Source: Whitmania pigra (Eukaryota; Annelida; Clitellata; Hirudinida; Haemopidae). From it: DNA of 64,000 nucleotides. Positions 1 to 64,000 of this stretch are shown piece after piece. How positions within the stretch are numbered: position 1 is the stretch's first letter; each line of letters starts with the position of its first letter. Where the stretch lies: positions 311,501 through 375,500 of the forward strand of contig JAJTWR010000446.1 of NCBI GenBank assembly GCA_021613335.1, written 5' to 3'. Below the pieces are notes generated by a model. The model was not told where the DNA came from and ran no database searches. It worked only from the letters and a program-made list of their open reading frames with translations. The position numbers were made by a program, and so were the translations under genes.

Positions 1-1503
1 ATTTTTCTGGACTTTTTTGGTGAAAAATGCAGAAGGGCAATATTATCCAACTTTAGTTGCAGTCAAGTGGGGCAGAACCTTTCTAGTGTTTGTGGAGCAT
101 CACAACAATGGTCTGCCCCAGAAGTTCTCAGTCCGAAACCAAAAGTAATTTATAATTTTTAAAACTAAAAAAACATTTTAATCAATTTAGTATATTTGCA
201 GGTCTCTGCAAAGTCGGATGCCTATAGTCTTGGTCTCATTGCATATGTTGTGTGGATTTCCATTGTTGATAAAAATAATAAGGCCCACAAGATGAGGCCA
301 ATTGATACCAAATATTTATCAGATCAACTTAAGCCTGGAAATAAGAGAGGTAATAAGGGACATTCTAAGTTTTTATATCAATGATTGAATGAGTTTTAAA
401 ATGCAGCTGGGAGACTACTTCAGAAGCTCATCAAACAAGAACCTGAGAAAAGAATGTCTGTCAAGGAAGTCATGAAGGATCCTGTCTTTTGGAAAAAAGG
501 GAGACTTCCATTTTTCTTTGAAGTGAGCTGCTTACTAAAAAACCTTGACAGCATTGAGCAATCAGTATATATTATATATATATCAGTAAAATATTCAAGA
601 CTTTATTTTTTATATTATTTAACACATTTGGGGGGTTAGGTTTTGGAGGTTAAAAACTAATATGTGATGTCATTTGTTTCCAGTGCCTGAAGTATTGTTC
701 CGAGAGAAAGAACATTGTATTGGACAATACCAAAAAGTGGATAAATAAAGTTGGTCGCAGGATCTTGGGAGGTAATTTGATAATTAGGCTATTTTTTGAG
801 TGTCTTTTGTGTCAGGATAGGATGTAAAGGCATTTTTAATCAATTCACCCTTTTATTGGAATTTTGATTCAAGTTAATTGTAAATTTGTGAACCTATGGG
901 ATTGTTTTGTAAGCATACATAAGGTTTCACTGATTCCATGACTACTTTGATGGTCTCAGTTGCAGAAGCATCAAGTGAATAATCTTTATGAGTTCCAAAG
1001 AGCTTCACATGCAAATTTAAATTTAAGTTAACATGTATAACACGCATATGATTACAGCAAGCAGAAGGGAATGAGTGGTACTTAAATTCAATATGAGTTA
1101 AAATATAGTTGTTGTAGTCTTTTAATAAGCATCATGATTGGACAATAGTTTGTCTGGGTTCAGTCTCTCTAGTTGTTGTAATCTAGTTCAATTAAATTCA
1201 TTCTATTGAAGGCGCATATGAGGAAGGCCAGCCTCAGTTTGTCCGATTCATTCGAAATAAAGTAGGTATTAGGAATTATTATGATTTGCAAATGTAAAGA
1301 TGTGAGCTTTAACTTGCAATAAATCTTTTCAGAAAGTACATCCCATGGACAATCATCCAAATTTTGGTGACAGGTATAAAATTGAGGAATGGATGATCAG
1401 AGCATCATTTGAGGATGATGCTTTAGATATTGTTGATGCTGCATTACCTCAGGTTGATAATGAATTCATTGATGAATTCTTTGGTCCCCAAGCTGACCTT
1501 TGA
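1..1503 (+). CDS. Pseudokinase-KEN protein (IRE1/RNase L-like), copy A, 5' truncated by window edge
   Basis: Exons read as <1-144, 202-349, 407-522, 684-771, 1227-1261 and 1333-1503 (TGA), all with GT-AG junctions and matching phases. The first exon holds the end of a kinase domain: Asn-Phe-Ser stands where Asp-Phe-Gly is expected, then WSAPEVL. The next two carry SDAYSLGL (subdomain IX) and the C-lobe end with DPVFWKKGRLPFFFE, which matches the IRE1/RNase L kinase-to-KEN junction (HPFFW...FFQDVS). The last two exons encode FVRFIRNK joined to KVHP. That recreates the KEN nuclease motif Arg-Asn-x3-His, in which IRE1 and RNase L use the His for RNA cleavage. The protein ends about 50 residues later, a short KEN tail. 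The family dimerises and cuts RNA in the cytosol; activity here is inferred. The N-terminal part lies left of the window. The paralogue at 44603 shows what is missing. Confidence 0.72.
575..709 (+). other. placeholder-free note: intron 772-1226 region start overlaps; see KEN copy A introns
   Basis: The span from 772 to 1226 is the longest intron of KEN copy A. It aligns closely by eye with 46478-46821 in copy B, including the stretch around 960-1010 and the pyrimidine-rich 3' part. The flanking exons 684-771 and 1227-1261 are much less conserved between copies. Nothing else is seen in it. Confidence 0.4.
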
Positions 1504-1574
1504 TTAGATCGTTGAATATCATGAAATTCATTTTGTTTAATGATAATTACTATAATAATAAATGATTATGTAAA

Positions 1575-1709
1575 ATGGACTTTGCTGAGTTATTAATGGT
1601 TGCTGGAATTGTTTCTGGTGAGGAACACTTAAAACATGGGTCTGGTTCTACTTCTTGCTGGATGGAGGAGATTATTTGGAGAGGGCTGTCGGGTTGTATT
1701 GGGAAGTAA
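1575..1709 (+). CDS. Short conserved ORF downstream of KEN copy A, function unknown
   Basis: A 44-codon ORF starting MDFAELLMVAGIVSGEEHLK and ending GLSGCIGK. It is not recognised. Its counterpart at 47211 in copy B reads in the same frame. By eye most differences between the two fall at third codon positions (for example TTA/TTG, GAA/GAG, ACT/ACC, TGC/TGT), which suggests coding constraint. The copies differ at the 3' end: here the frame stops after GCIGK, whereas copy B runs on. It lies about 70 bp past the KEN stop codon, so it could be a short separate gene, a former exon or a repeat fragment. Confidence 0.35.
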   Translation: MDFAELLMVAGIVSGEEHLKHGSGSTSCWMEEIIWRGLSGCIGK

Positions 1710-1999
1710 TAAATAATAATATAGAAATATACTTTTACATATTTGTGCCGCTAAAGGAGCGAGATTCGGTGTTAGCAAACAATAAGATTCCCTACTTTTG
1801 CTCAAACGGCGATAGCTGACATTCAAAAACATTTCAGTTAAACTTGTCAAAAATTTAAGTGTGCTAAAATGTCGCTTGCGCAAGAATTTATGTGGAAGAT
1901 TGTCAGTGTGAACAATATAATGTGCGCATTAATCTGTGTGAGCAACGGTCTCTGGCGCAACTGCCGTTTGAGAAACCGGCATGTGATCAACTGCCATTT

Positions 2000-2690
2000 G
2001 AGCAACAGCATGGTTACCGAACGATAAATAACGAAAAAATATTATGTAAATGTTCTTTATGCCCACACTATTTAACCTTCGGTACGTCCCTGTGCCTAAT
2101 CCTCAAATGTTTTCGTTCATGAGACAAGCGAATATATTTGACCAGAGCGCATAGCACCTATATTCGGCCAATCCTCGAATATTGTTCCACAGTATGGAGC
2201 CTCCACAACAAGCAGGTCATAGCAAAGATTGAAAGGTTTTTAATTCCAAGAACTGTATCTTACAGGAGAAGCTTTCAGAAGCTCAGAGTCAAGACACTCG
2301 AACACCGACGTTTCACCGGTGATCTAGGCTACTGTCACAAAACATTACACAACTTCACTCACTGCAGCGTCTCCAAACTACCAGTTTTCGTGTTATCTCG
2401 CAAACGTGGTCACACCCACCATCTACACCAAGAAAAATGCTCCACGACTCACAGCCTTCATTTCTTCACTAACCGAGTCGCTAAACCCTGGAACTCCCTG
2501 CCGAGATCAGCTCCAAAACTCGAAGTAGACTTGCATTTCCTAGACTTAGTTAAAATGTTTCTAACAATTTGTAAATTATAATGACCTAAATTTTATCTAT
2601 GAGTCCTTATGTACAGATTAACTGACTTCGATTTGTGTTAGTGACCCTCTTTTTAGATTAAGTAAATAAATAAAAACAAGTTTTTTAAGC
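2000..2690 (+). mobile_element. CR1-like LINE 3' fragment
   Basis: The frame 2138-2581 encodes the C-terminal end of a non-LTR reverse transcriptase ORF2. It shows YIRPILEYCSTVWS, then KTLEHRRFTGDLGYC, then FFTNRVAKPWNSLPRS, the usual order of conserved blocks after the RT domain in CR1-type LINEs. No RT catalytic box is present, so this is a 5'-truncated dead copy. A shorter remnant of the same insertion (FFTNRV, NSLPD) sits at 47880-48140 in copy B, so it entered before the segmental duplication. Confidence 0.7.
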
Positions 2691-3120
2691 CACCATCAAC
2701 GCGCTAAGTTAAGAATTTTTAACAAAAAGCTTATTGTGTTGTATATACTAATTAGTTAATATTTAATTTAAAAAATTTTAATATCTAATTAATATACTTA
2801 GTATCATTATTTTAATTTATATCATATTATTTGTATTCTAATTAACTTCATCAATGGAAATGCTTTGTCAAGCTGCTTCCGTTGATGTCGGTGATTCTAG
2901 CAGCGGTCGGCAGTGTTCGGCAGCGGTGAGGGGGGGTCCGGTTTTTCGCAAAATTTGAGTCTCGTAAACATAGAAATTATATAAATGATACATATTTTGA
3001 AAGGGGAGATAATGACCTTTCTGAATATTATAAAATTATTTAATTTACTAAATTTTATTATTATAAAAATTGCTTGCAAAAATTAATTTGTTATAAACTA
3101 AAACTTTTTAACATAGAAAC

Positions 3121-3650
3121 CTATTGTGGTTTATATCATCTTGTAGGGCTAATAAATATCTTCAAAATGACATATACCATGGTGCAATTCCATGTACCAA
3201 AGTTGAGATATCACGCCTCAAAGTTTTACAGACGACCGATTCACTATGGTTATATCTTGTGGCTTAAATGACTTGTAAAACATGGGATTGCTACGATATT
3301 TATGTAGCACTGTAGTGCTGACATTTATCTTCAAAATGACATATAAAGTTATTAAATTACTCGCTTTTGAATGGAGATATCCCACTTCAATGCGTCACGA
3401 ATAATGACCGTCCAAGCAGTTCATAGGGTTTCCGACGTCGCCGGGTAGACCGTATGGGCTGCATGGAAACCTAGTATGGCATATATCATCTTGTAGGGCT
3501 AATAAATATCTGCAAAATGACATATACCATGGTACAATTCCATGTACCAAAGTTGAGATATCACGCCTCAAAGTTTTACAGACGACCGATTCACTGCGGT
3601 TATATCTTGTGGCTTAAATGACTTGTAAAACATAGAATTGTTGTGATATC
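3121..3650 (+). repeat. Duplicated subterminal unit in the left TIR of the MULE element
   Basis: About 165 bp at 3124-3290 (starting near CTTGTAGGGCTAATAAATATC) recurs at 3482-3645. The right arm has a single inverted copy at about 6790-6960. The left arm has therefore expanded by one unit relative to the right, as seen in foldback-type elements whose arms grow by unequal exchange. Confidence 0.7.
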
Positions 3651-3892
3651 GTCTTAAAACTCATAATATAATTGTTGTGGTGGCGCAGTAATTAAAGTTA
3701 TTATTGCGTAATTAATTTTTTGTGATAATTACAATAAAATTAGTAATATAATTATCATAACATTTTTGATCTGTTGTCTTACCAATTATGCAGCTCCATC
3801 GATTATCGATAATAAAGTATACTTAGTACACGAAAATACCTAGTTAACCACATTAATATTAAGCCACCCGTCGGATATAACAACACTCTAAT

Positions 3893-6492
3893 TTATTGAG
3901 AATTTATTTTTTTACAAAATACACAGGGAAATTCTTCCTCAGTCCACTCCTTGTATGTTCTAACAATGTCGGTGCATTTGACATGTACCCACCGCTGGCA
4001 ATTGTAACATTGCACCCAGGTAGTGTCCCCGTCTTCTTGTCCGCAATATAGGCATACGTCGGTTAACTCTTCAGATGCTTGGAGGATGTTGTCCATGAAT
4101 TCTCTCCTCAGCATATGTTCGTCAAATTCACCACAAACGTCTTCTTCATTGTCCAGCCTCAACATGAACTTGCAAATGTATATGCCGCAGCTGTGACCAT
4201 CATTCTGTCGCCTCATTGATGGAAGCTTGCCAATTGAATAACCAGATACGTCCTTGAAGGCTTGCTTTAAGGTTGTCAAGAAATTTCTAAATTTCTGTAA
4301 CAAATCCTCGTCGTTGGACTTTATTCCTAAAGGATCGTATAGGAAAAAACTTTCTGAGGTTGTATCCACAACGAAAACAACGAAATGGCTATGTTGCACT
4401 AAAGGGAAAAAAGTGTATCTGAAAAGTAAAATTGCAGAAGTTAAATTATTTTGTAATGTAAGGTTTGAAGATATATATATATATATGTTACCTCTTCGTG
4501 AACAAATTAAGGTTTAGTAAAGGCGATTCTGGATGTATCTCTTCAATACCAAAATTGGCTGTAAATAATCCGCTTTCAACATATACGGTCTGCTTCAAGT
4601 CGTTGGCGACGCTGACGACATAATCAACCGCAAATGTTGATAGCCAATTTACGTTAGCCAGAGTTATAAAATCCTCCAGTCTCAAGGAGCAGTTGCCTTT
4701 TCGGCTGACTATTGTCTCATGGTTGAAAGGCACATCATAATAAGTCGGGTCGATTGGTAAGCCATTCGGACGCAGGGCTATGTTCCCAATTCGTAGCGAG
4801 CTGAATGTTATATATTTCCCAGCGTTCAATGCCTTTGCACTTGCATCGCTGTTGATATACCTTGGCTTCCTCGAGGATACGGGTCTCCAAACGCTTTCTG
4901 GCATTTTCCTTTTTTTGGGAGTTTTCATTCTGGTATGAAGAGTCACTTTGCTGCACATACCAAGCGCTCTTTTCTTTAACAACTCTGTAAATCGTCCAGC
5001 CTTCATGTACGTCTCGTTCTGCATCCATTCTTTCTTTAAATGCCTGAAAGAGCTCTCCACAATGGCATTTGATATCTGGAAATGAATAAAATTAGTAAAA
5101 TAAATAATGTAAAATTATCTTTGTAGTCTATACAACAAAATGTCAACTAACCTGCTTGCCAGTCGGCGACATAAATGAGGACCAAAGAGGAAGATAAGGT
5201 AAGTGCTTCTTCAGGACTAACTCTGCCAGCTTCTCATTATAGTAGACATTCGCCGGATCATCTGTGGCTACTATATTCTTTCTGATGTCATGAGCTTTAC
5301 TTAAGTAGCGCATGTAAAAAGGACTAGCTTTGTAAATTGCTGTGGCTTCCTCTTCATCGATCTGGTACCTCTCTTCATCCAGGACTCCTTCTTCATCGAT
5401 ATCTTGCTCCTCCAGACTGCACAGCTTGTCGAAATAAATCTGAAGGTCCTTCGAACGCGTCGGGGTCAAATATATGTGCAGAAGAGCAGTAATAAACTCA
5501 TCAACTTCGAAGAAAGAACTTCCCACAAGAATTTTGATCAGGGCGGATATATGGAAATCTGCCAGTCTTTTATCAGTCACAATTTTCCTCACATCCGTTG
5601 TGATTATTTTGGTGTAGTGCGAGCAACATAACAGCACCGTTACCTTGGGCCTAAGTAATTCAATTCCCTCAACACAGTATTGGTATATTCTCTCCAGGTA
5701 CTCCGAGATCGACATACACATTGTAACCTCCAGAATGGCATTCAAAGAAGCCCGGCAAAAATCAATAACAAATGTCTTGAAAAAGTCCCGATTGCGGGTA
5801 TGGTGAAATATGAAGCTTTTCACCAGTTGCAAAAGCCCGGCAATAAATATTTGCGACTGGTCATTTGAAAGGAAATCAAATAGAGGAAAAGCCTCCTGTC
5901 CGGTCTTCCAATGCATTACAGCGCTGTACAAAAAAATACTTTTGCTACCAGGCAGTGGATTTTTCATAACTGACCCCGTCGCATCAAAATGTATAATAGG
6001 AGCAATGCCATATTTCGCTGCGGAGTTAGCAATCAAAGCCTGTTTGACGCTTATCATCACAACTTCAATAGGAAATGCTGGAACCTTCAGAAAGACTTGC
6101 TCATTATCTTCCTTATGCAGTTGTATGTCTAATCTCATTCTTTCCGCAAGATCAATCAAGTCATCTTTATCTAAATCCCCGCAAGCTTTCTCCAGCGAAC
6201 TGATCTTTTTAAGGTTAGACTTCGATGGAAGTTCGTCCTTCTCCAGTCCTGGAACACCATCAGCACACAACTGTGTATGGAGAACAGCAGGTTTGTTGAA
6301 TTTTAATTTCTCTTTCACATAATCCCTTGCTTGCCCAAGCAGACGCCTCTTAGCGATTTTATGTTTATGGCTAATATGTCCTTTATCTGTCAGAACAACT
6401 AGCTCATTGCTTCGATCAATAGAGCATTTATATAATCTACAATCATATAAACAATATAAATACCCTGTTATTGTACTGTTGAAGAACTTCAA
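3893..6492 (-). CDS. MULE transposase with Ulp1/C48 peptidase and PHD finger
   Basis: Three exons on the minus strand: 6492-5152, 5075-4492 and 4418-3893. Introns of 76 and 73 bp have GT-AG ends and the frame continues across both. The N-terminus (CRLYKCS ... GHISHKHK) resembles the second half of a FLYWCH zinc finger, so a 5' exon may be missing and the start is uncertain. The DDE core is visible as HFDATGS, then VIDFCRASLNAI, then NAIVESSF, the last created by the first splice. The C-terminal third is a cysteine peptidase with His (HSHFVVFVVD), Asp (FFLYDPLG) and Cys (GHSCGIYIC), followed by a C4HC3 PHD finger (CLYC, WVQCYNCQRWVH, FPCVFC). No stop or frameshift is seen, so the element may have been recently active. 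Confidence 0.8.
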
Positions 6493-7435
6493 GTTGGTAA
6501 AGTTGCACGGGCAGGGTTTGGCCTTTAAGCCGGAAAGGCGTTACAAAACATGTACGATTTGCTTCAAAAAAGAAGTATTAGAAGAATGTTCGCAATTGGC
6601 AAAGGTTTGGGATGCTAGTCTGGAACTCGCTAATCGAAGGGAGGCGTTTAGGGAATTGATGAGCAAGAAAATACCCTGCCCGTGCATTGAAGTGGGTTAT
6701 CTCCATTCAAAAGCGAGCAATTTAATAACTTTATGTGTCATTTTGAAAATAAATGTCAGCACTACAGTGCTACATAAATATCGTAGCAATCCCATGTTTT
6801 ACAAGTCATTTAAGCCACAAGATATAACCATAGTGAATCGGTCGTCTGTAAAACTTTGAGGCGTGATATCTCAACTTTGGTACATGGAATTGCACCATGG
6901 TATATGTCATTTTGAAGATATTTATTAGCCCTACAAGATGATATAAACCACAATAGGTTTCTATGTTAAAAAGTTTTAGTTTATAACAAATTAATTTTTG
7001 CAAGCAATTTTTATAATAATAAAATTTAGTAAATTAAATAATTTTATAATATTCAGAAAGGTCATTATCTCCCCTTTCAAAATATGTATCATTTATATAA
7101 TTTCTATGTTTACGAGACTCAAATTTTGCGAAAAACCGGAACCCCCCTCACCGCTGCCGAACGCTGCGGACCGCTGCTAGAGTAATCGAGCTCTTCCGTT
7201 GAGGCTAGGAGCTTTCGTCATTCTTTTAATTAAGCTTCGTGAAGTAGTTTCTGTCCTGCTTGCTCGTCGGTTGATCTATCAAAGGAAATTGTGTCATGAA
7301 GGTACATGTCGTATTTCTGGGAAAGCTAACGTTAATGTCACGGCTTCTACCTTTATTTGTTCCGAAATGATTGATCTATCTATCAAAAGGTCTTTCCACC
7401 GTCTTCATCGTCATGAACTATTACTTGTTTTTCAG

Positions 7436-10400
7436 AATTCTGGTGCTTATGAAGAGGATGGCCACAAGGATGCTTTATATTGGAAGAGGTTTGAGGCCCA
7501 AAATTTGTTTAAATTTGTTTCCTCCACTTTTTTTGATGTTTAGCTTCAGCCTTTAATGTAAAACAAAATAAAAATTAGTTCTTTGAGGTTTGAAATATTT
7601 TATTTCTGCTAATAACAGCTTCGGTGAACAAACTGAACGTATTTTGCATGGTTGGAAACTATCTGTTCAATCCTCTGGGTCTCCATCTTGGAACAAATCT
7701 GTTGGGAATCTCAAGTTTAGTGACTCTGAATTTAGATTGACTCGACACTGGAAATCTGGAATCTGTGAGGAAAGAGGAAGCGGTAATGACAATCAGGGTG
7801 CTTTTGGAGCTTTTCAGTTTTTTTTTAAAACAAATTGTTTTAAATTGATTTATACATTACTTAGTCACTATAGCTCCAATTTATTTTCTTTAAATGAATT
7901 ACTGGATGCTAATAAATTTAAAAGACTTCAAAATAAATTAATATAATAGGAGATAAAAAGGAAACAATTGAAATTCCAAAAGCATGGTTGGACATGGTAG
8001 ACAAATCCAACATGTTTCCCAGACATGATGCTCATCCTCTTCATACATATTTTGGACTCAAAGATTTCATTGTCTTAGAATCTTTAGACATAATTGAAAG
8101 CTTGGTGATTATAAAAAGGTTGATCAGAGAACTCTCATTAATTGCCCACAAAACTGACTGGTGAGTTGGTGAATTGATGCTTATCAGAGCTCTTTATATT
8201 ACAGTATTGGTATAATGATGATAGTTTGACCGATACTCAAAAAATATCGGCTTTGGTATTGATGATACTTTTGGATGTCAATATTGAAACGAGTATTACC
8301 AATACTGTGACACTTGATAATACTTTTCTGGTGTTTTTTATGTCATTTTAAGAAACATTATCTAAATTTTATTCAAAAAATTGATAGCTAAGCATTTTGC
8401 CCATCTTTTTGGTAAACCATCCCAAAAGCACCTTTCCTTTTTTTGAGGCAAGCCATTCACAGACCCAATTTTCCATTTCTTCGTATGTGCCATTGATCGG
8501 AATAAGTAATCTGAAGGAGTAAGGTCTGGTGAATATGGTGGAGGGGTTAATACTTCTCAGGCAAGACATTTTAAAATATCTTTAACAAGAAGTATGTGAT
8601 GGTGCATTATTGTGAAGTAAAATTACTTTGCTGTGACTATGGCCCATTGTGATCATTTTACAATCAATGCATGGTTTAAATTCATAATTTATTGTCTATT
8701 GCTATCAGAATTAACTGCTTCATCAGGTTTCAGAAGCTCATTACATACCATGCCTTCTTAATCTCTCCAAACATGGAGCATTGTCTTCTTTAGAATATCT
8801 CAAAATAAACACTTTTCATATGCAGTTATTCGATTTAAGAAAGACTTTCTTTTGTGCCGATGAACCAACACTTGACTTTATGGTTTTCCAAAGTGCAAAT
8901 CCATCTATTAGGAAAATCCACATTATTAACCGATACACCTGATAAATTGGCTAATGTTCAAGATGCTTAAATTAGCTCATGGAATTGATATTCTGTTGTT
9001 ATATAATTGTTGGTTTTTATATTATTGTAATCCTTCTATTTCATTTCAGGCATGTTCCCCTCTTTTTGAAGACTGAAAGCTTTTCAGAGTCATATGATGG
9101 CATACTAGAGTGGAATGGTTTCAGGACTTCCTTTAGAGCGATAAAAAGTTGTTGTGAACCATATCCTTATGGCATGGGTTACTTTCATTACATGTTCAAG
9201 AGAGAGGTTGGTGCAGTATGTGATATATTGGGTTGTTGCATATATTTTATGTATTAATAATTGTTATACATTATATATAGTGCCGTTACATTAACAATTA
9301 ACATAACACATTTATGTAACAGCACGAACTTATGCAACCTAATAGTTGTGAATTATTGCTTCTGAATATTAACAAAAATGGCTAGATATTGCTCCCAATG
9401 TTTGAATAATGAGATTTCTATTTTGTTGGGAGAGGGGCTGTTAAAGCCCATCAAACTATTTTTGTGAATATGTGAGGCTAATTGAATGTTGTTCAGCATA
9501 ATTACCAAGGTTGTTATTCAAAAGGTGTTGGAGAAGGATGCACCAATTACTGTCTCTGTGAGGCTCACATATTCCTTTAATGAACAGTTAGATTATCCAA
9601 ACAAAGACATCAAATATGGTGTGTTAATTTTTTATTTTTAATGAAGTAAAGGCAGACTAAACCCAAATTTATGAAGCTAAATTTAATGACTGCATCAGTG
9701 AAAATCAAATGATTTGTGCATCAAACCATGTAGCAAACATTTTATAAGATTTTTAAGCAAGTACACTATATGCTTGTGTAAATATGGAGGATGGAGTTGT
9801 TTCATAAATCCTAAAATTTAAAATAATTTTCTTGTTGCTTGATTTAAATGGTGAGTGAGTGTTTACAATAATTAACATCGAATGAGATTGTCTCAGATTA
9901 GATCAGGGACAGTGTTTCCTTTAATATGTACATATTATTCACAGCACTTGATTTTGGGGACCCAGAAATTGAATATGATTACATTGATGCATGTGGAGCA
10001 GACAAGTGAGCTTACATTTATGGTTGACTCACTTATTCACTCTATTAATCATGTATCTGTCCATTCACAAGCTCAAATAGCACATTCACTTTTTCCAAAA
10101 AGTATTTGAAATTATTCTTTTGCAGTGAATTTGAGCTTTGTGCTATTTGGTCAGATCCAATGGAATGTAATTTCTCTGATAACACCAGGTTAGTTGTTTC
10201 AGCTTATTAAAGTTTATTGATTAATGTTGGAAGGGACTAAATATTCTTGATAAATTACTAATTTCAAGTGATTCGGATCCTCCTGAAGATACCTATCGGT
10301 CAGTTAGATCTATAGTTATATTAATGTTTACTGATTGATGCTGGAAGGGAATAAAAATTCTTGATAAATTACTAATTATTAAATTTTTTAATTTTAAGTA

Positions 10401-13400
10401 ACTTGGATACTTCTGAATGGTTCCATTGGTCAGTTAAATTTATAGTTTATTACTGGTTGATGTTGGATATATAACCAAATTGATAAATTACTAATTCGTT
10501 TAATTTTAAACCAAAGGGATTGGGATCCTAATGAAATTCCAAAACCGTGAGTTAGGTTTACAGTTTTATTGGTTTTTACAGATTGATGTTGGAAGGATAT
10601 AAAATTTCTTGATAAATTACTAATTTGTTTAATTTTATACCAAAGGGAATATAATCCTGCTCAAGCTCCTGATTGGTCAGTTGGATTTGAAGAATAATGT
10701 TTACTGATTGATGTGGGAACCTGTTAAAAGTTCTTGATAGATTTTTTAATTTGAAACCAAAGGGTTCTGGATCCTCTTGATGCTCCTGATTGGTCTGTTA
10801 AAGTTAAACTTGCAGATACATCTGATGTTGCAATGGGTTTGGAATTTATTACCATTTATTTTATTAATTAAATTAATGTTCTTAGTTAAATTAAATTAAA
10901 AAAATTAACTACATAATAAATAATGTAAATGCTGTTATCATAAGGAGATTGTCTAATGAGGTTACTAAATCTGTGTACTTCAACACAAATTGAACCATTG
11001 GCATCAAATCCTCAAGTCTCTTCAATGCTGAAATATAGAAGAATGTATAAGCAAAGAGAAGGTGGGTTACCTTATTTATTCCTGTTCTCACTGGCTTAAC
11101 ACATGTCCCCAAAACTAACACTTTACCATTATATTTCCAATATGCATGTCTGGGCACTTGCTCACTGATTAGTATTTGACTACTGTTCTCTGACTTTTCT
11201 TTAAATTTTTCAAATTTTATTTAGGTCAGTCTGGAAATCACCCATATCACTCTTTTTTTACTAACTTCCCTGCTAATGTGTTATCTGCAAACTTAGATAC
11301 AGTTGAACATGGTTATGTTGCTGGCCTAAGAGTTTCCTAGGTATCCAAAATTATGTGCATTCAAATGAGTGTTCAGCTACTTTTTGTCTTCTGTTGTGCA
11401 ACCTCTAATAAGCCAGCAAGGATATCCACCTTTTTTGCAACAGATCACTGATGGGAAGTTTTCTTGCTCACACTATCTTTCAATTGCTCTCAATTGAACT
11501 ATTGATCATTATCGCTGGTATTACTATCGATATTTATTGCTGGAACAAAGACTTTTCCATCCTAAAATGGGATTGGATGGAATATGTACTAACCTGTTTG
11601 CAATTTAATTTTAGCTCTTTTTTTATAATTGATGGTGCAGTACCTAATAAAATGCCCTAACATTCTAATATTGCTTGCTGCTTGTCAACCCAGTAACACA
11701 GTTCCTCAAACAGCAATAGGTTTGTGAGGCATGATCTGTTCCTGGTGAATCAATGCTGACTCTTGCCTATTACCTTATTTCTTTCATTTGCTTATTTATT
11801 AAACTTAAATTTATGAAAATATTTTTATGCAAAATGTGGATGTCTGCAAAAGGGCCCTTTAAATATTGTTCTACTTTTTAAAATTAATTATCATTTTGAT
11901 AGCACAAAGTTATTTTTTGCTTTTATTCAAACTGTATATTGTACATAATTTAACAGAGCCCAAGGTCAGGAAGGTTACCTCAAAACTCATCCATAAACCT
12001 GAAGAATCTCTCATTCCTATTGAATCATTGAATGCCATTCTTGATGTAGGTTGTGAGGATGATTATTGTGATGATAACTCATCTCTGATAACTGATATTG
12101 AGGATAGTTTAGTAATATATGTGTTGGTTGCAATATTGGAATTTGGAAAATTATTTACTGTGACATTTGACCAAGGTGTTATTTCTGCAATATTGATATA
12201 AGGCTATCAGTAAGGATTGATGATTGTATATTAAGTTCTGATTTGAATTTTAAAATGTTTCTTTTATGTTGACATTTTAAAATGTTATTTTCAGTTCTTG
12301 TTTTGTGATGCAAAGTTACATTATTCAAATGGTTCAGCCACTAGAGATGGATATGAAGTTGAGAACAAGTTCTTCCTTACATACAAAGTAATCAACACAA
12401 TAGTATCGTATTTGTTATTAATTATAATTTCATTTGCATGTGCAAGTCGCATTTGTAACATAAACATTTGCTTATAAAATAACTTTAGGAGCTATCAAAG
12501 TACTTCCAATCAGCTCAACTCTCCAGTCTCATTAGCCGATTGGCAATATGCATTTGCACTGTCAACAAGTACCATGGAGGTATTGGAGCTGTAAATCAAC
12601 TATGGCAGGAGTTTGTTCTGAAACTGAAATATTGCGTGGAAAACAATTGTGAAATTAAAGGGTATTTGCCCATTATTTTTGCATTAAACTTCTTTTTTAA
12701 CCCCATTGTTTAATGAATATAATAATGACTTTAATTTATATTTGTTCCTACTTACCAAATCCAGTGATTATTTAATCAATGATTTCCTAATAAGTGATTT
12801 TATCAACCTAATTAGATTTGCTATTTTTCATGTAGATTGGAACCTGTTAAGACAACCTTGAATTATGAAAAGCTGCTCCAGAAGTTACAAGTAATACCTC
12901 ATTTTCATTTATTACGATATGACCTCCACTGATTCATTCTTATTGATTATTAATGTAATTGCTTTTATTTAAATCATGATTTTAACGAAATAATCATCTT
13001 TGTCACTGCAGATATTGAATAGTTGCATTGAGAAAAATAAAGGCAGGGATGCATCATCACTAATTACCAATAATTACAGTGAGTCATTTGTTAGCAACCA
13101 CAGATGATTATGGTGATGTTGCATATCATTGTGGCATGCAATTTTGCAAATTGTGTTAGCAACCCAGCTTCACAGCACAAAGCGCCCTTTGGTTTGACGA
13201 ATTGCATCTGATGAAGTTGAAACTGTAAATCAAAGTTGCAAACATACTGATCATAAACGATTCTTTGTTTTATGAATTATCTAATTTATGCGGTTATTAT
13301 ACAATTTTTTTTGACATTTTCAGCTAATATCAAGAGTAACACTGAAATTTCTAGAGATGATTTCATGGACATTTCTGAATTGCCTTCAGGTATAGAAAGT

Positions 13401-16400
13401 ATTGGCCAACCAGAAGCCAGGTAAAAATTACAAGTTTTGCATATTCTGGTATTTGCTGACTTACATATTAAAATTATGTTTTTCATGATGTGGTTGCTTT
13501 TGTGTTGTAATTAAGGTGCATTATATTATTTAATGTAAAGATTAAATGTTTACATTTATGTTTTTTAGTGAGGAGTGCATAGACATTTCTGGATTGTCTT
13601 TGGATGAGGAAAGTAGTAACCAATCAGAAGACAGGTAAAAGCTTATTTTTTCTATAATTTTTATTAACTTAGTTAAATTATGTTTTGCATGCTATGGTTT
13701 CTTTGTTTTGTGGTTAGAGTGCACTATATTTAGTGCAAAGAAAAAATGCTTGCATTAACTGTATTTTAAACCATGTAGAATATTTTTTCTATAATTTTTA
13801 TTAACTTTGAAATTTGGCACATTTGTTAAACTATATGAGGAAATCAAACTAAAATTTCAGATTTTTTTCTATCTGTATCCAAAATATGGGTAGTTGAACT
13901 TTAGCCAAATGCCAACACCTCTGGTGCTGTGCTCGTAATTTCTTTCTGTAAATAATGTCTTATTAAGTGAGAGTGTACCTGTATGTGTTTTGGGATTTTT
14001 ACACAACATTTGATATTGATAACAGTGATATATATACAATAAAGGTTGTATTTTAATTTCTTTCAATATATATATGTATATATGGAAAATCAGTTGTACC
14101 TTAAAAATGTACTAGAAAAAATGCATTAGGGAAAATTTCATGAACATATATTTATATTTAGTGGTGCCAAATGATTTTCCATTCTGAAATGGTGTTTGCT
14201 GGAATACCATGCTGACGAGAAAATTATTATTATTAGTCTGTCTGTCTGTTTCTTTTTATAGCTTAAGTATGATTCCATTGTTTTTCTCTACTGACTGATT
14301 GTCCAGTTTTCTTTTAACATATCAAGACATTTTTTGAACAAAAAATAGAACAGAAGAAAAAACAAAATAGCTATAGCATGTTACTCTTCAGACGGTGACT
14401 TGTCATAACATGGAATTTTCAATTTGGTATTTAATATAAATTATTGATTAACAAGCAACATGTGCAATCTGCACAAAGAATTTACCAGAAACTCATTAAG
14501 TCACAAAAGTCCTTTGATCGTTTAATTTCTTTTGATCCTACCCTGAGTTCCTGTTGCAATGTGTAGAATGAAGGGTTTGATTTGGAATTTTTTATTTTAT
14601 TTATTTATTTATTACACAACAAATTGAAGGGTCATTCAATGACCACTTACAAAAATTTTGGTAAGTTCAACAAATTGTGTGCAAATAAAGTGCAGAAGCA
14701 AGTTCTTCAAATCGATAAGTATTTGTTAAGGTCAGTAGACGAAATGCAAGATTTGAATCGAGATAATGTTGAGGAGTTTATTGCATCAAGAGGTAGAAAA
14801 TTGGAATTTCATCTATGTTATTGATTAACATATTCGAGCCACACAGAGTGAATCATCTTATCAAACTCACCTTATCATCACGTCATATGGACATGTAACA
14901 AAATCCACAATGAACCAATTTTACTGCTATTTTAACGGGGCTATTTCGCCCTCAGCTCTTTTGTCCCTGGGCTATTCCGACGGGGCCGTTTTGATGGGAA
15001 TATTTTGTCCTGAGCAATTTTATCCCCAGGCTATGTTGACGGGGATGTTTTGTCGGGGCTATTTTGACGGGGTGCCCCTTCAGGCGAAATCAATAAAGGT
15101 GAATTAGCAACATAAATGATTGATATAACCGATGAGAAAATGTTATTAATTTGGCAGTTCTGACCTCCATAAGATTCCATTTTGCTACCATAGATGAATA
15201 TGAGGAAATTGCCCTTTTGGTCATTAGATTTTAATGTACAAAGCAGTGATATAATATTCAATGATTTTCTCATACTGCAGCTACAGATCGACCAAAAATT
15301 CAAATTTTTTTTATGTACTCATATACAAATATACCAAATTTCAAATCAGATGTTGTGTTGATTTGATGTGGGATGACTCATATGTCCCCTTAGGACACTG
15401 TAGTTATACATGTGCTATATAAAGTAAATTTATGTTTATAACATTAAAATATTTTTTTTGAGCTTCTTGTGAAACTTAGAACATTCAGTTTTTATTGATT
15501 AAATGATTGATTATTTTTATTGATTATAATTTTTAAATGTTCATTTACTTGCAAAAGCATGAAAATGCATGATGTTAAGTATATTCAATGTTAACAATGT
15601 ATGAAGTTGATGTAGTTTTGAATAATTGTTATTTCAAGGATGAATTTCCATTTCAACACAATGCATGTGATTGATGAGACCCATTTATAGTCATTTGTAA
15701 ATATTAATCAGCTCCATAATAATATTAATATTAACATAGATAATCATCATTTGAGCATTAATTTATTCATGACATTTGAACATCTCAATAAATTATATTA
15801 AAAGCTTGGATTTTCAAAATATGCTAATAATTTGTAAGTAACTCATTAAACTTTTTCAGAGAGGGTGCATCAACAATTGGGTCCCACATGAGAGTTAAAA
15901 TGTTGTTTGACCATTTGATGTCAGATAAGAAGGCTTTTAAACGTGTCAACCCTGGATGTGTTCTTGGAGACTTTGTGAGCTGGTGCTCATGTCAGTATTT
16001 TATGGATGAAATGGTCATGGATGAAGGATATAATGAGGTGAGTTACACACATAGAGTTGAACCTATTATTTTCAAACAAAGGGGTTTGCCAAAAACATTA
16101 AGATAACTGATGAGTGAGATAACCTAAAACATGTGGCAGCAAAATATCAACATGCTTGAAATTTCTTTATGTACAAAATGTATGTTAAGACATGAGAATT
16201 TATGGTGCCCACACCTAGACATCTAACAAATAATAGACATTCATTACTAGACAATTATAGACATTTTAAGAAATTGAATTAAGGTCATTGCTTATTAATA
16301 GTACTTCTTTAAAGTAATTGTCAGTTAACAATTCAATCTAATCGTAAAACTTCAGTTTTGAACATCCAGTAAATATTAATAGAATACATTGTTTTTTACA

Positions 16401-19147
16401 TTAAGTTTTGGGGGTGGGTACATGTAATCCAGTCTCTTAGCTAGCCATTGTCATTTGTCCTAAGGCATCTGTTATTGTTGGATATTCCTACAATGTAGAG
16501 TGTGAGTTCATGTTAGACCAGCACTGTAAGTCGGTCTTTCAACCTCTTTCCACTGTGACAAGCCTTCCCAGGCCGAACCATAGTATCATCCTGAAGATAT
16601 TTCCAAAACATTTCATCAGATGGTAAGGTTTGTTGCAAACTATTGATACTGCATTGTCAACATCTGTGCTCAGGTGGATTGAAGACAACCCTCTCATACA
16701 TTTAGTTTATCACGTAGGCATTCTTTTTCCATCCAGAAATGGAGTTTGCTGGAATGCTTAGATGATAGTTTTTGTTTTTCTAGTTGCAGTATGATTTTTC
16801 TGTTAACGTCCAGTTTTAATGCATTCAGTTTTACAAGGAAAAAAATAAACATTATTTAAAACATGCTGGGGGGCTGAATTGACATCCCTGATGTAAATTG
16901 GAGGATTTGGTCTTTTCATTTTGGAGGAGGTCCTCTTTTATGCTTGAGATACTAGGTTTAGGCAATACAAAAGAACGGGACATGACAGATGAAAGAATGG
17001 TGGAGGGAATTTGGCAGTTCTATGTCAAAAACATCAACTATAACAATCAAAGGGTTGATGAGTTACCCAAGGTCTAGAGAAGTGGGATGTGAAGGCACTT
17101 TTTAACCATTCACTATCATTATACAGCACTCCTAATATGACTTTATATTGGGATTGGGATCTTGACCTTATAAAATAATTGATACAAATATTGACATAAA
17201 TGATGTGATTGATCTGATTAACATGATTACCAGGGTCACCTGAGACAAAGGATAAAGTTATCGGATGAGGTAACAGTGTTGATTAAGAAAAATGCTCCTA
17301 TGCCGAACATGTTTCTTGAGGATGATGCTATGAAGGTGATGATGTTATTTAAATGGTTTAATATATACTATTTAACGTATACTAATATAACTATACTGAA
17401 ATAACCTGGTATTTGCAATAATGACATTTTATTAACAGTGGTTAATGACAATACATTGGCAATGAACACGATAGTGATGCTTAATGGATTTGACTTAAAC
17501 TTATTTGTATATTATTTCATAATAGCAGTTGGAGGGTAGTGGCAGTCCACCAAGACTTTATTCGTATATGTAAATTAAAACATTCATTAGTGATTAGATA
17601 ATGATTGTGATGATGAATCATATGCAGGTTCTCCTTTGGCTAGATTCGTTGAAAGCTTCAGATATGGTGTTTGGATTCATGCCAGTGCTGATGCATTCAA
17701 CTGTCACCACACTTTTGGAGCATAGTATGTTTATCAGTATGTCTGTAAATCAAATCATGTTACATTTTACTTATTAATCCATCAGCTGAGATCCTTCAGT
17801 TTCCCTTCCTTAAAGATCACCTCTATGAAATTGAAATCAAACTGATGGAGCTTGGGAGCATTGGGGCACCAGAGTGTGATTCCAGTGATTGGATCAAGAA
17901 ATTTGAGGTGACAATTATTTTGGTAGTTTTATTGAGTTGATAAAGAAAATATTTGAATGGATGTTTTAGAACTTGAACCTTGTGTTTCAAATTTCAGTGT
18001 CCTAGTTATGATTCTTCAATAATAGTAATAATAATAATAATAATATAATAATAATAATAATAATAATAATATAATAATAATAAGGCATTAAATTTTTGGA
18101 TGTAGTTTTTTTGGGACTGATTGTTTCAGATTGTTTTTGGTCTGGAAAATGTGAGAAGTCTTAAAAAAAAATAATAGAAATGGAATATGATGTTTTTTCT
18201 CTATATCACGTTATTAACAGGGCCTCATTCGTCAACTAATGGTTGTTGAGGAAAGAATGGCAAAAGGTCAACACCTGTTGAAGATGTTCAGGCATGTTGA
18301 CTCCTCCCATACAGTTGGTGACCTTGAGCTCCAGAAATTTGTCTGTGAACTTTTGCAATTTGGGGAAGCTTCAGTTTTGAGATCAAGTACTGAACGTCCT
18401 TCAAATACGAAACTTGGCAGGATCATTTATAAGGTCTTTCTCAACGGTTGCAAGGTGATACAATAATCTTGATATATAACAATTATTTTAGTTGTGTAAT
18501 TTTTCAGTATTATTCCATTAATTAATGTTCTAAGTACAATTAATAAGTATAATTAATTATGTAGTGATTTAGGCTCTAAAGTAGTGGATACAAAACATCT
18601 ACCATGAGTTATGTGATTATCATATTTAATTACTTTTAAAAAATAACCAGACAAGGATGTTGGAGAGTTTTTAATACTTTTTCTGGTGTAACAGTTAATT
18701 TTTAATTTGTATGTAATCATAATGCAACTGTTTCTTCCAAATGTAGCTTCAGTCATGGTTACTATGAAATGTGTGACTGCATATTAATAATCAATTTGTT
18801 TAGATTGGATGTATCTGGAAAGCTATCCTTAAAACATTATATATACTCAAAAATTATATTCTGTGAAAAAGTGATGTTATGTGTTGGATAGAACTTTATG
18901 TTATATGATCCTTTACTCAAACTGCTTCCTGTTTTCATAGAAAACATCAGAGGAACTAAACCCTGAGACTGGAGCCACTCTGGACCAAGTGGATAAACTT
19001 CCCAAGCCATTGAGAAAGGAGTACATCTTCAAATACGATAATTCTTATTGTCTATCTGATCCTGAATCCTATCAGCGAATTTATTTCACTATTTCCCCAG
19101 AAGAATTCTGTTGGGGTAGGGCATATACACTTGAAGTTAAAGAGTGA
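7436..19147 (+). CDS. RAB3GAP1-like Rab3 GTPase-activating protein catalytic subunit, copy A
   Basis: Exons: 7436-7488, 7619-7782, 7950-8160, 9050-9206, 9510-9618, 9945-10005, 10126-10188, (cassettes, see 10269-10675), 10763-10836, 10945-11061, 11957-12045, 12295-12387, 12489-12661, 12836-12890, 13012-13078, 13324-13420, 13569-13634, 15860-16037, 17234-17335, 17628-17724, 17786-17907, 18221-18454, 18941-19147. Phases agree throughout. Diagnostic matches to animal RAB3GAP1: ERILHGWKL, HVPLFLK, LDPLDAPDWSVKVK, KYHGGIGAVNQLWQEFVL, KLQILNSCIEKNKGRD, NPGCVLGDFVSW and GRIIYKVFLNG. The family activates Rab3 GTPase and acts with RAB3GAP2 on Rab18 at ER and vesicle membranes. The first coding exon is not resolved. 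The conserved stretch before the NPGC block (PMTED region in vertebrates) is not found. Whether this is the canonical orthologue or a fast-evolving paralogue is open. Confidence 0.85.
8340..8950 (-). mobile_element. Decayed mariner remnant in a RAB3GAP intron (copy A)
   Basis: Minus-strand reading gives WVCEWLASKKGKVLLGWF, the conserved C-terminal block of mariner transposases, with the catalytic-end PYSPD region just upstream in another frame. Frames are broken. The orthologous remnant sits at about 53790-54540 in copy B, so the insertion predates the duplication. Confidence 0.6.
10269..10675 (+). other. Array of four 30-nt cassette exons in RAB3GAP-like copy A
   Basis: Four units of exactly 30 nt lie at 10269-10298, 10399-10428, 10517-10546 and 10646-10675, each between an AG acceptor (usually CCAAAG) and a GTCAGT or GTGAGT donor. 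They are spaced 117-130 bp and set in near-identical intron repeats. Each enters and leaves in phase 2. They encode DSDPPEDTY, NLDTSEWFH, DWDPNEIPK and EYNPAQAPD, versions of the VLDPLDAPD start of the constitutive exon at 10763. No combination of junction codons makes a stop. They would add 10 residues each. Inclusion in mRNA is not known. Confidence 0.65.
13324..13634 (+). other. Pair of similar acidic exons in RAB3GAP-like copy A
   Basis: Exons 13324-13420 and 13569-13634 both encode an acidic stretch with the core [DE]-x2-[MI]-DIS-x-L (DDFMDISELPSG and EECIDISGLSLDEE). Both end in a phase that starts the next codon with AG. They resemble a tandem exon duplication of the acidic linker that in vertebrate RAB3GAP1 contains EEEFFECLSD. 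The intron after each begins GTAAAA. Copy B has the same pair (62223-62319, 62464-62529). Confidence 0.5.
13635..15859 (+). other. Large RAB3GAP intron with repeats and a protein-like ORF
   Basis: This 2.2-kb intron contains a repeat block at about 14175-14350 related to 16710-16870 (both hold GAAATGG-GTTTGCTGGAAT). It also has an 80-codon ORF at 14582-14824 with plausible protein composition (KFNKLCANKVQKQVLQIDKY) but no recognised family, and a G+C-rich minisatellite at about 14930-15080. The copy B intron is interrupted by a Tc1 element at 63024. Confidence 0.45.
14930..15080 (+). repeat. G+C-rich degenerate minisatellite
   Basis: Imperfect repeats of the phrase GGGGCTATTTTGACGGGG and variants (GGGCTATTTCGCC, GGGCTATTCCGACGGGG, GGGATGTTTTGTC) recur about every 25-35 bp. 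The base composition contrasts with the AT-rich surroundings. No coding role is apparent. Confidence 0.6.
16420..17060 (-). mobile_element. Possible decayed pogo/Tigger-like remnant in a RAB3GAP intron
   Basis: Minus-strand fragments near 16420-16520 (RDWIT-like) resemble the better preserved fragment at 59215-60180 (QPRDWITV). Frames are destroyed, so the call rests on similarity between the two sites. Confidence 0.25.
18004..18085 (+). repeat. AAT microsatellite
   Basis: About 80 bp of near-perfect AAT trinucleotide repeats with two AT slips, inside the RAB3GAP intron 17908-18220. Confidence 0.95.
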
Positions 19148-19273
19148 AGAGGCAGAGGACTAGAACGTTTCATAATTTGGGCAACTCTACAATATTTCAC
19201 TAGATGCTAATACATGTTTAAGAATTAAAGTTGATTTAAAACCAGGAGAATTTACCCATTGAAAAAACATTTT

Positions 19274-19279
19274 AATAAA
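19274..19279 (+). terminator. Candidate poly(A) signal, RAB3GAP-like copy A
   Basis: AATAAA about 127 bp past the TGA at 19145-19147. No competing signal lies closer. Confidence 0.5.
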
Positions 19280-19433
19280 AGTCTCTTGTTCTCATAATGA
19301 TTTCGATCTCATAAGAAATGGAAAGCAACATTTAAAATTCAACAAGCGTTTGCCAAATAATTAAAACTAACCTTATAAAAAATTAATTAATCAAAATTAT
19401 TTTTGTTATAAGCCACAGTAGCCCACTACCCCA

Positions 19434-20636
19434 CTACTTTATCGAAACAACCTCTTTGGATTTGCTGATTGAGCAGACACTTTTAATCAAAAAATTGACA
19501 GAAAGCGTCTGCCGTAGATGTGGCAGTAAAGTTTCGTCGCTCCAAACACTCTTTCTAGTTCTTCTCGGCTTTGGTGAGAGATCTACTGGCGTGTGCCTTT
19601 TTCGTGCCGTTCGGAAACTAACGTAACTTGGATCACACGTGTCCGCGGCAATGTCCAGTCCAGGGTCGAAGTGCGTCAAGAACTCTCTGGTGCTCCGCAG
19701 TCCATACGAACTTGTCTTCCCTTTCTAGATCATCCAATAGGCCCTCATTGGACGCATCTCAGGTACGAATAATAGCTGATCGTTCTTAAGGAGGACTTCA
19801 GCTGCTTTGGGTTCTTAGGCGCTGGCATCTCAACAATCGCTTGAATTTTCTCCGGGTCTGGTTGACGGCCGTCTCTTGAAACCATGTGTCCCAAGAACTT
19901 GATTTCTGGTTTCGCAAGGGAACGCTTCTCAATCCTGACGCAAAATCCAAAATCAGCGATTCGTGTAAACAAAGCCCGAACGTTTTTGTTGTGTTCTACC
20001 ATTGAAGATCCAGTCACAATGACATCATCTAAATATGCTGTACAACCTTCAAGTCCTGTGATCATCCGATCCATGGCTTCTTGGAAAATGCCAGGTGCGC
20101 ATTTGATTCCGAAGGGTAACCTTTGGTACTGGAACAGGCCTCTGTGAGTGTTTATTTTTAACCCGTTCCTTCGAGTCTTCTCCGACTTCCATCTGCAAGT
20201 ATGCATCGGTAAAGTCTATCTGTGTGCCCTGGTTCAGATGATCAAAGATTTCATCAGGTGTCGGCATTGGATGGCGATGCATCCCTAGTGCTTGGTTGTC
20301 TTCAAATCAGCGCAAATCCTGACTGATCCGTTCTTCTTTGCAACTACAACGATCGGTGCCGCCCAATTACTGTAGCTCCCAGGCCTCTTTGTTGATAACT
20401 GTGCACCGGAATCATGCTGCATCCTAACCTTGGTCTCACCAAAGCTGACCTCTGCATATCTCCGATGTATAGCCCTACGTCACCCTGTCTTCCTGATCCT
20501 CCTGGTTCTTGTAGTTCTCCGCCCTTGTAGTTTGTTGTTGCGCCTCGTGCGCTCGAGGCTATTCGGTCATTGATCGCCCGAGACCTCGTGTAGGCCCTGC
20601 CCAGAGGTCCCTGAGGACAAACCATGTTGGTCTGGC
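19434..20636 (-). mobile_element. Ty3/gypsy retrotransposon pol remnant
   Basis: Minus-strand fragments, in order: a protease-like DSGA with [19 protein letters not shown] (about 20450-20330), IDFTDAYLQMEV (about 20220), then an RT block 20206-19745 with LPFGIKCAPGIFQ and YLDD. RNase H-like pieces follow in shifting frames (MTHFDPGLDI, then SHRFP...SRSLT) down to 19434. Several frameshifts and stops make it inactive. The sequence between protease and RT is deleted. Its gag end continues on the far side of the LINE at 23430-23760. No LTRs are recognised. Confidence 0.8.
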
Positions 20637-23430
20637 TGTACTGTCCTCCTCTTCAGTTAAACTGCAGCAGCAAAACCTCAGTTTCAACCCAACTACCTTT
20701 GAATCTCTTGCCGTTCACATAAACAAAGACGCCAAACACATAAACCTACTGACAATATACAGGACTGGAAACATAGAGACTCTGTTTTTTTCAGAACTCT
20801 CGGAGCTACTGCGTCGTTTTGTCATTGGCTCCCCGACACTGTTTGTTACTGGGGACATAAATATTCACCTCGAAAAGACTGATGATTCGAACAGCCTGGT
20901 CTTCAGTAATCTCATTTCATCTTTTGGCCTCAGACAGATTGTTGCCGGTCCCACCCATGATTGCGGTGGAACCCTGGACATTGTCCTTGAGAGAGACGAT
21001 GATGGCTTACCTGCTACGGCGGTCGAGAAGTTGGAAAGTGGTCTTTCTGACCACAAACTTCTAACTTGGATGACTTCGTCCTCACTCCCTCGTCACATAC
21101 CAGATGCAAATAAGGTCAGGCTCTGGAGGAATCTTGAAATGCCTCTCTTCGAACTACTTCTCAGCACCTCTCCTTTGACCAACCCAGAGATGTGGACCTC
21201 CATAGATGCTAATTGCCTGGCTGAGCTTTACAATGACACTCTCGGCGAGGTAGTCGAGAGGTCCCTCCCCCTATCGACGCCATGCTTCTACAAATACAGA
21301 CAGCCATGGTTTGATGCTGAGTGCATGAGGGTGAGATCACATCTGACTCGACTCAGAAAACGGCGTGCCAGCACCGACATCATCAGAGCTTGTGCCCGCT
21401 CGTATGCTACATCAAAAGCGTCGTAAATACTATGCCAGGCGCATAGCAGAGGTGCGCCATCCTGCCAGAAGATGGAAGCTCATCGGAGATGCTACTGGTT
21501 TAGGCAGCGTCAGAAACAGATTGGCTGCTCCGGCCCCTCTAGTCTACCGCGAGTACCTTGATGGAAAATTGACTGCCATCCGTTCAGCCACGAGTGATGC
21601 TCCACCACCACACTTCCTTCCCTGTGTCACGGATTCGGGGCTGCAGCAATTTTAGCCAACCTCCATAGGCGAGATCCATGAGCTCATCAACTCCCTTCCC
21701 CACAAGCAGTCAGGACTTGACCCAATACCCACTTGGTTGCTGAAGAAGGTCTCGAATGTTCTTGCTCCATTCGTCGTTCATCTGTTCAACAAATCCTTAC
21801 TCCTGGGCCAAGTTCCTTCACTCATTCAAGATGGCACAAGTTCAGCCCATACTCAAGAAGCCCATCCTCGACCTGTTAGCACCTTCATCGTACCGCCCAA
21901 TATCGAATCTAAGCGTCATTTCAAAGCTTCTTGAACGACTCGTAATTAGACGCCTCCTGTTCTACCTCAACAGCAATGTTCTCTTTCCCAGCACACAGTC
22001 TGCCTATCGACCGCCTCACTCTACTGAGACCGCCTTACTGAAGGTTGTGTCTGACATACGCATGGCACTTGATGCAGGTCGGGTCTCCCTCCTCCTTCTG
22101 CTGGACATGTCAGCGGCCTTTGACACCGTCGACCATGACATCCTCATCGCCAGGCTGGATGAAACATTTGGAGTTCGTCACAATGCACTGCAGTGGTTCA
22201 GAAATTATTTGTCGGAACGACATGAGACAATAGTGTCGTCACAATCTAGTCCCACCCATCTTGTGCAATCGGGCGTTCCCCAGGGATCTGTCTTGGGACC
22301 AATATTGTTCACATTATATGTGGCTGACATTGAAAGCATCATCTCCAAACATAGACTTTTTAGTCATCAGTATGCCGATGACATTCTGATCTACGGCAAC
22401 TCCAGACTTGAAGATGCCCCTACCCTTGTTGGTCGTTTGTCGGACTGCCTTCACGATATTATTTCCTGGACAGCCTCCAATAGGCTACTACTCAATGCTG
22501 ACAAGACTGAAGCAATCTGGTTCGGCACCCCGGCTCGACTTGGTCACATCAGTGACCTCCCGCTTCAGCTGGCGGGTTCTTCCATCACCCCTTCACGGAC
22601 AGTCAGGAATCTGGGGGTCTACTTGGACTCTTCCCTTTTCATGAAGTCCCATGTAAATCGGGTTGCTGCTGCTTGCTATTCCAAGCTTCGCATCCTCAAT
22701 GAGGCGAAGCCATTCCTACCACCTGAGGCATTCCGGTCTCTCACTATTCAATTTATTCTATCGCGGCTTTACTGCAATTCTCTGCTGGTTAACGTCAATC
22801 ACCAAGTCATTAGCACCTTCCAGACCATCATGAACACGGCTGCCAGGCTCATACAAGGAGGGAGGCTATAGTACCATATCTCCCCGGTACTTGCTAATCT
22901 TCACTGGCTGAAGATCCCGGAGCGGGTGCTGTACAAGACTGCCCTCCTAGTCTACAAGGCCGCCACAGGTCAAGCCCCTCGGTACTTGACTGAACTACTG
23001 ATCAGTACCACAGCTGTCCCTGGCAGGGCATCACTCCGCTCATCCGAGACTAGGACCCTGGTCGTTCCACGGTCTCGCAGTGTCAGGCAGGGTGATCGGG
23101 CCTTTTATGTCGCCGCTCCCGTGATCTGGAACCTGCTTCCTCCGAACATTCGTCTGGCTCAATCGTCAGAAGCCTTCAAATCCGGACTGAAAACCCATCT
23201 ATTTGTGACCTCATATCAATAATTCTTTAATCTATAGTTTGTTTTTTGTCCCTGTCTCTATTATTTTATTTTACTCCATTTTGTTTACTCACTTTTATTC
23301 TATTCTTATCTTATTTTATTTTATTTCATAGACTGTGTAATTGTGAGCTCTTGTTCGCCGTGCCTTTACATCCCTTCGGGATTACATCGAGCACGTAAAA
23401 TATTGGATAAATAAATGTAAAAATGTAAAT
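20637..23430 (+). mobile_element. L2/CR1-like LINE, near full ORF2, nested in the gypsy remnant
   Basis: The endonuclease end is visible at about 20650-21426 (VTGDINIHL, GLSDHKLL). A frame break near 21426 is followed by the RT at 21756-22871 (STQSAYRPPHSTETALL, LDMSAAFDTVDHDIL, GVPQGSVLGPILF, HQYADDILIYG), then a stop at 22869 and the C-terminal block at 22926-23222. The 3' end has a short hairpin (ATCCCTTCGGGAT) and TGTAAA repeats, typical of L2-type LINEs. It splits the gypsy gag zinc-knuckle coding sequence exactly at the KNNYN codons, so it inserted after the gypsy. A second, 5'-truncated copy lies inverted at 30862-32346. Confidence 0.85.
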
Positions 23431-23760
23431 GTTATAGTTGTTCTTTGGGCAATCCTTCTTCAGATGAAGCAAAGATCCACAGACGAAGCACGCTTCCTTA
23501 GTTGAAGATCGCGTGTTCTCTTTAATAGGGAGATCCTGACGATTCTTCTTCCTATAGCTGCTTCTCTGAACTGCTTTCAACATCATGGTGAAGAATGTCA
23601 TCTATTGTCTCTTAAGACCTACGACGCTCTCATACTCATTGACCAGATCCGCCATCGTGCATCCTTACTGTTTCTCGTGCATCACCTGAAGATGAAATAG
23701 CTACAGTAGGAGACCTGCTCAGTGACCTCACAAATTTGCATATCAACAATTTCTCATTCA
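23431..23760 (-). mobile_element. Gypsy gag fragment with CCHC zinc knuckle
   Basis: Minus-strand 23601-23430 encodes CFVCGSLLHLKKDCPK, a CCHC zinc knuckle of a retrotransposon Gag nucleocapsid. It is the part of the 19434-20636 element left of the LINE insertion when read on the minus strand. Frames upstream are broken. Confidence 0.65.
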
Positions 23761-23820
23761 ATTAACTATTTGGAAACAAGCTTTGTATTAAAAATTTAAT
23801 CCAAATGAAAATAAACCAAC

Positions 23821-26800
23821 AAACCCGGGCTGCCTCCGAAGAAGACAAGATCTCCTAAAAAGAGAAAGAGGAAAGACCCCAACGAACCCCATAAGTGGGT
23901 ATCGACAATGGACGTTGATAGTCGTTATGATGGTGATGATAACTTGCCTTCGCGCTTTTAGGTCACCGGTATTCTCTAACCTTTATTATTGTAATCCTCA
24001 CTGTCGTCGTCGTCATGAAATCGACGTATGTTTCATAAACCGTCTTGCGAATTGTATACATTTCAGCAGTGATGGGTAGTTACTAACTATAAGTAGTTAA
24101 CTACTAGTTAATAACTACTTTAAAGTAGTTAGGAAGTAGTTAATAACTACTCTTTAAGAAGTAGTTAAAAAATAGTAGTTAACTACTTTAAAAGTTATTA
24201 CATTAACTACTTATTAACTACATTAACTACTTAATAACTACTCTTTAAAAAGTAGTTAAAAAATAGTAGCTAACTACTTTAAAAGTAGTTATTAACTACA
24301 AATAGTAAATTAGACCGGTGATGAGAGAGTGCATAATTTGATACTTTAAAAGTAGTTATTAACTACAAATAGTTAACTACTTTTTAACTACTTTTTTAAA
24401 AAATTTTAAAATAAAATGAAGAAAAATAATTTTTTCCAAAAGCCCTACATCGCTAACAATCACCACCTCTGTGGACAATGCAATGCGGCTCAGAACAGTG
24501 AATATGATGATTTATATGACTATGTGGAAAGTGTACCAAACTCTTTTGATAATGTGTTAGCTGAACAGCTTAATGATTATTTATCAAACTCCGCAAGAAA
24601 TGTACAAACTCTACTTAATTATCCAACTGTTTGTGCTGCATTCATCAAGCTTAATTCAACATTACCAAGTTCGGCAGCAGTTGAAAGAATTTTTAGTGTA
24701 GCAGGGCAAGGTTTTATGTAACAGACGATGTAAATTATAGGATAATCATATTGACATGATGATTTTTTTAAGAGATCGATTGAAACATCCACTGAATACT
24801 TCTGTTTTTGATCAATTTGGATAATAAAATTTTGTTGAAAATGTTACACTAGTGTAAATAAATATGCTAATAATTATGTCTTGTTCAATAGTCCAGAAAA
24901 TTAATTTTATCAAATGTCAACGGAAAAGTAGTTAAAATAGTAGTTAAAAAGTAGTTAACTACTAAGCAAGTAGTTAAGGAGTAGTTACTAACTACTTATT
25001 TAAAAAGTAATTAAAAATAGTTAGTAACTACTTTTTTATAAATGTAGTTAACTACAGTAGTTAACTACTTTTTAAGTAGTTAAAGCCCATCACTGCATTT
25101 CAGCGCAATAATCTCATGGTGACACCTTCTGTGTTTGAAGAAGAATTGTTGAGAATAAATGTTGCTGATAACACGCTGATTTATAGCAACATTCCGTTTG
25201 CGTCCTCTTTTTACAAAGTGTTCGCATAAATTTGCTCCGTAAATGTAATTCATTTTCATGAACTTTTATTTTAAAAATACCTGGTAGATTTTGAACGATG
25301 TTATACAATATGTAACTCAATTCGTAATTTAATACTCTTTACAATATGCAACTCAATTCGTAATTCAATACTCTTTACAATATGTAACTCAATTCGTAAT
25401 TTAATACTCTTTACAATATGTAACTCAATTCGTAATTCAATACTCTTTACAATATGTAACTCAATTCGTAATTCAACATTCTTTACAGGCCGGTATCCGC
25501 GTACTCTCTCTTCTTCCGAAATGCACAGGCCGCCATCAAAAGTCAGAATCCCAGTGCCACTTTTGGCGACGCATCCAAAATTGTGGCCGCCATGTGGGAC
25601 AACCTGGCAGACGACCTTAAAAACGTGAGTTTCTGAAACGTTTCAAGGAAATACGATGTTTCAGTTACGGTTTAGTTTAGTATAATAATAACTTTACACG
25701 AGGCAATTATTCCACCTCTCTACGGTTGTTTACGATGCATTTGCTTAGAAATCGCGAAACATTCTTGACGATCACTTGAATTGAATGAATAAAAGCTCGC
25801 ATTCTCTCGCTCATTCACAATTTCAACTCTTGCCAAACAATCTGTCGTTGTTTAAAAATGACAAAAAACTTAATTTACATGGACATGCTGTTTAAAAGTA
25901 GCGAATTTTCTTTTATGTGAAAAGTTGATTGCTTTTTTAATTGCCTCATCGACATTTCTCCGAGTCCTGCGTGGTCTCATCAATTCCTGCTTCATCATGC
26001 AACAAATGTTCATCACATTTTTATTAACAATTTTCCTGGAATTGTAATTTTGTACTTTTTTTTATGAATCCGGCGTTTAATCTAAATGCAAGTTTTACTG
26101 CGCAAGTAATTGCCGCATTAGTTTTCAAATTACGTAGCAGCATCATCTGTCCTTCCCATTTATTCTGCGCAGATCATTTGCCGGTTTTTGATCCAACTCT
26201 GAAACAATCATGTCGTTATAAAATCTCTTTTAATTCTGCCAATTAACGTTGTTTCTCTAAGCGCAGTGCTTTGTTGTCCATTAAAATTCGACGTTCTAAT
26301 AATTCCCGTCAAAGTTAATAAGTCGATGCATTTAAAAACCTAAGCCGAATAATTAAACTTCTTGGGAAATTTATTTTGCCTCTTTCTTATTTTATCCTCG
26401 TTTGTTCTCAATTAACTCACACTTTCGATGTTTTTTTTGTCGAAATTTAAGTTGGCTGTTTGTGTTGTGGAGGAATTTGGAATTTAAAGTCACATTTATT
26501 ATTTAGGAGAGAGAATTTTTGCGAGAACTCAGTTGTTATGCACATATTCCCGGAGAGATTTGAGTATAGGTTTTTATTTTGTGAAATTATTTTATTAAAA
26601 GACTCGTTCGAGTAATTTGTGATGGTAAACATCCTCTGCATTGTAACTGAGGCAATAAAGAAGGATTTTTATGTGCTCTCATGAAGATTGGGAATGTGGA
26701 AGATGAGCAGATTTTTAAGAGGCACAACAATAAAAGTCACTCGGGACGATTCTGATTCACTTGTATTCTGCAGGGTCATGTTCTTAATCATTCTCATTAG

Positions 26801-28470
26801 CACTACAAATACATTCTCATTACATTGCAGTATTACAAGCGACAAATGGAGATGGCCAAAAAGGAATATCTGAAACAACTGGCAATATATCGCTCTAGTC
26901 TTGCCTCGAAGGTAAGAACGATAATAATGATGACGGTGATGATGTTTTCTGAAAGTCCAGTGGCCAAAAGATTGCGCCAATGAAAATTTATCGTGAAAGT
27001 GAATAACTTTGATTGACGATTGCTAGGAATCGCAGGGAACAACGAATTCAAACGAAGCCACGGCCTCTCAAGAGGGAGGATCAGAAGACAAGACCTCGGA
27101 AGATATTTCCTCAAGTTCTCTCAGCCAAGATCAAAATGTTTCCACTACGACCACCTGCCTGCCATCTACACAACTGGAAGCAGAGCAGCAACAAAACTCA
27201 CCCGCTCAACTCTCTCCTGGTCAGCATGCATCTCAACAACCGCCGCTCGTTGCCATGGCAAAGAACTTCCAGCTTTCAGCGGAAGTAGCATCAGGGAGGT
27301 ACATGATGATGAACCAGTACCCTCATTTCAACCAGCAGATGCCCTACGTGCACCCCATGTCCCATCATCACCAAGTGGTGCAGACGAGTCATGACGATCA
27401 CATTCTCATGTGCAACATCATGCCATCTTATAATCAGGTAAGTCGCATTTGTTTGTCATCTGCTTTCGTCTCTTTCAAGGTCAAGGTTTTAGTCAATGCC
27501 GACCTAGATTCCGGTATTGCACAAAGCTGATAAAGCGCTAAGTTCAATTGATTGATAGTCTTTGATAGCAATCGATGTCTAGAAGCCAAAACGAAGGAAA
27601 CCGGATTAATATGCAACATTGGCACGCCACTGTAATTAAATCTAATGCTAAGCAAGATTTAGACTTAAGCAAATTGAGTGATCAATCGGCTGCCTCATCA
27701 TTTAATGTCAAAAAAATGCGCCGCATTCAATTTTAATCAATCAACATTTTGATCAATGGACCAATTCATCATAATCTCCGTCATGCTTCCATTAAAGTGG
27801 CATTCACTCAGATTCAGCAATTTGCCATCAGAAAGTCGGGGCCCCGGAGGGGACATAAAATGCCCCGTCACGTGATTGATGCGTAGCTGATGTGCTATTA
27901 ATAACTTATCTGATGCAATGCAACCACAGCTTTCATTCTCGACGGAATTAGTTCACATCTATTCAATTAAAGATAAGGATACAAAACTGTGTTAATCGTC
28001 TTCATCATCGCTTAAGATGTCTCGCATGGATGAAGTCATCTCCCAGCCTCAGAACATGTACTCTAACTTCAACTATTCAACAGAGGGCTACGATTTCGTT
28101 CCACTGGAAACCTTCAACAGGTGAAGACATTATTCTTCAGCATTCTGCTGAGCGTTTACAGAAAATATTTTAAAACCCAACCTCGCTAATTAATGTGAAT
28201 GGTGACGAGATATCTATTAACTAATTAGCTGGCATTACATGAACTTCTTCAGTTTTTACGTATTACCAAGAACATACGACGGCGCTTCGCTCCAAGCGGT
28301 GGCTAATCGTTAGCGCGCTTCACTTTATTGACTTAAAGCTTCCTTCATCGAAAGTGAAAAGTTGACATAAACATGAAAGCCACTTTAACAACACTCACTA
28401 TGTCATTTTACTTATTTTCAGAAATATTGAAGCCAATTCTGAACTGGATGAATCCCTAAAGATCACATAA
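23821..28470 (+). CDS. TOX-family HMG-box protein, C-terminal part
   Basis: Exons: about 23821-23894 (PKKKRKR-type basic run, then KDPNEPHK), 25489-25624, 26831-26911, 27027-27437, about 28018-28120 and 28422-28470 (TAA). The HMG box reads [21 protein letters not shown] ... [20 protein letters not shown] ... [18 protein letters not shown], very close to TOX, TOX2, TOX3 and TOX4 proteins. These are nuclear DNA-binding regulators of chromatin and cell fate. After the box come a Ser/Gln-rich segment and a His/Met-rich segment ([18 protein letters not shown]), as in TOX C-termini. The junction AA|G between the first two exons restores Lys. Exons before 23821 are not found; the gypsy and LINE block lies immediately upstream. 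The gene ends about 370 bp from the convergent CDK9 stop. Confidence 0.85.
24067..25095 (+). mobile_element. hAT element with subterminal repeats, internally deleted
   Basis: Terminal inverted repeats start CAGTGATGGG and the element is flanked by the 8-bp duplication CATTTCAG (24059-24066 and 25096-25103), as expected of hAT. Both arms are dense in the motif AGTAGTTAACTACTTT. The centre holds an ORF at 24416-24721 ending in [20 protein letters not shown] and [12 protein letters not shown], the hAT C-terminal dimerisation region. The catalytic part is gone, so it would need a helper. It lies in the TOX intron between 23894 and 25489. Confidence 0.9.
25309..25488 (+). repeat. 36-bp minisatellite ending at the TOX HMG-exon splice acceptor
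   Basis: Five units of exactly 36 bp with core ACTCAATTCGTAATT and ACTCTTTAC. The last unit ends TTCTTTACAG, the acceptor of exon 25489-25624. In the earlier units the same position reads CTTTACAA, so they are acceptor-like but lack the AG. Confidence 0.85.
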
Positions 28471-28523
28471 ATCGGGATAATCATAAGTAATAATAAAACG
28501 TAGATATTTGTACAGAAAGTTGG

Positions 28524-28529
28524 AATAAA
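28524..28529 (+). terminator. Candidate poly(A) signals, TOX-like gene
   Basis: AATAAA at 28524-28529, with a second at 28492-28497, 22-54 bp past the stop at 28468-28470. Confidence 0.45.
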
Positions 28530-28712
28530 CTTTTGTAAGCTGTTCCACCTATTTATTTAGTTCCTCTCATCCATCCAACTTTATCGAACTCATTGTTGCA
28601 GTTTCTTACAAGAATTCACTATCAGAAATGTAGAAAGCAAATTTGGTGTTTGAATTATAAATATTAACTATACTTTTACCTGAATATAAACAAATTAATA
28701 AAGGAATCCATT

Positions 28713-28718
28713 TTTATT
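28713..28718 (-). terminator. Candidate poly(A) signal, CDK9
   Basis: AATAAA on the minus strand about 120 bp past the CDK9 stop, in the 370-bp gap between the convergent TOX and CDK9 genes. The rest of the gap (28530-28839) holds nothing else recognised. Confidence 0.4.
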
Positions 28719-28839
28719 CGACAAATACATGACCAAGAACGCTAACAAAAATTGAATTAAATCAAATCTAAAGAAATAGTTTTAAATCAGAATTTCTGAA
28801 ACTTTGTACATTTAAAAATTATTGGTTAAAAGCAATAAA

Positions 28840-31800
28840 TCAAAACACCCTCTCGTAGTTCTGATCGTTGTACCCGTTCATAGGTCTGTGAAGGGTGTGG
28901 CTGGCGGCGTGCTGTGCCGGACCTCCTTGTACTGCCTTTGCCTTGCGAGGAGGAGCATGCATTTCGAACATGGACATTTTGAGATCGGAAATAACCTTGA
29001 GATCGGAAGGCATCGGCTCCTGCCAGAAAAAGTCGTGGTTGAGGGCAGTGTCCGAATCGATGCGCTGTTTCGGATCCAAGACGAGGAGTTTGTCGAGAAG
29101 ATCGAGCGCATGCCTGTCCTTCACGTAAACTTCTAATCGTTCCTTCACCTTCCTTGTTTTGCCCTTTTCCAGTTCAAGTTTATTGTAAAACTCCAACTTT
29201 TCAACTCCTGGCCACACTTCAGGCGTTATTGAGCCGCACAGGTGACTAATGAATTTTAATTGCTGTTGTTCGCTGGTACCCTGCATTATGGGACACCTAG
29301 TCCACATTTCTGCCATTATGCATCCGGCACCCCACATGTCGATGGCCGGTCCGTAGTCGCGCTCCCCTAGCAGAAGTTCGGGAGGTCTGTACCACAGGGT
29401 GACCACCCTGTTCGTATATCTGTTGGGAGCTCCTTTGCTGATGCTGTAGGCTCTGGCTAATCCAAAATCGGCCAATTTGAGTGTGCCAGTTTTTGTTATG
29501 AGAATGTTAGCAGCTTTCATATCTCTGTGAAGAATTTTGTTGTAGTGGATGAAGAAGAGACCATCCAAAAGCTGCTGCATGATCCTTTTAACGTCACCGA
29601 GAGTGAATATCACTTGATTATTGGCAAGGAGACCAGCAAGGTCATGCTCACAAAAATCAAAAACCAAATAGAATTGGCTTCTGTATCTGTTGGCATCTGA
29701 TGCTTTTGTTCTACAGACTTCAATCAAATTGACAATATTCTCATGCTTTAACAGTTGCAGTATTCTTATTTCTCTCAAGGCCGTAATGGGAAACTGAAGA
29801 TATTGGAAGGGTTATAACAATTGATTAGATGAAAATGCATTGAATATGAAACATGATAATATATTTCATCTGAGAACAACTGATTTAATTCAGTTTAGAT
29901 GCTATAAAATGTACACCTTAGCAAGTCATTGGCTTATATGGCATATATACTCAGGCATACATGTTCTAACAAAGTTAATTTGTTCAGCATCAAGAAATGG
30001 TTAGCCTTATTATTTCAACAACTGATGTAATACAAGTGATAGAAAAAAGGTTATAACAGCAATTATTCTTCAAATAACTTAGGTTTAAAATAGTGCATAA
30101 AACTTAAATTTAGAGAAAATTTATAATATCATATGAAAGTATTTTTCACTTTGATTAAACAATGGCCCATTAATTCACATAAAAGGAAATTTTAGTGGAT
30201 GCTTACAAATTTTGATTTATTTAATAGCTGAAAATATCAGCAAGAGTGTTAATTTAAAAGAAAGTTACCAATAAAAATGGGTAAGTCGTAATAATATTTA
30301 CAGCACTGTATTTCCATTGCACAATCACTATCCACATCACTTTAACCTCTTTATGTTTTTTCGTGGTATTTACCTCCTCAAATTCATTGTTTAATGATAA
30401 AAGCTCCCAAAATTTCCTTCAAGAAGTTTGATTGGACAAAAATGTTAATCAAGAAACTTTACGAAAAAAAACCTTAAGAAGTAAATTCAACACTCAGGTC
30501 TAAAAGGATGGAATGAATCAGTTCATTTTAAAAATATAATTTGAAGGGAAGGATATTAAATGCATGAACACTCACTCCTTCTTTCTCATTCTCCATGAGG
30601 ACCTTCTTCAATGCAACAATCTTCTTTGCTTTCTTGCACCTGGCCATGAACACCTCACTGAAAATTTAAAAGTTTAAACATCAATAATAATAATATTATA
30701 ATGTTATTCATTATAATGATGATGATGATCATGATGATGAATAACATCATCATCATCATCATCATCATCCTTGTCACCACCTATTATTAGAATAATATTA
30801 TAATGTTATTATTATTACTATTATTGTCATTATCAATATCATTATTACATGACTACATTTACATTTATTTATCGAATATTTTACGTGCTCGATGTAATCC
30901 CGAAGGGATGTAAAGGCACGGCGAACAAGAGCTCACAAATATACAGTCTATGAAATAAAATAAAATAAGATAAGAATAGAATAAAAGTGAGTAAACAAAA
31001 TGGAGTAAAATAAAATAATAGAGACAGGGACAAAAAACAAACTATAGATTAAAGAATTATTGATATGAGGTCACAAATAGATGGGTTTTCAGTCCGGATT
31101 TGAAGGCTTCTGACGATTGAGCCAGACGAATGTTCGGAGGAAGCAGGTTCCAGATCACGGGAGCGGCGACATAAAAGGCCCGATCACCCTGCCTGACACT
31201 GCGAGACCGTGGAACGACCAGGGTCCTAGTCTCGGATGAGCGGAGTGATGCCCTGCCAGGGACAGCTGTGGTACTGATCAGTAGTTCAGTCAAGTACCGA
31301 GGGGCTTGACCTGTGGCGGCCTTGTGGACTAGGATGGCAGTCTTGTACAGCACCCGCTCCGGGATCTTCAGCCAGTAAAGATTAGCAAGTACCGGGGAGA
31401 TATGGTCCTATAGCCTCCCTCCTTGTATGAGCCTGGCAGCCGTGTTCATGACGGTCTGGAAGGTGCTAATGACTTGGTGATTGACGTTAACCAGCAGAGA
31501 ATTGCAGTAGTCAAGCCGCGATAGAATAAATTGAATAGTGAGAGACAGGAAAACCTCAGGTGGTAGGAATGGCTTCGCCTCCTTGAGGATGCGAAGCTTG
31601 GCATAGCAAGCAGCAGCAACCCGATTCACATGGGACTTCATGGAAAGGGAAGAGCCCAAGTAAACCCCCAGATTCCTGACTGTCCGTGAAGGGGTGATGG
31701 AAGAACCCGCCAGCTGGAGCGGGAGGTCACTGATGTGACCAAGTCGAGCCGGGGTGCCGAACCTGATTGCTTCAGTCTTGTCAGCATTGAGTAGTAGCCT

Positions 31801-34191
31801 ATTGGAGGTTGTCCAGGAAATAATATCGTGAAGGCAGTCCGACAAACGACCAACAAGGGTAGGGGCATCTTCAAGTCTGGAGTTGCCGTAGATCTGAATG
31901 TCATCGGCATACTGATGACTAAAAAGTCTATGTTTGGAGATGATGCTTTCAATGTCAGCCACATATAATGTGAACAATATTGGTCCCAAGACAGATCCCT
32001 GGGGAACGCCCGATTGCACAAGATGGGTGGGACTACCAGATTGTGACAACACTATTGTCTCATGTCGTTCCGACAAATAATTTCTGAACCACTGCAGTGC
32101 ATTGTGACGAACTCCAAATGTTTCATGCAGCCTGGCGATGAGGATGTCATGGTCAACGGTGACAAAGGCCGCTGACATGTCCGGCAGAAGGAGGAGGGAG
32201 ACCCGACCTGCATCAAGTGCCATGCGTATGTCAGACACAACCTTCAGTACGGCGGTCTCAGTGGAGTGATGCGGTCGATAGGCAGACTGTGTGCTGGGAA
32301 AGAGAGCATTACTGTTGAGGTAGAACAGGAGGCATCTAAGTACGAGTCGACTACAATATCAACACTACAATATAATGTGACTTAGAGCTACAAAATATTA
32401 GGGGTACCGAAAAGTTCTGCCCGATTTTCTTTAACCAAACTAAAACGCGTGATTGACATCTAGTTAAATGTTTTCAAGGTCAAATCAGATGCCGGACACT
32501 CAGTTCAACCTCAGATTTAGTTAAATCTACTGCTGCTGATAGTTTTGAGCACATTTATATCCCATGGAAAACAAAGTTTCAAAGTGAATCATATGCATCA
32601 CCTCATGAATTCCACAAAGGTAGCAATCCAACAACTGCAGTGAAAAACATAATCACTATCCAAAAGGTGTGAGTGTTAGAAACTGATGTAAATGGTTTTT
32701 AGATTTAAAAATGACTTTAAAATTTCGACCTTACTGATGAGCCTCAATCGGGAGACCCAGCCTTTTGGATGATGAACTTTTGAAAGCTTCGGTGGAAGAA
32801 GATCCTTGACAAACAATCAGAACATTGTTCCAAAGACTTGATGCACCTTGGTCTATTGCTTTGGAGCATTTGAAAAAGATTGGAAATGTGTATAAAGAGG
32901 ATATGAGTTCCTTATGAACTCTCTCCAGACAACAAAACAATGGCGGTAACAACTTTCAATAGTCTCCTTTTAAGGAATGAATTCTGCCAAACAAACTCAA
33001 GAAAAAATAAAGTTGGGAAGTTCTTCACGATCCATGCTTGCCAGATCTTGTTCCGTCAGATTTTCACTTATTTCGTTCTTTAGAGCATTTCATCAGTGAA
33101 AAAATATTTATTAATGTTCATGAGATTGAAGAGGAGTTTGATTACTTTATTTCTTTCAAAAATCTTAATTTTTGAAGGGGGAATTAAAAAGCTCTAAAGT
33201 AAATGGACAAAGGTTATATCTAGTGATGGTGACTATTTCGTTAAGCAATAAAAAATTTTCAGTAATACTTCTTTCAATTATTATTCCTAACAAAAATTGG
33301 GACAGGACTTTCCGGCACCCCTAATAATGCTATGTCAGAGCTATTAGGAAAAAAAGATTTATATTGTTTTCTTTTTTTATTTAATCGGCTGGCTTGATTG
33401 GTCGGTTGAATAGATTATTGAGTGATAGCATGCACGTTAATATAATTTGTGTGAAATACTAGTTGAGGCTGGTCTGCTACACCAAGAGATGTAATGCAGA
33501 AAGTATTACCTATTGCCTTAGTCAATATATTTTTTTTATCTATGAAACATTATTATATTATAAGGCCAAATTGATATATATAATACATATGTATTTCCAT
33601 AGAGAAAACAATTTACAGAATACCAAACAGTACAGAAAATAAGCAAGGGTATAAAGACTGAGATTTTCAGCATCACCAGCAACTTAATAAGAAGGCAAAA
33701 TGTTTCAGAAAGTGCTATTGTTAATTTCTTTCAGTAAAGCAAAACAATTTTTAGATAATGTCTTTATGTCTCAGACTTTAATAAAAAGCATTTGTGGTAA
33801 GTGCTATGCTTACTCAGAGCATTCCTGCAACAGGTATATGTGTCAAGTTCAAAAACTAGTTTGTACTCCCTCAAACACCCTTAAGGATGAGCACTGTAAA
33901 ATTGGTTCACATAAAATGCTTCTGATGCTAAATGATTGGTCTTATATAGAGCAACAGCAAATGGAAGCAACTAATGAAGGCTCACCCAAAAGTCCCCTGT
34001 CCAATTTTCTTCAGTTTTTCATACTTTTCATTGACATCAGGACACAAAGGAAATTCAAGGCCCTCATATTTCAACCTCCGAGAACTTCTTATAGGTCCTC
34101 CTGCTTTCTCCTTGTTCTCTTAATTCTTGCCTAAGTTGCTGTGAGCCTGATTGTTCGAAGCATTGGTGTTTCCAACTTCGGACATTGTATT
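28840..34191 (-). CDS. Cdk9: CDK9, cyclin-dependent kinase 9 (P-TEFb catalytic subunit)
   Basis: Exons on the minus strand: 34191-33986, 30657-30576 and 29793-28840. P-TEFb phosphorylates the RNA polymerase II C-terminal domain and elongation factors in the nucleus. The glycine loop (KIGQGTFG) closes exon 1 and GEVF is restored across the splice. Exon 2 holds the ATP lysine (VALKKVLMENEKEG). Exon 3 starts with FPITALREI, the CDK9 PITALRE signature, then HRDMKAAN, DFGLARAYS, the T-loop NRYTNRVVTLWYRPPE and the C-terminal NYERVF typical of CDK9. The kinase domain is intact. One oddity: from the ATG at 34185 the frame meets TAA after 21 codons (MSEVGNTNAS...), before the kinase domain, and no ATG lies between it and the glycine loop. 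An unseen 5' exon, another splice form or an assembly error must be considered. Confidence 0.93.
30690..30850 (-). repeat. ATG/ATC and AAT microsatellite cluster in CDK9 intron 1
   Basis: ATGATG runs face ATCATC runs around 30715-30770, giving an inverted pair able to form a hairpin, followed by AAT-rich repeats. It lies just upstream of CDK9 exon 2, next to the LINE tail. Confidence 0.85.
30862..32346 (-). mobile_element. 5'-truncated L2/CR1-like LINE in CDK9 intron 1
   Basis: Minus-strand frames 32238-31408 (MSAAFVTVDHDIL, GVPQGSVLGPILF, HQYADDIQIYG) and 31353-31057 are nearly identical to the LINE at 20637-23430, with the same 3' hairpin and TGTAAA tail at 30862-30915. The 5' end is cut near 32346 inside the RT. 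The catalytic FDTVDHD motif reads FVTVDHD here, so it is dead. Confidence 0.88.
32401..33321 (+). mobile_element. Decayed mariner element in CDK9 intron 1
   Basis: Inverted termini GGGGTACCGAAAAGTTCTG and its partner at 33300-33321 are flanked by TA on both sides. The plus strand between them holds broken mariner transposase pieces: DEPQSGDPA, DLVPSDFHLFRSLEHF and EIEEEFDYFIS. At 921 bp with many stops it is defective. Confidence 0.8.
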
Positions 34192-36330
34192 CTGGAAACA
34201 ACAAATAATTCAACATTCTTTACGAAATGCTTTTAAAAATTGATAAAGCAAAAAATTCTTCAAATAATTATTGAGGTTATCCAGTCAGAACTTCATTATC
34301 CTTGTTGGTGGGTATCCAGTTCAACTTATCAAAACCTTTATTTAAAGCCTATGAATATTTCATCTGTTATTAGTAATTAATCCCAAATAAGGAATCAGTC
34401 TTTTCAATGTCTAAATTGTTTCCTCATCTTCTTAACTATAATTCTTACAGCCAACATACTCAGATTAGCTCATACAAGAATATAGCTTCCTCAATCAAAG
34501 TTTATCCACAATTGTCATAGGTTTCATAAAAAAAAATGATTTCGAAGAATTTACAGCAATTATTTTCAAAAGCAAAAAAAATGTATTTTACTAAACATAT
34601 TTAAACATTGTAACCATTTTTACAAAGTTAATTAAGCAGTAAAATTGATTTTTGCATTTTAAAATGTTGCCCGCACATGGCAGTTGTTTTTTGTTCTTGA
34701 CCTTGTGGCATTGAATCAAGGCTGCCCCTTATTTGGCCTAATCACATCCCTACTGTGCCATTGCCAAGAAATTTTTCAAAGATATCTCTTCCCTTGCTAC
34801 ACTTTAAATTATGTATTTAATACCTGTAGAAATCTTTGGAATATCCAAAATCATCATCATCCCCATTGTCAAAACAAGGATGTACAAACAGTCCGTCTTC
34901 TCCGTTCCAGTCAGATTCCGCATCAGCTTACCATTCCAGTGAACCACTGAGATCAGAATTTGATTGAAATGTTGAAAAATTTTGTTTCTAATGTTGGATA
35001 GCCTTGTCCAACAGCCATAGAAGTCTCAACAATGATCATTAAAGAAGGCCTGTTGCTCATTCTAGTTCTATCAAATGTAGATGGCAGCCGTGTCCTCCTT
35101 GTTGGAAAGAAGAGCAGTGCTTGTTCTTGGCCCTAGGTAATGATTTTAAGGCTTAACCTGGCTTTCTTCTGACTCACTGGTATGCTACTCTTTAATCTCA
35201 AACAAGCTAACTTTATCAGATTGGGATTGGCTTAGTCATTTTTAAAATATCTCCCTTTTCTCACTCTGCTTTTATTCTAGCAGTACATTGTCAACTCTGA
35301 CCATCCAGCCTGGTCCTTATTATTTTTTGGCGATTCCAGATCGTCTTCATCATTCTCAACGAGCTCCATGGCTTCAGCATAAGTAATGTCAAAGTGTTCT
35401 TCCATTACAGCCGAAAATGTAGTTTCAATTTTCTACAGTCTCGTAGAATAATTGCTCAAGTTTTTTGATAGAATTTTGATTATACATGAGTTGAATTTTA
35501 GCTCGCAATCAAAAATCCTCGACTCTATCAATAATATGAGTTGCTTTCTGATATCCTCTTTCAGAAATTTGTGGAGGTGTAGAAGGTAACCCAGGACCTG
35601 TTTCCATGATATCAATTTATTTCTTTCAATCAGAAGAGACAAATTTGTGAATGCAATGCCATTTTAAAATACTTAGATCTTCAATTATGTATAATAATTC
35701 AATATGATAAAGAAAATGTTAAATAAGGCAACGGTAGAAATTTTATTTTAAAATGCAAGATGGTTACTAAATTCTAGAACATTTATTTATTAGAAGATTT
35801 ATTACAAAATGTCCAAGAATTTCGTGAAGAAAATTAACTATCTAAATAAATATACTAAAAACTATTGTTTGTTATATGTGCAATTACATTTACATTTAGT
35901 AAGTTATCAAAGCAATCAGAATTTTATTAAAATATCAAACATTTATATGAGCCTTGGTTTTTCTACAAAACCTAATTTTCATTGGAAACAAAAACTTTGT
36001 GGAGCAACCTCTATTGTCCTATCCTGCTCATGCATGTATATGCTCATATATATATATATATAACTATATATAACTATAGAACTGGTCTGAGGGCAGACAA
36101 AAACATCATAAAACTTTGAAAATAAGGGCCACCTAAAAACCTAATCACCAACATTCAAATTTGGATATGACAAGATTGCATGTTTATACATTAAAACATT
36201 AAACATTGCATACGTAATAAACAACCTATATGGTTGCTTAACTCTATAACAAATTAACCCAAGTATTCTCATCCAACAAATGACAAGTCTTCACAGATTA
36301 AACCAAACATTCCCATCTGTATGACAAAAA
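34192..36330. other. AT-rich spacer upstream of CDK9
   Basis: No gene is recognised. The CDK9 promoter and any 5' exon should lie here. There is an AT dinucleotide run at about 36047-36062. The stretches 34680-34950 and 35030-35400 have broken open frames that look like decayed repeats without an identifiable family. Confidence 0.4.
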
Positions 36331-36475
36331 CATGGGCGTGAAGGTTAGCCGAATGGGTTACGTGCCTGCATACGGCGGTAATGACAACAGTTGTAATGTG
36401 TCGTGTTCGAAACCCAGCCTGCACTGCCGCCAGCGCCCTTGGGAAGGAACGCTATATAAATAAAGTTACAAAACA
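36331..36475 (+). mobile_element. tRNA-derived SINE
   Basis: The head has tRNA-like internal promoter boxes: box A-like GTTAGCCGAATGGG and box B-like GTTCGAAACCC, about 55 bp apart. It is followed by a body (CTGCACTGCCGCCAGCGCCC) and an AT-rich tail with AAATAAA. A second copy of the same body lies inverted at 43064-43205, which supports a dispersed family. Confidence 0.75.
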
Positions 36476-39400
36476 AGATGAAAATGAAAAAGATTCAAAA
36501 AAACAATTAACAAACATAATTGGGGATATAGAAGAAATTGAAAAGATGATCAATAAAGCTGATATAATTAGGACATAGAAAATGAATAGGTTCTTCAGCA
36601 AAATTCAAAAAGCTAAGGGAAAATATCATTACATGCACAAAAATGTGCATCTAAACTAAACCACTAAAGATTTTGTGTTGGAATTAACCATGACAAAATT
36701 CCCCATTGATTTTTACCATGCTGAAAAATTTAACCCAACAGTGATAGCAGCAGTAACACTGTGTAATAAAAATATCCATTACTCTTTCTGTTTCTACTAA
36801 AATATTACAGAATTGAAAGAAACATTGTATCATACATTAATCAATTACATTACCCAGCAGTGACAAAGTTGACTTATCGTAAAGTTTTATAAAATTAAAT
36901 GCAATTTTCAATATTATTAAAGCTAATTTAGATGGTTTTGACTAATAGCCATTCAGTAAAACCTCAAGTAATTGATTTGACAAAAAAGTGCCAATATTGT
37001 AATGGAAATGCGGATATGCAGGTAAACTAAAGTAATTAAACAATTTAAAAACCAGAAACGAACCCGAACCAGTTAACCCTTTTATCGTAAATGTTTACAC
37101 CGACATTTTTAATCAGCCTTATAATAATGCTAATATAATTATTGTGGATATAGCACCCGTCAGGAAGAAAAATTTCAAAATATTTTTTGAGTTTTTTTAA
37201 TGAATTAAATTTTCTGGTCTATCTTAAGAGTCATGGCAAATGACCATCTAGTGTTTTTTAGTTGACAAAAAAAAATCGTTTACGTCTCTTGCCATAAATA
37301 ACTCAGAAAAATAATTGTATTTGTTCACAGCCTATTAAGTTTATTGCAATTTTTAAGCAAGCAAAGCAAATATACTTGTAAATTTAAACAGCCGGACCAG
37401 CCCCGGATTTACTCCAGTGCAGTATAGTGGCAGATTTAGTGGGGGATCGGGAGGCATGTCCTCTCTATGATTTGGAAAGTATAAGAAAAATTAATTGAAT
37501 TTATAAAATAAAAGTTATTACAAGATACAATTATTTAAATCTGTTTTAATTTAAAATTTGTTTAAATTGTTACTATGATTTACTTTGGGCGAAACTCTTA
37601 GTGTCTTAGATCCGCCAATAGTGCACTGGAGGCCGTAATTCTCTGCGCCAGTCCCGCTGCCATATTCATATCACAAATAGGGTTTCTTCTTTTGGAGGAG
37701 GCCAGGGACGTCATTTCAGCTTTTTTTCTAAGTTCCCTATCAGAACTTGGGGAGATAACTTTTTGTTTTAGTCTAAAGTCCTACAACCCTCCATAAATAC
37801 CGTCCCTGGTGGAGGCCCCTATGCAGTGGCACATCCAGCCATAATCCAGCACTGAGTCCAACTTTTTTCATGAGAAAGATCGCAGAAAAGATCTGGATTT
37901 GCAAGGAATATAAAATCGTAGAGTTTCACTACTGTAACCCCTTTAACGTTCAGTCAGATTTTGAAGTCATGGTAATGGCGATCATTTCTTTGGAGAAGTA
38001 ATATTTTTAATGGCAATTTTGAAAACTACTCGAAACTTTTTACTGTAAATACTGGAAAAGGTGGTTCCATTTGGTGAATTACTAAATCGATATTATCAAA
38101 ATAACGAGTTAACTCGGAGCAGAAAAGTTGAATGACGAGTTTACTCGGGTTTGCCGTTTAACTAAGGACGAAGACCGCTACAGAGGTTAACTACAGTTCG
38201 TAGAAGACTTTACTTAATTAACATAACGCAACACAACATTAATTTACAGTGGTTTAAAGAGACTAATTTCTGTGTGATAAACCACTCCTACTTTTTTAAT
38301 CAATATCCAAATATCGATAGTCGTATTTTAAATACTTACGCCGAATCTAAAAATTGCAGAACCTCCAAGAAAAATTTTATCTATATTTTATATGAAAAAG
38401 TCTTTTGAAACGAGTCGTTATACAAAATCTTAATAATATTAGCTTATATCTAGTTGATGTCAGCATTTAAAAAAAACGTTTTTGTTGTAATTCCATGCTT
38501 TCTGGCCCTATCCTTGCAGTTGACCAACGTATCTGAAAGAAGTTTAAAATCCTGGCTACAATAAATATTGCACGTGACGTAATAGTTTAAGATCCGGGCG
38601 GACCGTAATAAATCTGTCTGGTTCCTGGCCCCCTCTCTCGACAGCCCCGGTTATAGGCTAGGTCAGAGGTGTCGCAATGACTTTCAGATATTGACCGCGA
38701 CATTTACGACTATGTTAAAATCTATACTAATTGCAATTTGAAACATTTTTTGTTGTTAGTCTAAATCCAGGACTGAAACCGACGATCCTCACCAGGAAGA
38801 GCTCTACCAAAATGCAGGAACTCTACTGTCATCTAGTGATGACATGAACCTTAGTCTATAACTACTAACCAGTTATTTGAATTTCAATGTTGTTAGTTTA
38901 AGTTAGTTTTAGTTATTTTAGTTTTTTATAATTTAATTTATAATTTAAAAGTTGAAAGTTCAACAATGAAAGGCAGTGTGCGCTTTATTCAAATCACTAA
39001 ACAATGTAGAAGGCAACAAATTAGTTTCGGGGTTATTCAACACTTTCGACAAATATTTGCTTCTAAGTAATTTAAACAGAAAAATATTATTCTTGTGGTT
39101 TACATCACAGTACTTATGGTAACGCATTATAAAAGACATTATAAAGACTTCACCAGAGAAGACCTAAACTAATAGAACGCCATAGTAACTTATTGATCAT
39201 TTATTTGAATGTCGGATCCAGCAGTAGCTGAATTGGCTAGCACTCTTGCAGAACCTATTCGTGTTGGTCTGCAAAGTCCAGTTACGCAACATCTGACCAG
39301 CACAGAATTCATGATTGCGTAATGCAGGCATTCAGGCAGTCCTCTTCTAACAAAGCAACTCGGCTTGCTGGTGTTATTGCCCTCATGCCATCTTTCTTAT

Positions 39401-39713
39401 GGATAGCCAATTATTTGGTTTCCTACGATGTTATAAATAAAACATAGTCATTATATGGGGAATAACTTTTTCTAGACCAGAACAGGATTGGTCAAATATT
39501 CACCAATGAGAGATGACTTGCTTGCTTGCATAAAATGGATGACGTAATTCTTCTCCTGTGTCCTCTCTCTCGTATATTGTAGCTTAACCTTCGTTCGAGT
39601 TCCTTCGTAGCTCAACTTGCGTCACGTGTGCAACTGCACACAATAGAATAATTACTTCGTTTTGCGGAACTTCGTTTTTATGCATTTTATTTATTTTATT
39701 ACAGAATTTATCA
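36476..39713. other. Repeat-rich spacer between SINE and bZIP gene
   Basis: AT-rich and without coding potential. Around 37380-37860 there are several GGATTTA, GGCAGATTTAG and GATCCGCCAATAGTGCACTGG fragments that resemble ends of short non-autonomous DNA transposons; 53400-53470 has a related piece (AGATCTGCCACTGG). The last 150 bp should contain the bZIP promoter, where no clear TATA box stands out. Confidence 0.35.
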
Positions 39714-40195
39714 TGAATTCTAGAAGCGATGGTCAGGAATCTCAAGAACAAACCTTCGGCAATCATTTCATCGAAAGCGGTGCCTCTTACAACAACGTTT
39801 ATCCTCTTCCAAAAGTCGAATACTTCCAACCTATGGGAATACCTACATCCCAATACAACATGACATTTTCAATCAATCCAAGTTCAGAAAATCGCAGCGA
39901 AACACCTCCATCTTTCGAATGTTCACAACAACTCAAGAAGAAGGCATGCGTTCCTGTGCCAGAAGACAAAAAAGATGAAGCTTATTGGAACAAGCGACAT
40001 AAAAACAACGAATCTGCACGAAGATCCAGAGAGCAGAAAAAGGTGAGAGCTGCCAAAGTTGCAGAAGAAATAGCAAATGTTAGACTCGAAATTGCACAAT
40101 ACGAACAGAAACTGATGATGGCCAAGCATGAACATGATTATTACAGCAAAGAATATCAAAGACTTTACGCGATGCTGTGTTGCAGGACAACCTAG
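39714..40195 (+). CDS. PAR/NFIL3-like bZIP transcription factor, single exon
   Basis: 160 codons from the ATG at 39714 (the upstream in-frame ATG at 39662 adds 17 hydrophobic residues unlike a nuclear protein). The C-terminal half is a bZIP: KKDEAYWNKRHKNNESARRS, where DE-YW and the basic-region KNNxxARRSRE match PAR (HLF/TEF/DBP) and NFIL3/CES-2 factors. A heptad helix follows to the C-terminus (IANVRLEIAQYEQKLMM). The leucine positions are weak for a zipper (V, I, Y, M), so partner choice may be unusual. The N-terminal half is Ser/Asn/Pro-rich with no recognised domain. It has no intron, unlike the other genes here, which suggests a retrocopy or a compact gene. AATAAA lies at 40324-40329. 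Confidence 0.75.
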
Positions 40196-40323
40196 CCTAT
40201 TTGAAATGAATTTTAATCTTAAAATGATTTGTCTCGTTGAGCCTCGTTTATACATTCAATCTCCCAGATGCTTGTTATTCGGAAGTTGTGTTATTCATGA
40301 TCGTAAAGCAATATTCTGTTCTA

Positions 40324-40329
40324 AATAAA
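40324..40329 (+). terminator. Candidate poly(A) signal, bZIP gene
   Basis: AATAAA 129 bp past the TAG, with a second at 40343-40348. Confidence 0.45.
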
Positions 40330-40349
40330 TAATAATATTTTGAATAAAA

Positions 40350-43300
40350 TATTTTATATGCTATAAAATATCAACTTTTCATTTATTAAATATTTTATTA
40401 TCATTACATGTTTTATTTGAAAGAAAAATGCGCCATGAGAAGAACAATAATTGAATAACTCAATAGTCATTAAACTAATAAAATAAATTTTAAAAAAAGT
40501 GTCAAATTGATTAATTAATAAATAAAGCGTCGATGGCAGGGATCAAAACTGCATCCCCGATATCGCCCACAGCAACCTCAGTCGAAATCGTTTTGGCTTT
40601 CACAAAGTATGTATGGAATGATGAATTGGTGAGTTCTTTTTGTGAAGTTTAAATTGCATAAATTGGTATTTAGCGGCTAATCATCGTCCGCTTATGAAGT
40701 CTAATAATACATAAATTAAAATCTATCATTTTTAGGTGGTGGATCATGTGCCTGCCGGGAGTTCAGGCATTTCCTGATAAAGAAATGGACTTTGCTGATA
40801 TGTGTTTACATGTAGCAATAAGCCTCACACTTTTGGTAAGTACATTTGTGGCAATGAACAGTCAATCAATCTTATCTGTTTCTTTTCTATGCTGCAGGTA
40901 TTGGTAACTAAGGCACTGACTAGTGAGTTTTTCTCTATTTTTGTTCCACCCAATTTACTCTTGAAGGTCTTTATATTTATAAAAAAGTTTATGAGGACCA
41001 CTGTTATGTCAGTCCCTTCTTCGTTCTAGCTGATCGAAAAAACTAGTAATAATGATCTCATGGTTTGTACAAGTCCTAAAAAGTTTTAAATTACCAAAAG
41101 TCGGATTTTTTAGTACTAAAAAATGATAAAGGTTAAAAAATTAATAATAATGTTCATAAGTTTTATTGAAATAACAATTAGCGTGTTACTGTCTTATGTC
41201 TAAATTATACAAAAATGAATAATTATAATCTAGATATTGTTATTTTTGTTACTAATGTTGGTCCTAAAAAATGTAGTAGAAGGTCCTAAAAAGTCCTAAA
41301 ATTTGGTTTTGGTGACTCAAAAGCTGTAGAAATTCTTTCCTTAGAGAAAGACTTAGAGTTGGTTTTTTGTTTAAACAAATTGATATTATGAACTTTTATG
41401 TGTTATTATCTTGTATTACACTTGAATAGCGAAAATCTAAATATCGTTATTTTTTTATTGTTGTTCCTAAAAATGGAGTAGAAGCTAAAAGTTTCATTCA
41501 CTGAAGTGGAGCTATCGGATGTCCGTCAGGTCGATAAACAGAAACTGACAACAAAGGGAAGCAGTCACTGGCCTTCTTATGGCCTGGACTGAAGTGATGC
41601 CAAATCACTTCTTTAAAATCATTTTCAGTGCCATGTTGCTGTCCACTTAACCTCCAAAGTGCGATCCTGCCTCTTGAGAGCATAGATCATGGCCGTGCTT
41701 GGTGTAGGTCTCTGATGATGTTCTCAAGGAACACTTTAAAGATGCCCCTAGTCTTCAAACGTTTTGGTCCTTTGAATCACCTTTAGAGGGGCTGCATCTG
41801 GCTGATTACCGGATGTCCGGTTTTTGTCTTGTTGTGTCCAACATTTACTGCCGGCTAGGAGAGGCACTCATTGGCCTTGTTATGCCGGTCACTGCTGCCT
41901 GGGCTGGAAAGCTCTCAACATTTTCTTCATGTTGCATGCCACCTGCTTTATATCTGCAAAATTTGACTATGAGAGGCCCTTGTTGGTCTTGTTATGTCAA
42001 TCACCTGCACCACAGTTGCCTATAGTGACCATGAAAGCTTTCAGGACGGGACTAATTTCTTTGTAGCTACAGCCAAAGATAGTCATTTTATGACTTGTGG
42101 TTTGGTCTGCAGTTCACACTGCATAATGATTTGGCCCTGTCATCCGGTGGATCATCGAAACCAGACACCGATGGCTTTCTCCGTCTTTCTTGCAGTGGTC
42201 TCTTAAGATTAATTCTGGCTCCTCGTATGCCAGATCCAGAATGAAGCTGCTCACAGATCCTTGTCATAGCCTTTGTTCTCTCTCGGCATGACAATCTTTT
42301 TGAGGAAATCGTAAGTCAACCTGCTGTCTATACTCCTTGCACCAACCTTGTTATGCCCTTCCAAGGCTTTTCACTAGTTTAATAGTGAAAAAATAGTGCT
42401 GCTCCACCACATCGAAGAACACATCCTTGTGCACCCAATAGCTATTCCAACCTCTAGAGGCAGCCACATTGTAGTGTATGACTTTGTGGAAAACTGCATC
42501 ATGAACCCATTAAAAGTATTCCTGAAGGATGTGAATAACGGGCTGAGGCACATGATAGGCCGCCAATGTTTTTCTTAGGAGCTAGTGTGGTTCTGACCCA
42601 CATGTTCGCTAGGTCCGGCCACACAACATACAAACTCAATCGATCCATATGAATCGATTCAGACCATTGGAGTCTTTCTGAATGAGGAAATGCAGCAGAA
42701 GAAGTTGGATTAGATCTTACTGTGTAATGTATAAAATCTCTCTTTTACCTTTTCTTGTTGGGCATATTTTATAACTGGTTTGCTAGTTATCAGAGACAAG
42801 GAGAAGATAGTGAGGATCAAGTCTGCGAATCCTGCAAAGGGTCACTTCAGCTGTGAGAGACTGGGAAGAAGTGAAAGATTCGTCATCCGCCAAAAATCAT
42901 ATAATCATTTTGTAACTTTAAGGGGGAGATATGTCATGGTTGGGTCTCTGAGACCACCAGACATGTCTCCTAGATTTGATATTAAGGACAATTTGTTTAA
43001 TAAACTGGTAGGCGTGGCTTGATCTTTTTTCATGAATTTTTTGTTTGTTTGTGATTGTAACTCCATTTATATAGCGCTCCTTCCCAAGGGTGCTGGCGGC
43101 AGTGCAGGCTGGGTTTCGAACACGACACAGTACGACTGTTGCCATTACTGCCGTATGCAGGCATGTAACCCATTCGGCTATCCTGCACTCCTATGTGATG
43201 TTTTTAGTCTAAGATTTTTAGCTTGTAAATAAAGCTTTAGTTCGAATTCCTTGTTTCTAGTAAAAAACTTGGGGTTGGTGGTAGCCACCTTATAGTTGGT

Positions 43301-44602
43301 GGATCAAGCCTGTTAAAGTATTCCTGAGGGATGTGACTAATGGGCTGGGGCACACGATAGGGTGCCAATGTTTTTCATGGGAGTTGGTGTGGTGCTGACG
43401 ATGTGCATTTGCTAGGCAAAGCCTCAAGACTTACAAACTCAGTTGGTTCCTCTTGGCTCAACGGATAGCTTCCCAGCTCATTGAGGTATGCTTAATATAA
43501 CCGGGTACACCTGTAATTCCTCTCTTTTGGACTGAAATGACCAGATACTGATTAGATATCGTGAACTCCGTGAGCCTCTAAGCCAGTGGCTCATGACCTC
43601 CTTCAGAGTTGCCAGGGGTCGCCTAAGACACATAGAATTTAATATTTTGTAATATATTACATTAAAAACCTTAACTTCTCATAATTTTTAACAAGATGAT
43701 TTTTATAGTGCAATCATTTTTTTAATGGCAATTTAGTGTTTGATCTTCTCAATAATTGAAATTGATGAAACAAACCCAAGATGTCTTAATATTTATGTGC
43801 CACAATTCAATGATGTGCGCAATTTACGGGAACCACATGAAATAATTTTACGCGTCGCTTACAAATGGTTTTTTGAATGCTGAAAATTCTATCAAAATAA
43901 GGTAATTTGTAGGGAAATTATTCATAAAAGCTGGGTATGTCTTTACACTATTTCTAGCACTACAGGTGAGCTTAGGTCAAGGCTTTGATTTAGAAGGTGG
44001 AGGTGGTTCCCTCTTGCAGATGGATGGAAAAGTGCCAGTGCTGAAAAAAGGTTATTCTATGATAAGGGAATTTCTCCTGAGTTTTCCAGTGATGGGGGCT
44101 TTTCTGTATTGTGAGGCATGAGGGTCTGTTCCCCTTTTGGAAAATCTTTATTTGTCTGAATGGCTCTCTGCTTGAGCATAGTTGCAAGGTTGTTCTGGAA
44201 TAGGATGAGGAATCAAGGGCTCTTTTGTTTGTTTGTTTGTTCCTATATTTATTACAGATGCTGCAGCTTTTTAATTATTGCTCAATGTCGAGTGACATGC
44301 ATGGCCGATGCAGTGCGTGCCTTGCCATTGTCTTGCATTTCTCAATCACAGGATGGTCTTCGTGAATCCTTCTGATCAGGTAGATGTCTGCAAGAAGATT
44401 TTGGTAACCCTGCAGTTGCTTAACAAATAGAGTCTGACCGAAAATGAAACCGATTTATGGTCGTAAGCCGTGAGATGAAGGTCATCCATGTCTTTGCATA
44501 TCTTTGTGCATGTTTAGCTTTTCATTTCCTCTCAAATCTATTATTGCTATTGAGAAGTCCAAATGCTTTTTTGTGAGTCACAATTTTTAAATTTGTTAAC
44601 AG
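40350..44602. other. Decayed-repeat region upstream of KEN copy B
   Basis: No intact gene is recognised. 41080-41300 repeats the phrase GTCCTAAAAA several times. 41500-42650 is less AT-rich and contains degenerate repeats with a shared CGGATGTCCG core (41516 and 41811). A segment of about 140 bp at 42518-42660 recurs directly at 43316-43450 (ATTCCTGA-GGATGTGA core). 43582-43660 has a hAT-like terminus (CAGTGGCTCATGACC and GGGGTCGCCTAAGAC). The missing N-terminal exons of the KEN gene should be in this interval but were not identified. Confidence 0.4.
43064..43205 (-). mobile_element. tRNA-derived SINE, second copy
   Basis: Inverted copy of the SINE at 36331-36475. On the minus strand it shows the same GCCGAATGGGTTAC box A region and the same GTTTCGAACACG-type box B region on the plus strand, with a few substitutions. 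Confidence 0.75.
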
Positions 44603-47094
44603 AAACGCCACTAAGGAATATCATAGAGATAGAACAACTTCATGTTGAGATTGATGGACGTCTTAGTACTTTCCTGCAAGGGCATTTTACAACAGCAACA
44701 ACAACATCACTTGTGGTTAAGTTAGTTGAAGTTCAAACTTAATGTGGTTGTTTACAGCATTATTAGTGTCACTTTCATCATAATTATGTGTTTTTTATGT
44801 AGAGGGGAATTTGGTGGCAACAACATTGCCTTGAGGATAGTTTCAGAAGCTCATGCTGAAAGAGGAAGACGTGAACTTGATATCCTGAGGTTGATGAGAA
44901 ATGATGCTCACACAATGACTTCATTATTTCATGTTAGTAGTTCAGAGAAACAAATTTAGAATAACTTAAGAATTAAAATAAATTATTTCAGTTTGAAATG
45001 AGAGGAACTCTTTACATCATGATGCCAAACTATGGATTGAATCTGGAAAGGTTTTTAACTGAAGGTCCCCCGGCACCGGATGACCTCTTGAGCAAGATTA
45101 TTTTTCAGGTTGTGCAAGGACTCTCAGCACTTCACGATAATAATATTGGTTAGTGTAAGGACCTGCTTGTAATAATTTATATTGTTGTAAACGCAGTTTT
45201 TGAGATAAATTAAGTTTGTATTGCTAATGTAATTAAATATATAAATTTTAATTATATTTGGTATCTTTTTCATGCACGTGGTCTTGCTATTATAAGCCCA
45301 AATATCCATTTGCATCTTCTAAGCACCTCAAATCCTTGACACACTCATCTTCGATTATTCAGTTCCGTTAACAGAATACTTGCTTAATAAACTTACTCTA
45401 AAACTTAGTAGTTCATGGACCCCAGTTTATTAAAAATATTGTGATTCTGGTGTATTGTTTCAGTTCACGGCAACCTTAGGCCTTCATGCATTCTTTTGGA
45501 ATTTGTTGCTGAAAATTGCAAGGCTGTTGTTTCAAATTTTGGGAGCAGTCAAGTGGGGCAGACCTTTTCTAATGTTTATGGAAAATTATATCATTGGTCT
45601 GCCCCTGAAGTTCTCCAAGCAAAACCTAAAGTGAGTTATAATTTTTGAAACTAAAAAAATATTTTTAACCAATTTAATACATTTTCAGTTCTCAGCGAGC
45701 TCTGATATTTACAGTCTCGGCCTTATTTCATTTTCTATGTGGATGTCAAACATTGGCTCAAAGAAAAAATTTTACTTTACAAAGCCTTTTTCAGTCAACT
45801 CCTTGAGAGACCAACTTATACATGTAGAAAAGCCCAGAGGTAATCAGTGAAATTTTAGGTTTCTATGTTTCATTCAGTGATTGAATGAGTTTTAAAATGC
45901 AGCCGCTCGACTAATTGAGAAGATGATTGCACAGAATCCTGTGGAGAGAATTTCTACCAAGTATGTCATCCAGGATCCAGTCTTCTGGGCAAAGGGGCGA
46001 CTTCCTTTTTTCTTCGAGGTGAGTTGCTTATTAAAAGACGTTGACTCCGAATAATACATTTTTGTAAAACATTTAACCTATCGAGATGAGAAGATCATAC
46101 AATATAACAGATAGGGATATATAAGAGAAGGTAGTTGAGAAGGACACTATCTTTTTATAATATTTATATAATATGGCGGGGGGCACATGAAATTAAAGAA
46201 AAAATTAATTTTGAGTGGCACCATAATGCACATATAATGAGAACCACCCAACTTTCCTCTTGTAGTCACAGCAAATGATGGGCTTATAAGCATATTTCAA
46301 ATTTTGGTATTATTTGTTTTATTTGTCACTAGCATTTTTACATAGGTTTTGGAGGTTAAAAGCTAATATATGATGTCATTTGTTTCCAGTGTTTAAAGAA
46401 TTATTCAGACAGAATCCCCATTAAATTAGACAGTTCTATAAAATGGCACAAACAAGTTGGTAACAAGATCTTGAAGGGTAATTGCTAATTTGATAATTTT
46501 TGAGTGTTATTTGTGTCTGAATATGAGTAACAAATGACTTCCTTTTTGGCTCACAGTTGCAGAAGCATTGAGCAAATAATCTTTGTGGGTTCCCAAGAGC
46601 TTCACATGAAAATTTAAATATTTTTAAAAATACAACTAATAAGTGATGTAGATTTACTGGTCTGAAATTAAATTCATGTTAATTTAACTTAACATGTATA
46701 ACATGCAGTATGAGTTGTTGTAATCTTTTAATAAGCATCATGGTTGAACGATAGTTTGTCTGGGTTCAGTCTTTTTAGATATTGTAATCTAGTTCAATTA
46801 AATTCATTCTATACTCCATAGGCCAACCTGCGTTCGTCCGATTCATTCGCAACTTGGTAGGTATTATGACTTGCAAATGTAGAGATGTAAACTTTAACAT
46901 GCAATAAATCTTTTCAGCAATGTCACCCCAAGAAAAATGATTCAGATTTTGGTAACAGAAACAAGATTGAGAAGTGGATGTGCCAAATTGGTTGTGAGAA
47001 CATTGCATTAGACATTGTTGGCGATGCATTGCCACAAGTGGATGACTTGTTTCGTGATGAATTTTTTGGTCCAGATTCCCCAATCTGTAAGTGA
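44603..47094 (+). CDS. Pseudokinase-KEN protein (IRE1/RNase L-like), copy B
   Basis: Exons: 44603-44720, 44803-44932, 44992-45148, 45464-45630, 45689-45839, 45903-46018, 46390-46477, 46822-46856, 46918-47094 (TGA). Phases agree. The kinase N-lobe shows VVKGEFGGNNIALRIV: a glycine-loop-like turn, but Arg where the ATP-binding Lys should be. The catalytic loop is VHGNLRPSCILL (HRD to HGN) and the metal site is SNFG (DFG to NFG), so it is a pseudokinase. WSAPEVL and SSDIYSLGL follow. DPVFWAKGRLPFFFE leads into a KEN-like domain with FVRFIRNLQCHPKK, keeping Arg-Asn-x3-His. RNase L and IRE1 share this kinase-KEN order and cleave RNA as dimers; RNase L has a pseudokinase. Whether this protein has ankyrin or membrane-luminal parts is unknown, since no exon before 44603 was found. 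Confidence 0.75.
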
Positions 47095-47210
47095 CTTTGC
47101 TTAGACCATCAAAGATCATGACCTTGGCTTAGATCATTAAAGATCGTCAATTTCATTAACTTGTGATTATCAAATGTTGTTCGACGTTGTGTTGTAGTAG
47201 ATAGAGCATA

Positions 47211-47393
47211 ATGATGGCTGAGTTGTTAATGGATGCTGGAATTGTTTCTGGTGAGGAGCACTTGAAACAGGGTTCTGGCTCTACCTCTTGTTGGATGAAG
47301 GAGATTATTTGGAGAGGGCTGTCGGGTTGTTTTGGGAATTCGTTGGCAACTTCATGTGTGCTACTGTTGCAATTGGGCAGGTCTTTAATATGA
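47211..47393 (+). CDS. Short conserved ORF downstream of KEN copy B
   Basis: 60 codons starting MMAELLMDAGIVSGEEHLKQ and continuing past the copy A end with GNSLATSCVLLLQLG. It lies 116 bp after the KEN stop. No family is recognised. Conservation of frame with the ORF at 1575 is the only support. Confidence 0.35.
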   Translation: MMAELLMDAGIVSGEEHLKQGSGSTSCWMKEIIWRGLSGCFGNSLATSCVLLLQLGRSLI

Positions 47394-48351
47394 AGTAGGA
47401 GGGTGCACAAGTTTGTCTTTGACAAGCAAACCGAGCAAAGGGTTGATGTTTCTAAATTTCACAAAAATGTCACGCGTTACCATGCATCGTTACGTCTCGC
47501 AGTTGCTCACCAGATAAAATGCGGACTACCAAATACCCAACGATTAGGACAATTAGGACTCGACTAACTGAAAACCATCAGTCCAAAATTTTTACATAAT
47601 AATATAGCAAATATATTTGTATGTAAATGTGCCGCTAAAGGAGCGAGATTCGGTGTCCTACATTGTTAGTGAGCAATAGGGTTCCCCGACTTTTGCTCAA
47701 ATGGCGTTAGCTCACATTCAAAAACATTTCAGTTAAACTTGTCAAAAATTTAGGCGTGAATCAAATGTCGCTTGCACAAGAATTTATGTAGAAGATTGTC
47801 AGTATGTGCAATATAATGTGCGTATTAATCTACGTGAGAATGAATCTATGGCGCAACTGCCGTTTTTAGCAACCGGCGACGAGGATTTGTAAACAACAGG
47901 CTCCATTTCTTCACCAACCGAGTCTCTAATCCCCGGAACTCCCTGCCAGATGTTGTCAGCTCCAAAACTCGTAGTAGACTAGCATTTCCAATGCTAATTT
48001 AAAATGTTTCTAACAATTTGTAAATTATAATGACCTAAATTTTATCTATGCACTCCATATGTACAAATTAACTGACTTCGATTTGTGTTAGTGGTCATTT
48101 GTGAGCCTCTTTTTAGTTTAAATAAATAAAGTTTTCTTAAGCTACTAAAAATGCACTAAGTTAAGCATTTTCAACAAAAACTTATCGTGTTGTATGTACT
48201 AGTTAGTTAATATTTAATTTAAAAAAATTTTATTATCTAATTAATATACTTAGTATCATTATTTTAAATTATATCATGTTATATGTATTCTAATTAACAT
48301 CATCAACGGAAATGCTTCGTCGAGCTATTGCCATCGAGGCTGGGAGATTTC
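47394..48351 (+). other. Duplicated spacer with LINE remnant, copy B
   Basis: Counterpart of 1710-2885. About 47640-47890 matches 1740-1990 of copy A. At 47880-48140 lies a heavily deleted version of the LINE tail seen at 2138-2581 (FFTNRV and NSLPDVVSS are still legible). The final 200 bp matches 2690-2876 and carries the empty version of the MULE target site. Confidence 0.6.
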
Positions 48352-49395
48352 ACGACGGTGAAGTTGGCAAACGTCTGGCAAAAACTTTGAACGTTAATAA
48401 CTTTTTAACGGATTAAGATAGAGACGAAATTTTTTTTTATCTTAAAGATAACAATCACAAAATATAAAATATGTAAAAATTTGTTTTGCAAATTTAAAAA
48501 ATAATTTGTTATTAATATAACAAGTTCAATCCGTTTTTTCTGCCAGAATAATAAGATGTGTCTAAAATCTGAAATCATATTAGTAAACTACATTGAAATA
48601 CCTTCTCAAAAATATACCATTTCAATATTCTGCGATCGGTAGAAGTGCCTCAAAAATTGACTCGAAAAATACCTACTTCCTGTTTATGTTTACGACCAAA
48701 GATAGCATAGATATAAAAATAGATACAATATTTCCATATCCTAGTACGTTTAAATTAATGTCCAGACCTCTGTCTACATAAAAATTGTAGAAATTCGATG
48801 GTGGTATTATACAAATTATTTTTATTCCAATTTTTGTAAGGAATGTCTAAAATTTCCAGTCAAGAATTTGGGTAAAGTGAAACTTAGCGTCTGTGACATA
48901 ACTTGTGCATTACATTCATGTATGGCATCTGAAAGTACTTCATTATACCTTTCAGAAAATATATAACAAACTTGTATCACATCGGTAATAGGTCCTGTTA
49001 CGGGCAGTCAAAGCCACACTCTTTGTTTGCAATCTTCACTTTTCGCATATCGTCGAGCTCCACTCTATTAGTCTGTTTTGTGTAGCATGTTCTTGTATAT
49101 AATAGGAAACTACTTTAATAGACCTTTCCGAAAATGTCTAACAAACTTATATAACATCGTTAACAGGTCCTGTTACGGGCCGCCAAAGCCACACCATTTG
49201 TTTGTAATCTTCACTTTTCTCATATTGTCGAGCTCCACTCTATTAGTTTGTTTTGTGTAGCATGTTAATATATATAATAAGGAAGTACATCATTAGACCT
49301 TTCAGAAAATATATAACAAACTTGTATAACATCGGTAACAGGTCCTGTTACGGGCCGTCAAAGCCACACCCTTGTTTGTAATCTGTACTTTTCAG

Positions 49396-50494
49396 ACACA
49401 TAAAGCATGATCTACTTGGAGGGGCTTCGAACTTAAAAGCGACCACGTTCATTGAAAAGATTGAGCCCCGGCATAAAGCATTGGACATGGTCGCCCTTTC
49501 GGTAGAGAAGTTTTATAAAAAAAAAATTAAATCTCAGCCAAAGGCTAAAGAAATTTCAGATGTATGGCAGAAACGAAATAAGAAAGAATCCACTTATTTC
49601 ACAAACTTAAGAAATAAAAATCTAATCCAGAACGCCGGCCACGATGCACAGATTAAAACTAAAGCCATGGAGTTATGGCCCAACTCGATACCGAAAGACC
49701 CCTTTTATTTTGATGTTTCGGGACGAAACAACGTCGTCGTGGCGAAGGTGAATGAAAAAGTACTGTACCTCGAAGATTTCCTCCTTCTACTTAAAAAGGA
49801 GTGGCTTTCATCCACACTTATGGATTTCCTTGTGACAAGCATGAAACCTTTAAGACATTCCACCTACATTTCTTGCGGTCTGGCAACACTGGCTTTGGAC
49901 GGGAACGACATAGAAGAGGAAGTATGGAATGGAATAGATTTCACCAAGAAATATATTCTCATTCCATACAACAAAGGAGGGAATCATTTCGTTTGTTTTG
50001 TTGTAAACAACGAAGCAAAGGAAATATTGTTTTTCGATTCCATGCCAGGAGACCACAAGTGCTTGCCAAAAATGAAAGAGTTGGTTGATGGATTTTCTAT
50101 AAGTTCAAAGAATATTCATTGGATTGATTACGCATGTAAAACAGGTCCATGGGATATTAAGCAGAAAGATAGCTATAACTGTGGCATGTATGTTGTTTTT
50201 ACCCTGAGACAAATTGACGATGAAGTTACTTTTCCATCTGAGGGCATAGAGGCAGACGGGCTGAGGCAATCATATGCTAGGGCAATCCTCCGCCTTTCAG
50301 ATGACATGACTGATGTATGTCTATACTGTGCATTAGGTGAAAGAGAAGAGGGCGAGCAGTGGGTCCGATGTGACAGTTGCGATAGATGGATACATACTAG
50401 TTGCACCGATATTAGGAAAGATGATGATTCATGGCGCACAAGAGGATTCCTATGTTTTTTTTGTTTATGTTATGAAGAAAATTTTAAATCATAA
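49396..50494 (+). CDS. Truncated MULE transposase: C48 (Ulp1-like) peptidase plus PHD finger
   Basis: The exon begins after a TTTTCAG acceptor at 49395. The reading frame starts before the first ATG (49481): HIKHDLLGGASNLKATTFIE aligns with FRHLKKEWMQNETYMKAGRF of the intact element at 2886-7193, just after its catalytic Glu. The peptidase triad is visible as GGNHFVCFVV (His), LFFDSMPG (Asp) and SYNCGMYVVF (Cys). The PHD finger reads CLYCALGE, WVRCDSCDRWIHTSC and GFLCFFC. The frame is clean to the TAA despite loss of the transposase core. That may mean the peptidase-PHD module is kept for its own sake, or that the deletion is recent. Confidence 0.75.
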
Positions 50495-50629
50495 CATAAT
50501 TTCTATTAAGTTTACTAAATAACGAATAATTATTTAATATATTAAAGAAGAATCACTTGTGTTATGAAAGTAATAAAAAATAACTTATGTTAAGAAATTA
50601 ATAAAAATTGATTATTTTATACCGATGTT

Positions 50630-51370
50630 ATACAAGTTTTGTACATATTTTCTGAAAGGTATAATGATGTACTTCCTTATTATATATATGAACATGCTAC
50701 ACAAAACAAACTAATATGGTGGAGCTCGACAATAAGCGAAAAGTGAGGATTACAAACAAAGGGTGTGGCTTTGACGGCCCGTAACAGGACCTGTTACCGA
50801 TGTTATACAAGTTTGTTATATATTTTCTGAAAGGTCTAATGATGTACTTCCTTATTATATATATGAACATGCTGCACAAAACAAACTAATAGAGTGGAGC
50901 TCGACAATATGCGAAAAGTACAGATTACAAACAAAGAGTATGGCTTTGACGTCCCGTAACAGGACCTGTTACCGATGTTATACAAGTTTGTTATATATTT
51001 TCTGAAAGGTCTAATGATGTACTTCCTTATTATATATATGAACATGCTGCACAAAACAAACTAATAGAGTGGAGCTCGACAATATGCGAAAAGTACAGAT
51101 TACAAACAAAGAGTATGGCTTTGACGTCCCGTAACAGGACCTGTTACCGATGTTATACAAGTTTGTTATATATTTTCTGAAAGGTCTAATGATGTACTTC
51201 CTTATTATATATATTAACATGCTACACAAAACAAACTAATATGGTGGAGCTCGACAATAAGCGAAAAGTGAAGATTACAAACAAAGAGTATGGCTTTGAC
51301 GGCCCGTAACAGGACCTGTTACCGATGTTATACAAGTTTGTTATATATTTTCTGAAAGGTATAATGAAGT
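50630..51370 (-). repeat. Tandem 175-178-bp repeats in the right arm of the foldback element
   Basis: About five units, each running from TATATATTTTCTGAAAGGT through a GTAACAGGACCTGTTACCGATG segment. That segment is itself a short palindrome (GTAACAGG/CCTGTTAC). Inverted counterparts occur in the left arm at 48950-49390. Confidence 0.85.
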
Positions 51371-52032
51371 ACTTTCAGATGCCATACATGAATGTAATGC
51401 ACAAGTTATGTCACAGACGCTAAGTTTCACTTTACCCAAATTCTTGACTGGAAATTTTAGACATTCCTTACAAAAATTGGAATAAAAATAATTTTAATAA
51501 TACCACCATCGAATTTTTACAATAATTACGTAGACAGAGGTCTGGACATTAATTTAAACGTATTAAAATATGGAAATATTCTACCTATTTTTATATCTAT
51601 GCTATCTTTGGTCGTGAACATAAACAGGAAGTAGGTATTTTTCGAGTCAATTTTTGAGGCACTTCTACCGATCGCAGAATATTGAAATGGTATATTTTTG
51701 AAAAGGTTTTTCAATGTAGTTTACTAATATGATTTCAGATTTTAGGCACATTTTATTATTCTGGCAGAAAAAACGGATCGAACTTGTTATATTAATAACA
51801 AATTATTTTTTAAATTTGCAAAAGAAAATTTTACATATTCTATTTTTTGTGATAGTTATCTTTAAGATAAAAAAAAATTTCGTCTCTATCATAATCCGTT
51901 ACAAAGTTATTAACGTTCAAAGTTTTTGCCAGACGTTTGCCAACTTCACCGTCGTCTTCCACCTTTATTTGTTCCGAAATTATTGATCTATCTGTCCAAA
52001 GATTTCCACAGTTTTCACTATTTGTTTTTTAG

Positions 52033-55000
52033 GATTCCGGTGCTTATGAAGAGGATGGCCACAAGGATGCTTTCGATTGGAAGAGGTTTGAGGCCCAAAA
52101 TTTGTTTAAATTTGTTTCCTCCACCTTTTTTGATGTTTAGCTTTAGCCTTTAATGTAAAACAAAATAAAAATTAGTTCTTTGAGGTTTGAAATATTTTAT
52201 TTCTGCTAATAACAGCTTCGGTGAACAAACTGAACGTATTTTGCATGGTTGGAAACTATCTGTTCAATCCTCTGGGTCTCCATCTTGGAACAAATCTGTT
52301 GGGAATCTCAAGTTTGGTGACTCTGAATTTAGATTGACTCGACACTGGAAATCTGGAATCTGTGAGGAAAGAGGAAGCGGTAATGACAATCAAGGTGCTT
52401 TTGGAGCTTTTCAGTTTTTGGGGTTGTTTTAAATTGATTTATACATTACTTAGTCACTATAGCTCCAATTTATTTTCTTTAAATGAATTACTGGATGCTA
52501 ATAAATTTAAAAGACTTCAAAATAAATTAATATAATAGGAGATAAAAAGGAAACAATTGGAATTCCAAAAGCATGGTTGGACATGGTGGACAAATCCAAC
52601 ATGTTTCCCAGACATGATGCTCATCCTCTTCATACATATTTTGGACTCAAGGATTTCATTGTCTTAAAATCAGTATACAAAATTAAAAGCTTTGTGGTTG
52701 TAAAAAGGTTGATCAGAGAACTCTCATTAATTGCCCACAAAACTGACTGGTGAGTTGGTTGATTGATGCATATCAGAGCTGTTTATATTACAGTATTGGT
52801 ACAGTGGTAATAGTATCACAGATACTATTATAAATTATTATTAAAATATTTGCTTTGATATTGCTGATACTTTTGGCCATCAATATCGAAACTAGTATCA
52901 CCAATACTTTTTGGCTAGTGACACTTGATAGAAATACTTTTTTTGGGTGTTTCTTAAATTATAAAATTTATTTTTAAATGTTTGTATAAATATTTAAAAA
53001 AAAGGATAGTCATAAAGACTCCATACTTACATAGCTTGCATATGATATACATAGACTGTCAAGGAACTACCACATTTTCAAAGTACATCCTAGTTATGCA
53101 ATGGACTTTAATCAATTATATAAATAACATAAATCTCATATTTCCACCTATTTAAGGGTGGATAATGTGCCCAAAGTTTTTTTTAATGCATGGGAACAGC
53201 AGAAAAAGAACACAATTCGTTATAATATTGCTTGAAATGTCTGAGACAAAAACATGATAAATAGCTTTTATAAAAAGTTGTAGTCTTCAACATTGGATTA
53301 AAATTTAATAAAAAAAATTAAAATTTAAATCTGTGTGTTAATTTTAAAATGTATTTAAATTATTTCAATAATTTACCACTTTCGACAAAATTGTTAGTAG
53401 CTGTGCCCCTATACTAAATCTGCCCACTAGTTCCAGTGCCAAAGTGTTCTAGATCTGCCACTGGTAGCAAGATATTTTCAACACTAGCCTCAAATATAAC
53501 AAGTGAACACTTTGAAATATTACTATTTGTGCATCTAGCAGAATGGTAAACATTGTAATCAAATTTTAAGTAGTGATAATAATGAGAATAGTAGTAGTAA
53601 TAATAGTTCATTTGTATGGAGCCTTAAGTGTTTGAAAGACACCTGGTTCTTGGATAGGAGAAAGTATTGACTGAAATGAGTATTGGTATTGCTATTGACA
53701 ACTCTTCTAAAACAAAGTATTAGTATTGGTATTGTTAACCCTGGTACACCTGTTAATGATGTGGATTTTGAAGTGAAGCAAAAAGTTAATTTTAAGAGAA
53801 ACAATATTTAAATTTTATTCAAAGTAATTGCTAGCTATGCAATTTGCCCATCTTTTGGGTAAATCATCCCAAAAGAACTTTTTCTTTTTTTGAGGCAAAC
53901 CATTCACAGACCCAATTTTCTGTTTCTTCATATGTTTTGAAGTGCTGTTTTGAAATTGCATATTGCCATCGATTGGAATAAGTGGTAATCTGAATCTGGT
54001 GAATATGGCAGGTGGGTTAATACTTCCCAGGCAAGATCTTTTAATGTATCTACAACCAGACTTGAAGTATGTGATGGTGCATTATCATGACACTTGGCCC
54101 ATTGTTGTTGTTTTACAATCAATGCCTGGTTTAAATTGATAATTTATTGTCTATAGTGATCAGAATTAACTTCTTCACCATGTTTCAGAAGCTCATTACA
54201 CACCATGCCTTCTTGATCTCTCCAAACACAGAGCATTGTCTTCTTTCCAAAGCAATTTGGCTTGGCAGTTGATGGATCAACCCATGATTTTTTGATTCTC
54301 AAAATAAATACACTTTTAATCGTGGGTTACAATTAAATTCAAGAAACACTTTCTTTTGTACCATTGAACCAACATTTGACTGACGACTTTGGTTTTCCAT
54401 CTGTCTTTCATTTAATTGATGTGGCACCCATTTTCATTCCTTTAAAATTTTGCTCATTGCTTTTAGATGATCAGAAATTGTTTGCTGGGCAAAGTCTAAC
54501 CTTGATGCAAGTTGTTTTTGCAGTTGACATGCATCAATAAGGCAGGGGTTCCCAACCATTCTATTTTATTAAGTGGGTAGAGAAGCGAAGCCTCTTATCT
54601 GCCCACTACCAAACAGCAAAACATTGAGAAAAGAAACGAGAGATTCAATCAGTAATAGACGAGAAAAGGAGACAAGTCATATTCATTGAGAAGGGAGGTG
54701 AACCGACTGTAGGTGCTAGCTGAGACTAAGCTATTAGGTAGTTTATTCCAAATGTTAATAATTCGATTTGTAAAAAAATATTCTATTGCGCAAAAACCTT
54801 AGTTTAAATTGATGACCTCTAGTTGATGAGTAGCTTGAAAAATGAATATGGTTTTTAAGGTGAGTTGATGTTAAATTATTGGTGATCCTGTATAATAAGC
54901 AGAGGTCAGCTATTAAACGGCGATGTTCAAGCGATTTAAGTTGTAGAGCCTTGAGTCGATCATGGTACTTTAGCTGTCCAACAGCAGGGATGGCCTTGGT

Positions 55001-58000
55001 TAATTTTTTGGATGTTTTCAATGTTCTCGATCAGGTATTTATGGTGAGGGTTCCAGACCTGACTGTTGAACTCTAGGATTGGTCTGACATATACGCAGAA
55101 AGCTTTGATGAGAAGATTCTTGTCCCTAGAGGTGAATGATTTGAGAATCAGTCTTGAGTGGACTGCATCCTTGTGTGTGATGTTGTCAATGTGAAGCCTG
55201 AATTTTAAGTCTGAGTCTATGATGGCACCAAGATCTCTGGTTCGATCAACAATGGTGAGCAGGATATCATCGATGTAGTATTGTTGTGGGCAGGGTTCAT
55301 TCCTGGAACTGGTTTTAATATCAAGTCTTCCGAAGGTCCCTATCCTACTGTTTATCATTTCTTCAGGGGTGGAATTGCATGGAAAAAGGAGGATTTCCCT
55401 GACCGTCTGTGCTTTTCTTCATTCTTTCAGGTCTTTGGCATCTCTTGTTGTACTCAATATCTGCCTCTCTTTTTGTTAGGTCCCGGTTAAAGAAAGTTAG
55501 TTTTTCTATGGGATCTGAAGAGGTATGAAGCAGAACTGAGGATCCAATGAGATCTTTGACAACTTCGGAACACGAAAGATGCACCACCAGTCTCTTACTG
55601 TCCCCACCAATTCGGTTTGTAGAGATGACGGATGGCTTGGCAGTTAGGTGATTTTCACAAAAGTTTAGAAATTGGGCTGTGTCAGAAATGCCTGGAATTG
55701 GTTTCATTCCAGTGATGACCATGTTGGAGGATTTGATATTTTTTCTCCATTCTCTTGTTCCAACGACCAGAAGGTTCTGGAAATTGCCTCTGTTAAGTTG
55801 TGTTGGGTTCCTTCCACATTCAGTCTATCTGTCTCAGAGATTTGAACAACCATGCCAACTTGTCTATAGTTTCACAAGTTCAGTCATTGTTTTTGCAATA
55901 CCTCTCATAACTGTCTCGATAGACAATTTCATTGTGTCTGTTATTATTTTTATTGACATTTCCAACATTTGCTATATGCTTTCATTATTCCTCTCGAGAA
56001 CTTTGGAGAGAATAATCTCCAAGTTTTCCAATGTAACAGATTTAGACATAATTTGGGGCATTTGCTCAGAGAATCAACCGAAATTAATCGAAACTGGTTA
56101 ATTTATTAAATTCTAACAAAACGAACGTAATTGTAACTTAATAGAGATAACTTAATTAGATTTAGCTTGTTGCGGCACTACAACGTAAAACTTTATTTGT
56201 TTATCAACAAACACGAGATAGAGTCCGGAGACAAGCATCGAGAGCCCATCGAAACAAGAGCCTATGAAGCCAAGCGGAAATGAGGAATGAGTCAAAACCA
56301 AGGAAAGTAGGAGATGAACGAGGCCCGAGGCTGAGGGGAGCTGATGAGAGTCTCCTTCGGGTTGCTTAAATGGACATTTGCTAGGACTTGAAATAAAAGA
56401 GTACACTGCTATGTGCTGAGACATTCGCATTGTCCTGCATGCTTGTAGCTGGGAGAAGTTGTGGGGCGAAGTTTAGTGCACTCCACTCAGCCTGGAGCTT
56501 GTGTGTGATGCAATTAGGACGAAGTTCAGTGTCCAACAAGCTCTACCATTAATGAAAAAATGGAAAGCTTCTCAAAAACACGTTTACCTCTCCTTATCAC
56601 TGGATCATTTGACCTGATAAATTGGCTTAACGATGCTTAAATTAGCTCATAGAAAACACATAGAATTGATATTCTGTTGTTATATAATTGTTGGTTTTTA
56701 TATTATTGTAATCCTTCTATTTCATTTCAGGCATGTTCCACTTTTTTTGAAGGTTGAAAGGTTTTCAGATATATTTGATGGCATACTAGAGTGGAATGGT
56801 TTCAGGACTTCCTTCAGAGCAGCGGACAGTCGTTGTAAAGTATATCCTTATGGCATGGGTTACTTTCATTACATGTTCAAGTGCGAGGTTGGTGCAGTAT
56901 ATGAATAATATATTTGGTTATATATGAGCATAAGAGTCATATATTGGTTTGTTGCACATATATTATAAATTATTATACATTATATATAACACTTAGCCAA
57001 ATATAAAAAAAGTCGTTGTAGAAAAAATAGTTTTATGTAAGGCACAAACTTATGCCACAACCTAATAGTTGATAATTATTGCTTGTGAATATTAACAAAA
57101 ATGGGTTGATATTGCTACCTTGTTTGAACAAAATTTCTATTTTGTTGGGGGGGTGCTAAAGCCCATCAAACTATTTTTGTGAATATGTGAGGCTAATTGA
57201 ATGTTGTTCAGCTTAATTACCAAGATTGTTATTCAAAAGGTGGTGAAGAAGGATGTGCCAGTTAATGTCTCTGTGAGGCTCACATATTCCTTTCATGAAC
57301 AGTCAGATTATCCAGACAAAAAATTCAGATGTGGTATGTTAATTTTTTATTTTTAATCAAGTAAAGGCAGACTAAAAGCAAAATTTAATGACTGCATAAA
57401 TGAAAATCAATGATTTGTGCATCAAACCACATAACAAACACAATTATGCCTGTGTAAATATATATAGAGGCATGGAGTTGTTTCATAAATACTAAAATTT
57501 AAAATAATTTTCTTATTGCTTGATTTAACTGATGAGTGAGTGTTTGCAATAATTAACATCCAATGAGAGTGTCTCAGATTAGATCAGGGACAGTGTTTCT
57601 TCTAAGATGATTAATATGTACATATTATTCACAGCAATTAATTTTGGGGTCGCAGAAATTGAATATGATTGTATTGATGCATGTGGACTCTTTGCCAAGT
57701 GAGCTTACATTTATGGTTGCTTCAATAATTCACTCTATTTAATCATGTATCGTTCAAAAGTTCAAATAGCACATTCACTTTTACCAAAAAGTATTTGAAA
57801 TTATTCTTTTGCAGTGAATTTGAGCTTTGTGCTATTTGGTCAGATCCAATGGAATGTAATTTTTCTGATAACACCAGGTAAGTGGTTTCGGCTTATTAAA
57901 GTTTATTGATTAATGTTGGAAGGGACTAAATATTCTTGATAAATTACTAATTTGTTTAATTTCAATCCAAAGTGATTTGGATCTTCCTGAAGATACCCAT

Positions 58001-61000
58001 TGGTCAGTTAGATTTATAGTTTATTAATGTTTACTGATTGATGTTGGCAGATATTAAAAAATAAATTAATCGATAAAATACTAATTTGTTTAATTTTAAA
58101 CAAAGTGATCGCGAACCTTACAATGAAAGACCTGAACCTTTAGAATTATAATTTTATTGGTGTTTACCGATTGATGTTGGAAGGATTTAAAATTTCTTGG
58201 TAAATTACTAATTTGATTAATTTTATACCAAAGGGAATACGATCCTCTTCAAGCTCCCGATTGGTCAGTTGGATTTGTAGTTTAATAATTATGTTTACTG
58301 ATTGATGTGGGAAAGTTCCTGAGAGATTATCTATTTTTGAATTTGAAACCAAAGGGTTTTGGATCCTCTTGATGCTCCTGATTGGTCAGTTAGAGTTAGA
58401 CTTGCAGATACATCTGATGTTCCAATGGGTTTGGAATTTACCATTTATTTTATTAATTAAATTGATGTTCTTAATTTAATTAAATTAATTTTTTTTTGTA
58501 ACATTTAATTATATAAATAATGTAAATGCTGTTATCATCATAAGGAGACTGTCTAATGATGTTACTAAGTCTGTGTACTTCAACACAAATTGAGCCATTG
58601 GCATCAAATCCTCAAATCTCTTCAATGCTGAAATATAGAAGAATGTATAAGCAAAGAGAAGGTGAGTTACATATTGATTGAGATTTTAGCAAACAAATTA
58701 AGACATTCTGTAGTATGTATAATGTAGTATTATATGTGGAATTTTTTATAAGTTCTTTGTTAAATAACAGCTTGTTAAGTTAGAAATTCCTCTCCCAAGT
58801 TAGTCAATCATACTTTCCTGTAACAAGAAACTCTGGTGTGGAGCTATAGAATGTGTGGTTTATTCTTTAGATTCAAGCCTAGTTCTATTCAATTTTAACA
58901 CGTCAAGGACAGCACATTTTTTGGTACATTAGGGCAGTCCTCATTGATGCAATGTATTTTTAAACCTTTCTTCATTTTGAACAATCTCCCACAAATACAT
59001 TGTGGCATGTTAAAGATGTCATTTGAGGACTCCCCTTCTTTTTGGCAGGAGTCCTGGGGGCATTCATAGCAGTAAAAGTGCACCTATAGTCAGTTTGCTC
59101 TCCTAATCACCCATATCCTCTTTTTTACTGACTTTCCTGCATACTAAGGTGTTGACTACAAACTTAGATACACTCAAACCTGGTTATGTTGCAACTTGCA
59201 GGCCTAAGAGTTTGCAAAAAACATTGATGATTGAGGAAACTGAAAATCAGTGTGGTTGTTGCATATTTATTTGTGCTTGCAGTTTTGTTTATATACATAA
59301 TATGCCTTAATAAATGAATTAATAATTGATAATGATAGCATTTGCTAACAACAAAAGGCATATGTAAACCAACTAACAGCAGAGATTTGTCATTATGTAA
59401 TAAATACTACTGTCACTTCTCAAAATAAATGTTTCTTATTATTTTTTCCTATTATTTTTGCAAGCACAAATATCATTCAGAAAAACCCCTAAAAACTTTA
59501 GAGATGTAAGCACATTAAAAAAAGTGTCAATTTGCAACTTTATTCTGACACAGCTTTGAGAACATGTACACGCAGTCTAAAATGTTTAATATGCTTTGTT
59601 GCTTTTAGCAATAACTAACAGTTATTGAAAATAAATGCTTCAATATTGTCAAAGTTGTCTGAAACAGTTTCATCTCCTACAAAATAAAAGTACTGTCAAA
59701 TATTCTGTAGCATTTCTACCATCTCACTGACAGAATTGTTTAATGAAGGTTTCAAATCTTCTTAGTCATTGTTGTGTGCAAATATGCTTGACTGTGCTGA
59801 ATGTACTCTTGATACAATGTCATGCCATTAGCAATTGAATAATCCCATGGTCCACTGGTTGGAGCTTACTTGTTGTGTTAGGTGGAAGATAAAAAATCTT
59901 AATGGTCTTAAGGCCAGGAACATCTATACTATCCTAATTAATGCCACCTTCCTTTCTTCTGCTTTGAACTTCCTGTCCCATTTTTTTACCGGTGCACTGT
60001 GATCCAGTCTCTTGGCTGACCACTGTACGGTGGCTTTGGGAGAACTTTGGTCTGCTTTCCTGTAATATAGAGCTGGAGTTTTTCCTCCTTCAACTTTCAA
60101 TGCAACAAGGCTCCCCTTAAAATGTCATAGTCTGGACAAAGCAATCCAGCTTCATCAGCCTTAAAAATATTCCGAGTCTCCTAGGTATCTAAAATTATGT
60201 GCATTCAAATAAGTGTTCAGCAATGAGTAAATTTGCCCCAGATCGCTACTTTTTGTCTTCTGTTGTGCAACCTGTTTATAAGCCAGCAAGGATATCCGCC
60301 TTTTCGCAACAGATTAAATGGGAAGTTTTCTTGCCCGCAAATTGAACTATTGATATTTATTGCTGGAAGAAAGACTTCTTTTCCATCATAAAATGCGATT
60401 TGATGAGATATGTTTGCAATTTATTAACTCTTTTATAATTGATGGTGCGGTACCTCATAAAATTCCCTAACAAATTATAAGTATTGCTTTCTGCTTGTCA
60501 GTGATACACTCCTCAAACCACAATAGGTTTGTGAGGCTTCTTGTGAATCCATGCTGACTCTTGCCTATTACCTGATTTCTTTTATTTGCTTATTCATCAA
60601 ACTTAAATTTATAACAAAATATTTTTATGCAAACATGTGGATGCAAAGTAAGGGATGACCCCTTTGTTTTTTGACATTATTCTACTTTTTTTAAAGAATC
60701 ATTTTGTGATATCACAAAGATATTATTTTTTGCTTTTATTCAAACTGTATATTGTACATATCTTTACATAATTCATTATATCAACAAATCATTCAATTTG
60801 AAACATTTTCCTGGCCATGCAAGGTTTAACAGAGCCCAAGGTCAGGAAGGTCACCTCAAAATTCATCATTAAACCTGAAGAATCTCTCATTCCTATTGAA
60901 TCACTGAATTCCATTCTTGATGTAGGTTGTGATGATGATTAAGATTATTGTGATGATAACTCATCTCTGATAACTGATAGTGAAGATGGTTTAGTAATAT

Positions 61001-62529
61001 ATGTGTTGGTTTCAATAGTGGAATTTGGAAAATTATTTTGAATATTTACTGTGACATTTGACTAAGATGTTATTTCTGCAATATTGATATAAGGCTCTCA
61101 GTAAAGATTGATGATTGTATATTAAGTTCTGATTGATTTGAACTTTAAAATGTTTCATTTATGTTGACATTTTTAAATGTTATTTTCAGTTCTTGTTTTG
61201 TGATGCAAAGTTACATTATTCAAATAGTACAGCCACTACAGTTGAATATGAATTTGAGGACAAGTTCTTCCTTACGTACAAAGTAATCAACACAATAGTA
61301 TCGTATTTGTTATTAATTATAACTTCATTTGCATGTGCAAGTCGCATTTGTAACATAAACATTTGCTTATAAAATAACTTTAGGAGCTATCAAAGTACTT
61401 CCAATCAGCTCAGCTCTCCAGTCTCATTAGCCGATTGGCAATATGCATTTGCATCGTCAACAAGTACCATGGAGGTATTGGAGCTGTAAATCAACTATGG
61501 AAGGAGTTTGTTCTGGAAATGAAATATTGCGTGGACAACAATTGTGAAATTAAAGGGTATTTGCCCATAATTTTTCCATTAAACTTCATTTTTTAATGAA
61601 TTGTTTAATGAATATAATAATGACTTTAATTTATATTTGTCCCTACTTACCAAATCCAGTCATTATTTAATCAATGATTTCCTAATAAGTGATTTTATCA
61701 GCCTAATTAGATCTGCTATTTTTCATGTAGATTGGAACCTGTTAAGACAACCTTGAATTATGAAAAGCTGCTTCAGAAGTTACAAGTAATACCTCATTTT
61801 CATTTATTACGATATGACCTCCGTTGATATTCGTTCTTATTGATTATTAATGTAATTGCTTTTATTTAAATCATGATTTTAATGAAATAATCATCTTTGT
61901 CACTGCAGATATTGAATAGTTGCATTGAGAAAAATAAAGGCAGGGATGCATCATCACTAATTACCAATAATTACAGTGAGTCATTTGTTATTAGCAACCA
62001 CAGATGATTATGGTGATTGCATATCATTGTGGCATGCAATTTTGCAAGTTGTGTTGGCAACCCAGCTTCACAGCACAAAGCGCCCTTTGGTTTGACGAAT
62101 TGCATCTAAGATGAAGATGAAACCGTAAATCAAAGTTGCAAACATACTGAGCATAAACGATTCTTTGTTTTATGAATTATCTAATTTATGCGGTTATTAT
62201 ACAATTTTTTTGACATTTTCAGCTAATACCAAGAGTAACACTGACATTTCTAGAGATGATTTCATGGACATTTCTGAATTGCCTTCAGGTGTGGAAAGTA
62301 TTGGCCAATCAGAAGCCAGGTAAAAATTGCAAATTTTGCATATTCAGATATTTGCTGACTTACATATTAAAATTATGTTTTTCATGATATGGTTGCTTTG
62401 TGTCGTAATTAAAGTGCATTATATTATTTAATGCAAATAAATGTTTACATTTATGTTTTCTAGTGAGAAGTGCGTAGACATTTCTGGATTGTCTTTGGAT
62501 GAGGAAAGTAGTAGCCAATCAGAAGACAG
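52033..62529 (+). CDS. RAB3GAP1-like protein, copy B, 3' part beyond or lost at Tc1 insertion
   Basis: Exons: 52033-52085, 52216-52379, 52539-52749, 56731-56887, 57225-57333, 57635-57698, 57815-57877, (cassettes), 58355-58428, 58545-58661, 60833-60921, 61190-61282, 61384-61556, 61731-61785, 61909-61975, 62223-62319, 62464-62529. All splice sites and frames found in copy A are kept and no stop or frameshift is seen, so this is not an obvious pseudogene. Substitutions are mostly amino-acid changing (for example TESFSESY to VERFSDIF and AIKSCC to AADSRC). The exons corresponding to 15860-19147 of copy A would lie right of the window, past a Tc1 element at 63024. The region before the first exon is replaced by the foldback element. 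Confidence 0.75.
52800..53780. mobile_element. Intronic insert with repeated TATTGGTA motif, copy B
   Basis: About 750 bp between 52950 and 53780 is absent from the matching copy A intron. Its flanks and both copies carry repeated ATTGGTATTG and CCAATACT motifs. This resembles the end of an unidentified DNA transposon. A GATCTGCCACTGG piece sits at about 53450. Confidence 0.35.
53790..54540 (-). mobile_element. Decayed mariner remnant, copy B
   Basis: Minus-strand 54122-53928 reads CHDNAPSHTSSLVVDTLKDL followed by LPYSPDSDYHLFQSM, the second catalytic Asp and C-terminal region of a mariner transposase. It corresponds to 8340-8950 in copy A but is better preserved. Confidence 0.75.
54550..56110 (-). 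mobile_element. Internally deleted CR1-like LINE in RAB3GAP copy B intron
   Basis: Minus strand: 55722-55363 encodes the end of an ORF1-type protein (NRIGG, KRLVVHLSCSEVVKDLIGSS, FFNRDLTKREADIEYNKR). It is followed directly by the post-RT part of ORF2 at 55358-54755 (DRTRDLGAIIDSDLKF, VRPILEFNSQVWNP, LKSLEHRRLIADL). The endonuclease and RT core are deleted between them. The insertion is absent from copy A, so it came after the duplication. Confidence 0.7.
57973..58263 (+). other. 30-nt cassette exon array in RAB3GAP-like copy B
   Basis: Two intact 30-nt units (57973-58002, DLDLPEDTH; 58234-58263, EYDPLQAPD) and one degenerate unit starting at 58106, whose donor GT is gone. The second unit of copy A has no counterpart. 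The constitutive exon at 58355 still contains the donor-like string TTGGTCAGTT inside its codons for Trp-Ser-Val. Confidence 0.6.
59215..60180 (-). mobile_element. Decayed pogo/Tigger-like element in RAB3GAP copy B intron
   Basis: This segment is inserted relative to copy A, between GGCCTAAGAGT and CTCCTAGGTAT. Minus-strand fragments near 60160-59990 (ADEAGL, then PKPPYSGQPRDWITV) resemble the DDE region of pogo-type transposases. Multiple stops occur. Confidence 0.4.
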
Positions 62530-63023
62530 GTTAAAGCTTATGTTTTCCGTAATTTTTATTAACTTAGTTGAATTATGTTTTGCATGCTATGGTTTCTTTG
62601 TTTTATGGTTAGAGTGCACTATATTTAGTGCAAAGAAAAAATGCTTACATTAACTGTATTTTAAACCATGTAGAATATTTTTTATACATGGGTCATTCCA
62701 TGTCAAATCAGTACATCTGCCATCACGTTGGATTTTGCTGAAATTTGGCACATTTGTTAAACTATATGAGGAAATCAAAAAACTAAAATTTTTAATGTAT
62801 CCGAAATATGGGTGGTTGAACCTTGGCGAAATGCCAACACCTCTGGTTGAAAAGCTGTAAGTTTGGTTATAAAACACCTTTGCTGAAACTGAAAATAAAT
62901 ATGGTGTGAATATTAATATGTGCTCGCAATTTTTTTATGTACATAATGTCTTATTAAGTGAGAGTGTACCTGTATGTGTTTTGGGATTTTTACACAACAT
63001 TTGATATTGATAACAGTGATATA

Positions 63024-64000
63024 CAGTCAGGACAGAAACCATAAGGACACCCCATTATTTCGTAATAACTCAATAAAGAAAAATTTGATTGTAGGGAAAT
63101 TTTAATATGTTATGTATTTATATATTTGTGATTATCTCTTAAATTTTCATCAAAATATGTTCGTGCATTAATTTTAAAATTCCAAAAACGTGATTTCGGG
63201 GTTTCCAATAACCATAAAAGACACTTGCAAAAATCATCGAAAAATGACTAAAAACTTTGTGAAAAAACAGGAAAAAAGTTTATTAATATGAAATAATGTT
63301 TCCTTTATTTTCAATAACTTTAGAACATCTATTGCCCATTGATTTTATAAGAGTTTTTAAGAAATTTCTGTCCAGTTCTTTCCAGGCACTCCTAATGGCG
63401 TTTTCCAGGTCAGATTTTTAATGAAACTGCCTTCCATTGTTGTAAACAAGTCTTGACAACATTCCCCAAACATTTTCTATAGGATTTAAGTCCGGGGAAC
63501 AAGCTGACCAACTCGTAACTTTCAAATTTCTCCTTTGGAAAAATGTCTTTGTCAACTTGGAAGTGTGGATCGGGGCATTATCTTGCTGGAAAATAAAATT
63601 TCCTCCATAATAATCTTCCCCAAAAGGCAACAGATGATCTTCTAAAACTTTGATGTAATCCACAGAAGACTGTTTCCCATCCAGAAAGGCTAATTCAGTC
63701 AATCCTTCACTGGAAATTCCTCCCCAAATCATCACCGATCCTGCTCCATGATTTCGACTAAAAAATTTCTTTTTCTAATCTGAGGTCATGCCAATAGAAC
63801 TGATGATCATCAGGTCCAACCAGGTTAAATTTCTTCTCATCTGAAAAAATAATATTGCTCCAACCATCTCTGTTGGAGAGCATGGTTTTGGCCCATTCCA
63901 CTCTTGCCAACTTGTGATGGTTATTAAGAGCTGGAATCTTTAATCTTTTTTTCATATAATAAAATACCACTAGATCTCAATTTAACACTGTACAAATTTT
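63024..64000 (-). mobile_element. Tc1-like (DD34E) transposon, runs off the window
   Basis: The left terminus CAGTCAGGACAGAAACC at 63024 follows TA. Minus-strand frames 63970-63758 (IIFSDEKKFNLVGPDDHQFY) and 63735-63418 (MIWGGIS, FQQDNAPIHTSKL, SPDLNPIENVWG) give the catalytic D, D and E, with 34 residues between the second Asp and the Glu. One frame break lies near 63745. The insertion splits sequence that is continuous in copy A at about 14033, so it postdates the duplication. Confidence 0.88.

Follow-up and report, generated by a model that had tools for sequence, protein, structure and literature searches.

Two neighbouring copies of a gene in Whitmania pigra, here called A and B, have exons that are very different and introns that nearly match. 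In codons that are conserved, silent differences between the two copies approach saturation, and the introns group A with B where the silent sites do not, so the two parts of the gene have different histories. We consider it fairly probable (roughly 60%) that gene conversion homogenises the introns and flanks while selection keeps the exons different. Both the agent, conversion, and the guarding of the exons are what we infer, and the support for conversion is indirect, its tracts being read from divergence patterns in one genome. Copy B and part of copy A lie in the window, a stretch of 64,000 nucleotides that makes up bases 311501-375500 of a 395,683-base contig (C368; GenBank JAJTWR010000446.1, assembly GCA_021613335.1).

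We modelled the exons and introns of A and B manually, from the splice signals and open reading frames of the sequence alone (Table 1). As modelled, A (432 residues) and B (427 residues) are predicted to be intact genes, each with 12 exons, GT-AG introns and a single open frame. Copy A had been thought to begin at base 1 of the window; instead, the gene extends upstream on the same contig (into L003), which holds six more of its exons and 26 bases of E4, its seventh. The Rx4H motif of A straddles the junction of E8 and E9. A CDK9 gene (28840-29811, minus strand) is overlapped by the edge of the duplication that holds the two copies, and bases 29283-30559 recur upstream of A at 97.7% identity; this neighbouring gene gives a match of ~70% to arthropods and other animals. 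Two different DNA transposons (2896-7181 and 48352-51955) occupy almost equivalent positions downstream of the two copies. They have terminal inverted repeats of 498 and ~1043 bases and proteins that are 28-30% identical on opposite strands, and the protein at 49382-50494 has Ulp1-protease and PHD domains. Two repeats that by eye are of reverse-transcriptase type (21936-23421 and 30858-32349) are 97% alike in opposite orientation. Each duplicated segment also holds one of two similar short frames (8976-9257 and 56621-56908) with a strongly hydrophobic start, the first of which gave no Pfam family.

Table 1. Positions of the modelled features of copies A and B and of their surroundings, numbered from the first base of the window.
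Feature	Position	Strand	Remarks
A exon E4, in-window part	1..144	+	26 more bases with HGNLRP upstream; SNF and SAPE inside; from splice sites and open frame
A exon E5	202..349	+	59.5% identity to B exon 45689-45839
A exon E6	407..522	+	71.6% identity to B
A exon E7	684..771	+	65.9% identity to B
A exon E8	1212..1261	+	15 bases longer than B counterpart
A exon E9, KEN-like C-terminus and stop	1333..1503	+	64.3% identity to B; from translation
A probable 3' UTR	1504..1583	+	AATAAA at 1557; 55% identity to B, yet 91% from 1584 on; transcript end predicted
B exon Ea, start codon	40609..40628	+	
B intron after Ea	40629..40735	+	1/107 differences from A
B exon Eb, coding for the presumed signal peptide, a short lumenal segment and the first part of the membrane helix	40736..40835	+	dS 0.62, dN 0.49 against A
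B exon Ec, end of membrane helix	40898..40922	+	
B exon E1, juxtamembrane	44603..44720	+	Top omega point estimate: 2.6 against A, 3.3 against C, neither significant at 0.05
B exon E2	44803..44932	+	
B exon E3	44992..45148	+	
B exon E4 (HGN, SNFG)	45464..45630	+	
B exon E5	45689..45839	+	
B exon E6	45903..46018	+	
B exon E7	46390..46477	+	
B exon E8	46822..46856	+	
B exon E9, KEN-like C-terminus and stop	46918..47094	+	
Tandem segmental duplication, A side, in-window part	1..19407		Continues upstream past -19999
Tandem segmental duplication, B side	29283..64000		Runs beyond window to ~72779
bZIP gene, neighbour, serves as control	39713..40195	+	PF07716, 39.0 bits

We searched the genome (178 Mb, 381 contigs) for further copies. 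Copy C is a third copy of the duplicated segment, present on two contigs (C129:852500-862400 and C39:128600-138500) that are 99.7% alike over 9831 aligned bases. It retains exons Ea-E2 and the start of E3; the remainder of its KEN gene was lost by a ~10.5 kb deletion. Copy D, on contig C12, is intact, with 429 residues in 12 exons, and its flanks are unrelated to those of A and B. With D as query we also found D2, on the same contig and nearly identical to D over the fetched part, and E, a 3' fragment in the fetched stretch of C52 with equal scores on C154. The search of the genome with A as query found no closer relative of A, and a six-frame genome search for the KEN family found a separate locus on C99 alone, missing D, whose KEN is split across exons. 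A further candidate on C97 was rejected as a paralogue, being B again (99.98% identity over 6012 bases and 99.9% over 10000). We likewise rejected A and B as haplotypes falsely assembled in tandem, since redundant contigs are 99.3-99.98% alike, against ~89-98% for the non-coding flanks of A and B.

Between A and B, identity in the nine main exons is 55.1, 63.8, 60.4, 75.4, 59.5, 71.6, 65.9, 74.3 and 64.3%; for the exons at 202-349 and 1333-1503 this agrees with the original prediction of about 55-70%. The encoded proteins share 47% of their residues (199/423), slightly less than the half to two thirds that had been estimated. Aligned end to end, the seven short introns differ at 1/107, 4/62, 8/82, 11/57, 8/57, 8/57 and 8/61 sites, which is 48 of 483 sites when pooled, with a range of 1-19% and significant heterogeneity (p=0.004). 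The 107-base intron with a single difference adjoins the strongly diverged exon Eb. This pooled total covers 7 of the 11 introns; the other four (after Ec, E3, E6 and E7) carry large indels, and divergence was measured there in patches (after E3, E6 and E7) or by comparing the ends alone (after Ec). The patches differ at ~6% to 31% of sites, with blocks at 6-8% beside blocks at 17-31%. Introns had been expected to be about 85-95% alike, and this is borne out at 640-683 (95%, 44 sites); the stretch 960-1200 reaches just 73% end to end (235 sites), because it mixes good blocks (83%, 92%) with poor ones. Three introns have lengths in A, B and D of 2029/315/66, 161/371/836 and 440/344/1297 bases. 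Intron 3 of A (L003 ~8130-9800) holds an insert of ~1.7 kb that by eye has a degraded sodium-channel/CUB-type coding look; the corresponding introns of B and D are far shorter. The presumed UTRs are as diverged between A and B as the exons, with differences at 24/64 aligned sites 5' of the start codon and 36/80 sites 3' of the stop, beside sequence just outside them that is 91% alike.

The divergence of the exons extends to silent sites. At four-fold sites of the nine-exon set 32/70 differ, against 48/483 sites in the short introns (Fisher p=5e-12). Over the complete coding sequence, A and B have a dS of 0.81 and a dN of 0.41. Maximum likelihood puts omega at 0.46, significantly lower than 1 (p=2e-7), and four further estimates, made with the nine-exon set, range over 0.36-0.41 for dN and 0.61-1.01 for dS. 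The original prediction had read slow introns beside fast exons as positive selection, which was to be supported by intron divergence above dS together with an omega above 1. For A and B the values lie on the opposite side in both respects, and the excess of dS over dN is one of the two outcomes that it had named as contrary; the other, that gene conversion accounts for the similar introns, is the interpretation that we favour and likewise infer. Some support for the selection claim comes from exon 1, where omega is above 1 without reaching significance, at 2.6 for A-B (p=0.09), 3.3 for B-C (p=0.056) and 1.7 for A-C (p=0.36), so that positive selection on this exon is suggested. Whole-gene omega is below 1 in A-B as well as in B-D (0.37) and A-D (0.17). 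Before slow introns and fast exons are taken as a sign of positive selection, dS should thus be checked, because conversion that makes introns young gives the same picture. For A-B, positive selection alone fails because dS exceeds dN and omega is below 1, and a force that acts only on amino acids cannot leave silent sites ~5x as diverged as introns.

A comparison with D separates the histories of exons and introns. Among codons whose residue is shared by A, B and D, the four-fold sites that differ number 25/46 in A-B, 18/43 in B-D and 25/42 in A-D, and since these proportions are similar, the A-B split is by silent sites as deep as the splits from D. At exon four-fold sites, 7 changes are unique to D and 18 to A or B, whereas the interiors of introns have 62 and 30 (Fisher p=5e-4); adding two-fold sites brings the exon counts to 17 and 38 (p=2e-5 against the introns). 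We also rejected a constant ratio of exon to intron rates: the introns after Ea and Eb differ at 5/169 sites in A-C and 4/169 in B-C, but exons Eb and Ec together at 43 and 3. Set against the same two introns, these exons show 44 differences to 5 in A-B and 3 to 4 in B-C (p=0.009).

Along the duplicated segments, most blocks far from the gene have a non-coding divergence between A and B of 1.8-6%, compared with 7-11% in its vicinity of a few kb, and the most diverged 400-base window, one dense in exons, reaches 27%. The block at 8400-12000, ~7-10 kb downstream of A, is an exception to the outward fall, at 9.6%. The neighbouring bZIP gene shows no exon acceleration, A-B identity being 97-98% in the two 400-base windows that span it. 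The A-side copy of this neighbour (L003 ~2600-3230) is nearly identical but has small indels and a 52-base exon insertion, and may be broken. Among the seven short introns (of 11), divergence drops with length (Spearman -0.93, p=0.002), a correlation that is confounded with position, the longer ones being the 5' ones, and that the four long introns, with patches to 31%, disobey.

Two younger pairs, B-C and D-E, show the same tendency on a shorter time scale. Counts for B-C cover exons Ea-E2, C being without the rest, and, of the introns, four in full and the final 380 bases of another; counts for D-E cover E7-E9, which the 3' fragment E holds in the fetched stretch. Decimal counts are averages over paths and were rounded for exact tests. 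In B-C, differences amount to 24/690 in introns, 10.5/85.7 at silent sites and 39.5/307 at non-synonymous sites, of which exon 1 contributes 27.5/92.6 (~27/93 against 24/690, p=7e-14). Outside exon 1 the non-synonymous count of this pair is 12/215, not above the introns (p=0.17), and its silent sites in codons with unchanged residues, at 6/81, are not significantly above the introns either (p=0.12). In D-E, non-coding sites differ at 56/1707, silent sites at 6.5/61.8 (p=0.02 against non-coding) and non-synonymous sites at 34.5/256 (p=1e-9). Pooling both pairs gives 80/2397 non-coding, 17/148 silent (p=3e-5) and 74/563 non-synonymous differences (p=4e-17), so that silent sites differ at 3.4x and amino-acid sites at 4x the non-coding rate. 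Omega is 1.27 in B-C and 1.39 in D-E, neither of them separable from 1. Adjacent changed pairs are in excess, with 12 against 5.1 expected in D-E (p=0.001) and 13 against 6.2 expected in B-C (p=0.004), and positive selection on multi-base mutations may be responsible for part of the silent excess. Because C and E are incomplete, relaxed constraint may account for some of their change, although by itself it would not lift change above the neutral level. Of 28 residue differences in D-E, D matches A or B at 6 and E does so at 4, which favours neither branch as the one that changed. We also considered that divergence might track the whole mature mRNA, as the UTRs of A and B hint; this does not hold generally, D and E differing at 4 positions in the first 100 bases past the stop and B and C at 3/64 sites of the 5' UTR.

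Several other explanations have to be weighed against conversion of the introns. If the introns and flanks were a plain neutral clock and an arms race had driven the amino acids of the exons apart, classical positive selection alone would account for the non-synonymous excess over non-coding sites in both young pairs (p=7e-14 in exon 1 of B-C, p=1e-9 in D-E), for point estimates of omega above 1 in exon 1, for exon changes that are clustered as if from multi-base mutations, and for silent change in the unchanged-residue codons of B-C that is not significantly above the introns. It is contradicted by the A-B omega and by silent sites near saturation at conserved codons, by the pooled silent excess of the young pairs and by the B-C non-synonymous count outside exon 1, and no single clock fits flanks that differ by 2% here and 11% there. 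As the whole story it is disfavoured because of dS, and we regard it as unlikely. A process in the germ line that is aimed at coding exons would raise silent and amino-acid change alike, much as the ~3.4x and 4x excesses and the clustered substitutions of the young pairs show; of the readings considered here we find it the least likely.

A and B might also descend from anciently balanced alleles whose introns were homogenised by recombination between alleles, as in the MHC, before or besides the duplication. This would leave the same signature, and the genome does contain redundant contigs of the region, but a single contig carries A and B as a tandem pair. The redundant contigs differ by ~0.02-0.7% against 2-11% for the A-B flanks, and by this measure A and B are not two alleles of the sequenced individual. 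Four 3-kb probes from C129 point the same way: the two inside the duplicated unit match both A and B, and the two outside it match nothing longer than 150 bases in 104 kb around the window. We hold a descent from balanced alleles to be quite unlikely. Functional elements that constrain the introns would fit the comparison of D with A, in which introns differ at 24% of 448 aligned sites in the presence of unrelated flanks and silent sites near saturation. Against such constraint, A-B divergence in the introns is similar to that of the non-coding DNA close to the gene on either side, and insertions of hundreds to thousands of bases have been tolerated, which makes it very unlikely in our judgement.

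Under the preferred reading, intron conversion opposed by selection on exons, A and B would be old paralogues inside segmental duplications, and conversion between the segments would repeatedly overwrite flanks and introns, which would then look young. Conversion events that overwrite coding exons would be purged, since differing proteins would be useful, and the exons would thus retain their old divergence at silent and amino-acid sites alike. Positive selection would add new differences, perhaps most strongly in the juxtamembrane exon 1, and the explanation still requires selection for exon difference. What we observed directly is that exon silent sites far exceed introns in divergence, that the two have distinct histories, that divergence is centred on the gene and mostly falls outward, and that the introns are patchy. 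The length trend of the short introns would be expected if only tracts that fit inside introns survive. A model of such surviving tracts is best at a mean of ~30 bp and predicts 7-13% divergence against the 1-19% seen, with 7% for the 107-bp intron against 0.9% observed. Estimates of conversion tracts in yeast, in the portion of the source available to us, run from ~50 to several hundred bp (PMC3924818). Several points, besides the confounded length trend and the block at 8400-12000, count against conversion as the agent: its restriction to 57-bp introns between ~60%-alike exons requires very short tracts, introns look slower than silent sites in A-D too, despite the unrelated flanks, and the presumed UTRs of A and B are diverged like exons, which the model does not predict. 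The silent excess of the young pairs, the likeness of the D introns and the UTR divergence are not fully covered by it. Conversion of exons from spliced cDNA was set aside, as it would be expected to erase introns and to make exons alike.

The encoded proteins were compared with known families. In the predicted layout of A, B and D, a hydrophobic start and ~10 residues precede a membrane helix, which is followed by a kinase-like domain and, at the end, a KEN-like one. By hydropathy, maxima of 2.4-3.2 near residues 28-45 in all three mark the predicted helix, and the presumed signal-peptide region reaches 1.46 in A, 0.78 in B, where it is weak, and 1.90 in D. D passes the Pfam models for Pkinase (57.4 bits) and KEN (PF06479, 28.7 bits; cut-off 23.3). 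PF06479 did not pass its cut-off in A or B, whose 378- and 381-residue models gave kinase families only and whose two C-terminal pieces gave no Pfam family; both align to D along the full length. A profile of A, B and D searched against the PDB ranks IRE1 first (5e-23, covering the kinase and the start of KEN), so the IRE1-like architecture that had been proposed for the copies is borne out. In the part of a protein collection that was scored, the same profile found 3 proteins at E <= 1e-5, one of which has a KEN domain, and a search with B, likewise on a part, found 19 proteins at E <= 1e-3, none of them close. Aligned with IRE1, the kinase motifs are changed: the lysine is replaced by R, HRD reads HGN, and DFG reads SNF in A and SNFG in B and D. 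The Rx4H RNase motif, its R followed by a polar residue, is present as RNKKVH in A, RNLQCH in B and RNLSVH in D; the RNase motif is described, in the accessible text of the source, as Rx4-6H with a polar residue following the R (PMC3710099). The models show no lumenal stress-sensing domain, the ~10 residues between the presumed signal peptide and the helix being all that lies there, although an unseen upstream exon is possible. The separate locus on C99, which by eye has frames with HRD, DFG and a KEN sequence, is presumably IRE1 itself.

A, B and D are therefore probably membrane-anchored pseudokinase-KEN proteins, like IRE1 without its lumenal sensor. IRE1 is their first match among solved structures, and they share with it a predicted membrane helix before the kinase and the Rx4H motif; they differ from it in the missing sensor and the lost kinase motifs. 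With RNase L they share a kinase-like domain joined to a KEN RNase; they differ in their predicted membrane anchor, and our Pfam scans found no ankyrin family in them. The kinase of RNase L is itself largely inactive. The RNase of A, B and D may be active, and by analogy with what is known of the family, the dead kinase might drive assembly and the KEN domain cleave RNA. A defence role for the family is a guess, and the arms race with pathogens of the original prediction a hypothesis. A literature search, on partial texts, found nothing on a membrane pseudokinase-KEN architecture.

Introns that are less diverged than the coding sequence they interrupt occur in other duplicated genes. In venom phospholipase genes, the introns evolve at roughly one quarter of the rate of silent sites. 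According to the available part of a report on snake venom three-finger toxins (ASSET), introns are >85% alike and exon segments sharply different (PMC2711939). The likeness to our copies is that introns are similar while exons differ; the difference is that here substitutions occur throughout the exons, in place of swaps of discrete segments between unrelated sequences. In gibbon L/M opsins, as far as the consulted sections of the source go, introns are less diverged than exons by dS as well as by dN, dN is no higher than dS, exon silent divergence is 6.1-6.4%, and the mechanism described is gene conversion in introns together with selection against conversion of exons (PMC3213168). A theory of peaks of divergence has been set out in a paper whose accessible portion also cites another duplicate pair with introns and UTRs less diverged than the coding sequence (PMC3924837). 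On these partial texts, the primate L/M opsins resemble A and B in being tandem copies with exon dS and dN above the introns, with dN not above dS and with differing exon and intron trees (PMC3213168, PMC3924837). A and B differ from them in that silent sites are near saturation, most exons are involved and the presumed UTRs are diverged. The case described here is more extreme than that of the opsins, with near-saturated silent sites beside short introns that are 1-19% different, and it recurs in two more pairs. If the preferred explanation is true, this gene family would be a good place to study the contest between selection and conversion, and to learn whether the RNase part of these proteins serves defence.
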